From positions 434,001 through 498,000 of the forward strand of contig NZ_JAIEUJ010000002.1 of assembly GCF_019802285.1 (NCBI RefSeq): 64,000 nucleotides of DNA, given 5' to 3'. The position numbers and the translations under genes were made by a program. Below, piece after piece: positions 1 through 64,000 of this stretch (position 1 is its first letter; each line of letters starts with the position of its first letter). Source of the stretch: Novilysobacter antarcticus (GTDB taxonomy: Bacteria; Pseudomonadota; Gammaproteobacteria; Xanthomonadales; Xanthomonadaceae). The notes under the pieces were generated by a model. That model searched no databases. It saw only the letters and a program-made list of their open reading frames with translations, and was not told the origin of the DNA.

Positions 1-211
1 CCCTGCCCTTGCGCCCATCAAGGTGGGTGTAGAACACAAACCCACGTTCGTCATGCTGCTTGAGCAGCACCATGCGGGTGGAGGGGCGGGCGCCTAGGGT
101 GGCGGTCGCCACGCTCATCGCGGTGGGATCGGGTTCGCCGGCCTGCCGCGCCTGTTCGAACAGCGCGGCAAAGGTGGCGTTGGCTTCGGACAACAGGTCG
201 ATGGTAGTCAT
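1..211 (-). CDS. pdxH: pyridoxamine 5'-phosphate oxidase, N-terminal part (cut by window edge)
   Basis: Only the first 70 residues are visible; the rest lies left of the window. PdxH is an FMN enzyme that oxidises pyridoxine or pyridoxamine 5'-phosphate to pyridoxal 5'-phosphate in the cytoplasm. The family N-terminus is recognisable: an EPDPTAMSVAT stretch, the PSTRMVLLK segment that contacts FMN in this family, and GFVFYTH. The ATG start at 211 gives the expected distance to these motifs. There is no Shine-Dalgarno; a CACAAT -10-like box ends 6 nt before the ATG, so the mRNA may be leaderless. Identification is firm; full length cannot be checked. Confidence 0.88.
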   Translation of the reverse strand, partial: MTTIDLLSEANATFAALFEQARQAGEPDPTAMSVATATLGARPSTRMVLLKQHDERGFVFYTHLDGRKGR

Positions 212-217
212 GCGCCT

Positions 218-223
218 ATTGTG
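218..223 (-). promoter_or_regulatory. putative -10 box of pdxH (CACAAT)
   Basis: CACAAT on the minus strand, six bases before the pdxH ATG. The spacing would put transcription initiation at or next to the A of the start codon. No convincing -35 was found. It matches the arrangement at several other genes in this window. Confidence 0.4.
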
Positions 224-263
224 GGCCGGATGCGGCGCTAACCGCACCCGTCCGTGACGCAGG

Positions 264-467
264 CTACTGGACGATGAAGTTGACCTTCATGTTGACCCGC
301 CATTCGTTGATGTTGCCTGCGTCGTCGGTCACCACCTTGATTTCGTTGACCCAGGCGCCCTTGATGTTCTTGACCGACTCGGCGGCTTTCTTCAGACCAC
401 GCTGGACCGCGTCTTCCATGCTCTTGTCCGAGGCGGCGTTGAGTTCGATGACTTTTGCGACTGACAT
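264..467 (-). CDS. dodecin family protein
   Basis: A 67-residue protein with the dodecin pattern: short N-terminal strand (MSVAKVIEL), a helix beginning SDKSMEDAVQRGLKKA, then NIKGAWVNEIK and a C-terminal antiparallel strand ending VNMKVNFIVQ. Dodecins form hollow dodecamers that bind and buffer flavin; the Trp in the GAW motif is the usual flavin-stacking position. An AGGAG ribosome site lies 8 nt before the ATG. It sits divergently from aroK and beside flavin-dependent pdxH; the flavin link between the two is inference. Length is typical of the family. Confidence 0.9.
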   Translation of the reverse strand: MSVAKVIELNAASDKSMEDAVQRGLKKAAESVKNIKGAWVNEIKVVTDDAGNINEWRVNMKVNFIVQ

Positions 468-577
468 GGTTGATTCTCCTTTGCACCGGTTTGGCGTTAT
501 GCGACCGGAAGCTCCAACCCTAGCCAGCGCCCTGTGAAAGACGCGCAACAGGCCAAGACCGCCGGCCATTGGCGTCC

Positions 578-583
578 TACAAT
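578..583 (+). promoter_or_regulatory. putative -10 box of aroK (TACAAT)
   Basis: TACAAT followed by seven bases and the aroK ATG, with no Shine-Dalgarno between. This suggests a leaderless aroK-aroB transcript. The -35 region is weak (AAGACC at 17-bp spacing). Confidence 0.45.
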
Positions 584-590
584 CGGCGTC

Positions 591-1142
591 ATGACCGAGC
601 CAGCCCGCGAACCCACCAACATCATCCTCGTCGGCCCCATGGCCGCCGGAAAGTCGCGGATCGGACGCGAGCTGGCCGAGCGCTGCGGCCTGCGCCTGGT
701 GGATGCGGATGCGGAAATCGAGCGCGAGGCCGGCGCCAGCATCGCACTCATTTTCGAACGCGAAGGCGAGGCGGGGTTCCGCAAGCGGGAGCGCGCGATG
801 CTGGCCGGCCTGCTGACACAGGACGGCATGGTGCTTGCCACCGGCGGCGGCGCCGTGCTCGATGCCGGCACCCGCGCACTGCTCTCCGATCGCGGTTTCG
901 TGGTCCATCTGCACGCCAGTCCGGCGACCCAGCTCGCACGCGCGGCGGGGGATACCGGGCGCCCGCTGCTGCAACACCCCGATCCCGCAACGGTCCTGCA
1001 AACACTGGCGATCCAGCGTGATCCGCTGTACGCAGCCGTCTCCGCCATGCGCATCGATACCGATGGCCTTGCGCCGTCGCAGGTCTGCTCGCGGATCGTG
1101 GCGGGACTGCCGACCTGCCTGGGCATCGGAGCCGACGCATGA
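591..1142 (+). CDS. aroK: shikimate kinase
   Basis: Phosphorylates shikimate to shikimate 3-phosphate with ATP in the chorismate pathway. The 183-residue product has the P-loop GPMAAGKS at residues 15-22, the DADAEIE segment with the magnesium/shikimate aspartates near 37-39, an FRKRE arginine motif, the TGGGAV shikimate-binding turn and the GRPLL lid arginine. The frame is open upstream to 534, but the ATG at 591 starts just before the first strand and has a -10 box 7 nt before it. Its stop overlaps the aroB start (ATGA at 1139-1142), the usual aroK-aroB coupling. Confidence 0.95.
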
Positions 1143-2260
1143 GCGCGATCCTCAAGGTCGCCGTCGACGGCGCTCATCCGTACACGATCTCCATTGGCGC
1201 GGGCCTGCTGGACGACGGCGCGTTGCTCGCCGATACGATCCGCGGCCGCCATGCCCTGATTGTCAGCGACAGCAATGTGGCCCCGCTGTATGCCGACCGC
1301 GTGCAGGCCGCGCTTCAGGACGCCCGCCCCGGTCTGGCGATCGCGCGGCTGGTCATTCCCCCCGGCGAGCACGAGAAGACCCTGGGGCGGTTCGGCGAGG
1401 TGCTGGACGCGCTCGCCGCGCTTGGCGCCACCCGCGACGCGGCGGTGATCGCCCTGGGCGGCGGCGTGATCGGCGACCTGGCCGGTTTCGCCGGCGCGTG
1501 CTGGATGCGCGGCATCGACGTTGTCCAGGTGCCGACGACGCTGCTGGCGATGGTCGACTCCTCGGTGGGCGGCAAGACCGCCGTGGACCTGCCGGCGGGC
1601 AAGAACCTGGTCGGCGCGTTCCACCCGCCGCGAGCAGTGATCGCCGATACCTCGGTGCTGCACACGTTGCCGGACCGGGAGCTGCGCGCCGGATTGGCCG
1701 AAGTGGTCAAGTACGGCGCGACAGCCGTCTCGCTGGACCCCGCCGACGCCGGGTTTCTGGAGTGGCTGGAAGCACACGCCGAGGCGCTGCTCGCGCGCGA
1801 GCCGGCGATCATCGCCGAGGCCATCGCGCGCTGCTGCCGATTCAAGGCTGCCGTCGTGGGCCGCGACCTGCTCGAGCACGGCGACCGCGCCCTGCTCAAC
1901 TTCGGCCATACCTTCGGCCACGCCATCGAGGTTGAGCAGGGCTACGCCGGTACCCACGGCGGGGGCCTCAACCACGGGGAAGCGGTGGCGGTCGGAATGG
2001 TTCTGGCGATGCGACTGTCCGCGGCACTGGGGCTCGCCCCGGCCAGCGCCGGTGACCGCCTGCAGCGATTGTTGCAGCGTCTCGAACTGCCCACGACGAT
2101 CCCCATAGGCCTGGCGGCAGATGCGCTGCTGGCCCGGATGCGCTTGGACAAGAAAGCCGACGCCGCCGGCATCCGCTTCATCCTCGCCGACGGCGCGGGC
2201 AGCGCCCGGGTCGTGCCCGGGGTCGACGAGGCCACGGTGCTCGCCGTGCTGGCTGACTGA
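1139..2260 (+). CDS. aroB: 3-dehydroquinate synthase
   Basis: Converts DAHP to 3-dehydroquinate, the second step of the shikimate pathway; NAD- and metal-dependent, cytoplasmic. The 373-residue length is normal. Visible motifs are the NAD-binding [11 protein letters not shown], the [11 protein letters not shown] loop, the [13 protein letters not shown] segment, the EVVKYG catalytic region and the metal-site histidines in [11 protein letters not shown] and [11 protein letters not shown]. The ATG overlaps the aroK stop by four bases, so translation of the two is probably coupled. Confidence 0.97.
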
Positions 2261-2311
2261 ACAGGCCGGGCCAGCGCCCCGGCATCACCGGCTCCCGGCA
2301 GCCCAAGCCCG

Positions 2312-2317
2312 TACAAT
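2312..2317 (+). promoter_or_regulatory. putative -10 box of the WGR gene (TACAAT)
   Basis: TACAAT ends six bases before the ATG at 2324, with no Shine-Dalgarno between. Same leaderless-type arrangement as aroK. Confidence 0.4.
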
Positions 2318-2323
2318 CAGGGC

Positions 2324-2578
2324 ATGCGCCTGCTCCTGCAACAACGACCCGACGACGCCGAGGCGCCCCGCTTCGTGCAGCTGATGTTGCAGCCCGACCT
2401 GCTCGGCGGCTGGACGCTGGTCCGCGAGACCGGCGTGATGGGAGGTCGCAGCCAGGTCCGCCGCGAGCAGTTTCTGGACCATGACAGCGCGATCGCCGCC
2501 CTTGAACGGGCTCGAGACCAACAGCTCAAGCGCGGCTTCCAGCTGATGTTTACCCAGGGAGCCGCGGCGCCCCGCTGA
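2324..2578 (+). CDS. small WGR domain protein
   Basis: An 84-residue protein made almost entirely of a WGR-like fold: [20 protein letters not shown], then a [14 protein letters not shown] turn and a helix [19 protein letters not shown]. In PARP-type proteins WGR domains contact DNA and protein partners; free-standing bacterial WGR proteins of this size are common and uncharacterised. The defining tryptophan is in GGW, while the WGR triplet itself reads TGVMGG, so the motif is degenerate. It stands alone between aroB and hemE with its own -10 box. The role is unknown. Confidence 0.75.
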
Positions 2579-2681
2579 ACCACACCACTCCTGCATCGGG
2601 TGCCGTCCGATCCATTGCGGCACCACCCTGCCGCTTCACCGAGCCCTGCACCGGGCGACGACTTTTCGAGGAACTACAGCC

Positions 2682-3755
2682 TTGTCCATCCAGCCCCAGA
2701 ACGACCGTTTCCTGCGCGCCCTGCGTCGCGAGCCCGTTGACCACACGCCGGTCTGGCTGATGCGCCAGGCCGGGCGCTACCTGCCCGAGTACCGCGCCAC
2801 CCGCGCCCAAGCCGGCAGCTTCATGGGCCTGGCGACGAACCCCGACCTGGCCTGCGAAGTGACCCTACAGCCGCTGCGCCGGTTCCCGCTGGACGCGGCG
2901 ATCCTGTTCTCCGACATCCTCACCATTCCCGACGCGATGGGCCTGGGCCTGCATTTCGTCGAGGGCGAAGGTCCGAAGTTCGAACGCCCGGTCCGCACTG
3001 CCGCCGACATCGCCAAGCTCGGCGTGCCGGACATGGAGAGCGACCTGGGCTATGTGATGGAGGCGATCCGCACCATCCGTCGTGAACTGGACAACAAGGT
3101 GCCGCTGATCGGCTTCTCCGGCAGTCCGTGGACGCTGGCCTGCTACATGGTGGAAGGCAGCGGCAGCAAGGACTTTGCCCGGGTGAAGTCGCTGGCGATG
3201 AACGATCCGGCCGCCATGCACCAGCTGCTGGACGTCACCACGACCGCGGTCATCGCCTACCTGTCGGCGCAGCGCGCCGCTGGTGCGCAGGCGCTGCAAC
3301 TGTTCGACACCTGGGGCGGGGTGTTGTCGCCATCGATGTACCGCGAGTTCTCGCTGCGTTACATGCAGCGCATCGCCGCCGAACTGGAGCGTGGTGAGGG
3401 CGCGGACCGCACTCCGCTGATCCTGTTCGGCAAGGGCAACGGCGCCTACGTCAGTGAGCTGGCCGACACCGGCGCCGAAGGCGTGGGCGTGGACTGGACG
3501 ATCGACCTTGGGGATGCCGTGCGCCGCACCGGCGGCAAGGTGGCGATCCAGGGCAACCTGGACCCGGTCACCCTGTACGCCGATCCGGATGCGATCCGCC
3601 AGCACGTCGGCCGTGCGCTGGACAGCTACCGCGACGGCAACGGCGGCTCGCGCGAAGGGCACGTCTTCAACCTCGGCCATGGCATGTCCCCGGACATGAA
3701 GCCCGAGCATGTCGCCGTGATGGTCGAGGCCGTCCACGAGCTCAGCGCGCGCTGA
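2682..3755 (+). CDS. hemE: uroporphyrinogen decarboxylase (TTG start)
   Basis: Decarboxylates the four acetate side chains of uroporphyrinogen III to give coproporphyrinogen III in heme synthesis. The 357-residue protein shows the family N-terminus [32 protein letters not shown] with the active-site arginines, the [11 protein letters not shown] segment with the catalytic aspartate, [13 protein letters not shown] and the C-terminal [14 protein letters not shown]. The start is TTG at 2682, chosen because it is preceded by GAGGAA at about 9 nt and gives the conserved N-terminus; no in-frame ATG fits. A palindromic element follows 17 nt after the stop. Confidence 0.95.
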
Positions 3756-3772
3756 GTTGGTGGGGGCGGGAA

Positions 3773-3852
3773 CGAACGCCCTTGGATGTGAATGTCCCCC
3801 GGCACCGATGAGGCCGGTGCCTCCTCCTTTACTTCACACCCAAGGGCATTCG
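3773..3852 (+). repeat. palindromic 3'-UTR element, copy 1 (after hemE)
   Basis: An 80-bp near-palindrome. Arms 3773-3792 and 3833-3852 pair at 18 of 20 positions. The 40-nt core between them begins TGTCCCCCGG, has an inner GGCACCG/CGGTGCC stem and ends CCTCCTCCTTTAC. The core differs from copy 2 at only 3 of 40 positions. It begins 17 nt after the hemE stop, and hemE converges here with the histidine kinase gene. There is no T-run after it, so it is not a classical intrinsic terminator. Confidence 0.85.
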
Positions 3853-3933
3853 CACCCGTCGGTCCACCGTCGCGTTCGCTCCAACATCGAAGTGCCCTGC
3901 ATGCGTTACCTGCGGGCCCATCGCGCGTACCGA

Positions 3934-6900
3934 TCAGCGCGCCGCGGCGAGGGCCTCGCGCAGCATTGCCCCGGTCACCGGCTTGCGCAGGAAGCGATCG
4001 AAACCCGCGGCCAGTGCCAGCGGCTCGGCATCCGTGTCGGCACGCGCTGTCACCGCAATCAGCGGTTGGCTGAAGCCCTGCGCCCGCAACTGGCGCGCGA
4101 GCGACAGGCCGTCGAGACCTGGCAGGTCAAGATCCAGCAACGCCGCGTCGAAGCGGGTCACGCTCGACTCGGCCAGCGCCGCCAGCCCGTGGCCGGCGTG
4201 AACCACCGCATGCCCCTGGCCACGCAGCAGGCCGGCAATCACTTCAGCGACGATGGGATCGTCTTCCACCAGAAGCAGCGACAGGCCGGACGCTTCTTCT
4301 GATGCCAGGGTGCCGGTTTGCGCAGACGTCATTTTGGGCGTTGCAAGTGCAGGCGAGTCGGCCGCTTCGCGCAGCGGCTCTTCCGCGATGACCTCCAGCG
4401 GGAGGCGGACTTCAAAACTTGCGCCTTCGCCGGGGGCGCTGGTGACCTCGATCGTGCCGCCCATGGCTGCCGCCAGCTCCTGGCAGATCGCCAGGCCCAA
4501 GCCGCTGCCGCCGTAGCGTGCTGCGGTGCGCAAGCCGTCGGCCTGCTCGAAACGACGGAACAAGCGCGAGACCTGCTCCTCGTTGAGGCCCGGCCCAGTG
4601 TCGCTGACGCACAGGACCACCCCGCCCGCGTCGGCGGGTGCGATTCCCAGCCGGATGGAGCCACGCTCGGTGAACTTCACCGCGTTGCCGATCAGGTTCA
4701 GCAGGATCTGCCGGATCCGCACGGCGTCGCCGCGCACCCGGCGCGGGGTCGCAGGATCGCGGTCCACCACGAACTTCAGGCCACGGGCCTCCACCAGGGG
4801 CGCGCTCATCTCTGCCAGCTCGTCCATCAGGGCGTGCAGATCAAACTCGTCGGTCGCCAGCTCCAGCTTGCCCGACTCGATCCTGGCCAGATCCAGCGCA
4901 TCGTTGACCAGTCGCAACAGGTGCTCGCCGGCGCGGTGGATGGAGGTCGCGTAGCTGCGCTGCCGGGTGTCCAGGTCGGTTCCGAGCAGCAGCTCGCTCA
5001 TGCCCAGCACGCCGGTCATCGGGGTCCGCACCTCATGGCCGAGGGTGGCCAGGAAACGGGTCTTGGCCAGCGACGCCTCATGGGCGACCTCGCGCTCGTG
5101 GTCGGCGCGCTTCCACGCCTGCCGCCGCTCGATCCGTCGACGCGACTCCAGCATCACCCACCACGCCATCAGCAGCAGCAGGCAAACCAGCGCAATCCGC
5201 GCCTGACCCGTCTGCCACCACGGCGGCTGGACCCGGAAGTGCAGCACCTGTTCCGCCGCCTGGTTGCCGACCGCGTCCTGCGCGCGGGCACGCAGGGTGT
5301 ACTGGCCTGGCGCCAGGCCGGCAAAGATCCGCTCACCCTGGGCGCCGTGGTCCACCCAGTCGTGGTCATAGCCGTCCAGCATCGTTACATAGGCATTGGC
5401 CTTGGGCTTGTCGTAGGCGAGCAGGCGAAGCTGCACGCGCAGTTCGCGATCGCCCGGCGCCAGCGCCAGAGGTCCCTGCAGATCCATCGGCACCCAACGG
5501 CCGTCACGCCGCACCTCGAACCCGTCCCAATGCAGTGGCGAGCGGATCGGCGGCAGGTCGTCGGCAAGACTGTCGACCATCACCACACCGCCGTCGGCCA
5601 GGGCCGAAACCATCACCCCATCCGGCGTCTGCACCAGCGTGCGATTGACGAACTCCTGGCTGCGCAGGCCATCGAAGAGGCCGAAGTGACGGGTCTGCCC
5701 GGTGCCCGGGTCCCAGCGATACAGGCCGCGCGGGGTCGAAAGCCAGACCCGACCCTGCTGGTCGACCTGCAAGCCGGCTCCCTCGACGGGCGGGATGCCC
5801 TGCCTCGCGCCGACAGTGTCCACGGCGAACCAGCCGTCACCGCCGCGCCGATAGTGCTCAAGCCCGGAAAGCCGCTGCAACCACAGGTCATCGGCGCCAG
5901 CAAACCCCAGCGCAAATACCCGCCCGTCGCCGCCTATACCAGGCACCGGGTTGAAGCGACCTTCTTCCGCGCTCCATCGCAGCACTCCATCGGCGCCAGC
6001 AAACCATGGCGCGCCACCGGCGTCGAACGCCATCGCGTGATGGTCTCCCACCCCCAGCCCGTGCGCGGCCCCCGGAGGCACAGTCAGCAAAACCCGTCCC
6101 GTGGTCAGCTCACGCTGCTGTACACCGGCGCCGGCGAATGACATCCACAACGTCCCGTCGGGCGCCAGATCCATCAACGTCAATGGACCGGGCAGGGATG
6201 CGTCGGGCGAACCGTCCTGCCCCCAGCGCCGGACTGCGCCTTGCCTGTCGACCCGCACCAGTTCGCGACGCTGGCCGATCCACAGACGGCCGGCGGGATC
6301 TTCGCAAAGTGCGTATGAGCCCATGCCCTGCAACGCTGCGACGGTTTCGGGCTCTGCCGGTATCAGAAGCCCGTCCCGGTCCAGGCGCTCCAGTTCGGCA
6401 CGCACTCCCCCCAGCCAGACCCCGCCGTCCCGGGCCGGTGCAATGGCGCTGTACAGGTCGGCCGACAGGTCATCCTGGTCACGGCTGAACTGGGCGATCC
6501 GGCGCCAGTCCGGCGGCAGGTAGCCCAGCCCGACCCCCGGCACCGGAATCCAGATCGCGCCGCTGTCCTGCTTGACCATCTCGCCGATCGCAATCGCCGG
6601 CCCCTTGGCACCGATCGGCACAGGCACCGGCACCTGACCTTCAACCACGCGCCACACTTGTCGCTGGCTCGAGATCCACAGCTCACCGTCCTCGCCCGGC
6701 AGCATGTTCAGGATCGCGTTGGGCTGCTCGAACATCGCCGACCAGAGCGGCTGCTCCCATCCGCCGTCACCGGTGCGACGGAAAACCCCCTCTGCCGCCC
6801 CCACCCACAGCCCGCCGTCAAATGCCGTCAGCGAATAGATCAACGGGGTCGCGTGCCCCCCGGGCAGCGCCACGCGCTCGAAATCGGTTCCCGTCCACCG

Positions 6901-7506
6901 CGCCAACCCCTTGGTGGTCCCTGCCCAGAGCACGCCCTGCTCGTCCACCACCAGCGTCAGGACGATGTCGGCCGGCAGGCTGCGCGGGTTTTCCCCGCTC
7001 GCCGTGAATCGGGTGATGGTCCCGTCCGCGGCCATCCGCGATACCCCACCGCCGTAGCCACCCATCCAGAGCGCGCCCTCATGGCTCGCCAACGCCCAGA
7101 TGTCGTCGCTGCCGATTTCCGGATGAGTGGCCAGGCGGTAGTGGCGGAAGCTTTCATGGGCGCGGTCGAGCACGCTCAGGCCGTGGCCTTCCGGGGCCAC
7201 CCAGATGCGGCCCTCGGGATCGACGTGGACGAGGGTCACGTAGTTGGCCGAAAGCGAGGCGGGATCGGCCGGATCGTGGCGCCATACCTGCATGCCGACA
7301 CCGTCATAGCGCGCCAGACCGTCGGTGGTGGCGAGCCAGAGAAAGCCGTCGTCGTCGAACTTCAGGCTCTTGACGGTGCTCGATGGGAGGCCGGCGGCCA
7401 CGTCGATATGGCGCAGACGCGGAATCTCGGGCACCCGTGCCCCGGCCTCTGATACCGGCAGCAGCCAACATGCGGCCAACAGCAGCCACGCAATGATGTG
7501 TCGCAT
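3934..7506 (-). CDS. hybrid sensor histidine kinase with two-component propeller and receiver
   Basis: A 1190-residue membrane signalling protein. In order: an N-terminal signal segment (IIAWLLLAACWLLP), about 650 residues of regulator-propeller blades with repeated WLATTDGLARYDG- and LWAGTTKGL-like units, a Y_Y_Y domain (YDHDWVDHG), one membrane helix (ALVCLLLLMAWWVML), a HisKA domain with phospho-acceptor His near residue 824 in LATLGHEVRTPM, an HATPase domain (NAVKFTERG, DTGPGL, GGSGLGLAI), and a C-terminal receiver with acceptor Asp near 1125 in LLDLDLPG. The periplasmic propeller presumably senses a ligand, often polysaccharide-derived in this class; the ligand is unknown. The ATG at 7506 has GGAGGG just upstream. 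There is no separate DNA-binding regulator beside it. Confidence 0.9.
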   Translation of the reverse strand: MRHIIAWLLLAACWLLPVSEAGARVPEIPRLRHIDVAAGLPSSTVKSLKFDDDGFLWLATTDGLARYDGVGMQVWRHDPADPASLSANYVTLVHVDPEGRIWVAPEGHGLSVLDRAHESFRHYRLATHPEIGSDDIWALASHEGALWMGGYGGGVSRMAADGTITRFTASGENPRSLPADIVLTLVVDEQGVLWAGTTKGLARWTGTDFERVALPGGHATPLIYSLTAFDGGLWVGAAEGVFRRTGDGGWEQPLWSAMFEQPNAILNMLPGEDGELWISSQRQVWRVVEGQVPVPVPIGAKGPAIAIGEMVKQDSGAIWIPVPGVGLGYLPPDWRRIAQFSRDQDDLSADLYSAIAPARDGGVWLGGVRAELERLDRDGLLIPAEPETVAALQGMGSYALCEDPAGRLWIGQRRELVRVDRQGAVRRWGQDGSPDASLPGPLTLMDLAPDGTLWMSFAGAGVQQRELTTGRVLLTVPPGAAHGLGVGDHHAMAFDAGGAPWFAGADGVLRWSAEEGRFNPVPGIGGDGRVFALGFAGADDLWLQRLSGLEHYRRGGDGWFAVDTVGARQGIPPVEGAGLQVDQQGRVWLSTPRGLYRWDPGTGQTRHFGLFDGLRSQEFVNRTLVQTPDGVMVSALADGGVVMVDSLADDLPPIRSPLHWDGFEVRRDGRWVPMDLQGPLALAPGDRELRVQLRLLAYDKPKANAYVTMLDGYDHDWVDHGAQGERIFAGLAPGQYTLRARAQDAVGNQAAEQVLHFRVQPPWWQTGQARIALVCLLLLMAWWVMLESRRRIERRQAWKRADHEREVAHEASLAKTRFLATLGHEVRTPMTGVLGMSELLLGTDLDTRQRSYATSIHRAGEHLLRLVNDALDLARIESGKLELATDEFDLHALMDELAEMSAPLVEARGLKFVVDRDPATPRRVRGDAVRIRQILLNLIGNAVKFTERGSIRLGIAPADAGGVVLCVSDTGPGLNEEQVSRLFRRFEQADGLRTAARYGGSGLGLAICQELAAAMGGTIEVTSAPGEGASFEVRLPLEVIAEEPLREAADSPALATPKMTSAQTGTLASEEASGLSLLLVEDDPIVAEVIAGLLRGQGHAVVHAGHGLAALAESSVTRFDAALLDLDLPGLDGLSLARQLRAQGFSQPLIAVTARADTDAEPLALAAGFDRFLRKPVTGAMLREALAAAR

Positions 7507-7626
7507 CCATCCCTCCAGTGCGGCGCGCGCGAGCCCCCGCGCCGTGCGTCCCTTCCCCGGACGCACATTCAATGATTGTGGGCGCCGGGGCAAGTCGCGG
7601 CCCACCACTGCGACGCGCGACCTGTC

Positions 7627-7632
7627 TAGAAT
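7627..7632 (+). promoter_or_regulatory. putative -10 box of the first yceI gene (TAGAAT)
   Basis: TAGAAT, then seven bases, then the ATG at 7640 with no Shine-Dalgarno. It lies in the 133-bp divergent gap shared with the histidine kinase gene. Confidence 0.45.
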
Positions 7633-7639
7633 CGGTCGC

Positions 7640-8398
7640 ATGCACGGCAAACCGCCCACGCCAGACCGCATCGACCCGCGTGTGTCCATCAGCGGCGCGC
7701 GGGTTTGGCATGCGCGCACCCTGGCGATTGCGCTGGGGCTCTGCAGCACGCTGACGGTGGCGATTCCGGCAAGCGCGAAGGACGCCCCGAGCTGGGTGCT
7801 CGATCCGGTCCACACCCGGGTGATGTTCGCCGTCTCCCATGCCGGCTTCTCGCAGGCACTGGGCACCGTATCGGGCAGCACCGGCACCCTTGTGTTCGAT
7901 CCCGACGACTGGGGTCTCACCCGGCTGGACGCCACGGTTCCCCTGGAGCGCGTGGATCTGGGTGACCCGTCGTGGAATCGCGCAGTACTTGCGCCACGCC
8001 TGCTGGATGTCCAGTCATACCCGATGGCCAGGTTCACGTCCGAAAGCGCGTTCCCGAGCGACGACGGTAACGTCCACGTGTGCGGCCAACTGACGCTGCA
8101 CGGCGTTACCAGACCGCTGTGCATGGACGTCACCGTCAATGCGGTCAAGCGGCATCCGATGCCACCGTTCCGACGCACCGCCGGCTTTTCGGCCACCGCC
8201 GTACTGAGCCGAAGCGACTTCGGCATCACCGCCTGGCCGTCGGTCATTGGCGATGACGTGACCCTCCGGATCGAGGCGGAAGCCGTGCGCTCCCGCGTCG
8301 CCGGCGAACCTGTTCACGACGAGGGTGGTGATTCCGGACCGGAGACGGATGCCGAGGTCGAACCCACACCAGAACCCGAACCCGGAGCTGCGCTATGA
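7640..8398 (+). CDS. YceI family periplasmic protein with acidic C-terminal tail
   Basis: A 252-residue exported protein of the YceI family, lipocalin-like beta-barrels that bind long isoprenoid or quinone-like lipids. A long N-terminal segment leads to a signal peptide (TLAIALGLCSTLTVAIPASA). The YceI start follows: SWVLDPVHTRVMFAVSHAGFSQALGTV, then LDATVPLERVDLGD, FTSESAF and VCGQLTLHGVTRPL. After the domain comes an unusual tail rich in Glu and Pro (EVEPTPEPEPGAAL). The ATG at 7640 sits 7 nt after a -10 box. Its stop overlaps the cytochrome b561 start, making the first gene of a three-gene operon. Confidence 0.88.
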   Translation: MHGKPPTPDRIDPRVSISGARVWHARTLAIALGLCSTLTVAIPASAKDAPSWVLDPVHTRVMFAVSHAGFSQALGTVSGSTGTLVFDPDDWGLTRLDATVPLERVDLGDPSWNRAVLAPRLLDVQSYPMARFTSESAFPSDDGNVHVCGQLTLHGVTRPLCMDVTVNAVKRHPMPPFRRTAGFSATAVLSRSDFGITAWPSVIGDDVTLRIEAEAVRSRVAGEPVHDEGGDSGPETDAEVEPTPEPEPGAAL

Positions 8399-8979
8399 GC
8401 CTGAAAAACCCCGTCGACCGCTGGGGTCCAGTGAGCCAGTTCCTGCACTGGACCATCGTGGTGGTGTTCCTTGTCATGGCCGCCATCGGCCTTTCGCTGG
8501 ACAGCCTGCCAAAGTCACCGAGCTACTTCTGGGTGTTCAACCTGCACAAGTCCCTCGGCCTGACCCTTCTCACGCTGGTGGTGATCCGTCTGGCGTGGCG
8601 GCTGTATGCCGGTGCGCCAATCCCGATCGCAAGCATCCCCGCGTGGCAACGGATGCTCGCGCGCGTCACCCATTGGTTGCTGTACGCGCTGATCATCGCG
8701 ATGCCACTCTCCGGCTGGCTCTTCGACTCCGCCAGCGGGCTGCGTCCGCTGCGCTGGTTCAACCTGTTCCAGGTTCCCAAACTCATCGCACCCAATACCG
8801 GTGTGCGCGAAATCGCCCGCGACGCCCACGGCTGGATCTTCTGGGTGCTGGTGCTGTTGATCCTCATGCACGCCGGCGCGGCGCTCTACCACCACTACTT
8901 TGTCGGCGACGCCACGCTGCGGCGGATGCTGCCCGGCCGCCGCACGCCTCCCGCCTCTTCCCAGCGGACTTCCCGATGA
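8395..8979 (+). CDS. cytochrome b561 family membrane protein
   Basis: A 194-residue protein with four membrane helices and a di-heme b561 pattern: QFLHWTIVVVFLVMAAIGL, NLHKSLGLTLLTLVVIRLAWR, VTHWLLYALIIAMPLSGW and IFWVLVLLILMHAGAALYHHYF, each carrying candidate heme-ligand histidines. The family transfers electrons between quinols and acceptors in the inner membrane. Start and stop overlap the two flanking yceI genes (ATGA on both sides), so the three are translationally coupled. The E. coli yceJ-yceI pair is the known parallel. Electron donor and acceptor are not shown by the sequence. Confidence 0.92.
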   Translation: MSLKNPVDRWGPVSQFLHWTIVVVFLVMAAIGLSLDSLPKSPSYFWVFNLHKSLGLTLLTLVVIRLAWRLYAGAPIPIASIPAWQRMLARVTHWLLYALIIAMPLSGWLFDSASGLRPLRWFNLFQVPKLIAPNTGVREIARDAHGWIFWVLVLLILMHAGAALYHHYFVGDATLRRMLPGRRTPPASSQRTSR

Positions 8980-9569
8980 TCACCGCTTCGGGCCCGAACC
9001 GTTCCCGCCGTCGTCCCGGCTTCCTGCAGGTGCTGGCGGCCGGACTGGCCTTCGCCAGCAGCGTCGTACTGGCTGCCGACGATTACGTGCAGGCGCCGGG
9101 ATCGACGCTGACCTTTGCCTCCAGCTTTGAAGGCGAAGTTTTCACCGGCTATTTCGCCAGCTTCACCACCACCATGCGCTTCGACCCGCAGCAGCTGGAG
9201 CAGGCGCGGTTGGAGGTGACCATCCCTTTGGCCAGCGCGACCACGGCCAATCCCGAGCGCGACGAGACCCTGCAGGGCAGTGATTTCTTCAGCAGCAAGC
9301 TGTTCCCGCAGGCGCGCTTTGTCGCCACCCGGTTCCGCCACCTCGGCGAGGACCGCTACGCCGCCGACGGCGCGCTGAGCCTGCGGGACGCCAGTCATCC
9401 GGTGACCCTGACGTTCACCTGGAAGGACGGCGCGGCGCCGGTGCTCACCGGGCGCGCAAGCGTGGATCGACTGGCATTCGGCGTCGGCGGCGGTGACTGG
9501 GCCGACCCGGGCATGATTCCGGCAAAAGTTGCGGTCAGCACGCGGGTCAACCTGATGCCCGCCCCCTGA
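8976..9569 (+). CDS. second YceI family periplasmic protein
   Basis: A 197-residue YceI-type protein with a signal peptide (QVLAAGLAFASSVVLAADD). The family pattern appears as SSFEGEVFTGYFASFTTTMRFDP, RLEVTIPLASATTANPERDE, FPQARFVATRFRHLG and LTGRASVDRLAFGVG. It differs clearly from the first YceI of this operon and begins with GSTLTFASSFEGE rather than the usual D-x-x-H-x-x-x-F opening, so it belongs to another subgroup. It overlaps the cytochrome b561 stop by ATGA at 8976. Function is inferred only as lipid or quinone binding linked to the cytochrome. Confidence 0.88.
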   Translation: MITASGPNRSRRRPGFLQVLAAGLAFASSVVLAADDYVQAPGSTLTFASSFEGEVFTGYFASFTTTMRFDPQQLEQARLEVTIPLASATTANPERDETLQGSDFFSSKLFPQARFVATRFRHLGEDRYAADGALSLRDASHPVTLTFTWKDGAAPVLTGRASVDRLAFGVGGGDWADPGMIPAKVAVSTRVNLMPAP

Positions 9570-9694
9570 CATCCCTCGACCTCGGGTAAACCCCAGCTGG
9601 GGGACGCCCCGAGTGACCGCGACCGGGCGCAGTGTTGGAATGCGCCCATGACCCGCGGTTCGTGGGTTACTGCCCAACTTGCGAGGATCAGGGA

Positions 9695-11284
9695 ATGACT
9701 GTTCTCAGTGCAATCTCAGCGGCGCAGCTGCAACGCATCGACGCCGGCCACGGCCGCCAGCACACCGTCCAGCATGGCGACACGCTGTCGGGGATCGCGA
9801 AGCAATACGGCGTCAGCCTCTCCGCGTTGCGTTCGGCCAATCCGCAGGTCCTGAATCCCAACGTCATCTATCCCGGCGACCGCATCACGGTGCCTGGCGG
9901 CCAGACGCAAGCCGGTTCCGGCCCCGCGCCCGTGCCGGCTGACACCTCCGCGGGAGGCAGTACCGGCGCCAAGGCCGGCTCCACCCAGCTGACGATGGCC
10001 GACTATCAGCGCGCGGCCAACGCCCTCGGCGTCGATGTCGCCACCGTGCGCGCCGTGGCCGAAGTCGAGTCCTCCGGCGGTGGCTTCCTCGCCGACGGTC
10101 GCCCCAAGATCCTGTTCGAGCGGCACATCTTTGCCCGCGAAACCGGCGGCCGCTTCAACGGTTCCCATCCGGGAATCAGCGGCCCGGCAGGTGGTTACGG
10201 CGCCGGCGGTGCACACCAGTACACACGCTTCGAACAGGCATTCGCTCTGGATCCGGTCGCGGCAATGAAGTCGGCCTCCTGGGGCGAGTTCCAGATCATG
10301 GGCTTCAACCACAAGATGGTTGGCTACGACAGCGTGGGCAAGTTCGTCGACGCCATGCGCAGTTCGGCCGGCAGCCAGCTGGACGCGTTTGTCAGCTTCA
10401 TCGAGTCGGCCGGGCTGAAGGGCAAGCTGCAGAACAAGGACTGGGCCGGCTTTGCGCGCGGCTACAACGGTCCGGGCTACGCGAAGAACAATTACGACGG
10501 CAAGATGGCGGCCGCCTATGCCAAGTACGCCGGCAGCAATCCGCCGCCGGTGGCCAGCGGCGGAACCAAGCCAGCCACTGCTCCCGCACCGACGGCGCCT
10601 GCACCGACCGCGCCGGAGTCCGGCACCGGCACCTATTCGGTGCGCTCGGGCGATACGCTCAGCGGCATCGCGCAGAAGCACGGCGTCTCGCTGTCGGCGC
10701 TGGCCGCGGCCAATCCACAGATCCGCAACATCGACCTGATCTTCCCGAACCAGGTGGTCAAGATTCCCGGCGGCGGCAGCACCGGCAATGCGCCCAGGGT
10801 CGGCGGCGACAGCAGGATCGACGCCCCGGCTCCCGTGGGCGGCAGCAGCTCCGATGCCGCGAAGATCGCCGAGAAGTACCTTGGCTGGTGGGCCGGCGAC
10901 CTGAAGGTCAGCGGCCACCTGCCGATGGACCCCAGCGTCCCCAACACGGTCAACTGCGCGAACTTTGTGTCCGCCGTGCTGCAGAAGGCCGGCTTGATCA
11001 ACTTCCACACCAACCTGGTCACCGGCTCCAACAGCGGCAATCCCCAGGCGCTGGGCACGATGCTGAAGGCCGCAGGCTGGACCGTGGTTCCCGCGTCCCA
11101 GGCACGGCCGGGCGACGTAGCGATCGTCAACAACGGCGGTCACGTCGAGTTGGTACACAGCAACAACAACGGCAAGATCACCCTGATCGGTTCCAACAAC
11201 ACCGGTGGCGGATCAGGTCCGCAGAAGGTCAGCTACGGCAACCCGTTCGGCAACGCCTGGTACCTGACCCCGCCACGCAAGTGA
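9695..11284 (+). CDS. LysM / N-acetylmuramidase / LysM / NlpC-CHAP-like peptidoglycan hydrolase
   Basis: A 529-residue multidomain cell-wall hydrolase. A first LysM lies near residues 23-69 (HTVQHGDTLSGIAKQYGVS). A central N-acetylmuramidase (DUF3380-type) domain follows, with AEVESSGGGFL, FERHIFARETGG, SWGEFQIMGFNH and a C-terminal YNGPGYAKNNYDGKMA. A Pro/Ala linker leads to a second LysM (YSVRSGDTLSGIAQKHGVS). The last 160 residues resemble a NlpC/P60 or CHAP-type amidase with Cys in NCANFVSAVL and His in NGGHVELVH. No signal peptide is visible, so export would need a dedicated system, lysis or another start. The frame is open from 9632; ATG 9695 has GAGG about 8 nt before it. A secreted protein gene follows 34 nt later. 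Confidence 0.85.
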   Translation: MTVLSAISAAQLQRIDAGHGRQHTVQHGDTLSGIAKQYGVSLSALRSANPQVLNPNVIYPGDRITVPGGQTQAGSGPAPVPADTSAGGSTGAKAGSTQLTMADYQRAANALGVDVATVRAVAEVESSGGGFLADGRPKILFERHIFARETGGRFNGSHPGISGPAGGYGAGGAHQYTRFEQAFALDPVAAMKSASWGEFQIMGFNHKMVGYDSVGKFVDAMRSSAGSQLDAFVSFIESAGLKGKLQNKDWAGFARGYNGPGYAKNNYDGKMAAAYAKYAGSNPPPVASGGTKPATAPAPTAPAPTAPESGTGTYSVRSGDTLSGIAQKHGVSLSALAAANPQIRNIDLIFPNQVVKIPGGGSTGNAPRVGGDSRIDAPAPVGGSSSDAAKIAEKYLGWWAGDLKVSGHLPMDPSVPNTVNCANFVSAVLQKAGLINFHTNLVTGSNSGNPQALGTMLKAAGWTVVPASQARPGDVAIVNNGGHVELVHSNNNGKITLIGSNNTGGGSGPQKVSYGNPFGNAWYLTPPRK

Positions 11285-11318
11285 TAGACCGGTCGCACCG
11301 GTCCGTCAGGAGACGCGC

Positions 11319-11759
11319 ATGCGAACCCTGTCATTCTTGATGCTCCTACTGATGGGTTTTGCCTGCATGCCAACCAACCACGCCCAGACACCCGCGTTGC
11401 ATATTCCCAATCCCGGTTCCCCCGAGCGCGCTGCGATTCTCGACAGCGCGCGGGCGTCCATCGACGGTGAGATCGGCCGCACCGTGCAGTTTGTGGTCGA
11501 GCGCCTGGCGATCCAGGGCGAGTGGGCATTCCTGTACGCCCACATGCAGGCCAGCGACGGCGGGCCGGTAGACTACGCGCGCACCCCAATGGCGGAGGCG
11601 GCCGAGGCCGGTTTCGTCTCCCAGGTCTATGCCGGCCTGCTGGAGAAGGAAAAAGACCAATGGGTGGTTCGCGCCCAGGCCATCGGTCCGACCGACATGG
11701 CGTGGCAGCCGTGGGCCGCGGACTATGGCGCGCCGGAGGCGCTGTTCAAGCTGGATTGA
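11319..11759 (+). CDS. small secreted protein of unknown function
   Basis: A 146-residue protein with an N-terminal signal peptide (LSFLMLLLMGFACMPTNHAQT). The cysteine lacks a good lipobox, so cleavage by signal peptidase I after NHA is as likely as lipidation. The mature part begins SPERAAILDSARASID and contains VQFVVERLAIQGEWAFLYAHM; I recognise this only as a recurring pattern in uncharacterised secreted proteins. AGGAG lies about 8 nt before the ATG. It starts 34 nt after the muramidase-amidase gene on the same strand, so it may be co-expressed and could act on, or protect against, that enzyme. That role is inference. Confidence 0.7.
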   Translation: MRTLSFLMLLLMGFACMPTNHAQTPALHIPNPGSPERAAILDSARASIDGEIGRTVQFVVERLAIQGEWAFLYAHMQASDGGPVDYARTPMAEAAEAGFVSQVYAGLLEKEKDQWVVRAQAIGPTDMAWQPWAADYGAPEALFKLD

Positions 11760-11816
11760 ACGGGCGGTTTGGCCGGGCTCGCGCAGCGCCCCGGCCAGGT
11801 CCGGCCGGAACGCGCA

Positions 11817-12050
11817 TCACCCGCCTGTGGCCAGCCAGCGCCGGGCGGCGTCCGCGTCGAACGGCCACGCCAGTTCGCGCATCGTGGCCAGGTCGAGCAG
11901 CACCGGGACCCGCGCGCCGTAGCACTTCTCCAGATCCGCATCGTCGTCGATGAACACGCTTTCAAAGTCCGGCACCGCGGCCTGTGCCAGCTCCAGCAGT
12001 GCGAGGTCGCACAGGTGGCAATCATCACGCTGGTAAAGGATCAGCTGCAT
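11817..12050 (-). CDS. glutaredoxin-like (DUF836/thioredoxin-fold) protein
   Basis: A 77-residue protein beginning MQLILYQRDDCHLCDLALLEL, with a CxxC redox pair (C-H-L-C) after the first strand, then VFIDDDADLEKCYGARVPVLL, where the cis-proline follows the RV. This is the minimal thioredoxin fold of the glutaredoxin-related DUF836 family, presumed to reduce disulfides or glutathione mixed disulfides in the cytoplasm. The frame extends upstream to 12095, but the ATG at 12050 begins exactly at the first strand. It converges on the secreted-protein gene to the left and is divergent from the lipoprotein gene to the right. Confidence 0.8.
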   Translation of the reverse strand: MQLILYQRDDCHLCDLALLELAQAAVPDFESVFIDDDADLEKCYGARVPVLLDLATMRELAWPFDADAARRWLATGG

Positions 12051-12124
12051 CTTCTCGGAGCGCCTCTGCAATGGCCCGGGGGCGGCGGCTATCATAGGCG
12101 TTCACTCCGGAGGGCTCCGCAGCC

Positions 12125-12532
12125 GTGACCAGGTTTCTTCTTTCCGCCGCGCTGATGTTGTCACTGGCTGCCTGCAGTCCCGAGCAAGCAGCCGCCACGG
12201 GCGCGCAGGTGGCTGCCTGTGAGGTTGCCGAAACCACCCTGGCCGGCGACTGGCAGCGCACCGGCGAGGCCGGGACCTTCGAGCAGTTTTCACTAGCCAT
12301 GGAAAACGGCGAACGCCGCTTCGACTCGTGGCTGCACGAACGACCGGAAGTCAGCGGGGGTTCGTGGACCTACCAGCCCGACGACTGCCGTCTCGCCCTC
12401 AACGGCGCGGACAGCAACCTGCAGTGGCACTTCAAGGTGTCCGCCGACGAGGCCGGCAACCGGCTCACGCTGAGTCCGCTGGATGCCGGCAGCGGCACGG
12501 TTGACGGAACCTACCAGCGCCTCGCCGACTGA
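12125..12532 (+). CDS. small lipoprotein of unknown function (GTG start)
   Basis: A 135-residue protein starting at GTG 12125, chosen because GGAGGG lies about 10 nt upstream. The N-terminus is a lipoprotein signal with lipobox LAAC at residues 14-17. The mature part contains LAGDWQRTGEAGTFEQF, SGGSWTYQPDDCRLALNG and a C-terminal GTVDGTYQRLAD. This resembles a small lipocalin-like beta fold (G-x-W near the start, paired cysteines), but no family is recognised. No partner is evident from the neighbouring genes. Confidence 0.7.
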   Translation: MTRFLLSAALMLSLAACSPEQAAATGAQVAACEVAETTLAGDWQRTGEAGTFEQFSLAMENGERRFDSWLHERPEVSGGSWTYQPDDCRLALNGADSNLQWHFKVSADEAGNRLTLSPLDAGSGTVDGTYQRLAD

Positions 12533-12635
12533 CCGGCGCACTCGCCGCTGAGCGATCACCCTTGCGCGCCCGATCAACGATCGCCGCAGCTCGAAGCACA
12601 CCTCCACCCACCGCCGTTTCCAGTACTGGATCTCC

Positions 12636-14018
12636 ATGTCCGTCAGCTGTTTCGACCTGTTCAAGATCGGCATCGGGCCGAGTTCCTCGCACACCGTGGG
12701 ACCGATGCGTGCCGCCGCACGATTCATCGAGCGCTGGATCGTCGACAACGGCGACCTTGAGCGCACCGCGCGCGTGCGCGCCGAAGTGTTCGGCTCGCTG
12801 GCGATGACCGGCCGTGGCCACGGTACCGACAAGGCGCTGATGATGGGGCTGGAAGGCCACTGGCCCGACAAAATCGACCCGGACATCATCCCGGCGACGC
12901 TGGAGCGCATCCGCGGCGAGAAACGCATCCGTTTGCAGGGTCGCCATGAGATCGGCTTCGACGAGAAGCACGATCTGATCATGAACAAGCGCCAGAAGCT
13001 GCCGTTCCACACCAATGGCATGCGCTTCACCGCCTACGACGCGGCCGGCGACGTGATCGCCACGCGCGACTACTACTCCGTCGGTGGCGGCTTCGTGGTA
13101 AACGAGGACGAGGCGGCGGAGGACAGGATCGTCGCCGACACCAGCGTCGTGCCGTACCCGTTCGCCTCCGGCGACGAGCTGCTGCTGCGCGCGCGCGACA
13201 GCGGCCTGTCCATCGCCCAGATGATCTACGCCAACGAGCAGGTCTGGCGCAGCACCGACGAGATCGACGCCGGCCTGGACCAGCTCTGGGAGGCGATGAA
13301 GTCCTGCGTGGAACGCGGCATCCGCTCTTCGGGCACATTGCCCGGCGGCCTGCGGGTCACCCGCCGCGCACCCGCGCTGCATGCCGACCTGCAATCACGG
13401 CCCGATGCCGGCCTGGACGATCCGCTGACGATGCTCGACTGGGTCAATCTGTTCGCACTGGCGGTGAATGAGGAAAATGCCGCCGGCGGTCGCGTGGTCA
13501 CCGCGCCGACCAATGGCGCCGCCGGGATCATCCCGGCAGTGCTGCACTACTACGATCGCTTCATTCCCGGCGCCAACATCGAGGGCGTGCGGACCTTCCT
13601 GTTGACCGCCGCGGCGGTGGGCATCCTCTACAAGGAGAACGCCAGCATCTCCGGCGCGGAAGTCGGCTGCCAGGGCGAGGTTGGCGTGGCCTGTTCGATG
13701 GCCGCCGCCGGCCTGACCGCAGCGCTGGGCGGCAGTCCGGAAAAGGTCGAGAACGCCGCCGAGATCGGCATGGAGCACAACCTGGGCCTGACCTGCGACC
13801 CGATCGGCGGTCTGGTCCAGATCCCCTGCATCGAGCGCAACGCCATGGGTTCGGTGAAGGCGATCAACGCCTCCCGCCTGGCCATGCGCGGCGACGGCTC
13901 GCAGAAAGTCAGCCTGGACAAGGTCATCAAGACGATGCGCGACACCGGCCGCGACATGCAGGACAAGTACAAGGAAACCAGCCGGGGCGGGCTGGCGGTG
14001 AACGTCATCGAGTGCTGA
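12636..14018 (+). CDS. sdaA: L-serine ammonia-lyase (L-serine dehydratase)
   Basis: Deaminates L-serine to pyruvate and ammonia using an oxygen-sensitive 4Fe-4S cluster. The 460-residue single-chain enzyme has both halves: the beta domain opening with [24 protein letters not shown] and an alpha domain with [41 protein letters not shown] and [22 protein letters not shown]. The cluster cysteines in EVGCQG, LTCDP and IPCIE are present. The ATG at 12636 starts right at the family N-terminus; the ribosome site is weak. Two palindromic elements lie between its 3' end and the converging hom gene. Confidence 0.95.
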
Positions 14019-14064
14019 CGGGTTAGAAGGGTCGCGGCTGCGCAGTCTGCGCGGTCTTGGAGCA

Positions 14065-14156
14065 CGGGAGCGGGTGCCCTTGGGTGCGAATGTCCCCCGG
14101 CACCGGTGAAGCCGGTGCCTCCTCCTGTACTTCGCTCCCAACGGCACCCACTCCCG
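14065..14156 (+). repeat. palindromic 3'-UTR element, copy 2 (after sdaA)
   Basis: A 92-bp near-palindrome. Arms 14065-14090 and 14131-14156 pair at 23 of 26 positions. The 40-nt core 14091-14130 starts TGTCCCCCGG and ends CCTCCTCCTGTAC, with an inner CACCGG/CCGGTG stem. It starts 46 nt after the sdaA stop, in the same direction as sdaA. The outer stem is longer than that of copy 1 but shares its inner part. Confidence 0.85.
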
Positions 14157-14228
14157 TCGGTGGGGCATCGCGGTGTTCGATAAAGCACAAAGCCGGCCGC
14201 CCCGCACACGGCGGGAATAGGCTGACAG

Positions 14229-14324
14229 ACGTGATCTGCAGGGCTTCCGGGCGAAATAAAGGAGGAGGCCTGCGCCGCAGGCGTGGGCCGGGGGACATTC
14301 GCCGGGAAGCCCTGCAGGTCGCGT
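14229..14324 (-). repeat. palindromic 3'-UTR element, copy 3 (after hom, inverted)
   Basis: A 96-bp near-palindrome read on the minus strand. Arms 14229-14255 and 14298-14324 pair at 24 of 27 positions. The 42-nt core, read on the minus strand, starts TGTCCCCCGG and ends CCTCCTCCTTTAT as in copies 1 and 2. Its inner stem (GCCTGC/GCAGGC) and outer stem are unrelated in sequence to those copies. It begins 37 nt after the hom stop and is oriented with hom. Confidence 0.82.
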
Positions 14325-14361
14325 CCTACTCCCCAGACATCGGCGAAGGGCCGGCTTTTCT

Positions 14362-15546
14362 TCAGTCAGGGGTTGAGCGTGCGATCCGCAGCGCGTCGTC
14401 GAGCAAGCCGGCTGCGGTGACTTCCGCGCCCGCGCCCGGCCCCTGGATCACCAGCGGCTGGTCGCAGTAACGGTCCGACCAGATCGCAACCCGATTGTCG
14501 GTCCCGGCGCCGCCGGCCAACGGATGCCCGCTCGCCAGACTCTCCAACCCGACACTGGCGCGCCCGTCCTGCAGGCGGGCGATGAATCCCAGTCGGGCGC
14601 CGGCGGCCGAGGCGGCCTCGAAGCGCTCGGCCATCGGCGCGTCCAGGCCTTCCAGATCCCCATCAGCTGACGCGCCATCCGCAGCCAGCTCAAGCAGCGA
14701 CTCGACCTCCACCTCGTCACTGGCCAACGGCACGCCGGCAGCGCGGGCGAGGATCAGGATCTTGCGACGCACATCATCGCCGGACAGGTCCTCGCGCGGG
14801 TCCGGCTCGGTATAGCCGGCGTCCTTGGCCTGCAGCACCAGTTTCGAGAAGGGCTGCTGGCCGTCGTAGTGGTTGAACAGCCACGCGAGCGAACCCGACA
14901 GCACCCCCGCAATCGAATGGATGGTGTCGCCGCCGGCCTGCAGGTCGCGGATGTTGCGCAGCAGGGGCAGCCCGGCGCCGACGGTCGCGCTGTCGCCGTA
15001 GCGCGCACTGCCGCGTGCTACGGCGTCGTTGATCGCCTGCCAGCGCTCCAGCGTCGTTCCCAATCCCAGCTTGCACGCGGTCACCACATGGATGCCCTGC
15101 TCCAGCCAATGCGCGTGATGGTCGGCCACCTCGCCGCTGGCGGTCGCGTCGATGACGATGCGATGGCCCGGACCATGGCGGGAGAGCGCCTCCGCGACGC
15201 CGGACAGGCAGGCCAGCCCCGGATCGCCCTGCCATGGACTGCCATCCGACAGGTGGCGTTGGATCGCCGCGGGGCAAAGCCGCTCAGCCCGGAGCGCGCC
15301 ACGGGAATTGCCCGCATGCACCAGCACCAACGAGTCACCGCGCGGCGTTCCTGCCCAGGACGCCAGCCGGGACAACACCGCCGTGCCGACATTGCCGGTG
15401 CCCAGCAGGGCGACGCGGGCCGGAGAGGTCACGCGCATACCGCTCACGCGCGGACCGTCCTGCGATCCCGCCGAAGTGTCGGCATCACCGCCCGAGCGCA
15501 CGAATGCGTCGCGGGTGGACGCCAGAGCGGACACCTGCCCACTCAT
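14362..15546 (-). CDS. hom: homoserine dehydrogenase (monofunctional)
   Basis: Reduces aspartate semialdehyde to homoserine with NAD(P)H, feeding methionine and threonine synthesis. The 394-residue protein has a Rossmann start RVALLGTGNVGTAVLSRL near residues 44-61 after a poorly conserved leader. It has the catalytic-domain landmarks VVTACKLGLG, YGDSATVGAGLPLL, IAGVLSGSLAWLF and AKDAGYTEPDPREDLSGDDV, plus the substrate-loop lysine in VLQAKDAG. It has neither the aspartokinase domain of E. coli ThrA/MetL nor a C-terminal ACT domain, so classic threonine feedback through ACT is unlikely. The ATG at 15546 overlaps the metB stop (ATGA), making it the last gene of the met operon. Confidence 0.9.
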   Translation of the reverse strand: MSGQVSALASTRDAFVRSGGDADTSAGSQDGPRVSGMRVTSPARVALLGTGNVGTAVLSRLASWAGTPRGDSLVLVHAGNSRGALRAERLCPAAIQRHLSDGSPWQGDPGLACLSGVAEALSRHGPGHRIVIDATASGEVADHHAHWLEQGIHVVTACKLGLGTTLERWQAINDAVARGSARYGDSATVGAGLPLLRNIRDLQAGGDTIHSIAGVLSGSLAWLFNHYDGQQPFSKLVLQAKDAGYTEPDPREDLSGDDVRRKILILARAAGVPLASDEVEVESLLELAADGASADGDLEGLDAPMAERFEAASAAGARLGFIARLQDGRASVGLESLASGHPLAGGAGTDNRVAIWSDRYCDQPLVIQGPGAGAEVTAAGLLDDALRIARSTPD

Positions 15547-16763
15547 TGCGCAGCACACGGCGCCAGCTGCGCACGCTTCACACGATCCAGCGCCGCACCA
15601 ATGTCGGCCAGCAGGTCTTCCACGTGCTCGATGCCAACGGACAGGCGCAGCAGTCCGTCGCCAATGCCGGCCTCCGCCCGCGCCTCGGGCGACATGGCCG
15701 AGTGGGTCATCGTCGCCGGATGCGCAATCAGGCTTTCCACCCCACCCAGCGACTCGGCCAGGGTGAAGTACTCCAGGCCGTCGAGGAATGCGCGCACTGC
15801 GGCCTCGCCGCCGGCGCCACTGTCCTCCAGCTCCAGCGAGACCATCGCGCCGAAGCCGTCCTGCTGGCGCGCGGCAACCGCGTGCCCGGGATGGCTTTCC
15901 AGCCCGGGGTAATGCACGGCGCGCACCGCCGGATGCCGGTCGAGAAGGTCCACCAGTGCCGCCGTATTGCGCTCGTGCACGCGCAGGCGCGCATCCAGCG
16001 TGCGCAGGCCGCGCAGGGTGAGGAAACTGTCGAATGGCGAGCCGGTGATGCCCAGACAATTGGCCCACCAGGCCAGGTTGTCGTGCTGGTCCTGCTCCCG
16101 CGCAATCACCGCGCCGCCGACCACGTCGCTGTGGCCGTTGATGTACTTGGTGGTGGAATGCACCACCACATCGGCACCGAACGCGATCGGCTGTTGCAGC
16201 GCCGGCGAGAGGAAGGTGTTGTCGACCACGACCAGCGCGCCGGCCGCGTGCGCGGCTTCGGTCACGAAACGCAGGTCGGTCACGCGCAGCAGCGGATTCG
16301 ATGGCGTCTCGATCCAGACCACTGCCGGCCCCAGTGCCAAGGCGTCGGCCAGCGCGCGGGGCGAGGTCAGGTCCACCGTGGTCAGTTCGAACGCGCCCTT
16401 CTCGGCCAGCGCGTTGAACAAGCGCCAGCTGCCGCCATACGCATCGTGCGGCACCACCAGCCGGTCACCGGGCTTGAGCAAGGCGTTCAGCACCAGCGCG
16501 ATCGCGGCCATGCCGGTCGCCGTGACCACCGCGCCGGCGCCACCTTCCAGCTCGGCCAGCGCCTCGGCCAGCAGGTCGCGGGTCGGATTGCCGCTGCGGG
16601 TGTAGTCGTAGGTGCGTTTGTCGTTGAAGCCGGCAAAGCTGAAGTTGGACGACAGCACCAGCGGCGGGGTCACCGCGCCGAAGGCCTCGTCGCGGTCGAT
16701 GCCCGCGCGCACAGCGGTGGTACAGCGACGGGCGGGGCGAGCCCCGGCGTGCTGCGCACTCAT
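15543..16763 (-). CDS. metB: cystathionine gamma-synthase / O-succinylhomoserine (thiol)-lyase
   Basis: PLP enzyme that condenses O-acylhomoserine with cysteine to give cystathionine, or with sulfide to give homocysteine. The 406-residue protein has the Cys/Met-metabolism family features: TPPLVLSSNF, YDYTRSGNPTR, the WIETPSNPLL loop, VVVDNTFLSP and the PLP-lysine motif HSTTKYINGHSDV near residue 206, plus TLRGLRTLDAR. The sequence alone does not decide between transsulfuration and direct sulfhydrylation. It overlaps metX upstream (16760-16763) and hom downstream. Confidence 0.93.
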   Translation of the reverse strand: MSAQHAGARPARRCTTAVRAGIDRDEAFGAVTPPLVLSSNFSFAGFNDKRTYDYTRSGNPTRDLLAEALAELEGGAGAVVTATGMAAIALVLNALLKPGDRLVVPHDAYGGSWRLFNALAEKGAFELTTVDLTSPRALADALALGPAVVWIETPSNPLLRVTDLRFVTEAAHAAGALVVVDNTFLSPALQQPIAFGADVVVHSTTKYINGHSDVVGGAVIAREQDQHDNLAWWANCLGITGSPFDSFLTLRGLRTLDARLRVHERNTAALVDLLDRHPAVRAVHYPGLESHPGHAVAARQQDGFGAMVSLELEDSGAGGEAAVRAFLDGLEYFTLAESLGGVESLIAHPATMTHSAMSPEARAEAGIGDGLLRLSVGIEHVEDLLADIGAALDRVKRAQLAPCAAQ

Positions 16764-17821
16764 GCCAGCGCCTCGGCGTCCGCGTCGGCGGCAATGTCGA
16801 GAAGCGCCTCGCGCAGGATGCCGTCGATGGCGCGGGATTCCTTCAAAAACGCGTCATGGCCGAAGCGGGAATGGATGACGTGCAGCCGGGTCTCCCCGCG
16901 CAGGCGCTGGACCAGGTCATAGGCATCGGCCAGCGGGACCAGCAGGTCCTCCGCCACGGCCACCACGGTGACCGGCACATGGACGGTTTCGGGATCAACG
17001 GCCTGCAGGTCAATGGACTCCGACAGGCGCACGAACGCCTGCGCGGATACGCGGTCGGCGAAACGCTGGCCGCAGTGGTCCAGGTAGTCCTCGGCGGCGA
17101 CCTGGACACGGCCGTTGACGACCTTGGCGGCGCCGAAGCGGCTGTCGAACTCGTCCGCGGTGCGGTAGCTGAGCATCGCCAGCTGGCGGGCCAGTGCCAC
17201 GCCCTGGCTGTCGTCGCACTGCAACGCCCCCAGCGCGACCGCACGACGCTGCAGCGCACGCCAGGCGCTGGCGTAGGGATGGGCACGGTGGAAGCCGCTG
17301 ATCGCGACCAGCCGGCCCACGCGACGCGGATGCAGGGCGGCCAAGTGCAGGCCGACCATCGCCCCGTAGGAGTTGCCGATGAAGGCGCTCAGGCGCGGGA
17401 TGCCCAGCGCATCCAGCAATGCAACCACCGCCGTCGCCTGGTCCACAGGATCGATCACGGCGTCCAGCGTGCCATCGCCGCCGACCCAGTCGAACGAGAG
17501 GATGCAGTGCTGGCTCGGGTCCAGCGCACGGCCGGGGCCGGACTGTTCCTGCCACCAGCCGGCATCGCTGAACTGGTCGCTGGCACCGACGTGGCGGTTC
17601 GCGGAAATCCCGCCGACCACGAACAGCACCGGCAAGCTGGGATCGCCGACGCGCTCGTAGCGCAGCGTCACCGACTGGTTGCCGCAGTGGCGCATCGCCA
17701 GTTCGACCTCGATCTCGCCGCGCACCGCCATCTTCCGCGCCGCGGCCGGGAACCGCGATACGGCAACGTGGCGAGGCTGGAAAAGGGTTTCGGTAGTGCG
17801 GGAAGCGAGTTGCAGGCTCAT
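16760..17821 (-). CDS. metX: homoserine O-acyltransferase, MetX family
   Basis: Activates homoserine by acylation, the committing step of methionine synthesis. The 353-residue alpha/beta-hydrolase has the catalytic Ser in GNSYGAMVGL, the acid in AVAEDLLVPLADAYDL and the His in SRFGHDAFLKE. The nucleophile elbow reads GNSYG instead of the GGSMG typical of acetyl-CoA enzymes. Related Xanthomonas-type enzymes are usually called succinyltransferases, so succinyl-CoA is the likely donor (inference). The frame is open to 17977, but the ATG at 17821 follows the riboswitch expression platform directly and gives a compact N-terminus. First gene of the metX-metB-hom operon. Confidence 0.9.
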   Translation of the reverse strand: MSLQLASRTTETLFQPRHVAVSRFPAAARKMAVRGEIEVELAMRHCGNQSVTLRYERVGDPSLPVLFVVGGISANRHVGASDQFSDAGWWQEQSGPGRALDPSQHCILSFDWVGGDGTLDAVIDPVDQATAVVALLDALGIPRLSAFIGNSYGAMVGLHLAALHPRRVGRLVAISGFHRAHPYASAWRALQRRAVALGALQCDDSQGVALARQLAMLSYRTADEFDSRFGAAKVVNGRVQVAAEDYLDHCGQRFADRVSAQAFVRLSESIDLQAVDPETVHVPVTVVAVAEDLLVPLADAYDLVQRLRGETRLHVIHSRFGHDAFLKESRAIDGILREALLDIAADADAEALA

Positions 17822-18009
17822 GACGGCTATCCAAAGTGGCGGGGAGCCATCGAGGGATGGCTGCCAACGCACACTGGACCGTGCCGGCAACCATCTTCCG
17901 GCCACCGCTGGAGCGCGGCGCCGCAGGATTTGGCACCCGTTCGCGGCTTGCGCTGCGATGGGTTGCCCCGGCTTCAAAGGGCCTGTCCCTCTGCCGGTCT
18001 CGATGGGTG
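17822..18009 (-). promoter_or_regulatory. SAM-I riboswitch (aptamer about 17888-18009) and expression platform
   Basis: Read on the minus strand, the aptamer carries the S-box conserved blocks in order: P1 5' strand CACCCATC (18009-18002), AGAGGGAC, GGCCC...GAAGCC, GGCAACC, GGTGCCAAATCCTGC, GGAAGATGG and the P1 3' strand GATGGTTG (17895-17888). P1 pairs at 7 of 8 positions. The platform (17822-17887) contains GGCAGCCATC, which can pair over 10 positions (one G-U) with the 3' half of P1. It can alternatively pair with GATGGCT or with the weak GGATAGC just before the metX ATG. High SAM should therefore lower metX translation. There is no U-run, so translational control is more likely than termination. 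Confidence 0.92.
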
Positions 18010-18015
18010 GCAGGC

Positions 18016-18044
18016 AGTGTGCACACGCTTTTCGAAGATGTCAA
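18016..18044 (-). promoter_or_regulatory. promoter of the metX-metB-hom operon
   Basis: TTGACA (18039-18044) and CACACT (18016-18021) on the minus strand with a 17-bp spacer. The -35 is perfect and the -10 weak. Initiation about 7 nt downstream would fall at 18009, the first base of aptamer helix P1, which supports both calls. Confidence 0.65.
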
Positions 18045-18124
18045 TCGCTGTATCCGCATAAAGCGATGCCTTGCGGGATCCGGTCGTTCCGCGATGCAGC
18101 CGGCTGGCGTGAGCGGGCAGGCAC

Positions 18125-18130
18125 TAGACT
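18125..18130 (+). promoter_or_regulatory. putative -10 box (TAGACT) of the propeller lipoprotein gene
   Basis: TAGACT, seven bases, then the ATG at 18138 without a Shine-Dalgarno; leaderless-type arrangement. It faces away from the met promoter in the same gap. Confidence 0.4.
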
Positions 18131-18137
18131 GCGCGGC

Positions 18138-19274
18138 ATGACCCTTTGCCGATTCCTCACCGCGACCGGCGTGATCCTCGCCTTGACCGGCTGCGCCACC
18201 GCCCTGCAACGCAACAGCGACATCGCCCGCGGGGTTGATGCGAATGCTGCGTCCTTCCCCGTTGATGAGCGGGTGGTGCCCGAGCGCTACGTATCGCCCG
18301 CCCACTCCGGCGTGGAACTGGATTCACTCGCCACTTGGCCCGCGCCGGACGGGCGCACCTGGCTGATCGCCAGCGCCAAGACCGCGCACACCCTGATGGT
18401 GTTCGACGCCGACACCGGCGAGTGGCTGCAGACCGTGGGCGGCACGGATGACGCCGCGCGCACATTCAAGCGCCCAAATGGCCTGGCCGTCCACGGCGAC
18501 CGCCTGTTCGTCGCCGAGCGCGACAACCACCGCGTGCAGGTGCTCGCCCTGCCGGGCTTCGCCCCGCTCGGCACGTTCGGCGAAGAGCAGCTGCGCAGCC
18601 CGTATGGCCTGTGGATCAACGAGGTCTCGCCGGGCGGGCTGGATGTGTATGTCACCGACAGCTTTATGTACGGCAAGCGCTTCGAGATCGTGCCGCCGCT
18701 TGCGGAGCTCGACCAGCGCGTGCGCCGCTTCCACGTCGAGCTGGATGACGATGGCTTCAGCGCCCGCTACCTGGGGTCGTTCGGTGACACCGCCGAGCCC
18801 GGCGCGCTGCGGGTGGTGGAATCCATCGCCGGCGACCCGGCCTTTGACCGCCTGATGATCGCCGACGAGCGCTTCCCCGGCAGCTCCGGACGCAACGCAT
18901 CGACGCTGCGCGAATACACCCTGGCCGGCAGGTACGCCGGTCGCAGCCTGCCCGAGGACACCTTCGCCACCGAAGCCGAAGGCGTCGCCCTGTGGGCCTG
19001 CAGCCCGGACACGGGCTACTGGGTCGCGGTTGACCAGCGCGAGACACGCACCGCCTTCTACCTGTTCAACCGCAGCGACCTCGCCCCCGCCGGCAGCTTC
19101 CGTGGCACCACCACTGCGATGTCCGACGGCATCGCCCTACACGCCGCCAGCACAGCCGCGTTCCCCGACGGCGCGTTGTTTGCGGTGCACAACGACGAAT
19201 CGGTGAGCGCGTTCGACCTGGCCGATATCGCCCGCGGCCTGAAGCTCGCAGCGGAATGCACCGGCGCACGCTGA
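18138..19274 (+). CDS. beta-propeller (phytase-like/NHL-type) lipoprotein
   Basis: A 378-residue exported protein. The signal peptide ends in a good lipobox (LALTGC), so it is probably lipid-anchored. The mature part has repeated propeller-blade pieces: WLIASAKTAHTLMVFDADTG, RPNGLAVHGDRLFVAERDNHRVQVL, LRSPYGLWINEV, RLMIADERFPG and EGVALWACSPDTGYWVAVDQ. This resembles phytase-like or NHL/strictosidine-synthase propellers that bind or cleave small molecules, but no catalytic set is certain. The ATG has no ribosome site but a -10 box 7 nt before it. The last 19 bases overlap the M23 peptidase gene, so the two are probably co-transcribed. Confidence 0.75.
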   Translation: MTLCRFLTATGVILALTGCATALQRNSDIARGVDANAASFPVDERVVPERYVSPAHSGVELDSLATWPAPDGRTWLIASAKTAHTLMVFDADTGEWLQTVGGTDDAARTFKRPNGLAVHGDRLFVAERDNHRVQVLALPGFAPLGTFGEEQLRSPYGLWINEVSPGGLDVYVTDSFMYGKRFEIVPPLAELDQRVRRFHVELDDDGFSARYLGSFGDTAEPGALRVVESIAGDPAFDRLMIADERFPGSSGRNASTLREYTLAGRYAGRSLPEDTFATEAEGVALWACSPDTGYWVAVDQRETRTAFYLFNRSDLAPAGSFRGTTTAMSDGIALHAASTAAFPDGALFAVHNDESVSAFDLADIARGLKLAAECTGAR

Positions 19275-20137
19275 GCCGCAGCTGGCCGCTGCGGGTGGGC
19301 ATGTGGGCCGTTGCGCTTGCGATCGTCGCCGCCATTGCGCCCGCCGAAGCCGCCACGCCTGCGGCAGACTTCGCCGATAGCGGAGCGGCGCGCGTACGCA
19401 TCGAGGCCACCGACGACGGCTATCACGCCTGGGCCGACAATCCGCAGCCCGGCCCGATCGAGGTGAGGCTGCGTTACCGCCAGCGCCACAACACCGTGGC
19501 CTCACCGGCGCTGCCCGCGCGTGCCACCGTTCCGGCCGGCGGCAGCACAGTCGTCGCCGCTTTCCGTGCCGCCGACCCCGCGCGCGCAGTCGACTTCGAT
19601 CTGATCCTGGACAGCGTGCCCGGCAACCCGAGCGCGCAGCCGCGCGACGTGACCTATCTACTACCGCTGACAAAAGACACGCCAGTCATGGTCGATCAGG
19701 GCTTCGCCGGCAGTTTCAGTCACGACGACGAGGAAAACCGCTACGCCATCGACTTCGCCGTAACGGTCGGCACCGCTGTGCTGGCGGCGCGCGACGGCGT
19801 GGTGATGCAGGTGATCGATCGCTACCCCGATGCGGGACGCAGCAACGCAAACCGACGCCCCGACCCCTCATCCGCCGACACTCTCCTGCGCACCGCCAAC
19901 CTTGTCCGCGTCCTGCATGAGGACGGCAGCATGGCCGTGTATGCGCACCTGCAACAGGGCGGCGCCGTTGTCGCGCCAGGGCAGCGGGTGCGGACCGGCC
20001 AGCACATCGGCTGGTCGGGCAACACCGGCTTCAGCACCGCCCCGCACCTGCACTTTGCCGTGCAGGTTAATCGCGGCATGCGTCTGGTGTCGCTGCCGTT
20101 CCGGATGGAAGGGGTAGGCGAAACCGCGGCAAACTAG
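19256..20137 (+). CDS. M23 family metallopeptidase
   Basis: A 293-residue exported peptidase with a signal peptide (GMWAVALAIVAAIAPAEAA). About 110 residues of an all-beta domain precede the C-terminal M23 domain. The LytM zinc motif HxxxD is seen in SFSHDDEENRYAIDF and the HxH motif in APHLHFAVQV, with GTAVLAARDGVV and YAHLQQGG between. M23 enzymes cut peptide bridges in peptidoglycan; active residues are intact. The start overlaps the upstream lipoprotein gene by 19 bases. The cut bond is not shown by sequence; no immunity or secretion genes adjoin it. Confidence 0.88.
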   Translation: MHRRTLSRSWPLRVGMWAVALAIVAAIAPAEAATPAADFADSGAARVRIEATDDGYHAWADNPQPGPIEVRLRYRQRHNTVASPALPARATVPAGGSTVVAAFRAADPARAVDFDLILDSVPGNPSAQPRDVTYLLPLTKDTPVMVDQGFAGSFSHDDEENRYAIDFAVTVGTAVLAARDGVVMQVIDRYPDAGRSNANRRPDPSSADTLLRTANLVRVLHEDGSMAVYAHLQQGGAVVAPGQRVRTGQHIGWSGNTGFSTAPHLHFAVQVNRGMRLVSLPFRMEGVGETAAN

Positions 20138-20174
20138 AAGCGAGGAAGCGCGACATCAACCAAGGAGAGGTCCA

Positions 20175-21032
20175 ATGCAGCCTGAAAGCACACCCGAGTC
20201 AAACCTTTTCCAGCTCAGTGAGCGTGCACTGGGACAAAAGCCCACAACCGAGGAAGTGACTGGATTCACCACCCTGCTCTGCGCGCAGCAGTTGTTCGTC
20301 CGTGGCGTACGCGACCCGGCCGACCCCGACGCATTGCACCTCGGGGTACTCGACCTGGAGGACGGCGACGAGTCCTTTCTCTATCTCGCCACCAGCCGCG
20401 ATCTGGCTGACTCGCTTCCCGGCGATCCGGACGATGAGGGCTACGAGTTGATCAGCATCACCGGTGAGGTGCTGCTCGGGTTGGCCGCGCAGCGCCGCAA
20501 CAACGTCGTGATCATCACCAGCGACTCCGAAGATGAGAACATCATCATTCCCCACGGCTCGTTGGAACTGCTCGCCAAGCTCGCCGTGTTGACCGGCGAC
20601 TGCGCTCCCCAGAACCGGCCCAGCGACGAGGCGATCCGCGCCGCATATCCAACTGCATTCGCGCACTGGCTGTATGAGTACTGTCGCGCCCACTCCGACA
20701 TCCGCGAAGCCCGCCTGGCCTTAGCGCGCCTCGGCGTCAGCTCCCAGCCGGATGTGGTGGTAGGGCTTGAGGCGGGCGCCGCCTACAGCCATATGGACCG
20801 GATCAGTGCCGAATCGCGCCGCCTGCTGAAGCCCGGGCAGGTCTTCTACACGGAAGACCAGATCACCGGAATGGGCCAAGGTGGCTCGTTGGCCGAAGAT
20901 CTCCGGCGACATCCGCCGCTCTACCGCAAGAACAACCCACAGGGTTGGTGGAGCCGACTGATGCGAAGGCTCAAGCCAGCGCCATTGGTGTACATCAACG
21001 TGGAACTGCTCGATGAGGCGCCGCAGCGGTGA
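20175..21032 (+). CDS. SseB-like protein
   Basis: A 285-residue soluble protein with no signal peptide. The N-terminal half has the layout of the SseB N-terminal domain: ALHLGVLDLEDGDESFLYLATSRDLADSLP, a strand-helix GEVLLGLAAQRRNNVVII, then IIIPHGSLELLAKL. The C-terminal half has REARLALARLGVSSQPDVVVGLEAG, as in the SseB C-terminal domain. SseB-type proteins have no well-defined biochemical role. AAGGAGAGG precedes the ATG by 6 nt. It stands alone between the M23 peptidase and pilA. Family assignment is moderate. Confidence 0.55.
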   Translation: MQPESTPESNLFQLSERALGQKPTTEEVTGFTTLLCAQQLFVRGVRDPADPDALHLGVLDLEDGDESFLYLATSRDLADSLPGDPDDEGYELISITGEVLLGLAAQRRNNVVIITSDSEDENIIIPHGSLELLAKLAVLTGDCAPQNRPSDEAIRAAYPTAFAHWLYEYCRAHSDIREARLALARLGVSSQPDVVVGLEAGAAYSHMDRISAESRRLLKPGQVFYTEDQITGMGQGGSLAEDLRRHPPLYRKNNPQGWWSRLMRRLKPAPLVYINVELLDEAPQR

Positions 21033-21150
21033 CCATTTCCGTCACATCGCACGCCAAAACAGACCAATTGCGTCACCTGAAGGATCGAAGTCACCGGCCA
21101 AACGTGACTGGCGGTTCAGTTTCGACACCCAAACCACAAAAAACCACACT

Positions 21151-21166
21151 TGGCACGGGAAATGCG
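21151..21166 (+). promoter_or_regulatory. sigma-54-type promoter of pilA
   Basis: TGGCACGGGAAATGCG, with the invariant GG at 21152-21153 and GC at 21164-21165 separated by 10 bp, as RpoN promoters require. It lies about 100 nt before the pilA ATG. In Pseudomonas and Xanthomonas pilA is RpoN/PilR controlled; pilS and pilR themselves are not in this window. Confidence 0.8.
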
Positions 21167-21264
21167 TAGCTTACCGTGCACGTGCCAACCAGCACGGCTG
21201 CCCGAGGACCGGAACGCCCGGCTCAGACGGCACGTGAATACTGACCACTCCTAGGGGAAACACC

Positions 21265-21714
21265 ATGAAGAACGTACAGAAAGGCTTTACGCTCATCGAA
21301 CTGATGATCGTTGTTGCGATCATCGCAATCCTGGCTGCGATTGCGCTGCCGGCTTATCAGGATTACACCATCCGCTCGAAGGTTACCGAGGCATTTAGCT
21401 TGGCGTCCGGCGCTAAGCTGGCCGTAGCCGAAACGCAAGCATCCACAGGCACAGCTCCCATTACCAACAGTGCGGCGGGCCTTGCTGCCGCGGCCGATAT
21501 CAAGGGTAAGAACGTCACTTCTGTCACCGTTGGTGCCGGTGGCGCAATTACGATTCTCCTGAGCAACAACTTAGGTGGTTCCCCTACGATGAATGGTCAG
21601 ACCATCGTGCTGACGCCAGCTTTTAATGCTGGGTCGGTGGAGTGGACTTGCACAATTGGCGCTGCGGGAGATGCAACTCGAAACAAGTACGTCCCGGCCG
21701 AGTGCCGCGCATAA
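21265..21714 (+). CDS. pilA: type IV major pilin
   Basis: A 149-residue prepilin. The leader MKNVQKG ends at the prepilin-peptidase site, followed by [33 protein letters not shown] with Glu5 of the mature pilin intact. The globular part has two cysteines (WTCTIG and PAECRA) that would close the C-terminal disulfide loop. It is cut and N-methylated by PilD, encoded 3.4 kb downstream. Preceded by a sigma-54 promoter and followed by a strong terminator, it is its own transcription unit. Base composition of the globular part is visibly less GC-rich than the neighbours. Confidence 0.95.
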
Positions 21715-21770
21715 CGGCTGGCTCAGTCTCGCTGAGGGATTTTGTTAGACCTTGGCTTTGACTGAACAGA

Positions 21771-21797
21771 GGCCCCTCTCATGAGGGGCCTTTTTTT
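21771..21797 (+). terminator. intrinsic terminator of pilA
   Basis: GGCCCCTC, loop TCAT, GAGGGGCC, followed by seven T. Perfect 8-bp stem about 55 nt after the pilA stop; separates pilA from pilB transcription. Confidence 0.95.
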
Positions 21798-21911
21798 CAG
21801 CGGAGCAAGTAACAGCAGGGTAAATAACAGCAACAGTACAAAATTATTCCGCGGAAACCAGTTTTAGGCTCGTGTGAAGTAACTTAAAAAATGTATCTGG
21901 CAGGATATACG

Positions 21912-23642
<1,731 letters not shown>

Positions 23643-23839
23643 TCAGGCGTCTGTGACCGGCGTTGCTATCGCGACGCACCGGGTCAGGATATGCTGGCGC
23701 ACGGCATGTCCCGTGGGTTGTTGCGGGCACATGCTGGTGATCCGTAGCCCGGGGACGGCGGCGGATCGTCCGGGGAGGGCGGGCCGAGGCCGGCGCGCCG
23801 CGCTGCAGTAATCACCAAGTGACACTGGGGAAACACGCT

Positions 23840-25099
23840 ATGTCTGTCAGCCGCACTGCCGCCAAGAAACCCATCGTGGCTCCGCGCCGCGCCGAAGCGA
23901 CGCCGCTCTTCGTGTGGGAAGGCACCGACAAGCGCGGCGTCACCATGAAGGGCGAGCAGACCGCGAAGAACGCCAACTTCGTGCGCGCCGAACTGCGCCG
24001 GATGGGGATTACGCCCAAGGTCGTCAAGGTCAAACCCAAGCCGCTGTTCAGTGCTGGCAAACGTGTAACGCCGCAGGATATTGCTATTTTTGCGCGTCAG
24101 GTGGCCACCATGATGAAAGCCGGCGTGCCGATCGTCGGCGCGCTGGAAATCATCGCCAGTGGCAACAAGAACCCGAAAATGCAGGCTCTGGTCAACTCGA
24201 TCCGCTCGGAAGTCGAGAGCGGCTCGTCCCTTAGCGAAGCGCTGGGCAAGCACCCGGTCGAGTTTGATCTGCTGTTCCGGAACCTGGTGGCTGCGGGCGA
24301 GTCGGCCGGTGTGCTGGAAACCGTGCTGGACACGGTCGCCACATACAAGGAAAACACCGAGGCCCTTAAGGGCAAGATCAAGAAGGCGATGTTCTACCCG
24401 GCCGCGGTGGTCGCCGTGGCTTTGATCGTCAGCGCGATCCTGCTGGTGTTCGTGGTGCCGATGTTCGAGGACGTGTTTGCCAGCTTCGGCGCCGAATTGC
24501 CGGCGTTTACGATGATGATCATCAAGCTGAGCCGTTTCATGGTCGCCTGGTGGTGGCTGATCCTGATCCTCGCAGTGGCTGCCGTGGTCGCTTTCATCAT
24601 GGTCAAGAACCGCTCGATCGCGTTCCAGTTCTTCCTCGACCGGATGATCCTGAAGGTGCCGGTGGTCGGCCAGATCATCCACAATTCGGCCATCGCGCGT
24701 TTCGCGCGTACGCTGGCAGTCACCTTCAAGGCCGGCGTACCTCTGGTCGAAGGCCTGGACACGGTAGGCGGCGCCACCGGCAACATCGTCTATGAGAAGG
24801 CGGTGCACCGAATCCGCGACGACGTGGCCGTGGGCTACTCGGTCAACATGGCGATGAAGCAGGTCAACCTGTTCCCGCACATGGTGGTGCAGATGGTCGC
24901 CATCGGTGAGGAAGCAGGTGCGCTGGACACGATGCTGTTCAAGGTCGCCGAGTTCTACGAGCAGGAAGTCGACAATGCGGTGGACGCGCTGTCCAGCCTG
25001 CTGGAGCCGATGATCATGGTGTTCCTGGGCGTGGTGGTGGGTGGCATGGTGATTGCCATGTACCTGCCGATCTTCAAGCTCGGCGCCGTGGTGGGTTGA
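23840..25099 (+). CDS. pilC: type IV pilus inner-membrane platform protein
   Basis: Polytopic GspF/T2SF protein that couples the PilB motor to pilin assembly. 419 residues with two related T2SF domains, starting IAIFARQVATMMKAGVPIVGAL and SAIARFARTLAVTFKAGVPLVEGL, and three membrane helices (FYPAAVVAVALIVSAILLVF, WWWLILILAVAAVVAFIMV, and MVFLGVVVGGMVIAMYLPIF). An extension of about 75 residues precedes the first domain. ATG 23840 has GGGGA about 9 nt before it; an in-frame GTG at 23819 is the alternative. The 197 bp between pilB and pilC hold no gene, only a CCGGGGACG/CGTCCGGGG dyad. Confidence 0.95.
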   Translation: MSVSRTAAKKPIVAPRRAEATPLFVWEGTDKRGVTMKGEQTAKNANFVRAELRRMGITPKVVKVKPKPLFSAGKRVTPQDIAIFARQVATMMKAGVPIVGALEIIASGNKNPKMQALVNSIRSEVESGSSLSEALGKHPVEFDLLFRNLVAAGESAGVLETVLDTVATYKENTEALKGKIKKAMFYPAAVVAVALIVSAILLVFVVPMFEDVFASFGAELPAFTMMIIKLSRFMVAWWWLILILAVAAVVAFIMVKNRSIAFQFFLDRMILKVPVVGQIIHNSAIARFARTLAVTFKAGVPLVEGLDTVGGATGNIVYEKAVHRIRDDVAVGYSVNMAMKQVNLFPHMVVQMVAIGEEAGALDTMLFKVAEFYEQEVDNAVDALSSLLEPMIMVFLGVVVGGMVIAMYLPIFKLGAVVG

Positions 25100-25127
25100 G
25101 GCAAAATAGCGCATGGCGAGCACCTGA

Positions 25128-25991
25128 ATGGCATTTCTCGATCAGAACCCCGCAATCGGCTACCCACTGGTCGCCGGTTTCGGCCTGCTGCTGGGCAGTT
25201 TCATCAATGTGGTGATCCTGCGCATGCCGCGCCGGATGGAGTGGCAGTGGCAGCGCGACAGCCGCGAGATCCTCGGTGAGCCGGAGGCCTACGATCCGCC
25301 GCCGCCCGGCATCGTTGTGGAACGCTCGCACTGTCCGCACTGCAAGCATCAGCTGTCCTGGTACGAGAACATCCCGGTTTTCAGCTGGCTCGCCCTACGC
25401 GGGCGCTGCCGCAGTTGCAAGGCGAAAATCTCGGCCCAGTACCCGCTGGTGGAGCTGCTGACCGCGGTGCTGATGGTCGCCTGCGTCGCCCGCTTCGGCT
25501 TCGGCTGGCAGGGCTTCGGCGCGATGGTGTTCACCTGCTTCCTGATCGCGCTGTCCGGCATCGACCTGCGGACCCAATTGCTGCCCGACCAGTTGACCCT
25601 GCCGCTGATGTGGCTGGGGTTGATCGCTGCGGTGGACAACCTCTACATCGCCGCCAAACCGGCGGTGATCGGCGCGGTGGTCGGATACCTGAGCCTGTGG
25701 GTGGTGTGGTGGCTGTTCAAGCAGATCACCGGCAAGGAAGGCATGGGCCACGGCGACTTCAAGCTGCTGGCCGCGATTGGTGCGTGGACCGGCCTGGCGG
25801 GCATCCTGCCAACGGTGCTGCTGTCCTCGCTGGTGGGCGCCATCATCGGCTCGATCTGGCTGGCCGCGAAAGGTCGCGACAAGGCCACGCCGATCCCATT
25901 CGGGCCGTATCTCGCCGTCGCGGGCTGGATCATCTTCTTTTGGGGCGAGCAGTTGATCGGCGGCTACATGCGGATCTCGGGGCTGGCCTGA
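25128..25991 (+). CDS. pilD: prepilin peptidase / N-methyltransferase
   Basis: Inner-membrane aspartic protease that removes prepilin leaders and methylates the new N-terminus. The 287-residue protein opens with the family segment GLLLGSFINVVILRMP. It has the cytoplasmic zinc-site pairs CPHC (near residues 68-71) and CRSC, and the two catalytic aspartates in SGIDLRTQLLPD and GMGHGDFKLLAAIGAW. About eight membrane helices are predictable by eye. It follows pilC by 28 nt, so it belongs to the pilB-pilC-pilD unit. Confidence 0.96.
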   Translation: MAFLDQNPAIGYPLVAGFGLLLGSFINVVILRMPRRMEWQWQRDSREILGEPEAYDPPPPGIVVERSHCPHCKHQLSWYENIPVFSWLALRGRCRSCKAKISAQYPLVELLTAVLMVACVARFGFGWQGFGAMVFTCFLIALSGIDLRTQLLPDQLTLPLMWLGLIAAVDNLYIAAKPAVIGAVVGYLSLWVVWWLFKQITGKEGMGHGDFKLLAAIGAWTGLAGILPTVLLSSLVGAIIGSIWLAAKGRDKATPIPFGPYLAVAGWIIFFWGEQLIGGYMRISGLA

Positions 25992-26072
25992 CGCCGATCG
26001 AAGCGGACGGCGTGGCTCCTTTTCCGCTCGCGCCTTGACCCATGAATCCCGCGCCATGACATCCTGCCCCGC

Positions 26073-26684
26073 ATGAGCAACTACATCATCGGAGTCACCG
26101 GCGGCGTCGCCGCGGGAAAGAGCGAGGTCACGCGGCGCTTCGAGGCGCTGGGCGTGGTCGTCGCCGATGCCGACGTCGCCGCGCGCGAGGCGGTTGCCCG
26201 CGGCTCGGACGGACTGGCCGAGTTGGTCGACGCATTCGGACCTGGAATCCTCACCGCCGACGGTGACCTGGACCGTGCCGCGATGCGCGAGCGGGTCTTC
26301 ACCGACACCGATGAGCGCAAGCGCCTGGAAGCCATCGTGCATCCGCGCATCCGCACCAAGGTGCGCGCGATGTGCGAGCAGGCGCCCGGCATCTACGCCA
26401 TTGCGGCAGTTCCGCTGCTGGCCGAGGGCGGCGGACGCACGGCCTATCCGTGGCTGGGGCGCATCCTGGTGGTCGATGTGCCGGTGGCGGTGCAGCACGC
26501 CCGCCTGATGCGCCGCGACGGCGTGGACGCTGCGCTCGCCGATGCCATGATCGCCGCCCAAGCCACCCGCGCGCAGCGGCTGGCTATCGCGGACGACATC
26601 ATCGTCAACGACGGTGGTTTGGAGTCGCTGGATGCGCACATCGCGGCGCTGGACCGGAGCTATCGGGCACTCGCACGTGGATGA
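26073..26684 (+). CDS. coaE: dephospho-CoA kinase
   Basis: Final step of coenzyme A synthesis: phosphorylates the 3'-hydroxyl of dephospho-CoA. The 203-residue protein has the P-loop GVTGGVAAGKSEV at residues 7-19, the following VVVADADVAARE, the PRIRTKV segment and the VPLLAEGGG region, where E. coli has the LFE motif. Length and layout are normal. coaE downstream of pilD is the usual gammaproteobacterial order. The ATG at 26073 has no strong ribosome site; a TGACAT box lies 10 nt before it. Confidence 0.94.
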   Translation: MSNYIIGVTGGVAAGKSEVTRRFEALGVVVADADVAAREAVARGSDGLAELVDAFGPGILTADGDLDRAAMRERVFTDTDERKRLEAIVHPRIRTKVRAMCEQAPGIYAIAAVPLLAEGGGRTAYPWLGRILVVDVPVAVQHARLMRRDGVDAALADAMIAAQATRAQRLAIADDIIVNDGGLESLDAHIAALDRSYRALARG

Positions 26685-26702
26685 CGCGGCTTCCGCAGTG
26701 CG

Positions 26703-27695
26703 TCAGTCGGCCCAAAGACCGCGTATCGCCGCAATCCCCTGCGCACCGTGCAGGCGCGCTTGGTCCATCTGCTGGATGCCCAGACCGCCAATCGCGTAGA
26801 TCGGCATGGACACGTGCTCGCGCATCGCCGCAAACGCCTCCCAGCCAATACCCTTCCTGCCGGGGTGCGTAGCGGTGGGAAGCACGTTGCCGAGCACCAC
26901 GAAGTTGCAACCCAGCCGCTCAGCCGCGCGTAGGTCGTCCACCGTGTGGCACGAGGCCGCCAGGGGTAGGCCGGGATCGACCGGTCGGTCCCGGTGGGCG
27001 CCGAGTTGATCCGAGCGCAGGTGCACACCCGCGCCCAGCCGCGCGGCCAGCTCCAGATCGCCATTGACCAGCACTTCGGCTGAAATGCGCTGGCACAGCT
27101 CGACGGCCGACGCGGCAAGGCGCGCCCAGCGCTGCGGATCCGCACTCGGCGCCCGCAACTGGACCCGACTGATCCCCGTAGCCAGCGCCCGCTCGAGCGC
27201 ATCAAGCCAGGACTGCTCAGCGACCTCGAGTTCCGCACCGGTCAACCCGGCCGTCAGAGGCCCCACATCCGGCGTAACCAGATACCGGTCTGGCTGCTGC
27301 AAGGCGGCGACCACCGGCCGATCGGCAGGCGGCATCCGGTAGCGCGCGAGCTTGCGAGGCGGGACCCACAGCAGCGCCTGCCCTTCCCGTCCGCGCGGGT
27401 TGCCCTGCCATCGGGTCACGTGGCGAACGTCCAGGGTCAGGCGTTTGTCCGGGTACATCTGGGGCACGGTGATGACCGCCTCGCCGACCTCGGCTTGGAT
27501 GCCCAGCTCCTCGTCCAGCTCCCGCGCCAGCGCGTGCTCGGGGCTCTCGCCGGGGTCGATCTTGCCGCCGGGAAACTCCCACAGGCCACCCAGGTCGCTG
27601 GCGCCGGTGCGCTGGGCCAGCAGGATGCGGCCGCGCGCATCGCATATCACTCCGGCAACCACGCGCACGAAGCGCGTTGGCGGTGTTTCGGTCAT
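26703..27695 (-). CDS. Nudix hydrolase fused to thiamine-phosphate-synthase-like domain (MutT-type)
   Basis: A 330-residue two-domain protein. Residues 1-130 form a MutT-type Nudix domain with the full box GGKIDPGESPEHALARELDEELGI, expected to hydrolyse oxidised dGTP. Residues 150-330 form a ThiE/TenI-like barrel: RVQLRAPSADPQRWARLA, GDLELAARLGAGVHLRSDQLG, ASCHTVDDLRAAERLGCNFVVLGNVLPTATHPG, YAIGGL. Such fusions are widespread in proteobacteria near secA. Whether the second domain makes thiamine phosphate is doubtful. Its stop is 19 nt from coaE, with which it converges; secA lies 75 nt upstream. Confidence 0.9.
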   Translation of the reverse strand: MTETPPTRFVRVVAGVICDARGRILLAQRTGASDLGGLWEFPGGKIDPGESPEHALARELDEELGIQAEVGEAVITVPQMYPDKRLTLDVRHVTRWQGNPRGREGQALLWVPPRKLARYRMPPADRPVVAALQQPDRYLVTPDVGPLTAGLTGAELEVAEQSWLDALERALATGISRVQLRAPSADPQRWARLAASAVELCQRISAEVLVNGDLELAARLGAGVHLRSDQLGAHRDRPVDPGLPLAASCHTVDDLRAAERLGCNFVVLGNVLPTATHPGRKGIGWEAFAAMREHVSMPIYAIGGLGIQQMDQARLHGAQGIAAIRGLWAD

Positions 27696-27770
27696 CTTCG
27701 ATGCACCGCCGGGACGTTCATCGTGGCGGATGCAGGTTGCATCCGCGACGTGCTGCGACTGGGGCTCGGC

Positions 27771-30515
<2,745 letters not shown>

Positions 30516-30547
30516 GGATGGTTCCAGTCGGATGTCATGACGGCGCA

Positions 30548-30575
30548 AACAAAAACAGGGCGCGGTGCACCCTGT
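30548..30575 (-). terminator. terminator hairpin in the secA leader / after the M23 gene
   Basis: On the minus strand, ACAGGGTGC and GCGCCCTGT form a 9-bp stem (one G-U) with a 3-nt loop, followed by TTTTTGTTT. It ends 33 nt before the secA ATG and 100 nt after the M23 stop. If secA transcription starts at the TAGAAT box (30590-30595), the hairpin is inside the secA leader and could attenuate it; otherwise it simply ends the M23 transcript. Confidence 0.8.
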
Positions 30576-30589
30576 CTTGGCAAACGCCT

Positions 30590-30595
30590 ATTCTA
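30590..30595 (-). promoter_or_regulatory. putative -10 box of secA (TAGAAT)
   Basis: TAGAAT on the minus strand, 74 nt before the secA ATG. A TTGATA lies 21 bp further upstream, too far for a standard spacer, so the -35 is uncertain. Confidence 0.5.
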
Positions 30596-30674
30596 GCGTG
30601 GGGGCGGGCGGGCGCCTATCAAGCCCGCCGGGTTTGCGTCCCACGAGCGCAAACTTCCTGTGCGCGCGACCGGG

Positions 30675-31583
30675 TCAGCCGTGTAGCGGCGACTGCTGGT
30701 TGAGGAATTTCTTCGGGTTGACGGCCTGGCCGTTCTGCCACACCTCGAAATGCACATGGGCACCGGTGGAACGACCGCTGGAGCCGGCCTTGGCGACTTC
30801 CTCGCCGGCGCGGACCAGGCCGCCGACCTTCAGGCTCAACCGCGAATTGTGCGCGTAACGGGTGACGTAGCCGTTGCCGTGGTCGATCTCGATGGTGTTG
30901 CCGTAGCCACTGCGCACGCCGGAGAAGCTGACCACACCGTCGGCCACAGCCATCACCGGATCGCCCACCTGAGCCTTGAAATCAATGCCCTTGTGGAAGG
31001 CGCGACCGCCGCGGAACGGGTCGGCGCGATGGCCGAAATTGGACGTGATGTAGCTCTCGATCGGCTCGCGCGACGGCACCGCGTTCATGTCCAACTGGCG
31101 GTTGAACAGCAGCGATTCGAGTACCGAGAGCTGCTCACCGGAGGCGCGGAACTGCTCGCCCAGTTCGGACAGGCCCTGGTCCAGTTCGCCCTTGGGCATA
31201 TCTTCCACCGGACCGACGCCACCCACGCCGACGGGCTCGTTGAAGTCGAACTCGCCGTCCTGCAGCTGGCCGATGCGGGTCAGGCGCTTGCCCAACGCGT
31301 TGAGCCGGTTGGCTTCGGCCTGCAGCTCGCCCAGACGTGCAGCCAGGGCATTGATTTCCCGTTGGGCGTCGGCCTGGGCCGAGTTGATCTGCACCTGCTG
31401 TTGGGCGACCTGGTCGCGCAAGCTGTGGTTGGCCGCGTAGCCTGTACCCAGGCCAAGCATCAGTCCGCCGCCCAGAAGTACCGCGCCGGCGCCCAGAGGG
31501 CGCTGCATGGCGGCCTGAAGCGCGCGGTGGGCGAGTGATGCCCAGGTGCCACGCGATTTATTTAGGATGTCTTGATAGGTCAT
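30675..31583 (-). CDS. M23 family metallopeptidase, membrane-anchored
   Basis: A 302-residue protein with a short cytoplasmic start, one membrane helix (PLGAGAVLLGGGLMLGLGTGYAA), a coiled-coil of about 75 residues (QVAQQQVQINSAQADAQREI onward) and a C-terminal LytM domain with GHRADPF, the zinc ligand pair in FHKGIDFKAQ and the HVHFEVWQNG motif. The layout matches periplasmic peptidoglycan endopeptidases that sit upstream of secA in many gammaproteobacteria. The ATG at 31583 lies only 7 bp from the divergent dciA start, so each promoter must lie inside the other gene or be absent. Confidence 0.9.
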   Translation of the reverse strand: MTYQDILNKSRGTWASLAHRALQAAMQRPLGAGAVLLGGGLMLGLGTGYAANHSLRDQVAQQQVQINSAQADAQREINALAARLGELQAEANRLNALGKRLTRIGQLQDGEFDFNEPVGVGGVGPVEDMPKGELDQGLSELGEQFRASGEQLSVLESLLFNRQLDMNAVPSREPIESYITSNFGHRADPFRGGRAFHKGIDFKAQVGDPVMAVADGVVSFSGVRSGYGNTIEIDHGNGYVTRYAHNSRLSLKVGGLVRAGEEVAKAGSSGRSTGAHVHFEVWQNGQAVNPKKFLNQQSPLHG

Positions 31584-31590
31584 AAGTCCG

Positions 31591-32049
31591 ATGTCTGAAT
31601 TCCAACCCAAACCGGCCAGGTCAACGCGCCTTCCTTCGACTCCGACCGCGGCGCTGGATGCGCTGCTGGCGGTGCCTGCGGGTAACACGCTCCGCCGCGC
31701 CCTGTGGCTCGACGAACTGGACCGCCGGTTAAGGCCACTCCTGCCGTTCCCGCTGTCCGCGCATGCGCGGCTGGCGAATCACGAGCACGGCAGGCTCGTC
31801 TATCTGGTGGATTCCCCGGTGTGGCGGGCCAAACTGCGCCTGCTCGCTCCGGAACTGTTGTCAGGTGCCCGTTCCCTGGGTCTGGACGCGGCGAAGCTCG
31901 TCATCAAGACAAGTCTCCCTTCGCGTGCACCGGCCCCTCCGGCACCCGCGAAAACCGTGACCATGTCCGCGGCCGCGAAAAAATCGCTCGAGGCTGCGCT
32001 GGCGTCCCTCAACTCCACCGACCCCGATGGGACGGATGACGCCGGATGA
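31591..32049 (+). CDS. dciA: DciA-like DUF721 protein
   Basis: A 152-residue protein of the DUF721 family. DciA assists loading of the replicative helicase DnaB in bacteria that lack DnaC/DnaI. The family core is LDALLAVPAGNTLRRALWLDELDRRLRPLLP, then ARLANHEHGRLVYLVDSPVWRAKLRLLAPELL. The C-terminal third is a Pro/Ala-rich, probably disordered tail (APAPPAPAKT). It sits between lpxC and the M23/secA pair, as in Pseudomonas. It converges with lpxC. Assignment rests on the core segment and the order of neighbours. Confidence 0.82.
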   Translation: MSEFQPKPARSTRLPSTPTAALDALLAVPAGNTLRRALWLDELDRRLRPLLPFPLSAHARLANHEHGRLVYLVDSPVWRAKLRLLAPELLSGARSLGLDAAKLVIKTSLPSRAPAPPAPAKTVTMSAAAKKSLEAALASLNSTDPDGTDDAG

Positions 32050-32120
32050 ACCCTTGGAACGTCGTAGCGCGTTAATCGCCGTGACGAGCAAGTGAACATC
32101 GACGGAGCATCCTAAAGCGC

Positions 32121-32151
32121 AAAAACCCCGGACTTGTTAAAAATCCAGGGT
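32121..32151 (-). terminator. intrinsic terminator after lpxC
   Basis: On the minus strand ACCCTGGA, an 11-nt loop and TCCGGGGT (one G-U), then TTTTG. It lies about 90 nt after the lpxC stop and likely ends the dcw transcript. It has no T-run on the plus strand, so dciA is not served equally. Confidence 0.75.
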
Positions 32152-32239
32152 CATCTCGTGTAAAAAACGTTAATTCAGCGTGAAGCAGTCACATTCGTGA
32201 TGCATGCACGGCTGCCAGGAATCGGGCAGCAGAAGGATC

Positions 32240-33157
32240 TCAGATCGTCGCCAGACGCCCAAAGGCGGTGGTGATGGCGTGCGGGTCCTCGTCTTCGGTG
32301 TAGCTGACGATTTCCCACGCCGACTCTTCGGCCAGCAGCGCCCGCACCAGTTTGTTGTTGAGCGCATGGCCGGACTTGAAGCCTTCGTAGGCGCCAATGA
32401 CCGCGTCTCCGGCCAGATACAGGTCACCGATGGCATCAAGAATTTTGTGCCGTACGAATTCGTCGGCGTAGCGCAGGCCGTCCTCGTTGAGGACACGGAA
32501 TTCGTCGAGCACGATGGCGTTGTCCATCGACCCGCCCAGACCGAGGTTGCGCTCGCGCATGTATTCCAGATCGCGCATGAAACCGAACGTCCGCGCGCGG
32601 CTGACTTCCTTGATGTAGTTGATGGTCGAGAACTCGACCTCTGCACGCGACTGCGAATCGGGAATCGCCGGATGCTTGAACACCACGGTAAAGCCGACCC
32701 GGAAGCCGTCATACGGCTCGAACCGCGCGAACTTGTCGCCGTCACGCACCTCGACCGGGTGCAGGATGCGGATGAAGCGTTTGGCGGCGTCCTGCTCCAC
32801 GATGCCTGCCGACTGCAGCAGGAACACAAACGGGCCCGCCGAGCCATCCATGATCGGCACTTCCGCCGCGGACAGGTCGATATAGGCGTTGTCGATGCCC
32901 AATCCCGCCAGCGCGGACATCAGGTGCTCGACCGTCTGCACGTTGGCAGGGCCCACACTGAGGCCGGTGCACAGCGTGGTCTCGGTGACCAGATCGGCGC
33001 GCGCCGGGATGTCGACCACCGGATCCAGGTCGATACGACGGAAAACGATACCTGCGTCAATTGGCGCCGGACGCATGGTGAGGAAGACCTTTTCGCCGCT
33101 GTGCAGCCCTACGCCGGTGGCGCGGATCACGTTCTTGAGGGTGCGCTGACGCAGCAT
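32240..33157 (-). CDS. lpxC: UDP-3-O-acyl-N-acetylglucosamine deacetylase
   Basis: Zinc enzyme catalysing the committed step of lipid A synthesis. The 305-residue protein has [20 protein letters not shown] at its start, the zinc histidine in [15 protein letters not shown], and the second zinc set H/D in [19 protein letters not shown] 33157 is chosen since MLRQRTLKN is the family start. It follows ftsZ after 241 bp that contain an ftsZ terminator, so it may have its own promoter; no convincing one was found. It is the last gene of the cluster. Confidence 0.97.
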
Positions 33158-33261
33158 GGGAATAGGTGTGCCTGAAGAGGGAAAAACCGGGTAAAGGTAC
33201 CACGCAGCCGAGTGGCGGCAGATCAATCGGCCCTGAACGGCGTCTCCGCCAGCGCAGGCGG

Positions 33262-33299
33262 AAAATGACCGGTCGTCGCGCCTGGTGGCGGACGACCGG
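33262..33299 (-). terminator. hairpin terminator after ftsZ
   Basis: On the minus strand CCGGTCGTC-CGCC, loop ACCA, GGCG-C-GACGACCGG: a 13-bp stem with one bulged base, then TCATTTT. It lies about 100 nt after the ftsZ stop. A second, smaller CCCGCG/CGCGGG dyad (33308-33333 region) precedes it. The short T-run makes partial read-through into lpxC likely. Confidence 0.7.
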
Positions 33300-33398
33300 C
33301 CCAAATGCCCCGCGAGGACACCCGCGGGACCAAGACCAAACGGACTACGGCATTACTGCATCACGCCTTGCGGCAGATATTCCAAGCGCACCAGACGA

Positions 33399-34634
33399 TC
33401 AGTCCGCCTGGCGACGCAGGAACGCCGGGATGTCGAGGTAGCTGTCGGGACCGAAGTCCGCCGCGCCCGACGCCGTAGCGGGTTCGGATTTGGTGGACTC
33501 ACCGCGCAGGCTGCTGCTGAAGCTCGGCACCGAGGGTGCGCGCGACTCGGACGACGAGGTCGCCGATGACGAGACCGCGTCCACCGGGAATTCCGGCTGG
33601 CCGGTGGTGGCGTTGCGGACCAGCTGGATCGGCGCACGGTTGCCCTCGCCGGTCTTGATCTTGCTGCCCGCACCGCGGTTCAGGCCGGTCGCAACGACGG
33701 TCACGCGGACCTCATCCTGCATGTCCGGATCCAGCACGGTACCGATGACGATGGTCGCGTCCTCGGAGGCAAACGCCTCCACGGTGCGGCCTACCTCGTC
33801 GAACTCGGCCATGGTGAAGTCGGGGCCGGCGGTGATGTTGACCAGGATGCCGTTGGCGCCCTGCAGGTTGACGTCATCCAGCAGCGGGTTGAGCACGGCG
33901 GCCTCGGCGGCGGCCTGCGCACGGTCGTCGCCCTTGGCCGCACCGCTGCCCATCATCGCCAGGCCCATCTCGGACATGACGGTACGCACGTCGGCGAAGT
34001 CGACGTTGATCAGGCCGGGACGCACGATCAGGTCGGCGATGCCCTGCACGGCGCCCAGCAGCACGTCATTGGCGGCGCGGAACGCCTGCACCATCGTCGC
34101 GTTGCGGCCGAGCACGGTGATCAGCTTCTCGTTGGGGATGGTGATCAGCGAGTCGCAGTGGTGGCTCAGCTCCTCAATGCCCTTGAGCGCGACCTGCATG
34201 CGGCGGCGACCCTCGAACGGGAACGGCTTGGTGACCACAGCGACGGTCAGGATGCCCATCTCCTTGGCCAGCTGGGCCACGACGGGCGCGGCGCCGGTAC
34301 CGGTGCCGCCGCCCATGCCGGCGGTGATGAACACCATGTCGGCGCCTTCCAGTGCATCCATCAGGCGCTCGCGGTCTTCCAGCGCCGCCTGGCGACCGAC
34401 CTCGGGGTTGGCGCCTGCGCCCAGGCCCTTGGTGACGTTGTTGCCCAGCTGCAGCTGCAGCTTTGCGCCGCAGTTCTTGATTGCCTGCGAGTCGGTGTTG
34501 GCGGTGATGAACTCCACCCCGTCAACGTTGTTGCTGACCATGTGGGCGACCGCATTGCCGCCTCCGCCGCCGACGCCGATCACCTTGATGATCGCGTTGG
34601 GAGCCATGTTTTCCACCAGTTCAAAATGTGCCAT
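33399..34634 (-). CDS. ftsZ: cell division protein FtsZ
   Basis: Tubulin-like GTPase that forms the division ring. The 411-residue protein has the opening [17 protein letters not shown], the tubulin signature [10 protein letters not shown], the T7 loop region [13 protein letters not shown] and NPLLDD. A Ser-rich variable linker of about 75 residues follows the globular domain, and the C-terminal peptide [13 protein letters not shown] binds FtsA and ZipA. ATG 34634 has GAGGA about 8 nt upstream. The 111-bp gap to ftsA is the only sizeable one from mraZ to ftsZ and may hold an internal promoter. Confidence 0.98.
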
Positions 34635-34745
34635 GTCCGTGTCCTCGTTGGTCTAGTTTTGGTTGCTGCCGTGGTCTTTCGTGTTGCTTGCCGCGTTTGT
34701 TGTGTTGCCTGTCGTCTCTCGCCTGCCGCTGTCGTGCACCGCTGC

Positions 34746-35996
34746 TCAGAAGTGGTCGCTGTACCAGCTCTTGAGCTTGTTGAAGAGCGAACCTGCGCGG
34801 CCGGTGTTGATCACCGGGCGGCGCGGATTCTCGAATTGACTGCCCATCAGCAGCAGCCCCACGCCGGTGGCGTGGACCGGATTGCCCACCACCTCGCCCA
34901 GGCCGGTGACGTGCTGCGGGATGCCCACGCGCACCGGCATCTGCAGCATTTCCTCGGCCAGTTCCACTACCCCTTCCATCTTTGATGCCCCGCCGGTGAG
35001 CACCATTCCGGCGCGCACGTGCTGCTCGAAGCCGCTGCGGCGCAACTCGGCCTGGACCATCTCGAAGATTTCCTCGTAACGGGCCTGGACGGCCTGCGCC
35101 AGGGAGGCGCGCGGCATCCGGCGCGGCGCGCGGTCACCGACCGACGGCACCTGGATGGATTCCTCGGCGGTGGCCATCTGCGCCAGCGCGCAGGCGTAGC
35201 GGACCTTGATCTGCTCGGCCTCCGGCGTCGGGGTGCGCAGCATGTGGGCGATGTCCTCGGTGACCTTGTCGCCGGCAATGCCGAGGCTGGCCGAGTGGGC
35301 GATCGCGCCCTGCACGAAGACCGCGATGTCGGTCGTGCCCGCGCCGATGTCGACCAGCACCACGCCCAGCTCGCGCTCGTCGCTGGTCAGCACCGCGTTG
35401 GCCGAGGCGAGTACCCCCAGGATCAGGCTGTCGACCTGCAGGCCGCAGCGCTGCACGCACTTGCTCACGTTGGCGGCGGCCGATTGTGCGCAGACCACCA
35501 GGTGGGCGTGCACTTCCAGACGCACGCCGGTCATCCCGATCGGGTTGCGGATGCCTTCCTGCGAGTGGTCCAGGACGTAGTCGCGCGGGATCGCGTGGAG
35601 GATCTTCTGGTCGGCCGGGATCGCCACCGCCTTGGCCGCGTCCAGTACCCGGTCCAGGTCAGCCAGGCTGACCTCGCCGTCTCGGATCGGGGCGATGCCC
35701 TGCGAGTTGCGGCACTGCACGTGGCTGCCGGAGATGGAGGCGTAGACCGAGCGGATCTCGCAGCCGGCCATCAGCTCGGCCTCCTCGATGGCGCGCTGGA
35801 TGGACTGCACGGTGGATTCGATGTCGACCACCACGCCCCGGCGCAGGCCGCGCGACTCGTGGCTGCCGATGCCGATGACCTCGATCGGGTTGTCCGGGCC
35901 GGTGTCGCCGGGGCTGTACTCACCCACCAGCGCCACCACCTTGGAGGTACCGATGTCGAGGCCGACGATCAGATGTTTGTCACCCTTGCGATTCAT
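34746..35996 (-). CDS. ftsA: cell division protein FtsA
   Basis: Actin-like ATPase that anchors FtsZ to the membrane. The 416-residue protein has the phosphate-1 motif LIVGLDIGTSKVVALVGE, the 1C (SHS2) domain near ISGSHVQCRNSQGI, the phosphate-2 motif VLVDIGAGTTDIAVF and adenosine motif VLTGGASKMEG. The C-terminal amphipathic helix is GSLFNKLKSWYSDHF. The ATG at 35996 overlaps the ftsQ 3' end by 17 bases. Length and motifs are complete. Confidence 0.97.
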   Translation of the reverse strand: MNRKGDKHLIVGLDIGTSKVVALVGEYSPGDTGPDNPIEVIGIGSHESRGLRRGVVVDIESTVQSIQRAIEEAELMAGCEIRSVYASISGSHVQCRNSQGIAPIRDGEVSLADLDRVLDAAKAVAIPADQKILHAIPRDYVLDHSQEGIRNPIGMTGVRLEVHAHLVVCAQSAAANVSKCVQRCGLQVDSLILGVLASANAVLTSDERELGVVLVDIGAGTTDIAVFVQGAIAHSASLGIAGDKVTEDIAHMLRTPTPEAEQIKVRYACALAQMATAEESIQVPSVGDRAPRRMPRASLAQAVQARYEEIFEMVQAELRRSGFEQHVRAGMVLTGGASKMEGVVELAEEMLQMPVRVGIPQHVTGLGEVVGNPVHATGVGLLLMGSQFENPRRPVINTGRAGSLFNKLKSWYSDHF

Positions 35997-36702
35997 GGTT
36001 TTCCCTGCTGTCGGCCCACACGAGTGCGAAACCGTTGGTGTAGCGAAGATCGGCGCGCGCCAGTACCTGTGCCTGCTGGGCCAGCAGTTGCGGCAACAGG
36101 CGCACGAAGCGGTTGAGGCGACCGCGCGCCTCGTGGCGGCCGACGATGACCTCGGCCCCGTTGTCGAGTCGAAGTGTCCAGCTGCCGCGCGGGTCCAGGC
36201 GGGCTTCGCGCACTTCCAGCCCGAGCGGAGCGAACATGGCCCGCGTCTCGTTGTAGAGCTCCACCACCTCGTCGATGCGGGTCTCCGGTCCGCCCAGCAA
36301 GGGCAGCTCGGCGGGGATATCGATGTTGGCGGCGGGGAACAGCCGACCCTGCTCGGACAGCAGCTGGTTGTCGTCCCAGCGCGCGAACGGGACGTGCTCG
36401 GCCAGGTGGACTTCCAGCACGTCGGGCCAGCGCTTGCGGACCTCGGCGTGCTCGACCCAAGGCAGTGCGGCCACCGCCGCGCGCGCCGCGTCAAGGTCAA
36501 CCGCGAAATAGCCCTGGCGTGCAAACGGCATCAGGGTGTCGCGCAGCAGGGTCTCGTCCACGCGCTGGAATTGCGCGGTCGCGCGCAACTTGCTCAGCGG
36601 CCAGTGCTCGGCACCGACCCAGCCGTTGAGCAGACCGACCACCGGCAGGACGACCAGCGCCACCGCAAGCAGCCAACCCAGCAGGCGCAGAAGTGCGTTC
36701 AC
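35980..36702 (-). CDS. ftsQ: cell division protein FtsQ (GTG start)
   Basis: Bitopic divisome protein linking FtsA/FtsK to FtsL-FtsB. 240 residues: a very short cytoplasmic segment, one membrane helix ([19 protein letters not shown]), a POTRA domain ([22 protein letters not shown] to [18 protein letters not shown]) and a beta domain ending [12 protein letters not shown]. The GTG at 36702 overlaps the ddl stop (GTGA) and places the helix properly; the open frame extends further upstream but inside ddl. The N-terminal cytoplasmic tail is shorter than in E. coli. Confidence 0.93.
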
Positions 36703-37688
36703 CGGCCGGCCACCTCCGCGAGGGTTCCTTCCAGAACGCGCCAGCACAGCTCCTCGAAGCCGATGCCGAGTTGGGCGGCGGCCTTGGGCACCAGCGAATG
36801 GCTGGTCATGCCGGGCGCGGTGTTCACCTCGAGCAGGTGGAAGGCGCCGGTTGCGCGGTCGCGCATGACGTCCACCCGGCCCCATCCGCGGCATTCAACG
36901 GCCTCGAATGCGGCCAGGGCGATGCGCTGCAACTCGACCTCGGCGGCGTCTTCCACGCCGGGGCAGAGATACTGGGTGTCGTCGGCCATGTACTTGGCGT
37001 TGTAGTCGTACCACTCGCCCTTGGGCACGATCCGTATCGAAGGCAGCGCGCGCGGGCCGGTGCCGTCGTCGAGCACGCCTACGGTCAGTTCGTCGCCGAC
37101 GATCATCTGCTCCATCAGCAGCTCGCCGTCGTAATCGGCGGCAAACGCCTGCGCGGGGGCGAGATCGGCCTCCTCCAGGATCCGGAACGCGCCGACGCTG
37201 GAGCCCTCGCAGGACGGCTTGACGAACACCGGCAGGCCGAGTGATCGCGCCGCGGCGTGCATGTCATCCCCGGCGGTCAGCCGCACGAAGCGTGGCGTCG
37301 GCAGGCCGCAGCTGATCCACACCTGCTTGGTCCGGATCTTGTCCATCGACAGGGCCGAACCGAGCACGCCGGAACCGGTGTATGGCACGCCCAGCGCTTC
37401 CAGCAGACCTTGGAGTACGCCGTCCTCGCCCCCGCCCTTGTTGCCGTGGAGGATGTTGAAGACGCGATCCACCCCGCCCTCGCGGACGAGGTCGACCAGC
37501 GCCGGGATGCCGTCGACGGCAAACGCGTCCACGCCTCGCGCCTGCAGTGCTTCGAGCACGTTGCGGCCGGAGTCCAGCGACACCTCGCGCTCGGCGCTGG
37601 TGCCGCCCACCAGCACCGCCACCCGGCCGAAGCGGGCCGGATCGGTGATGCGTTGTGGGGCGATATGCGATGCAGTAGGCGTGCTCAC
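36699..37688 (-). CDS. ddl: D-alanine--D-alanine ligase
   Basis: ATP-grasp enzyme that makes the D-Ala-D-Ala dipeptide for peptidoglycan. The 329-residue protein has [19 protein letters not shown] at the N-terminus, [18 protein letters not shown], the catalytic Ser/Tyr neighbourhood [18 protein letters not shown], the grasp lysine [13 protein letters not shown] and the Mg site [17 protein letters not shown]. The substrate-loop sequence is of the D-Ala-D-Ala type. It overlaps murC upstream and ftsQ downstream by four bases each. Confidence 0.96.
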
Positions 37689-39139
37689 GCGTCACCTTCC
37701 TGGGTTGTGGGGAGTCCATCGAGCGCGATCTGTTGCGCGGCGTGGCCGATATCGCCGGCGCCCATCAGCAGCAACAGGTCGCCGTCCTCGAGCACATCGG
37801 CGAGGACCTCGGCCAGCTCGCCGACCGGCCCGATCACGACCGGATCGATGCGGCCGCGGGCACGGATGGCGCGGGCCAGTGCGCGTTCGTCGGCGCCGGC
37901 GATGGGCGCCTCGCCAGCGGCGTAGACCTCGGTCAGGATCAGCGCATCGACGTCCGACAGGACGGCGGCGAAATCGTCAAACAGGTCGCGGGTACGGCTG
38001 TAGCGGTGCGGCTGGAAGGCGACCACCAGGCGACGCTCGGGCCAACCGCCGCGGGCGGCCTGGAACACCGCGGCCAGTTCGTTGGGGTGGTGGCCGTAGT
38101 CGTCGACCACGGTGGCCGTGCCGCCCTTGGGCAAGGCGATGTCGGCGAGAACGTTGAAGCGGCGGCCGATACCGGCGAATGCCTCCAGCGCGCGGGCGAT
38201 GGCGGCGGGCTCGACGCCCAGCTGCCAGCCCACCGCAGCCGCAGCCAGGGCGTTAAGCACGTTGTGCCCGCCGGGGAGCGCGAGGGTGACCGGGCAGCGC
38301 TCGCCGCCGGGCAGGCACAGGGTGAAGTGCATCCGCGCACCGGTCTGGGTGACGTCCTCGGCGCGCACGTCGGCCTCTGCCGACAGGCCGTAGGTCATCA
38401 CGTGGCGTGGCGTGCGCTCAGCCAGCGCGGCGACTTCCGGATCGTCGATGCACAGCACCGCCAGCCCGTAGAACGGCAGCCGCAGCATGAACTCGCCGAA
38501 CGCCGCCTGGACGTTGGCGAAGTCGCCGCCGTAGTTCTCCAGGTGATCGGCATCGATATTGGTGACCACGGCGATCTGCGGGCTCAGGCGCAGGAAGCTG
38601 CCATCGCTCTCGTCGGCCTCGGCCACCAGCCAGTCGCCCCCGCCGAGCTTGGCGTTGGCGCCGGCGGCCAGCAGCTGGCCACCGATCACGAAGGTCGGAT
38701 CAATGCCGCCCTCGGCCAGCACGCTGGCGGTGAGCGACGTGGTCGTGGTCTTGCCGTGGGTACCGGCGACCGCGATGCCGCGCTTGAAGCGCATCAACTC
38801 GGCCAGCATCTCCGCGCGCGGCACCACCGGAATGCGCTGCGCGCGCGCCTCCATCACTTCCGGGTTGTCGGCCTTGATCGCGCTGGAGACGACCACGCAG
38901 TCGGTGCCCAGCACGTTGGAGGCGGTGTGGTCGTGGTGCACGGTGACGCCCAGGCGCGTCAGGCGCCGGGTAACCGCGTTGTCGGCGCGATCGGAGCCCG
39001 ACACCTGGTAGCCCAGCGTGCACATCACCTCGGCAATGCCGCTCATGCCGGTCCCGCCGATACCGATGAAATGGACGCGCGGGAAGGCTTTGGCCAGATC
39101 GCCATCGTGTTGCAGCCGGCGGCGCACGGTACTGCTCAT
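37685..39139 (-). CDS. murC: UDP-N-acetylmuramate--L-alanine ligase
   Basis: Adds the first stem-peptide residue to UDP-MurNAc. The 484-residue Mur ligase has the Rossmann start [19 protein letters not shown], the SGSDRADN segment, the ATP loop [25 protein letters not shown] and [12 protein letters not shown] 39139 overlaps the murG stop. All catalytic motifs are intact and length is normal. Confidence 0.97.
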
Positions 39140-40272
39140 GCAGCGGGCTCCTGGGAAGAGGGGTGGGAAGAAGGGCGGTCGCCGCCGGCCGAGCCGGCCA
39201 GCACGATGTCGGCGACGCGCTTGGCGGCATCGGGCAGCGCTAGCGCACGCGCTGCGGTGGCCAGGCGAAGCAGGTCGTCGCGCGCGGAGATGCTTTCCAC
39301 CGCCTCGACCATGCGCACCGCAAGGTCCTCGGCAGGCGCCTGCGGCAGCAACAGGGCGGCGCCACGGTCGACCAGGTAACGCGCATTGCGGGTCTGGTGG
39401 TCGTCGACCGCGAGCGGGAAGGGAACCAGCACGCTGCCCACGCCCACTGCGCACAGTTCGGCCAGGGTCAGGGCGCCGGCGCGGCAGACCACCAGGTCCG
39501 CCCACGCATAGGCGTCGGCCATGTCGGCGATGAACGGCTCGATGTTGGCCGGCACGCCGGCTTCGGCGTAGCGGCGCTCGGCGTCCTCGACCTGCGCCTG
39601 GCCGCACTGGTGGCGCACCTCAAGCGGTCCGATGCGCTCGCGCAGCTGCGACACCGCCTGCGGTACGGCGGTGTTCAGGGCGCGCGCGCCCTGGCTGCCG
39701 CCCAGCACCAGCAGGCGCAGCGGTCCTTGGCGGCCGGCGAAGCGCTGTGTCGGCGTGGCGACCTGGAGGATCTCCTCGCGCACCGGATTGCCGACCACTT
39801 CCTCATTGGCAAAGGTGTCCGGGAAACCGGTCAACACGCGCTGCGCGAGACGGGCCAGCACGCGGTTGGTCATGCCTGCCGCGCGGTTCTGCTCGTGCAC
39901 GAACAACGGAATCCGGGCCAGCCGCGCAGCCAGGCCACCGGGGCCCGCCGCGTAGCCGCCGAAGCTGATCACCGCGCGAGGCCGCCGCGAGCGCAGCACC
40001 GCCGCCGCGTGCCGCACCGCCGACACCAGCTTGACCGGCGCGGCCAGCAAGGTAGTGAGGCCCTTGCCGCGCACGCCGCGCACCGCGACGGTGTCGATCG
40101 GAATTCCCTGCGGGGGCACCAGACGCGTCTCCATGCCGCCCTCGGCGCCCAGCCACGTCACCGGTACACCGCGGGCCGTCAGCTGCCGGGCCACCGCCAG
40201 GCCGGGAAAGATGTGCCCGCCCGTGCCGCCAGCGAGGATCATCACCGGACGCGGATCGACGGCGGCGTTCAT
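39136..40272 (-). CDS. murG: lipid II synthase (GlcNAc transferase MurG)
   Basis: Transfers GlcNAc onto lipid I at the inner face of the membrane to give lipid II. The 378-residue GT-B protein has the first glycine loop [29 protein letters not shown], the second loop [18 protein letters not shown], and the UDP-GlcNAc site [20 protein letters not shown]. The C-terminal 25 residues after the last conserved helix ([14 protein letters not shown]) are extra and low in complexity. It overlaps both neighbours by ATGA. Confidence 0.96.
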
Positions 40273-41624
40273 GCCATCCCTCCAAGCGTCGGTTCGATGC
40301 GCTGCTGCAGCCGGCTGGTGCCCCGCCCCGCATCGGCACGCGTGCGGGCAAATGCCGGCGCCGCGGTCGGGCGACTGGGCGCACTCGTGGATGCCGGCCC
40401 GGCGACGTGATGTGGTTTGCTGCCCGCGCTGACGGTCGCGTCCGCGTGCAGGTCATCGCGTCCCGCGTCACCACGCAGCCGCGCCATCTGGCGCTTGGCC
40501 CGCTCCAGTTCGTAGGACACCCGCAGCAGCAGTCCCATCGCTGCGCAGGTCATCAGCACGCTGGAGCCGCCCGAGGAAATCAGTGGCAGGGTCAACCCCT
40601 TGGTCGGCAGCAGGCCAAGGTTCACCCCGATCGAGACGAAACTCTGCAGGCCGATCCACAACGCGATGCCGAATGCCAGATAGGCCGAAAAGTGGCGGCG
40701 CATCTCCACGCACTGCAGGCCGATCCAGAACGCGCGCCCCACCAGCAGCGTGTACAGGCCGATCACCACGCACACGCCCACGAAACCGAGTTCCTCGGCG
40801 ATCACCGCAAGGATGAAGTCGGTGTGCGCTTCGGGCAGGTATGAGAGTTTCTGGATCGAACTGCCCAGTCCGACACCAAACCACTCGCCGCGGCCTGCCG
40901 CCATCAGCGCGTTGGTCAGCTGGTAGCCGGAATTGAATGGGTCCGCCCACGGATCCATGAACGAGGTCAGCCGGCGCATGCGGTACGGCTCAAGCACGGC
41001 GATGAAGGCCAGCACCGGCAGCCCGACCAGCACCGGCAGGAACATCCGCGGCATGTTGACGCCGCCCAGCACCAGCAGGCCGGCCGTGATCGCCAGCAGC
41101 AGCGAGGAAGAACCGAAATCCGGTTGCAGCAGCAGCAGGGCGACCAGTGCCGCCACAACCAGCAGCGGCTTGAGCATCGCGACCCAGGTCGCATTGACCT
41201 CGTCGCGGAAGCGCACCAGGTAGCTGGCCAGCCAGATGATGAAGAGGACCTTGACTGCCTCCACCACCTGGAAGTTCGATACCCCGACGTTGATCCAGCG
41301 GTGCGCACCCTTGACGCTGACGCCCAGGCCGGGCACGAACACCATCAGCAGCAGGACGAAACAGCCCAGCAGCATCAGTTGGTTGTAGCGCTCCACCGTG
41401 CGCAGCTCGACCCGCGTCGCCCACACCGCCAGCACCAGGCCTCCGGCAAGGAACACCAGGTGCCGGGTCAGGTAGTGGAAGGGATCGGGGTGCTGGGAGA
41501 TCGAGCTGGAGCCGACCATCACCAGCCCCAGCGACGACAGGGCCAGCACCACCGCCAGCAGCCACGGGTCAAAGCGACCCTGGATGTCGTCGATGCGGGT
41601 GGCCTGGCGCGCGAAATCGTTCAT
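40269..41624 (-). CDS. ftsW: peptidoglycan glycosyltransferase FtsW
   Basis: SEDS-family polymerase that builds septal glycan strands with FtsI. 451 residues with about ten membrane helices. Landmarks are [12 protein letters not shown], the catalytic-loop aspartate region [38 protein letters not shown] with the extracellular loop, [18 protein letters not shown] and the end [17 protein letters not shown]-terminal cytoplasmic tail of about 75 residues, rich in Ala, Pro and Arg, is longer than usual. The start overlaps the mraY stop by one base (TGATG). Confidence 0.96.
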
Positions 41625-42706
41625 CAGCGCACCTTCAAGGTAGCCAGGCCGACCAGGACCAGCACTACGGAAATGATCCAGAAGCGCACGATCACGCGCG
41701 GCTCCGGCCAGCCCTTGAGCTCGAAGTGGTGATGGATCGGCGCCATCCGGAACACACGCTTGCCGGTGAGCTTGAACGAGGCGACCTGGATCATCACCGA
41801 GAGCGTCTCGATGACGAATACCCCGCCCATGATCACCAGCACCAGCTCCTGGCGGACGATCACCGCGATGGCGCCCAGCACCGCGCCCAGCGCCAGTGCG
41901 CCGATGTCGCCCATGAAAACCATCGCCGGGTAGGTGTTGAACCAGAGGAAACCCAGTCCGGCGCCCGCGATCGCCGCGCAGATGATCACCAGTTCGCCCG
42001 CGCCCGGGACCGGCGGGATCTGCAGGTACTCGGAAAACACCGAGTTGCCGGAGGCGTAGGCGAACACACCCAGCGCGCACGCCACCAGCACCGTGGGCAT
42101 GATCGCCAGCCCGTCCAGCCCGTCGGTGAGATTGACCGCGTTGGAGAAGCCGACGATCCAGAAGTAGGCGACGACGATCAGGCCCGCGCCCATCGGGAAT
42201 GCGAGCGACTTGAACATCGGGATGTAGAACGTGGTGGCCGCCGGCACATCAGCAGTCATGTACAGCACCACGCCGGCGGCGAGCCCGAAGATCGACTGCA
42301 GCAGGTACTTCCAGCGCGACTTGAGCCCGTTGGGATCGCGATGGACGATCTTGATCCAGTCGTCGTACCAGCCGATGGCACCAAACGCGACCATCACCGC
42401 CAGCACCAACCAGACGTACTTGTTGCGCAGGTCACCCCACAGCAGCACCGAGGCCAGCACGGTCAGCAGGATCAGCCCGCCGCCCATGGTCGGGGTGCCG
42501 GCCTTGGAGAAATGGCTTTCCGGACCGTCACTGCGGATCGGCTGCCCGCCCTTGTACTGGGCCAGCTTGCGGATCGCCGCAGGCCCCCACCACAACGACA
42601 GGGCGAGCGCGGTCAACGCGCTGAGGATGCCGCGGAATGTCAGGTAGTTGAACAGACCGAACAGGCTGTCCAGTTGCTCGAGCCAACGCGCCAGTTCAAG
42701 CAGCAT
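41624..42706 (-). CDS. mraY: phospho-N-acetylmuramoyl-pentapeptide transferase
   Basis: Transfers phospho-MurNAc-pentapeptide to undecaprenyl phosphate to make lipid I. The 360-residue protein has ten membrane helices and the family motifs [24 protein letters not shown] with the catalytic Asp pair, [26 protein letters not shown] and [13 protein letters not shown]. The next gene is ftsW with no murD between, unlike E. coli. It overlaps murF by 11 bases upstream. Confidence 0.98.
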
Positions 42707-44096
42707 CGGTATCGTCCTCCGGCCCCGTGGGGCGTTGCGTGGACAGCAATGCCGTCACGACCTTGTCCATCGCGCTGCCGCGAGAACCCTTCACCAGCAC
42801 GTTCACCGACGTGCCCTGTACCTGCGCCAGCGCTGTGGCCAGCGCGTCGGCCAATGCCGCGTGGTCGGGATGCACCGTGGCGCCGTCACCGAACGCCGCG
42901 GCCGCCGCAGCACTCAGGCTTCCCAGCGCGAACAGCCGCTGCAGGCCTGCGGCCTTGGCCTGGCGTCCGGCCTGGGCATGCATGGCCTCGGCATCGGCGC
43001 CCAGCTCACGCATGTCGCCCATCACCAGCCATCCCTCGCCCGGCAGCGCCGCAAGCGTGTCGATCGCGGCCGCCAGCGAACCGGGATTGGCGTTGTAGCT
43101 GTCGTCGATCAAGGTGGCGCCGCGGCCCAACGGCTGGGCGACCATGCGGCCATCGACCGGCACTGCCGCCTGCAACCCTTCGGCAATCGCCTCCAGCGAT
43201 ACGCCCAGGCCAACAGCCAGCGACGCGGCCGCCAGCGCATTGCGGACGTTGTGACGCCCTCGCAGCGCAAGCGTCACCGGGACGGTGCCATCCGGCGTGA
43301 CCAGAGTGAAACGGGACCCGTCCACCCCGGCAACGACATCGCGTGCGGTCACATCCGCGCTGGCATCCAGGCCGAACCGGACCAGCCGGCGGCCGTGTGC
43401 ACGTTCGGCAAAATAGGGCGCGAAGGCATCATCGGCATTGATCACGGCCACGCCCTGCGGCGGCAGCGCGTCGTAGATCGCCGCCTTGGTGTCGGCAACG
43501 CCCAGCAGGCTGCCCATCCGCTCCAGATGGGCCGGCGCGATGTTGTTGACGAGGACCACGTCCGGGCGCGCGATCGCCGCCAGGTAGGCGATGTCGCCGG
43601 GCTTGCCCGCACCCATCTCATACACCGAGAAGCGCGCGTCTTCGGGCGCGGCCAACACCGACAGCGGCAGGCCGATCTCGTTGTTGAAATTGCCCGGGTT
43701 GGCGTAGGCGGGGGCGACGCGCTCAAGGATCGCGAGCAACATCGACTTCACGCTGGTCTTGCCGTTGCTGCCGGTGATCGCGACGACGTGGCCGGTGCGC
43801 TGGCGCTGCACGGCCGCGGCGAAGTCGCCCAGCGCGCGCTCGGTATCGGGCACCAGCACCTGCGGCACGGACACGTCCAGCAGGCGCGACACCAGCACCG
43901 CAGCTATGCCGCCCTGCACCGCCGCTTCGATATGCTCGTGGCCGTCGAAGTTTTCGCCCTTCAGCGCGACGAACAACGCGCTTCCAGTGCTCGGCAATGC
44001 GCGGGTGTCGGTCGCGATCGCATCGACCGGCACATCCGCGCCGTGCAGGCGGCCGCCGACCATGCGGGTGATTTCAGAAAGTTGCAGCGGCTTCAT
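42696..44096 (-). CDS. murF: UDP-MurNAc-tripeptide--D-alanyl-D-alanine ligase
   Basis: Adds D-Ala-D-Ala to complete the UDP-MurNAc pentapeptide. The 466-residue ligase has the N-terminal [27 protein letters not shown], the ATP loop [28 protein letters not shown] typical of MurF, and [16 protein letters not shown]. It overlaps murE upstream by ATGA and mraY downstream by 11 bases. Length is normal. Confidence 0.97.
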
Positions 44097-45613
44097 GTCC
44101 GTCGCTCCAGTGCCACGCGGGCGACCTGCGTGTCGTCAAAAGGGTGTTTGACGCCGGCAATGTCCTGGTCGGGCTCGTGGCCCTTTCCGGCGATCAGCAC
44201 GATGTCGTCCGCCGCGGCGTGGCTGATCGCATGGGCAATCGCGGCGGCCCGGTCGCGCAGCACGACCACGCCCGATGGGTCAGCAAAACCGGCAAGAATG
44301 TCGGCAACGATCGCATCGCCGTCTTCGTGGCGCGGGTTGTCATCGGTCACCACGACCGCGTCGGCGCCGGCCTGGGCGATGGCCGCCATTTGCGGTCGTT
44401 TACCGCGGTCGCGCTCACCGCCGCAGCCGAAAACACACCAGAGGCGGCCGGTGGCGTGGTCGCGCAGCGACGCGAGCGCCTGTTCCAGCGCATCCGGCGT
44501 GTGGGCGAAGTCCACCACCACCAGCGGCGTGCCGTGCGTGCCGCCGAGGCGGTTCATGCGACCGTGGATCGGGCGCAACTGGCTGAGTGTCGCGGCGATG
44601 TCCCGCGGCTCGACCTCCAAGCCGAGAAGGGCACCGGCGACGGCCAGCAGATTGTCCACATTGAACCGCCCCAGCAGCGCCGAGCGCACCGCGTACCGCT
44701 GCTCGCCCTGCTGCGTACGGAACACGAGCTCGAATGTGGCGCCGTGGCTGTCCAGTCGCACGTCTGCGGCGTGGATGGCCGCGGACGCATTGCCGCGCGA
44801 ACTCACGCCGATTCCGTGGACGGTCGCGGGCAACCCCGAGTGCATCGCCAGTCCGTGCGCATCGTCGAGATTGACCACCGCCGCCTGCAGTCCCGGCCAC
44901 GCCAACAGGCGCGCCTTGGCCGCCGCGTAAGTCTCCATGTCGCCGTGGTAATCGAGGTGGTCGCGGCTGAGATTGGTGAACACCCCGACGTCGAAATGGA
45001 CGCCATCGACGCGACCCTGATCGAGTGCGTGTGAGCTGACTTCCATCGCGACCGCGGTGGCGCCGCCGTCGCGCAGGCCGGCCAGCAGCTCGTGCACCTT
45101 GAGCACCAGCGGCGTGGTGAAGCCGGTGGGGACCAGCGAACCGTCGAAGCCGACACCCAGGGTGCCGATGCTGGCGCCGCGCACACCCAGCAGTTGCCAG
45201 GACTGGGCCAGCAACTGGACCGTGGAGGTCTTGCCGTTGGTGCCGGTGACGCCGACCACGCGCATCGCCGCGCTGGGTCGGTCGTGGAAGCGATCGGCCA
45301 TCGCGCCCATGCGCGAGCGCAGGCCCGGCACCGCGATCGCATCCGCGGGCGCCGGGGTGTCGGCGGTAGCCGGGGGCTCATACAGAATGGCGGCCGCGTT
45401 CGCGGCTCGCGCCTGGTCCACAAACTTCAGGCCGTGGGTCCCGAATCCGCCAATGGCAACGAAGGCGTCGCCGGCGCGGATTTCGCGGCTGTCCTGGACC
45501 AGGCCGGAAATTTCCAGCGAGACCGGAATCCCGGCGACATCCGGCAGCAGCTCGGCCAGCGGCATCCGGCGCGGATGTGCCTGCGGCAGGCGCGGCTTCG
45601 GCATGCCACTCAT
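44093..45613 (-). CDS. murE: UDP-MurNAc-dipeptide--meso-diaminopimelate ligase
   Basis: Adds the third residue of the stem peptide. The 506-residue protein has [24 protein letters not shown], the ATP loop [32 protein letters not shown] and the amino-acid-selecting motif DNPRHED, whose D-N-P-R form indicates meso-diaminopimelate rather than lysine. The start ATG 45613 overlaps the ftsI stop (ATGA); an in-frame ATG at 45604 is possible. A leader of about 20 residues precedes the conserved part. Confidence 0.97.
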
Positions 45614-47550
45614 GGCGCGCCACCGGTACTGACCGGCGCGGGCAGCGCAACCGGCTCGAAAACCGGAGGCTCGGGCTCCTGCGACACCTGCGGCAGCACG
45701 GGGACCCCCGCCAGCGGCTTGCCGCCATTGGCACGGATCCGCTTGTCGCGTGCCTCCGCCTGCGCCGCCAGCCAGGTCTCGATATCGTCCGGCTGCACGT
45801 CCATCAGGCGCAGGGTGCCTTCCATCACGCTTTTGAATACGGGCGCGGCGACCGCACCGCCGCCGTAGCCCTGACCCTTGCTGGCGTCGGGATCGTCGAT
45901 CACCACGGCCATCGCAAAGCGCGGGTTCTCCACCGGCACCACGCCGGCGAACAGGGCGATGTACTGACGCGAATAACCGCCGGTGCCGCTGAACTTGCGC
46001 GAGGTGCCGGTCTTGCCGGCCACGTGGTAGCCCAGAATCGCCGCACGGGTCGCGGTACCGCCGGTTTCGGTGACCGTCTGCATCGCCGTCAGCACTTGGC
46101 GCGCGACTTCCGGGCTCATCGCCTGGGTGGATTCGTTGCGCTGGCCCTTGACGAAGGTCGGCGCGATGACGCGGCCGCCGTTGGCAATGGCCGCGTAGGC
46201 GACGGCAATTTGCAACGGGGTGGCCGACAGCCCGTAGCCATACGACATGGTGGCCTTGGTCGTGCCGCTCCACTGGCCCGGCGCGGCGAGCAGCCCGGAC
46301 GCTTCGCCGGGGAACCCGCTACCGGGCTTGTTGCCGTAGCCGAAGCCGTGGATGAACTCGTGGAAATAGGTGTCCGGCAGCGCCAAGGCCAGCTTGGCGG
46401 CGCCGACGTTGGAGCTCTTGGTCAGCACGCCGGTGACGGTGAGCGCGCCGTAGTTGCGGAAGTCGCTGATGGTGTAGCGGCCGTTGCGCATGGTGCCGGG
46501 GTTGGTGTCGATCACGGTGTCCAGGCTGACCTTGCCGGCGGTCAGAGCGGCGCCGACGGTGATCGGCTTCATGGTCGAGCCCGGCTCCACCACATCGGTG
46601 ACGGCGCGGTTGCGGCGGGTGTCGCCACCGCCACCATCCAACTGGTTGGGGTTGTAGCTGGGCAGGTTGGCCATCGCCAGCACCTCGCCGGTGTCCACGT
46701 CCAGCACCACTGCGGAGCCCGCCGAGGCCTTGGCTTCGTGCAGTGCGTGGCGCAGCTCGCGGAACGCCAGATACTGCACCCGCCGGTCGATGGTCAGGGT
46801 GAGGTCGTGGCCAGGCTCAGCCGGGCGGATCAGGTCGACGTTCTCGATGATCCGGCCCTGGCCGTCGCGGATCACCCGCTTGGCGCCCGGAACACCGCTG
46901 AGCCAGCTGTCGAAGGCCAATTCCAAGCCTTCCTGGCCGCGGTCGTCGATGTTGGTGAAGCCGAGCACGTGGGCAATCGCCTCGCCCTGCGGGTAGAACC
47001 GGCGGAACTCGCGCTGGCTGAACACGCCCGGCACGCCGAGATCGAGAACCTGTTTGGCGCGCTCGGGATTCATCCGCCGGGCCAGGTACATGAACTCCTT
47101 GTCGGCGCGTTGGCTGAGCCTGCGCGCCAGCTCATCGGGCGCGACGCCCAACGCCTGCGCCAGCTCGGGAATCCGGTCCGGATGCTTGAGCAGTTGCGGC
47201 GGGTTCGCCCACAACGAATCCACCGGGGTGGAGACGGCCAGCGGCTCGCCGTTGCGGTCGGTGATCATGCCGCGCGAGGTCGGGATCGGCAGTTCGCGCA
47301 GCGAGCGCGCATCGCCCTGGCGCACGTAGAAATCGTTGTTGAGCACCTGCACGTCCAGCGCGCGCGCCACCAGCGCCACCGAGCAGACGGACAGCGCGCC
47401 GCCGACCAGGGCCATGCGATGGCGGATGCTGTAGTTGCTGCGACCGCGCAGCCGTGTCTTGGCTCCCATTCCCAGGCGCTCGCGCATACGAGCCCAGGCC
47501 GACGACCCGGGATCGCCGCTGCGGGGACGCTTGCCCGACTGCACACTCAT
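45610..47550 (-). CDS. ftsI: penicillin-binding protein 3 (septal transpeptidase)
   Basis: Class B PBP that cross-links septal peptidoglycan with FtsW. The 646-residue protein has a cytoplasmic segment of about 45 residues, longer than in E. coli, then one membrane helix ([21 protein letters not shown]). A dimerisation/pedestal region with [19 protein letters not shown] follows. The transpeptidase has SxxK in [10 protein letters not shown], SxN in KSSNVGAAK and KTG in AGKTGTSRK. It overlaps ftsL and murE by four bases. Confidence 0.96.
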
Positions 47551-47813
47551 GGGCGGATCACCACGGTTTCCTCACCTTCGGGGAACTTCATCCCGAGGCG
47601 ATCGCGTGCGACCTGGTCGATGCGGTTGCTTTCCGACCAGGTGGCCTGTTCCAGCTGCAGCCGGCCGAAATCGATGTCCAGCTCATCGCGCGCCTTGTCC
47701 AGCTGGTTGAGCTCGACAAACAGCACCCGGTGGCGATGGCGCGCATGCACGACACCCAGCGCGGTGACCAGGTTGGCCACCACCAGCACCGTCAGCAGCA
47801 GGCGCAGGATCAT
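47547..47813 (-). CDS. ftsL: cell division protein FtsL
   Basis: An 88-residue bitopic protein: a membrane helix at the extreme N-terminus ([18 protein letters not shown]) followed by a periplasmic coiled coil ([29 protein letters not shown]) and a membrane-distal segment ending [17 protein letters not shown]. FtsL joins FtsB and FtsQ to activate FtsWI. The cytoplasmic part is nearly absent (MILR). The ATG overlaps the rsmH stop by four bases. Position and layout identify it; sequence conservation in the family is low. Confidence 0.92.
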
Positions 47814-48784
47814 GCGGCCTCCGGCTCGGCGAGCTTTTCGGCAACCCGCAATACCGCCGAGCGCGACCGCGGATTGACCGAGGTCTCCGCGTAGTCGGCC
47901 TTTTGCGCACCGCCGATCGCCGCCAGCAGCGGGGTGAACTCGATCTCCACCGGCAACCGCCGATTCGAGGGCGGCGCCTTGGCATGACGGTTGATGAACT
48001 GCTTGACGATGCGATCTTCCAGGGAGTGGAAGCTGATCACCACGAGCCGGCCGCCGACCTTCAGGCACGCCAGTGCGGCGTCCAGACCTGCTTCCAGGTC
48101 GGCCAGCTCGCGGTTGATGAAGATACGGATCGCCTGGAAGCTGCGGGTGGCCGGGTGGATCCGGCTCTTGTCGGACCCCGGCTTGCCGCGCGGCATCACC
48201 GCGGCGATCAGCTCGGCCAGTTGCGCCGTGCGCAGCAATGGCTGTTCCTCGCGACGGGCGACGATGGCGCGGGCGATGCGCCGGGACTGGCGCTCCTCGC
48301 CATACGTCCACAGCACGTCGGCGATTTCCTGGTCATCGGCACTGGCGAGCCAGTCCGCAGCGCTCTGCCCGCTGTCGGGGTCCATGCGCATGTCCAGCGG
48401 TCCGTCCTTGCTGAAACTGAAGCCTCGCTCGGCCACGTCCAGTTGCGGCGAAGACACGCCCAGGTCAAGGAACACGCCATCCAGTCCGGCGCTGGCCGCC
48501 TCCCAGCTGCCCATCGCCGCGAAGCTGCCACGGAAGATCGACACCCGAGGGTCGGCACCAAAGTCGCGCTCGGCCACCGCGATCGCATCCGGATCCTTGT
48601 CCATCAGCAGCAGGCGGCCATCGGGACCGAGCAGATCGAGCACACCGCGCGCATGGCCGCCGCGACCGAAGGTACCGTCCAGATAGGTGCCCTTCCCGCT
48701 GACCTGCAAACCGTCCAGGGACTGCCGGTACATCACGGGGAGGTGGCCGGAGGGCGCTGCTCGCTCCACGCCACCGGCCGTCAT
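47810..48784 (-). CDS. rsmH: 16S rRNA (cytosine(1402)-N(4))-methyltransferase
   Basis: SAM-dependent enzyme that N4-methylates C1402 in the ribosomal P site. The partner RsmI, acting on the same nucleotide, is encoded 1.6 kb away. The 324-residue protein has [16 protein letters not shown] motif [39 protein letters not shown], and [13 protein letters not shown] and [19 protein letters not shown] 48784 overlaps the mraZ stop (ATGA). All motifs are intact. Confidence 0.97.
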
Positions 48785-49227
48785 AGCTGCAGGTCGAGAA
48801 GGTCCTCGCTCAGATCCTCGTCGGACACCGTCTGACGGATCTGCGCGTGGTGGGCCTGCTCGCTCCAGAGTTCGAATTTCTCGCCCATGCCCAGCAGCAC
48901 GGCCTTGCGCTCGATCCCCACCGCAGCGCGGTGGCTGGAGGGAATCGTCAGGCGGCCGTTGCCGTCCAGTTCGACGAATGCCGCCGCACCCACCAGCTTG
49001 AGCTGCATGGCGCGGTTCACACGCTTCGCCTTGGGCAGCTTGTTGACCTGGTCGCGGACGCGCTCCCACGCCTCAACCGGATACAGGTACAGCGAACCGA
49101 CCTCGAACGGGTTGTAGGTGATCACCAGGCGGTTGCCACAGTCACGCGCGACGTCGTCGCGGAAGGCGGTGGGCACCGCCATCCGGCCTTTCTCGTCGAT
49201 CGTGATGGCGGTTTCGCCTTGGAACAT
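48781..49227 (-). CDS. mraZ: transcriptional regulator MraZ
   Basis: AbrB-like ring protein that represses the dcw promoter in species studied. The 148-residue protein has the tandem motif start [25 protein letters not shown] and the second half [22 protein letters not shown], each ending in a DNA-contacting turn. First gene of the cluster, with a 5' leader of about 105 nt containing a CCGCC/GGCGG hairpin. 10-bp-spaced TGGGA-like boxes lie just downstream of the promoter -10, consistent with self-repression. Confidence 0.95.
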
Positions 49228-49306
49228 TGCGCACCCTGGTTTTGGCCCGCCTCTGAGGGCGGTTTACCGGTCGGGCAACCGGGCATTCCCGGCTGCAGCC
49301 AAGGAA

Positions 49307-49331
49307 AACCACTAATAACCCGGCTTTCCCA
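49307..49331 (-). promoter_or_regulatory. candidate MraZ operator (three 10-bp-spaced boxes)
   Basis: On the minus strand the pentamers TGGGA (49331-49327), GGGTT (49321-49317) and TGGTT (49311-49307) begin exactly 10 bp apart. E. coli MraZ binds TGGGA-type repeats separated by 5 nt, i.e. a 10-bp period. The first box fits exactly; the others are degenerate. They cover positions just downstream of the predicted start site. Confidence 0.5.
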
Positions 49332-49340
49332 CTGATCACC

Positions 49341-49369
49341 ACCTTAGGGAGAGCCCCGGGCGATGTCAA
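49341..49369 (-). promoter_or_regulatory. promoter of the dcw cluster (Pmra)
   Basis: TTGACA (49364-49369) and TAAGGT (49341-49346) on the minus strand, 17-bp spacer. The -35 is consensus. Predicted start near 49334, about 107 nt before mraZ, with the MraZ-like boxes immediately downstream. Confidence 0.7.
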
Positions 49370-49629
49370 CGACTTTCAGGGGCAAATTCACCAACGGGAT
49401 CAATGGCTTGCAGAACACTTGAGAGTTCAATTCAAGACTTGGCCACTAAGCGTTGTTTCGTCTCATATTTTGAGACGCAGCGCACTGGACAAGTGAACAA
49501 AGCGCAAACTTCGTCTTCACGCAGCCTTAATGCTGCGCTGCAGAAATCTGCGCTGAATGAACAGGGCGGACTCACGCGCACGGCATCGCCGGCGCGATTC
49601 CCGGCCGGCGGGAGAAGCAAAGAAAAAGT
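49370..49629. other. non-coding stretch between the dcw promoter and rnpB
   Basis: No gene is seen. It contains a perfect CGTCTCA/TGAGACG hairpin with a 5-nt AT loop at 49459-49477, a GCAGC/GCTGC dyad near 49521 and a repeated CTGCGCTG near 49532 and 49547. None has a T-run. The bases next to the rnpB 3' end read TTTTTCTTT on the minus strand, a likely rnpB terminator tail. Confidence 0.5.
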
Positions 49630-50010
49630 GGCGGAGCCGGCCGATAAGCCGGGTTCTGTCGTGGACAGTCATTCCTCTAGGCGCATCGTCGCCGATACGC
49701 TCAAGCAACCTACCCGGACCCGACGCGGGCCGCGCCATGAGTCCCTATTTGGTCTTGCTCCCGGTGGGGTTTGCCATGCCGGTCTGTTGCCAGACTCGCG
49801 GTGCGCTCTTACCGCACCGTTTCACCCTTGCCACGCATCGCGCATTCTTGCGAACACCCGACCGTTCGGCGGTCTGCTCTCTGTTGCACTTTCCGTCGGC
49901 TCGCGCCGCCCAGGCGTTACCTGGCACCGTGCCCTGTGGAGCCCGGACTTTCCTCGGCACCGCAACGGATTGCTCCGCTGCGATGACGCGACTGTCTGGC
50001 CGACTCCGCC
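49630..50010 (-). ncRNA. rnpB: RNase P RNA, class A
   Basis: The catalytic RNA of RNase P, which trims tRNA 5' ends. Read on the minus strand it has the conserved blocks in order: CCAGACAGTCGC at the 5' end, GAGGAAAGTCCGGGCTCC, the GGTGCCAGGTAACGCC region, GTGCAACAGAGAGCAGACCGCC, GGCAAGGGTGAAACGGTGCGGTAAGAGCGCACC, CAAACCCCACCGGGAGCAAG, and near the 3' end GAGGAATGACTGTCCACGACAGAACCCGGCTTATCGG. Helix P1 closes 13 bp between 50010-49998 and 49642-49630 (one G-U), fixing both ends at about 381 nt. Open frames crossing it are not genes. Confidence 0.97.
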
Positions 50011-50016
50011 GCGGGC

Positions 50017-50022
50017 AGTTTA
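50017..50022 (-). promoter_or_regulatory. putative -10 box of rnpB (TAAACT)
   Basis: TAAACT on the minus strand ends 6 nt before the first base of the P1 helix, the expected distance for initiation at 50010. No clear -35 was found at 16-18 bp. Confidence 0.5.
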
Positions 50023-50232
50023 CCGGTTGCGGGTGCGCTTCGGTGGCTTGTGCCGTTAAGTACGCACCGGGAGTTCAGCGAGAACTGATGGAAGGCTGGG
50101 TGGTTTGCGCGAGCCGACGTCTCGGAATGCGTCTGCTGGGTGCCTTAATCCGCGCTTGGGGGATGTGGCGGAGGCGTTTGATGGCGGCGGGGCGGCGGGG
50201 CGGCGCGGAGGAGCTTCATGGATGCGTAGGCG

Positions 50233-50301
50233 GCGCCTGCCGCGAATCCCGCTCAGCCGCTCCACGATATTCGCTTGGTGAGCGGGACTCCCGACAGGCG
50301 C
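50233..50301. repeat. long two-stem palindrome between rnpB and rsmI
   Basis: Outer arms GCGCCTG (50233-50239) and CAGGCGC (50295-50301), inner arms TCCCGCTCA (50247-50255) and TGAGCGGGA (50279-50287), both exact. The loop is 23 nt. It lies in a 422-bp gap (50011-50432) where no gene is seen. There is no T-run on either side and no sequence resemblance to the element after hemE; a REP-like sequence or 3'-end structure of rsmI is possible. Confidence 0.6.
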
Positions 50302-50432
50302 TCTGCTGGATATCGGTTGAGGGAGTCTGTTGATCGGTGATCGGAGTCTATTAAAGGCAACACGGGAAAAGCCGTGCGATTGCCGCGCAGCGGTGATCGG
50401 CGGGCACGTGCATGACCGGCAGCGTGCATGCC

Positions 50433-51260
50433 TCAGCTTTCGCCGCCATACAGTGCTTTGCGCGGGGCGCCGCTGAGCTCAGCGGCGAGCTTGGCGGCGG
50501 CCGAAGGCGGCAGGTGCGCAGAAAGCTTCGCGTACAGGCGGCGGCCTTCGATCAGCTGCGACTCTGACTCGTCGGCGACGCCTTCGACCACCAGCACGAA
50601 CTCGCCCTTGCGCTGGTTGGGGTCGGCCTGCACGCGGGACAGCAATTCGGCGAGGCCGCCATCGAGGACGGTCTCGAACAGCTTGGTCAGCTCGCGTGCC
50701 AGAACGGCGCGCCGATCAGGACCGAATGCCGCGGCCATGTCGGTAAGCGACTCTTCGATGCGGTGGGCAGACTCATAGAACACCAGGGTGCGCGGCTCCG
50801 CGGCCAAGCGGGCCAGGCGTTCGCGACGCGCACCGGCCTTGGCGGGCAGGAAGCCTTCGAAGGCGAAGCGGTCCGAGGCGATGCCGGCCACGCTGAGTGC
50901 GGCGATCGCGGCGCATGCGCCGGGTACGGGCGAGACCCGGATGCCAGCCGCACGCGCGGCGCGCACCAGTCGGAAACCCGGGTCGCTGACCAGTGGCGTT
51001 CCAGCATCGGATACGAGCGCCAGCGAGTCGCCTGCCTGCAGGCGTGCGACCAGCTGGCCGGCCTGCGCCTCCTCGTTGTGCTGATGCAAGGCCAGCAATG
51101 GCCGTTCCATGGCGAAGTGGGCGAGCAGCTGGCGGGTGTGCCGGGTGTCCTCGGCGCAGATGGCATCGACACTGCCCAGCACCTCCAGCGCGCGCGCGGA
51201 GATGTCACCCAGGTTGCCAATGGGCGTAGCGACGATGTAAAGGGTGCCGGGCTTGTCCAT
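50433..51260 (-). CDS. rsmI: 16S rRNA (cytidine(1402)-2'-O)-methyltransferase
   Basis: Adds the 2'-O-methyl group to C1402 of 16S rRNA. The 275-residue tetrapyrrole-methylase-fold protein starts GTLYIVATPIGNLGDIS, then CAEDTRHTRQLLAHF, LVSDAGTPLVSDPGFRLV, PGACAAIAALSVAGI and LVFYESAHRIEESL. ATG 51260 places the first strand correctly. It is divergent from lpoA-yraN, the standard arrangement. Confidence 0.96.
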   Translation of the reverse strand: MDKPGTLYIVATPIGNLGDISARALEVLGSVDAICAEDTRHTRQLLAHFAMERPLLALHQHNEEAQAGQLVARLQAGDSLALVSDAGTPLVSDPGFRLVRAARAAGIRVSPVPGACAAIAALSVAGIASDRFAFEGFLPAKAGARRERLARLAAEPRTLVFYESAHRIEESLTDMAAAFGPDRRAVLARELTKLFETVLDGGLAELLSRVQADPNQRKGEFVLVVEGVADESESQLIEGRRLYAKLSAHLPPSAAAKLAAELSGAPRKALYGGES

Positions 51261-51391
51261 CGCACCGATGGTAGGGACGCGCGGGGCAGATGTCGCCCTG
51301 GATGACCTCACTCGGGCTCATGCCGCGCACGTTTCAGCCGGGGCCGGACACCCGACGCGAGCCGGAGGCATTCTCCGGTCGCGTCGACAGG

Positions 51392-51397
51392 TAGAAT
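51392..51397 (+). promoter_or_regulatory. putative -10 box of lpoA-yraN (TAGAAT)
   Basis: TAGAAT 46 nt before the lpoA ATG, in the 183-bp gap divergent from rsmI. The -35 is weak (CATTCT at 17-bp spacing). Confidence 0.45.
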
Positions 51398-51443
51398 CGG
51401 CCCAACTCCACAGTAAACGCCGCCCCGCGGCGAGCGCTCGCCG

Positions 51444-52802
51444 ATGAACCTTCCTACTCGACGTCACCTGCACGCCTGGCTGCTTGGGCTTGCCACCGCG
51501 GCCCTGCTGGTCGGCGGCTGCACCACGATGGAGCCGATTCGCGCTCCGTCCGTGTCGCGCATGGATCCGGTTGTCAGCCAAGCCGCCGCATTGCTGGCAA
51601 GCGGTGCGGACCCGGAGCAGGTGGCCGCACTGTTGGGTCAGCTGGACGACGCAACGCTGGCCGCGCAGGCGGCGGCGCTGCCGGCGGGCGACCCGCTCTA
51701 CAACCACATGGCGCGTGCGCTGCTGGCGCGGGGTTTGCCGTTGCCGCGGCCGATGGACCGCGCCGCATGGGGTTTTGACGCTGGCGGCCGCCCACCGGCG
51801 GACCGCGACGGCTACCGGCCCCCGGTCAAGCTGGGCGTGCTGCTGCCGCTGAGCGGCGACATGGCGGCGCCCGCCGCCGCGGTGCGCGATGGCTTCCTCA
51901 CCGCTTACTACGCCGAGTCACGGCGCCGCCCGGACATCGCGTTCTATGACACCCATGGCACTGCCGGGGGTGCGTTGGGCGCCTACGACCAGGCGGCCAG
52001 CGCCGGCAATGATTTCATCGTCGGCCCCCTCTCGCGCGAAGGCGTGGACGCGCTGTTCCGTCGAGGCTCGCTGTCGGTACCGATGCTCGCGCTGAACCAG
52101 GGCAACGTCGCTCCACCGGCGGGCAATGTCAGCTTCGCGCTGTCGCCGGAAGAGGAAGGCGTGGCGGCGGCAGACCTGCTCGCCGAGCGCGGCGCGCGCC
52201 GGGTGATGGTGGTCAACGCCGGCGACGACAATGCCCGCCGCTCCACCGATGCCCTGCGTGCCCGTCTGGCCGAACTGGGTGGTGTTGTCACCGACGTGGT
52301 CGGCGCAGGCATCGCCGATCTGACGCCGTTCGCGCAGAAAGAGGGCGGAGTGGATGCGATTTACCTGGCCATGCGCGGGCCTGCCGCGCGCGAGCTGATG
52401 CCGCGCTTGGCGATGGCCGGGCTGTCCGGCAAGCCGCTGGTGGCGACCTCGCAGCTGCTTTCCGGTACCGGCGACGCCGAAGAGGACCGGGTGTTGGACG
52501 GCATCGCCTTTCCGGCCGAAAGCTGGACCAGTGGACGCAACGTGCCCGGCCTGCCGTCATCGGCAAGCGTCAGCCCCGGCCTCCCCACAGCGCGCGGCGC
52601 GGCCGCACGGTTGTTCGCATTCGGCCACGACGCCTGGCTGCTGACCGCCTACCTCGAGCGACTGGCCCAGTCCCCGGATGCCCACGTCGCCGGGGCTACC
52701 GGCGGGCTGGCCATCGATTCCTCCGGCAAGGTCCTGCGCACGCCCGCATGGTCCACCTTTCGCGGCGGGTACGCGTCTCCGCTGACCAGTGCCGGCAACT
52801 GA
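51444..52802 (+). CDS. lpoA: penicillin-binding protein activator LpoA/LppC-like lipoprotein
   Basis: An outer-membrane lipoprotein that activates PBP1A in E. coli. 452 residues: signal peptide with lipobox LVGGC, a shortened N-terminal region, then a periplasmic-binding-protein fold with [66 protein letters not shown] and GIAFPAESW. It is about 220 residues shorter than E. coli LpoA (678), mainly in the N-terminal TPR part, so PBP1A contact may differ. The next gene yraN overlaps its stop by 14 bases. Confidence 0.85.
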
Positions 52803-53166
52803 CCGCCGCAGTCTCGGCTCGGCGGTCGAGGCCGCCGCGCGCGACCATCTGATCGCTGCGGGACTGCGTCCCGTCGCGGCCAATGCCAACTACCGCCTGG
52901 GCGAGCTGGACCTGGTGATGCTCGATGGCGACACCCTCTTGTTTATCGAGGTGCGCTACCGCCGCGACAACCGCTTCGGGGGTGGTGCTGCCTCGGTGGA
53001 TGTGCGCAAGCAGCGCAAGCTGGTGCGGGCGGCGCAGCTGTTCCTGCAGCGCCATCCGCGCTACGCCAACGGGCCGTGCCGGTTCGACGTGGTCGAAGCC
53101 GACGGCGACCCGGCGGCCCCCCACCTGAACTGGCTGCGCGACGCCTTTCGCGCCGACGACTGCTGA
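52789..53166 (+). CDS. yraN: YraN family (UPF0102) nuclease-fold protein, GTG start
   Basis: A 125-residue protein with the Holliday-junction-resolvase-like fold of the YraN family: [48 protein letters not shown] with the E-D-E-V-R metal-site pattern, and [17 protein letters not shown]. The family's cellular role is not settled. The GTG at 52789 overlaps the end of lpoA. The following oxidase gene begins 19 nt later. Confidence 0.92.
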
Positions 53167-53185
53167 TGTCCCCGCGGAGCGCGTG

Positions 53186-54565
53186 ATGCCACTGCCTGCC
53201 GCACTCCAGCGCGAGATGTCGAGTCTGCTCGGCGACGCTTGGCGGGTCGATGACAGCGAACGGCTCGCCTACGCGTACGACAACTCACGCAGGCTTGCAC
53301 TCCCCGACGCGGTGGCACTGCCGACCACTGCCGGGCAGGTCCAGGCGCTGGTGCGCGCGTGCCGAAGCCATCGGGTTCCGGTGATCGCTCGCGGCCGTGG
53401 CACCAACACCACCGGCGCCGCCGTGCCCATACAGGCCGGCGTCGTGGTGTCGTTCGAACGCATGGACCGGATCATCGACATCGCACCGGGTGACCGCTGC
53501 GCCGTCGTCCAGCCCGGAGTGATCAACGGCGACCTGCAAACCGCCCTGGCACCGCACGGCCTGTTCTGGCCGCCGGATCCGACCAGTGCCGGGTTCAGCA
53601 CCATCGGCGGCAACCTGGCCTGCAACGCCGGCGGCCCTCGGGCGGTCAAGTACGGCGCCAGCCGCGACAACGTACTGGCGCTGACGGCGGTCACCGGCGC
53701 GGGCGAGCTGATCCATTGCGGAACGCGCACGACCAAGGGCTCCACCGGCTACGACCTGCAGCGGCTGCTGGTTGGCAGTGAAGGCACGCTGGCCCTGATT
53801 GTCGAGGCCTCTCTGCGGTTGACCCCGACACCGGTTTCGCGGCGCGCGCTGCGGGCGATCTATCGCGATGTCGACAGTGCCGCGCAGGCCGTGGCCCGGC
53901 TGATGGCCCAACCGGTCACGCCCTCGATGCTCGAGTTCATGGACGCCAGCGCGGTGCGCCTGGCTCGCGAGGTCGGCGGCGCGGACCTTCCCGAATCCGC
54001 CGGGGCGCTGCTGATGATCGAGGCGGACGGCGACCCCGCGCACCTGGGCGATGACATCGGCGCGTTGCGACGGGCCGCATCCGGCGACGGCCTCGTTGCG
54101 CTGGACGATGCTGCTGACGACGCCGCCCGCGCGCAGCTGTGGGTTGCGCGCAAAGCGCTCTCCCCGGCCCTGCGCACCCTCGCACCGGGCAAGATCAACG
54201 AGGACGTCGTCGTGCCGGTCTCGCGCATTCCGGAGCTCGTGCAGGGCGTGCAGCAGTTGTCGGTCGAATGCAGGCTGCCGATCGTCTGCTTCGGCCACGC
54301 CGGCAACGGCAACCTGCACGTCAACCTGATGTACGACCCGGCCGACGGTGATCAGGCGGCGCGCGCGGCAGCGACGATGACCCGGGTGTTCGCGCTCGCG
54401 GTGGCGCTCGGCGGGACCCTGTCGGGGGAGCACGGCATCGGCCTGGCCAAGCGCGACTTCATGCCCACGGCGATCACGGCACCCACCCTGGCGCTGATGC
54501 GGCAGATCAAGACCGCATTCGATCCGGACGCAATCCTCAATCCCGGCAAGTTGCTGCCGCCGTGA
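53186..54565 (+). CDS. FAD-binding oxidase/dehydrogenase (GlcD / D-lactate dehydrogenase type)
   Basis: A 459-residue flavoprotein of the VAO/PCMH class that oxidises a 2-hydroxy acid. The FAD domain shows VPVIARGRGTNTTGAAVP, PDPTSAGFSTIGGNLACNAGG and GSTGYDLQRLLVGSEGTL. The C-terminal domain has KINEDVVVP, CFGHAGNGNLHVN, LSGEHGIGLAKRDF and ends NPGKLLP. These match glycolate oxidase subunit D and D-lactate dehydrogenase; the substrate is not decided by sequence. There is no Fe-S subunit gene beside it. ATG 53186 directly follows an in-frame GTG. Its stop overlaps the next gene (GTGA). Confidence 0.88.
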   Translation: MPLPAALQREMSSLLGDAWRVDDSERLAYAYDNSRRLALPDAVALPTTAGQVQALVRACRSHRVPVIARGRGTNTTGAAVPIQAGVVVSFERMDRIIDIAPGDRCAVVQPGVINGDLQTALAPHGLFWPPDPTSAGFSTIGGNLACNAGGPRAVKYGASRDNVLALTAVTGAGELIHCGTRTTKGSTGYDLQRLLVGSEGTLALIVEASLRLTPTPVSRRALRAIYRDVDSAAQAVARLMAQPVTPSMLEFMDASAVRLAREVGGADLPESAGALLMIEADGDPAHLGDDIGALRRAASGDGLVALDDAADDAARAQLWVARKALSPALRTLAPGKINEDVVVPVSRIPELVQGVQQLSVECRLPIVCFGHAGNGNLHVNLMYDPADGDQAARAAATMTRVFALAVALGGTLSGEHGIGLAKRDFMPTAITAPTLALMRQIKTAFDPDAILNPGKLLPP

Positions 54566-55209
54566 ACCGTCGCCGCACCGAACCGCGGGCACCGCCTCCC
54601 ACGACGACGGAAACGACGCTGGAAGAGCTGCTGGTGGACATCCGCGCCTGCCGGATCTGCGAGGCGCACCTGCCATTGGGACCGCGCCCGATACTGACCG
54701 CCGCACGCGGGGCGCGCCTGCTGATCGCCGGCCAGGCCCCGGGCCGCAAGGTGCATATGAGCGGGGTACCGTGGGATGACGCCAGTGGTGTGCGCCTGCG
54801 CGACTGGCTGGGAATCGACAGCGAAACGTTTTACGACCCGTCCCAGGTCGCGATCGTGCCGATGGGCTTCTGTTACCCCGGCAAGGCGGGGTCCGGCGAC
54901 GCACCGCCGCGGCCGGAATGCCGCGCCACCTGGCACCCGCGACTTCTGCCGCTGCTGCCGGAGATCCGGCTAAACATCCTGATCGGCCAATACGCGCAGG
55001 CCTACTTCCTCGGTCCAAGTCGACCGGGAAATCTCACCGCTACGATGCGCCAGTGGCGCGATTTCCTGCCACGTTACCTGCCCCTGCCACACCCCAGTCC
55101 ACGCAACGTGGCGTGGTTCAAGGCCAATCCGTGGTTCGAGGGCGAGGTATTGCCGGAGCTTCGCGAGCAGGTGCGCCAGCTGCTGGGCATCCCTACTTCA
55201 GCGGCTTGA
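54562..55209 (+). CDS. uracil-DNA glycosylase family protein (GTG start)
   Basis: A 215-residue protein of the UDG superfamily. Landmarks are RACRICEAHLP (a CxxC pair as in Fe-S family 4 enzymes), the loop GQAPGRKVHMSGVPWDDASG in place of the usual GEAPG catalytic loop, LNILIGQYAQAYFL and the substrate loop HPSPRNVAWFKANPWFE. It also has a Cys in GFCYPG and another in PECRATWHP. The catalytic residue is not certain, so activity on uracil is unproven. The GTG overlaps the oxidase stop by GTGA. Its 3' end overlaps the converging propeptide gene by 17 bases. Confidence 0.8.
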   Translation: MNRRRTEPRAPPPTTTETTLEELLVDIRACRICEAHLPLGPRPILTAARGARLLIAGQAPGRKVHMSGVPWDDASGVRLRDWLGIDSETFYDPSQVAIVPMGFCYPGKAGSGDAPPRPECRATWHPRLLPLLPEIRLNILIGQYAQAYFLGPSRPGNLTATMRQWRDFLPRYLPLPHPSPRNVAWFKANPWFEGEVLPELREQVRQLLGIPTSAA

Positions 55210-55693
55210 CCGGCGGCACGTCGACTCCGGTGCGGATCGTCATGACCCCATCGACCTCGATGTACTCCACGTCCGGATCAGCCGAGAACCGATCCATCAG
55301 TTCGGCCGCGGCCTCGCGGTCCAGCGGCAGGTCGGTCTTGAACACATCCGCCTCCACGCCAAGGCGCCGCAACCATTCCAGCTGCACGCCGGTCAGGCTT
55401 TGCATGGCGCCCAGGCGTTCACGGGCGGCGCCAGCGTCCCTGCCCGGGGCGGTCCCGTCCCGGTACTTGACGATGAAACGCTGGAACTGGCTGTCCGCGG
55501 GGAGCTGGTCGTAGTGACCCGAGCTGGGGCGTGCACCCGACGCGACCGGCGCGGCGGCCGTTTCCGTGCCTGTGGGCGCCGTGCCGGAGGTGTTGTTGCC
55601 GGCGGCCGCGCAACCGATCATGGCGACCACCGCAGCGAAGGCGAGCCATGCGGCGAATCGCCGGTTCGGGAAATTGGTGGGCGTGGCATGCAT
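55193..55693 (-). CDS. stand-alone subtilisin-type propeptide (inhibitor I9-like) lipoprotein
   Basis: A 166-residue exported protein. The signal segment WLAFAAVVAMIGC gives a weak lipobox. After an Ala/Thr/Gly-rich linker come about 95 residues resembling the N-terminal prodomain of S8 serine proteases of this bacterial group: QFQRFIVKYRDGTAPGRD, VQLEWLRRLGVEADVFKTD, EAAAELMDRFSADPDVEYIEVDG. The protease domain that normally follows is absent; the gene ends in a Pro-Val-rich tail overlapping the end of the glycosylase gene. It may be a trans-acting chaperone or inhibitor of a subtilisin-like protease encoded elsewhere, or the relic of one. Confidence 0.65.
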   Translation of the reverse strand: MHATPTNFPNRRFAAWLAFAAVVAMIGCAAAGNNTSGTAPTGTETAAAPVASGARPSSGHYDQLPADSQFQRFIVKYRDGTAPGRDAGAARERLGAMQSLTGVQLEWLRRLGVEADVFKTDLPLDREAAAELMDRFSADPDVEYIEVDGVMTIRTGVDVPPVKPLK

Positions 55694-55766
55694 CCTCTCC
55701 TCCAGTCCTTGCAGCGGGTCAAGGACCGATCATGCCCGACGGGAAGTGAACGTCGGTGGGCGTTCC

Positions 55767-56324
55767 TCAGAACATCCCCACCTCGAGCCGTGCCGCCTCC
55801 GACATCATGTGCTGGGTCCAAGGCGGTTCGAACACCAGTTCCACATCGGTATCCACCACCGTCGGGATCAGCTTGAGCTTGTCGCTGACATCGGACACCA
55901 GCACCTCGCCCATGCCGCAGCCCGGCGCCGTCAGCGTCATCCGCACCTCGACCAGGCGCTGCCCGGGCTGCTCGGGGTGGGGCAGGACCTTGGCTTCGTA
56001 GATCAGGCCCAGATCGACCACGTTGATCGGAATTTCCGGATCGAAACACGTTCGCAACTGGTGCCAGACCAGCTCCTCGACCGCTTCATCGTCGGCCCCT
56101 TCGGGCAGCACCAATGGCGGGGTGGGCTCCTTGCCGATCGCGTCGGCGTCCTGACCGGCGATGCGGAACAGATTGCCGTCCACGAATACGGTGAAGCTGC
56201 CGCCCAGACCCTGGGTGATGTAACCCACCGAGCCGGCGGGGAGTTCGACCTCGTCGCCCTGCGGGACGAGAACGGCGGGACAATCACGTTCGAAACGGAC
56301 AGGTTCGCTGCTGCGGGAATACAT
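55767..56324 (-). CDS. sufT: iron-sulfur assembly protein SufT-like (MIP18/DUF59)
   Basis: A 185-residue protein with an N-terminal region of about 80 residues (RFERDCPAVLVPQGDEVELPAG) and a DUF59 domain: LRTCFDPEIPINVVDLGLIYEAKV, VEVRMTLTAPGCGMGEVLVSDV, VELVFEPPWTQHMMSEAAR. The conserved Cys is in TAPGCGMG. SufT proteins help mature Fe-S proteins under high demand. It is away from any suf operon here. ATG 56324 is chosen as the family start (MYSRSSEP); the frame opens further to 56384 and no good ribosome site is seen. Confidence 0.88.
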   Translation of the reverse strand: MYSRSSEPVRFERDCPAVLVPQGDEVELPAGSVGYITQGLGGSFTVFVDGNLFRIAGQDADAIGKEPTPPLVLPEGADDEAVEELVWHQLRTCFDPEIPINVVDLGLIYEAKVLPHPEQPGQRLVEVRMTLTAPGCGMGEVLVSDVSDKLKLIPTVVDTDVELVFEPPWTQHMMSEAARLEVGMF

Positions 56325-56421
56325 GCGTTCTGGCTGCTGGTTGAAGTCGTACCATTCTAGTCCAATATGCCGACCGGCGCGCACCCGTTATGCTGGGCAG
56401 CTGCCTGAGCCGATTGTTTCA

Positions 56422-56856
56422 ATGACCCCTTCCATGCCTTCCACCGGGCGCGCACGCCGCGCGCCTGCCCGTGTGTTTTCCTTTGTTCTGCTGGCGCTGG
56501 GCGTTTTCGGCTTTGCCGCGGCCTGGGTGCTGGTTGCCCTGTCCAGTGGCCACCTGAGCAGCTGGATGGCCGTTCTGGGCGCACTGGACGTGGTGATCGT
56601 GCTCCGACTGGGTGGCTGGCGCCCGGGCCCAGCCCGCGCCCTGCTTGCCGCCGCTGCCACGGCGTGCATCGCGGTGTTGGCCAACTGGTGGATCATCGCC
56701 GCGCACCTGGGCGCAATGCTTGGCCTCACCCCGTGGGGATCAGCGGTCCGGCTGGGCTTCCATCACGCCTGGACGCTCGCGGGCATCGCGATCGGACCGC
56801 TGGACCTGTTCTGGATGGCGGCTGCGGTGCTGCTGGCAGGCATTGCCAGCCGCTGA
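56422..56856 (+). CDS. small membrane protein of unknown function
   Basis: A 144-residue protein with a positively charged N-terminus (STGRARRAPARVF) and four hydrophobic segments: FVLLALGVFGFAAAWVLVAL, WMAVLGALDVVIVLRL, LLAAAATACIAVLANWWIIAA and LAGIAIGPLDLFWMAAAVLLA. I recognise no family. ATG 56422 is the first in-frame start after the sufT promoter region; ATG 56434 is an alternative. It is divergent from sufT and converges with pntB. Confidence 0.6.
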   Translation: MTPSMPSTGRARRAPARVFSFVLLALGVFGFAAAWVLVALSSGHLSSWMAVLGALDVVIVLRLGGWRPGPARALLAAAATACIAVLANWWIIAAHLGAMLGLTPWGSAVRLGFHHAWTLAGIAIGPLDLFWMAAAVLLAGIASR

Positions 56857-56917
56857 ACGCCCCGCAGCGCCACCGCACGCCGCCCGCCCGCGCTGTCGAT
56901 CCAAACGACCGCCAGCC

Positions 56918-58342
56918 TCAGGCATCCAGCGCCTTGAGCTCGGACACCAGCGCACCGACGGCTTCCGCGCCGTCGCCGTAAAGCATGCGGGTGTTGTCGG
57001 CGTAGAACAGCGCGTTCTCGATCCCCGCAAAGCCGGTGCCCTTGCCGCGCTTGATCACCACCGTGTTGCGCGCATTCACCACATCCAGGATCGGCATGCC
57101 GTAGATCGGGCTGGCCGGATCGGTCTTCGCGACCGGGTTCACCACATCGTTGGCACCGATCACCAGCGCGACATCGGTCTGCGGGAACTCGGGGTTGATG
57201 TCGTCCATGTCGACGATCAGGTCGTAGGGCACGCCCGCCTCGGCCAGCAGGACGTTCATGTGGCCCGGCATGCGCCCGGCCACCGGGTGGATCGCGAACT
57301 TGACCTTGACCCCACGATCGATCAGCCGCTGCGCCAGTTCCCACACCTTGTGCTGGGCCTGGGCGACGGCCATGCCATAGCCGGGCACGATCACCACGCG
57401 CTCGGCGAAGGCCATCATCGAGGCGACGTCGCCGGCCTCGATGGGCTTCTGCGAGCCACTGATCTCCTGCGCCTCACCACCGCCACCGAAGTGCGAGAAC
57501 AGCACCCCGCTGATCGGCCGGTTCATCGCCTTGGCCATGAGTCGGGTCAGCAGCATGCCGGCCGCGCCGACCATGGTGCCGGCGATGATCAGCGCCTCGT
57601 TGCCGAGCACGAAGCCCTCGAACGCGACCGCCAGGCCGGTGAGTGCGTTGTACAGCGAGATCACCACCGGCATGTCCGCGCCGCCGATCGGCAGCGTCAT
57701 CAGCACGCCCAACAGGAGGGCGAGGACGAAGAACGCGATGATGGCCGGTAACTGCAACGTGGCCACCGCCCAGCCGCCGGCCAGCAGCATCGCCAGGAAC
57801 ACCAGCCCGTTGAGCAACTGTTGCGCCGGGAACACGACACGCCGGTCCAGGCGCCCGTCCAGCTTGGCCCAGGCGATCACCGAGCCCGACAGCGACACCG
57901 CACCGATCGCCGCGCCTAGTACCGCCAAACTCAGGGTGAAGGTGGACAGGGTGGGTGCAGTTGCGGCCGTTGCGGTCGAAGCAACGCCGACGATCGAAGC
58001 GGCGCGCAACAGCTCTACCGCACCGATGGCCGCAGCGGCACCGCCGCCCATGCCGTTGTAGAGCGCGACCATCTGCGGCATGTCGGTGATGGCGACCTTC
58101 TTGCCCGATACCCAGGCCGCCACCGTGCCGATCACCAACGCGGTGACGATCAACCCCAGGTTGTGCAGGTCCGGCAGGAGGAACGTGGCGGCGGTGGCCA
58201 CCAGCATGCCCGCGCCCGCCCAGCGGATCCCGCTGCGCGCGGTTTTCGGTGATGCCATCCGCTGCAGGCCAAGCAGGAACAACGTGGCGGCGATGAAGTA
58301 GCTGGTCGCGGCGACCAGTGACTGCAGTTCGGGCGCGCTCAT
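56918..58342 (-). CDS. pntB: NAD(P) transhydrogenase subunit beta
   Basis: Proton-pumping transhydrogenase subunit with the NADP(H)-binding domain III. The 474-residue protein has about nine membrane helices over residues 1-280 with ALYNGMGGGAAAAIGAVEL and LPIGGADMPVVISLYNALTG. Then comes domain III with VVIVPGYGMAVAQAQHKVWELA, KFAIHPVAGRMPGHMNVLLAEA, NPEFPQTDVALVIGANDVVNP and VIKRGKGTGFAGIEN. All NADP motifs are intact. The ATG overlaps the pntAb stop by four bases. Confidence 0.96.
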   Translation of the reverse strand: MSAPELQSLVAATSYFIAATLFLLGLQRMASPKTARSGIRWAGAGMLVATAATFLLPDLHNLGLIVTALVIGTVAAWVSGKKVAITDMPQMVALYNGMGGGAAAAIGAVELLRAASIVGVASTATAATAPTLSTFTLSLAVLGAAIGAVSLSGSVIAWAKLDGRLDRRVVFPAQQLLNGLVFLAMLLAGGWAVATLQLPAIIAFFVLALLLGVLMTLPIGGADMPVVISLYNALTGLAVAFEGFVLGNEALIIAGTMVGAAGMLLTRLMAKAMNRPISGVLFSHFGGGGEAQEISGSQKPIEAGDVASMMAFAERVVIVPGYGMAVAQAQHKVWELAQRLIDRGVKVKFAIHPVAGRMPGHMNVLLAEAGVPYDLIVDMDDINPEFPQTDVALVIGANDVVNPVAKTDPASPIYGMPILDVVNARNTVVIKRGKGTGFAGIENALFYADNTRMLYGDGAEAVGALVSELKALDA

Positions 58343-58683
58343 GGCTGGCTGTCCGGTGCTTTCGACGCATCGTCAGCCGGTCCGCGCTTCACGCTGGGTT
58401 TGAACATGTCCAGCATGCGTTCGGTGACCACATAGCCGCCGGCGGCATTGCCCGCGCCCATCAACACAGCGACGAAACCGATCGCTTTTTCCAGCGTCGT
58501 GTCGGCGTGTCCGAGCACCACCATCGCACCGATCAGCACGATCCCGTGGATGAAGTTGGAACCCGACATCAGCGGCGTGTGCAGGATCACCGGCACCCGC
58601 GAAATGATCACATGCCCGGCGATTGCCGCCAGCATGAAGATGTAAAGCATTGCAAACGCCTGCACCATCAGTCCTTCGCCCAT
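58339..58683 (-). CDS. pntAb: NAD(P) transhydrogenase alpha subunit, membrane part
   Basis: A 114-residue protein carrying domain II of the alpha chain as a separate polypeptide: AFAMLYIFMLAAIAGHVIISRVP, TPLMSGSNFIHGIVLIGAMVV, IGFVAVLMGAGNAAGGYVVTERMLDMF. Three-subunit enzymes (PntAa, PntAb, PntB) are common outside the enterobacteria. ATG 58683 has GGAAGGA 5 nt upstream. A TATGAT box lies 28 nt before the start, so pntAb-pntB are transcribed apart from pntAa, which lies 1.8 kb upstream beyond an opposite-strand operon. Confidence 0.93.
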   Translation of the reverse strand: MGEGLMVQAFAMLYIFMLAAIAGHVIISRVPVILHTPLMSGSNFIHGIVLIGAMVVLGHADTTLEKAIGFVAVLMGAGNAAGGYVVTERMLDMFKPSVKRGPADDASKAPDSQP

Positions 58684-58710
58684 TGTTCCTTCCCCGCGCG
58701 GTGGTTCTCC

Positions 58711-58716
58711 ATCATA
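58711..58716 (-). promoter_or_regulatory. putative -10 box of pntAb-pntB (TATGAT)
   Basis: TATGAT on the minus strand, 27 nt before the pntAb ATG. A TTGCGG lies 19 bp upstream as a possible -35. Confidence 0.45.
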
Positions 58717-58887
58717 ACCATGCATTCAGTCGCGCCCGCAAAACGATTCGCGATTTGCCGGCGATTGCGTGCGGCATGTCAACCGGCGCCCGCCACGCGC
58801 GTTTCCATAGCTGCAGCAACCGCTGCGACCCGACCCGCGACCCGATTGTCGCGAGCGACCGGATGCCGGCCGTATATGCTTGATTTC

Positions 58888-59484
58888 GTGACCCATGACG
58901 CTATCGCACCCACACCGCAGACCGCCGTCGAGCCCTATCCAACGCACGCTGGCGACGCGCCGCCTTTGCGCGAGCCAAAGACGCTGGACGAGTTCCTCGC
59001 CCGGCTTGGAACCCGCGCGTTCCGGTTCGCCGAAATCGGACTGCGCCAGCGCGAGGATGCGCTGGACGCGGTGCAGGACGCGATGATGAAGATGATGAAC
59101 TACCAGGACCGGCCGCCCGCGGAATGGACGCCGCTGTTCTGGAGCATCCTGCGCAGCCGGATCATCGACATCCAGCGCCGGCGGACGTTCCGCATGCGCT
59201 GGATGGCACCAGCGATCGAGCGCGACGACGGCAGCACGCCGGACTGGCCCGATCACGGGCCCGATCCCGCGCGCAATCACGAAGGGCGCGAGGGGTACGC
59301 GCGGTTGGTCGACGCGCTGCAGCAGTTGCCGCGTCGCCAACGCGAAGCTTTCAGCCTGCGCATCCTGGGAGAGCTCGATGTGGCAACCACCGCCAAGGCG
59401 ATGGGCTGCAGCGAGGGCTCGGTGAAAACCCATTTATCCCGTGCACGCACGGCGCTGCAGCTGCAGCTGGAGGACTGGAAGTGA
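58888..59484 (+). CDS. RNA polymerase sigma factor (ECF type)
   Basis: A 198-residue sigma-70 family protein. Region 2 is seen at REDALDAVQDAMMKMMNY and LFWSILRSRIIDIQRRR, region 4 at LVDALQQLPRRQREAFSLR with the helix-turn-helix ELDVATTAKAMGCSEGSVKTHLSRAR. A linker with acidic and proline residues joins them. GTG 58888 is preferred because a TATGCT -10 box ends 7 nt before it, the leaderless pattern of this region; the in-frame ATG at 58876, four codons earlier, lies within that box. It overlaps the next gene (GTGA). Sigma, DUF3619 and DUF3106 genes together occur in other proteobacteria; the regulon is unknown. Confidence 0.88.
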   Translation: MTHDAIAPTPQTAVEPYPTHAGDAPPLREPKTLDEFLARLGTRAFRFAEIGLRQREDALDAVQDAMMKMMNYQDRPPAEWTPLFWSILRSRIIDIQRRRTFRMRWMAPAIERDDGSTPDWPDHGPDPARNHEGREGYARLVDALQQLPRRQREAFSLRILGELDVATTAKAMGCSEGSVKTHLSRARTALQLQLEDWK

Positions 59485-59930
59485 ACCGTTACCCATCACC
59501 GCCGACGCAGGACCCGCGGACCAGTCCGGAGAGCCGCTTCGACGCCCACGCCCGGGCACTTCACGACGACGCGCTGGCGCACGTCTCGCCGCTCGTCCGC
59601 AGGCGGCTGCAGCAGGCACGCAACGCCGCGACGCTGGGCGCTGCCAGAAAGCAAAGCCGCCTGTGGGCATGGGCGGGCAGCGCGGCCGTACTGGCGCTCG
59701 CGCTGGGCGCGGGCATGCAACTCCAGCGCTCGCCGGACCCGTCGCCGGGCGGCAGCCTCCCGATGGCCGGCACGTCACAACTGCCGGAAGGACAGACCTT
59801 GGCCGTGGGGGACGAGGTTGACAGTGAGGTGAGTGGCCTGCTCGCCGCGCTCGACGAAAACCCCGACTTCTATCTCTGGCTGGCCGCCAACGACAGCGCC
59901 TTGTCGGCACCCACGGAGCGATACCCATGA
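59481..59930 (+). CDS. DUF3619-like membrane protein, probable anti-sigma partner (GTG start)
   Basis: A 149-residue protein with a cytoplasmic part containing FDAHARALHDDALAHVSPLVRRRLQQARNAA, one membrane helix (LWAWAGSAAVLALALGAGMQL) and a periplasmic tail rich in Pro, Gly and acidic residues ending FYLWLAANDSAL. One membrane helix directly after a sigma factor gene, coupled by GTGA, is the arrangement of an anti-sigma factor. No known zinc anti-sigma motif is present, so this is inference. Its stop overlaps the DUF3106 start by ATGA. Confidence 0.7.
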   Translation: MNRYPSPPTQDPRTSPESRFDAHARALHDDALAHVSPLVRRRLQQARNAATLGAARKQSRLWAWAGSAAVLALALGAGMQLQRSPDPSPGGSLPMAGTSQLPEGQTLAVGDEVDSEVSGLLAALDENPDFYLWLAANDSALSAPTERYP

Positions 59931-60358
59931 ACCGTCCAATACGCCTGACCTTTCTCACCCTTCTGGCTGCCGCGTTGTGTGCTCCGGCGCTGGCCTCCGA
60001 GCCCGCCATGCCCGAATGGGACCAGCTCAGCGCGGAGACCCGCGCGACCCTCATCGCGCCGATCCGGGATCGCTGGAACAGTCAGCCGGCAGGGCGGGAG
60101 CGCATGCTGCAGCGTGCGCAGCGCTGGAGTGAGATGAGTCCGGAACAGCGGGGCAATGCACATCACGGCATGGACCGCTGGCAGCACATGTCGCCGGCCC
60201 AGCGCACTGAGGCCCGTGCGCTCTACAGCAAAATGCGCGGAATGGATCCGGGGGCGCGCAAGGCATTGCGCGATCAGTGGCGCGCCATGACGCCGGATCA
60301 GCGCAAGGCCTGGGTGCAAGCCAACCCCGCACCTGAAGACGGGGATCGGCCGCACTGA
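59927..60358 (+). CDS. DUF3106 periplasmic protein
   Basis: A 143-residue exported protein with a signal peptide (LTFLTLLAAALCAPALASEP). The mature part is built of repeated helical units, each of the form W-x-x-M-x-P-x-x-R: WDQLSAETRATLIAP, RWSEMSPEQRG, RWQHMSPAQRTEARALY, QWRAMTPDQRKAW. This is the DUF3106 pattern, resembling the helical repeats of Spy/CpxP-like chaperones. It would be the periplasmic member of the sigma/anti-sigma operon, possibly an envelope sensor; that role is inference. Confidence 0.82.
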   Translation: MNRPIRLTFLTLLAAALCAPALASEPAMPEWDQLSAETRATLIAPIRDRWNSQPAGRERMLQRAQRWSEMSPEQRGNAHHGMDRWQHMSPAQRTEARALYSKMRGMDPGARKALRDQWRAMTPDQRKAWVQANPAPEDGDRPH

Positions 60359-60440
60359 CTTGACGCGCTTGGGCCGGCATCTCCCGCGGCTGCCAGCGGG
60401 GCGTCCGCCGGAGTGACCGGACCCGCTCGATTGACCGTGG

Positions 60441-61604
60441 CTAGGCGCTGGTTGGTCGCCCGGTTCCGGGAGCTTGGGGTGGCGTCGCGGGCTCGGGCGT
60501 CGCGGACTCTGCAACGGGACGCGCAGGCCACACGGTCTTCGCGAGCAACTCGTCGGTCCAGTCAAAATCGATGGCCCCGTCGCGAACGAACAGGCTGACA
60601 AAATTGAGGACGTTGCGGGCAAACATCTCACTGGCGTGGGTGGCGCCGCTGCTGGGCAGGTTCAGCGGTCCTGCCACCGTGACGCCGCCTACCGCTACCG
60701 TCTCGCCGGGGCGGGTGGATTCGCAGTTGCCGCCGGTCTCCGCGGCCAGATCGACGATAACGCTGCCCGGCCGCATCCCCGCCACCATCGCGGCGGTGAG
60801 GATCTTGGGCGCCGGCCTGCCCGGTACCGCAGCCGTGGTCACCACCACGTCGACGAGCTTGAGATGTTCACCCAGCCTGCGCTGCTGCTCGGCGCGCTCC
60901 TCTTCGGTGAGCTGGCGCGCGTAACCGCCCTCCCCCGCCGCGCTAACCCCCAGGTCGAGGAACTTTCCACCCAGCGACTCGATCTGCTCGCGGGTCTCCG
61001 GGCGCACGTCGAAACCCTCGACCTGTGCACCCAGTCGCTTCGCGGTCGCGACTGCCTGGAGGCCGGCAACGCCGGCACCGATCACCAATACACGCGAGGG
61101 ACGGATGGTGCCTGCCGCGGTCGTCAGCATCGGAAAGAACCGGGGGGACAACTGGGCGCCCAGCAACACGGCCTTGTAGCCGGCCATGCCGGCTTGGGAA
61201 CTGAGTACGTCCATCGCCTGCGCACGCGTGGTGCGCGGCAAGCGCTCCAGAGGAAAGGCGAGCAGCTGCCGTGCGGTGATCGTCTCACCCCGGGCGGCGT
61301 CGGCCTCGGGCGCCAACTGCCCTACCAGCACGGTCCCCGAGCGCAACGTCTGCAGCACCGGCGTTGGTGGGCTCTGCACGCACAGCACGATGTCCGCACC
61401 GGTGAGCGCGCTGGCGGCATCAGCGACCAGTTCGACCCCGGCGGCGGCATAGGCCTCGTCGGTGAAGCCCGCCGCGCTGCCGGCGCCACGCTCCATGCGC
61501 AGCTGCGCACCCAGCGCGCCAAGCTTCTTTGCTGTTTCGGGAACCAGGGAAACGCGACGCTCGCCGGCCGCGGTTTCGCGGGCGACGCCGATGGTGATCG
61601 TCAT
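60441..61604 (-). CDS. pntAa: NAD(P) transhydrogenase alpha subunit, NAD-binding part
   Basis: A 387-residue soluble subunit (domain I) that binds NAD(H) and delivers hydride to PntB. It has the alanine-dehydrogenase/transhydrogenase fold: GVARETAAGERRVSLVPET, SSQAGMAGYKAVLLGA, the dinucleotide loop VLVIGAGVAGLQAVATAKRLGA, FDVRPETREQIESLGGKFLD and DLAAETGGNCESTRPGE. The C-terminus ends in a Pro/Ala-rich tail without membrane helices, so domain II is separate (pntAb). ATG 61604 has AAGGA 8 nt upstream. In most genomes it directly precedes pntAb; here three opposite-strand genes separate them. Confidence 0.95.
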   Translation of the reverse strand: MTITIGVARETAAGERRVSLVPETAKKLGALGAQLRMERGAGSAAGFTDEAYAAAGVELVADAASALTGADIVLCVQSPPTPVLQTLRSGTVLVGQLAPEADAARGETITARQLLAFPLERLPRTTRAQAMDVLSSQAGMAGYKAVLLGAQLSPRFFPMLTTAAGTIRPSRVLVIGAGVAGLQAVATAKRLGAQVEGFDVRPETREQIESLGGKFLDLGVSAAGEGGYARQLTEEERAEQQRRLGEHLKLVDVVVTTAAVPGRPAPKILTAAMVAGMRPGSVIVDLAAETGGNCESTRPGETVAVGGVTVAGPLNLPSSGATHASEMFARNVLNFVSLFVRDGAIDFDWTDELLAKTVWPARPVAESATPEPATPPQAPGTGRPTSA

Positions 61605-61711
61605 CAGGCATTCCTTTTGGGGGTTCAGAACATCCTAGCGAATGCCCCGGTGCTTGTGCGACCTGGGGTAGAGCCCAGTCGTGCGGAGTGTCAGCAATCG
61701 GTGGGTGTGGA

Positions 61712-64000
61712 TCAGCGCGCGGGGGCGCTGGCGGCGCGGTCAAGCTGCTCGCGTACGTGCTGCATCGCCTGCTCGAACGGGGTGGGCTCGCAGCCGACCT
61801 TCAGGCGGCCGGAGGCCGCCATGACCGCCAGCTCCTCCACCGTGGCCACAAGAACGCGCAGACCCCGGCGGTTGACCAGCAGCCGGCGATCGCTCAACGG
61901 GCTGACCCAGGCGATCTTCGCGGCGAGCGATTCGCCCTTCAGGTCGCTGATCTGCAGCCACGATCCAGCTTCCAGTGCGCGCAGCTCCTCGACCTGGGCC
62001 GGCGTGGCGCGCGCTGCGCCGCGCGGGTCCAGCCACAGGCTGCGCTCGTCGTCATCGTCCTGCTCCTCCCGCGGCGGCGGGGGATACAGATCACGCGGTG
62101 TGTGCGGATAGACCAGGCCCTTCACCAGCAGCGCCAACGCATGTTCGGCGGCGGTCTGGTCCAGGCCGGAGCTGGCCAGGCACTCGGCGATGCGCGGCTC
62201 CAATGCCAGCAGGTGATCGGCCAGTTCGGCGCCGCGGCCCTCGGCGGCGAGGCGGTCCGCGGCAACCAGGGCGTCGCCGAGGGACACCGCGTCGACCAGA
62301 CGCTCGCGATCGTCGCCGTCGCGCAACCAGGTCTGGACCAGGTGATGGCGCCAGGACCCGCGCAGGAACTCGGCGATGGCCGGACTCAGCGGCGGTGCCG
62401 AAAGGCGCCTGGCGAGCACGGTATCTGCCTGCTCGCGGGCGTGGTTCAGCCGTTCGCGTCCGTTGGTTGCCTTCGCTGCACGCTCTTCCTGCAGCTCGAT
62501 CCGGCGGCGCTGCTGCTGCAGCAGGGCGTCCAGCTCGCGGTGCGCGGTCTCGAAGATCACCAGATCCTCGGTGTATTCGGCGACCACGCGCTGGGAGATG
62601 GAAGTCGCCCGGTCCAGCAATTCGCGCTCCTGCGGGGTGTTGCCGGCGTTGCCCGCCACGGCCTCGGTGATGGCATCGAAGAGGCGCCGTGCCGGGTGGG
62701 TCGGGCTGACAAACAGCTGCTGGTCGGTCAGCGCGACCTTGACGTAAGGCAGCACGAGACGCGCGTACATCCGTCGTGCGCGGTCCTGCAGTTGCTGGCT
62801 GGCGAACAGCGCGTCGAACAACAGGCCGACCAGGTCGATCGCGTCCTCGTCCTCGGCGCTGAAACTGATTTGTTCCGGATCCAGGCCGAGACGGCGCGAA
62901 CCGGTATTGAGCTGCTCGCGGATCGCGCCCGCCAAGCTGCCGGAGCCGGCCAGGGCGCGGGCGAACACGTCCGCCGGCTCGGCTTGCATGAGTGATGCAA
63001 CGTTGACGAGCTCATCCAGGCGCAATTGCCGTCGACCTCCGGACTCCGTCGGCGAGGCACCTTGCATGGGGGCGGAAGCTGCTCCGCGACGGCCTTCGCG
63101 CCAGGCGTGCAACATGCTGCGCAGCTCGCTCAGCTCCGCCGGCGTCGGGTTTTCGGCGCCAGACGATCCCGCCCCGCCGCCGCCCCAACCGCCCTGACCT
63201 GGAACCGATCCACCGTGACCATGTCCATGCCCGGCGTGCCCCGGCGCACCCGTTCCGCCAATGGAAGCCCCGCCCTGACCCGAACCGTAATGCTCCGCGC
63301 CAGCGCCCCAGCCGCCCGCGCCTGCCTCGTTGCCACCTGACGGCGTCGGCCCAGCCCCACGGCCTGCACCCACCGATTGGACGGCGTTCGCGGATGAACC
63401 TGCTGCCGCGGGAGCATCGGGGGCGGCTGGCAGCCCATATCCGCCACGCGCAAGTACCGTATTGGCGGCGTCGTAGAGTTCGCCGAGGACACTCTCCAGC
63501 GCCCTGGCGTAATGCTCGAACAGCAGCGTCCGGAGCAGTTCCGGGATCTGCTCGTCTTCAAAGGTGTCAACAAAGGCCATCGCCAGCCGGGTCGGGCCCA
63601 GCGGATTCATGGATGGCTCCGCGCCCAGCGCGCCGGCGAGGATATCCAGCCGCGCACCCATCATGTCCAGGCTCGCGCTGTGGCGATGATCCAGACTGGC
63701 GGCCAAGGCCTGCCCCGCCAGATGGAAGTCGATCTGGCCCTCGTCGATCAGCCCAAGTGGTACATCCACGCTGTCACGGGCGTGCAGCAGGCGGAAATCG
63801 TCAAACCCCTGCGCAATGCGCTGCCGAAAGCGCATTACGTGCGCGGCGTGGTGTTGGCGCAGTACCCACAGTGCGGATTGGCTCTGATAGACCAGCTGCG
63901 GTAAGTGCGTGCCATCGCCGCCCACCGCGATCGCGCCCAGGGCCACATCGATCGCGGGATAGAATTCGCCCGGCAAACCCGCCAGCCGCTCCAGCACCAG
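61712..64000 (-). CDS. DUF1631 family protein, 5' end cut by the window
   Basis: About 763 residues are visible; the frame stays open to the last base, so the N-terminus lies beyond the window. I recognise the DUF1631 pattern: RRLGLDPEQISFSAEDEDAIDLVGLLFDALF, RLVLPYVKVALTDQQLFVSPTHPARRLFDAI, and TEDLVIFETAHRELDALLQQQRRRIELQEER. The C-terminus (GSWLQISDLKGESLAAKIAWVSP, RLLVNRRGLRVL) looks like a PilZ-type beta-barrel fragment, but the PilZ c-di-GMP arginines are not evident. A Gly/Ala/Ser-rich stretch of about 90 residues near 63170-63440, with a GHAGHGHGHGG segment, is probably a disordered linker. Function is unknown. Confidence 0.78.
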   Translation of the reverse strand: MVLERLAGLPGEFYPAIDVALGAIAVGGDGTHLPQLVYQSQSALWVLRQHHAAHVMRFRQRIAQGFDDFRLLHARDSVDVPLGLIDEGQIDFHLAGQALAASLDHRHSASLDMMGARLDILAGALGAEPSMNPLGPTRLAMAFVDTFEDEQIPELLRTLLFEHYARALESVLGELYDAANTVLARGGYGLPAAPDAPAAAGSSANAVQSVGAGRGAGPTPSGGNEAGAGGWGAGAEHYGSGQGGASIGGTGAPGHAGHGHGHGGSVPGQGGWGGGGAGSSGAENPTPAELSELRSMLHAWREGRRGAASAPMQGASPTESGGRRQLRLDELVNVASLMQAEPADVFARALAGSGSLAGAIREQLNTGSRRLGLDPEQISFSAEDEDAIDLVGLLFDALFASQQLQDRARRMYARLVLPYVKVALTDQQLFVSPTHPARRLFDAITEAVAGNAGNTPQERELLDRATSISQRVVAEYTEDLVIFETAHRELDALLQQQRRRIELQEERAAKATNGRERLNHAREQADTVLARRLSAPPLSPAIAEFLRGSWRHHLVQTWLRDGDDRERLVDAVSLGDALVAADRLAAEGRGAELADHLLALEPRIAECLASSGLDQTAAEHALALLVKGLVYPHTPRDLYPPPPREEQDDDDERSLWLDPRGAARATPAQVEELRALEAGSWLQISDLKGESLAAKIAWVSPLSDRRLLVNRRGLRVLVATVEELAVMAASGRLKVGCEPTPFEQAMQHVREQLDRAASAPAR

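Follow-up and report, generated by a model that had tools for sequence, protein, structure and literature searches.

The three hairpin copies in the window (the whole 64,000-nucleotide stretch of Novilysobacter antarcticus DNA analysed here) are, judged from sequence, members of an extensive family of paired stem-loops present in many beta- and gammaproteobacteria. The explanation that we put forward, tentatively and with somewhat less than even confidence, is that they are structured-RNA elements borne in pairs by a miniature transposon (MITE), that they outlive this carrier, and that they are retained and act in transcripts at gene ends. Each hairpin can be read in a C-form, with the boxes as the earlier note wrote them, or in the complementary G-form. 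The features of the window were as follows.

2682..3755, plus strand: hemE (TIGR01464 above cut-off); the gene ends 8 nt before copy 1.
3763..3862, G-form on the minus strand, the earlier note's boxes on the plus strand: copy 1, a type A hairpin and solo remnant of a composite (covariance model R1, 75.5 bits on plus).
3793..3802, plus strand: box 1 of copy 1, TGTCCCCCGG (sequence match).
3820..3831, plus strand: box 2 of copy 1, CCTCCTCCTTTA (sequence match).
12636..14018, plus strand: L-serine ammonia-lyase gene (TIGR00720 above cut-off); its end lies 43 nt short of copy 2.
14061..14327, no strand: composite unit of type A hairpin, spacer and inverted type B hairpin (genome-wide matches to the locus are bounded at 14065-14326).
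14061..14160, G-form on the minus strand: copy 2, type A hairpin (R1, 79.1 bits on the plus, C-form strand, and fold).
14091..14100, plus strand: box 1 of copy 2 (sequence match).
14118..14129, plus strand: box 2 of copy 2, with one difference, CCTCCTCCTGTA (sequence match).
14161..14225, no strand: spacer between both hairpins of the composite, the unit's least conserved part in relatives.
14226..14327, G-form on the plus strand: copy 3, type B hairpin (R1, 74.4 bits on the minus, C-form strand).
14257..14268, minus strand: box 2 of copy 3 (sequence match).
14288..14297, minus strand: box 1 of copy 3 (sequence match).
14362..16068, minus strand: open reading frame with its 3' end facing copy 3; residues 219-564 resemble ThrA-type enzymes in their homoserine dehydrogenase part (NF006959, 288 bits, under the model's cut-off).

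The three copies that the earlier note had reported were all recovered in place by R1, which was trained on 36 rows that exclude the window copies and include three other copies of the same genome (L001, L007, and L013). The next three matches in the window (24.5, 21.7, and 19.7 bits) were reverse complements of the same copies, and the best unrelated place scored 18.8 bits. At up to three mismatches CCTCCTCCTTTAYTTC occurred 3 times in the window against 0.16 expected, a count reached in 0/100 shuffles; ATGTCCCCCGG alone at up to one mismatch was not unusual (4 against 1.95 expected; 12/100 shuffles). Both strands of copies 1-3 folded far below shuffles (z -4.6 to -8.8, 0/200 each), with a predicted energy for copy 3 of -74.8 kcal/mol on the plus (G-form) strand and -60.7 on the other. 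The arm pairing of 18/20, 23/26, and 24/27 was reproduced as Watson-Crick pairs counted outward from the boxes. The internal loop that separates the inner from the outer stem contains the boxes. Copy 3 is on the minus strand, and its stems are indeed unrelated in sequence to the stems of the other two copies. A known Rfam structured RNA was rejected as an identity, with no covariance-model match to the element: at gathering thresholds the window gave only RNase P and a SAM riboswitch, both elsewhere, and seven loci searched at E<=10 gave chance-level matches only.

Alignment A1 comprises 36 copies with a 17-nt inner part, near-duplicates having been dropped and copies of other inner lengths left out. 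Pairing was kept without sequence, as had been proposed: 79.7% of cells were paired compared with 54.3% when shuffled, 36/38 pairs had changed on both sides, and the covariation, checked against shuffles and slid partners, amounted to 343 double-change cells against 108 in shuffles. The stems are thus free in sequence yet paired.

The idea that the genome might hold only these three copies failed, since the strict pattern found 20 there, its reversed form 0, and the covariance model 24. The same model found 31-38 copies in each of four congeners and none in four others. The boxes were invariant, rare changes apart, in all copies found by the model; exact-box searches cannot prove such invariance, and comparison of orthologues and of flanks and model relaxes that limit in part. 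Exact boxes also occurred in Burkholderiales, Rhodocyclales, and Xanthomonadaceae among the matches listed (at least 118 stretches), and boxes so nearly identical across two proteobacterial classes imply a putative shared partner. One matching stretch was found in viral contigs; phage or plasmid carriage was rejected on this single stretch and because distant BLAST found no match to the Luteimonas unit among plasmids and phages. The window composite likewise had no match in plasmids by distant BLAST. Titles and abstract openings in the literature revealed no description of a paired-hairpin element, and a term search of PMC3733652 and PMC12306157 found no mention of it.

In Xanthomonadaceae the hairpins were carried, as their ends and flanks indicate, by a small transposon with terminal repeats, a MITE. 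Terminal repeats of the GGTTCWTCTCCC type were found at both ends (at least 12/15) in 8/212 copy groups, a count that retains units with identical hairpins, and the other 204 had no two recognisable ends. Single flanks matched at the same level in 24/169 cases compared with 0/169 in the reversed control. Flank duplications in the eight two-ended units were complete (8/8) in L210, a unit of 238 bp, and in L298, 7/8 in L244, and 1-6 of 8 in the other five, where 0.39 units at 7/8 or better are expected with partners shuffled; the exact 8-bp duplications of two units are A/T-rich. An ISL3 element in Lysobacter concretionis has GGTTCTTC ends, of which 19 and 17 of 24 bases are like the MITE end, and is flanked by TTTTTTAT on both sides. 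Of 15 genomes searched, 2 had a full ISL3 transposase, and one of these two (G009) is free of copies; the transposase was absent from the recently invaded Luteimonas terricola and the other carriers searched. By its sequence, the carrier in Xanthomonadaceae was a non-autonomous unit of 240-410 bp bearing one or usually two unlike hairpins, which an ISL3-family transposase may have moved into A/T-rich 8-bp sites, in these GC-rich genomes often T-runs at gene ends. Its terminal repeats and spacer decay, and the stems and boxes outlast them. In Hydrogenophaga intermedia, 18 places had common flanks beyond the hairpins with no clear symmetric end visible; these units have other limits, and therefore the carrier is not the same everywhere.

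Other sources of mobility were tried and rejected. No recurring transposase was recognised beside the copies in an all-against-all comparison of six-frame reading frames from the 118 stretches listed, a crude comparison judged by eye, and a driver gene next to them was set aside. For a RAYT/REPIN origin, PF01797 (E<=1e-3) was absent from four of seven carriers (G000, G001, G003, and G008) and present in G006 (weakly), G007, G018, and 3/4 copy-free congeners; with stems that vary, the earlier description of the copies as something other than simple REPs, in the RAYT sense, holds. A retroelement of retron or group II type was rejected because reverse transcriptase PF00078 occurred in 1/16 genomes, a copy-free one, and in none of the seven carriers searched. 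Since the hairpins travelled in a MITE in Xanthomonadaceae, repeat spread and selection both shaped the pattern; of the proposed selection for structure, the retained pairing stands, and spread inside the carrier has to be added to it.

Comparison with relatives bears on whether the hairpins were kept. All 13 sites of this genome (G000) that were compared are occupied in G001, G006, and G008; the relatives' loci had been chosen for holding copies, yet all 13 G000 sites found their match (G000:C2:208125, found by the model only, was not compared). Between this genome and two of the three relatives the boxes are about 98% and the spacer about 70% identical. Against G001, identity was 219/224 in box 1, 269/275 in box 2, 1142/1308 in outer stems, 401/561 in the spacer, and 3323/4103 in flanks. 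At sites missing from G000, comparison of G001 with G008 showed boxes (47/59 and 69/84) no better kept than flanks (725/925). Four congeners do without copies and single halves of composites get lost in some genomes, which counts against the explanation put forward. Selection seems to have preserved the G-rich strand's fold since the transposon brought it in.

The copies lie mostly at the ends of ordinary genes, soon after stop codons. Divergent placement was seen for 6/104 elements, a set whose genus counts include orthologous sites of several genomes, in 10/72 regions compared with 38/121 without a copy, and in 15/80 groups. These shares vary with the settings of our own small hexamer gene finder, and the Lysobacter set offered only two copy-free regions for comparison. 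Avoidance of divergent regions is modest and depends on gene calling, and the gene-end placement may be target choice alone.

A doubtful but serious alternative is that the stems and boxes are selfish parts only, bound by a transposase or host factor for movement, so that their conservation reflects spread and not host use. The recent burst in L. terricola, with 20 strict copies, many of them nearly identical, fits this, as do the patchy presence in the genus and the subfamilies of copies within one genome. It is countered by the age of the 13 sites, which are common to four species, by terminal repeats that are mostly gone, and by boxes better kept than the flanking, largely coding, DNA.

The usual unit consists of two unlike hairpins in inverted orientation, with 107-165 nt between the cores of convergent doublets. 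Copies 2 and 3, listed separately in the earlier note, are the two halves of one composite. The place orthologous to copy 1 holds A and B in G001 and G006 and B alone in G008 (misplaced rows L250, L251, L230, and L231 left out), so copy 1 is what is left of a composite after the loss of the other hairpin. The C-form hairpin came first in 40/43 two-hairpin groups with both neighbours called (wide set), and a transcript from either side would meet the C-form first and the G-form second.

Mismatches pointed to one strand. On the strand of the boxes as first written, isolated outer-stem mismatches were C.A/A.C in 148 cases and G.T/T.G in 16 (123 non-redundant elements). All counted outer-stem cells gave 225 C.A-type and 74 G.T-type, and inner stems gave 52 and 20; the outer-stem counts leave out offsets 1, 2, 5, and 7 near the boxes, which are mismatched in most copies. 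The wobbles, and probably the working fold, therefore lie on the other, G-form strand, and the kept fold is most likely that of the strand opposite the boxes in the earlier note. A fold that tolerates G.U wobbles in the G-form makes that form the selected single strand. The G-form was also predicted to be more stable than the C-form in 119/123 elements, with consensus boxes used in all 123 strings and one variant letter lost in some. In the probable layout the outer stem encloses RUAAAGGAGGA, the inner hairpin and GGGGACA, in this order, and the purine loop between the stems is possibly a two-tier G-quadruplex. Inspection by eye found no start codon at a fixed distance for a short reading frame led by the G-form AAAGGAGG.

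This bias weighs on two further explanations. It is improbable that the unit is a bidirectional terminator or rut-like Rho site, in which each transcript would load Rho at the C-rich loops of the C-form and stop at the second hairpin: the C-form-first order, the C-rich loop sequence, and the position soon after stop codons fit, but by the wobble bias the kept fold is not that of the C-form, and the window letters have no U-run directly after the stems. A role of the palindromes as duplex or cruciform sites bound by a protein that organises the chromosome, a role proposed for BIMEs, suits inverted doublets with near-invariant boxes at many sites per genome but is very improbable, as neither predicts a 9:1 excess of C.A over G.T that favours one strand. 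A site in single-stranded DNA of one strand would fit the bias.

For MITE-borne elements retained as RNA, we infer the biochemical role from the sequences. As RNA at the ends of transcripts, the G-form would limit read-through from both sides or stabilise it, and its invariant purine loop would be read by a conserved factor or fold on itself. A more specific version, which we think rather unlikely, is a transposon-dispersed, host-retained RNA class whose RUAAAGGAGGA/GGGGACA loop is read by a putative conserved factor common to Burkholderiales, Rhodocyclales, and Xanthomonadaceae, installed as matched pairs, which would supply one to transcripts from either side, and with different transposon ends per lineage. 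If the retained-RNA explanation is true, annotation misses a structured RNA element common to a large number of gene ends in environmental proteobacteria and in some clinical ones, and the family illustrates cleanly how a host keeps transposon cargo once the transposon itself has decayed. The mismatch strand bias would predict which RNA is the working one.

A conserved REP stem with a GTAG/GGAG-type head is a feature of REPIN/RAYT systems. No constant head of this type was found in alignments of the copies; the inverted layout of paired REPs was, in convergent doublets like the REPIN unit. REPINs and BIMEs are REP doublets moved by RAYT transposases (PMC3116915), and the elements here have in common with them inverted doublets as mobile unit, singlets as remnants, single-strand hairpins, extragenic places, and tandem clusters in some genomes. 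They differ in that REP stems are conserved, whereas the halves here are two-stem structures of about 100 nt with invariant internal-loop boxes and free stems, there is no RAYT in 4/7 carriers, and terminal repeats lie outside the hairpins in Xanthomonadaceae. Like MITEs of ISL3-like type, the elements are short and non-coding, have terminal inverted repeats and, in some copies, A/T-rich duplications, and their ends resemble the ISL3 element of a carrier genome; however, long covarying stems and invariant loop boxes outlast the terminal repeats here, and Hydrogenophaga ends differ. ERIC, RU (RU-1 to RU-3), and Correia-type repeats are likewise transcribed, foldable, and intergenic at 100-250 bp, but are conserved in sequence along the unit, where here the loop boxes alone are constant. 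The 'Cuckoo' CCUCCUCCC small RNAs of Alphaproteobacteria also carry a C-rich, anti-Shine-Dalgarno-like motif in stem-loops, whereas the present motif occupies an internal loop and its stems' wobbles favour the complementary, G-rich strand.

The three palindromic elements of the earlier note share one design in the window: an outer stem, roughly 30 bp long and of free sequence, an internal loop carrying two boxes, and an inner hairpin, also of free sequence. The note's placement of the boxes between the stems holds in all three copies, and its arm-pairing counts (18/20, 23/26, and 24/27) were reproduced. The box strand as the note wrote it is termed the C-form and its reverse complement, with a purine-rich loop, the G-form.

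Copy 1, near 3773, adjoining the 3' end of hemE; G-form on the minus strand
Copy 2, near 14065; G-form on the minus strand
Copy 3, near 14229; G-form on the plus strand
14061-14327, composite of copies 2 and 3 (two unlike, inverted hairpins with a spacer), one A/B-type pair
Box 1, TGTCCCCC, closed by GG; internal loop between outer stem and inner hairpin
Box 2, closed by CC, then TCCTCCTTTAY; internal loop, other side of the inner hairpin

A covariance model built from 36 copies other than these three recovered them at 74-79 bits, confirming that they are real; the top window score outside them and their reverse complements was 18.8 bits. That score belonged, on both strands, to a palindrome at 50231-50303, outside the three family matches and close to the gene for RNase P RNA (49629-50007, minus strand); the palindrome looks like an ordinary terminator stem. 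A SAM riboswitch at 17888-18009 on the minus strand (71.1 bits) heads a row of minus-strand ORFs that resemble methionine-pathway genes on visual inspection; one of them, 14362-16068, also matches homoserine dehydrogenase. Copy 3 sits at the far end of this row.

The possibility that a genome search would return only three copies was not borne out: the strict (exact two-box) pattern occurred 20 times in the 2.78-Mb genome and its reversed form not once. It was present in 7 of 60 genomes (own counted), six from one genus and one from another genus of Xanthomonadaceae. Across 31 genomes scanned, the model counted 24 copies in the own genome (G000), 38, 35, 38, and 31 in the carrier congeners G001, G006, G007 (Lysobacter concretionis Ko07), and G008 (Lysobacter sp. 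A03), 2 in G003, 13 in G018, and none in 23, including four congeners. G040, from another family of the order, gave a single weaker model match (E 3e-7) and no strict-pattern match. At least 118 stretches of the GTDB genome collection had the strict pattern, among the matches listed in Hydrogenophaga, Rubrivivax, Rhodoferax, Variovorax, Aquabacterium, Sulfurisoma, Stenotrophomonas, Pseudoxanthomonas, Luteimonas, and others, with 1 to 67 copies per genome in 25 GTDB-listed genomes searched whole. The 67 strict copies, in records titled Bacillus subtilis SK7B5 (JAHREJ01; loci L065, L092, L100, L148, and L160), are of Stenotrophomonas type, so this assembly is probably mislabelled or mixed.

Pairing statistics were taken from a gap-free alignment of 36 dissimilar copies. 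Paired cells made up 79.7% (54.3% in shuffles), double-change cells numbered 343 (108 in shuffles), and both sides had changed in 36 of 38 pairs (28.6 in shuffles). None of 500 shuffles reached the observed pairing or double-change values, and slid partners paired at 36-47%. As the earlier note had argued from pairing without sequence conservation, the alignment indicates that structure is under selection in this family. Box invariance in this set follows from how it was built. When box matching was relaxed, few positions varied, mainly position 6 of box 1 and positions 6 and 11 of box 2, and the closing-pair letters varied too; most copies in that comparison had likewise been found via exact boxes.

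Among 123 non-redundant elements, isolated outer-stem mismatches on the C-form strand were C.A or A.C in 148 cases and G.T or T.G in 16. The C.A type also prevailed in the inner stem (52 versus 20) and over all counted cells (225 versus 74). Since C.A on this strand is G.U on the opposite one, and strand-symmetric mutation would give equal counts, the retained fold is most likely that of the G-form, GAARUAAAGGAGGAGG - inner hairpin - CCGGGGGACAUUC. In 119 of the 123 elements, RNA folding predicted this form to be stabler than the C-form (-74.8 versus -60.7 kcal/mol for copy 3). The working molecule is likely RNA; alternatively, it may be single-stranded DNA.

The usual arrangement was a convergent doublet with 107-165 nt between cores, found in 40 of 43 two-hairpin groups of the wide set with both neighbours called (reverse 2, same strand 1). 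In Lysobacter, the type A half (CACCG inner stem) and type B were partners, as were two other types. Genome-wide matches to the locus of copies 2 and 3 were bounded at 14065-14326. The hemE locus held both halves in G001 and G006, only A in the own genome (copy 1), B plus a stub of A in G008, and neither half in G007, G002, G003, or G004. Unlike the usual inverted pair, three same-type hairpins formed a direct array with about 261-nt spacing in L. concretionis (G007:C1:118171-118795; L023, L029, L215, and L222).

At 13 of 13 own-genome sites compared, the orthologous place was occupied in G001, G006, and G008. Identity to G001 was 219/224 in box 1, 269/275 in box 2, 390/430 in the inner part, 1142/1308 in the outer stems, 401/561 in the spacer, and 3323/4103 in the largely coding flanks; regional identities to G006 were similar. 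For the nearest relative, G008, the corresponding values were 197/211, 236/240, 368/398, 1103/1212, 434/539, and 3589/4109. The hairpins are thus kept more strictly than adjoining genes while the spacer decays. A few sites absent from the own genome were less clear (G001 versus G008, boxes 47/59 and 69/84, flanks 725/925).

In Luteimonas terricola, with 20 strict copies, many near-identical, the repeat is about 400 bp long and extends beyond the hairpins, reaching GGTTCATCTCCCAACTCCGGGG at one end and an inverted GGTTCTTCTCCCAACTGAGGGA at the opposite end; the units adjoin A/T runs. Both-sided terminal repeats were found in 8 of 212 copy groups de-duplicated by outer flanks. The flanking 8 bases were identical at L210 of L. 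concretionis (TTATTTCT; 238 bp, one hairpin) and L298 of L. terricola (TTTTTCTT), 7/8 alike at L244 of Lysobacter (365-bp unit, two hairpins), and alike at 1-6 of 8 in the other five; shuffled partners gave 0.39 units expected at 7/8 or better, against the two at 8/8 and one at 7/8. One-sided end matches of at least 12/15 occurred in 24 of 169 Xanthomonadaceae flanks versus none of 169 reversed flanks. A threshold of 11/15 gave 29 versus 4. Terminal-repeat relics persist in the own genome, e.g., beside L011 and L003. A complete ISL3 insertion sequence is also present in L. concretionis: its transposase is 413 aa long (PF01610, E 2e-68), it has GGTTCTTC at its ends and is flanked on either side by TTTTTTAT, and its ends share 19 and 17 of 24 bases with the MITE end. 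We conclude that the Xanthomonadaceae hairpins travelled in a MITE, a non-autonomous carrier, probably of ISL3 type. Against this weighs the finding of a full ISL3 transposase only in G007 and the copy-free G009 among 15 genomes searched (weak partial matches in six, none in seven including L. terricola), as do the Hydrogenophaga units, whose limits differ from those in Xanthomonadaceae. Composites of Hydrogenophaga intermedia (L315-L332) share flanks about 50 nt outside the boxes, e.g., TTTCGCTCGTTGCACCTCGCG and TTTCTCCGG, possibly the termini of another carrier.

Of 47 placed elements in the genus set, 29 lay between convergent genes and none between divergent ones. In the wide set (n = 104), co-directional neighbours were commonest (63), followed by convergent (35) and divergent ones (6); an additional 37 elements lay at contig edges and 7 within called ORFs. 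Other gene-calling settings gave divergent placement in 10 of 72 copy regions versus 38 of 121 copy-free regions (Fisher p 0.006), and further settings in 15 of 80 groups; as the divergent share shifts with these settings, the wide set shows a modest avoidance of divergent regions. Such placement may reflect target choice, and the A/T-rich sites in GC-rich genomes would often be terminator T-runs.

A transcript entering a composite from either side would meet the C-form hairpin first and the G-form second. We think that the G-form would do the work in RNA: its rigid, rod-like fold, with a loop rich in purines, could mark or protect RNA ends and limit antisense read-through, assisted by a putative factor reading the loop. 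Comparison of copies and genomes shows the fold and its retention and points to its strand; an activity, the loop-reading factor, and any quadruplex are presumptive.

No Rfam family was matched by the element in the window or at seven loci, and no description of it was found in the searched literature, as far as its text was available. Membership of the RAYT/REPIN system was rejected, with RAYT transposases absent from four of seven carriers and the stems not conserved, in agreement with the view that this is not a simple REP copy. By its ends, the element in Xanthomonadaceae classes as a MITE. It resembles REPINs (PMC3116915) in its doublet layout and remnants, but REP stems are conserved, whereas those of this family are not.
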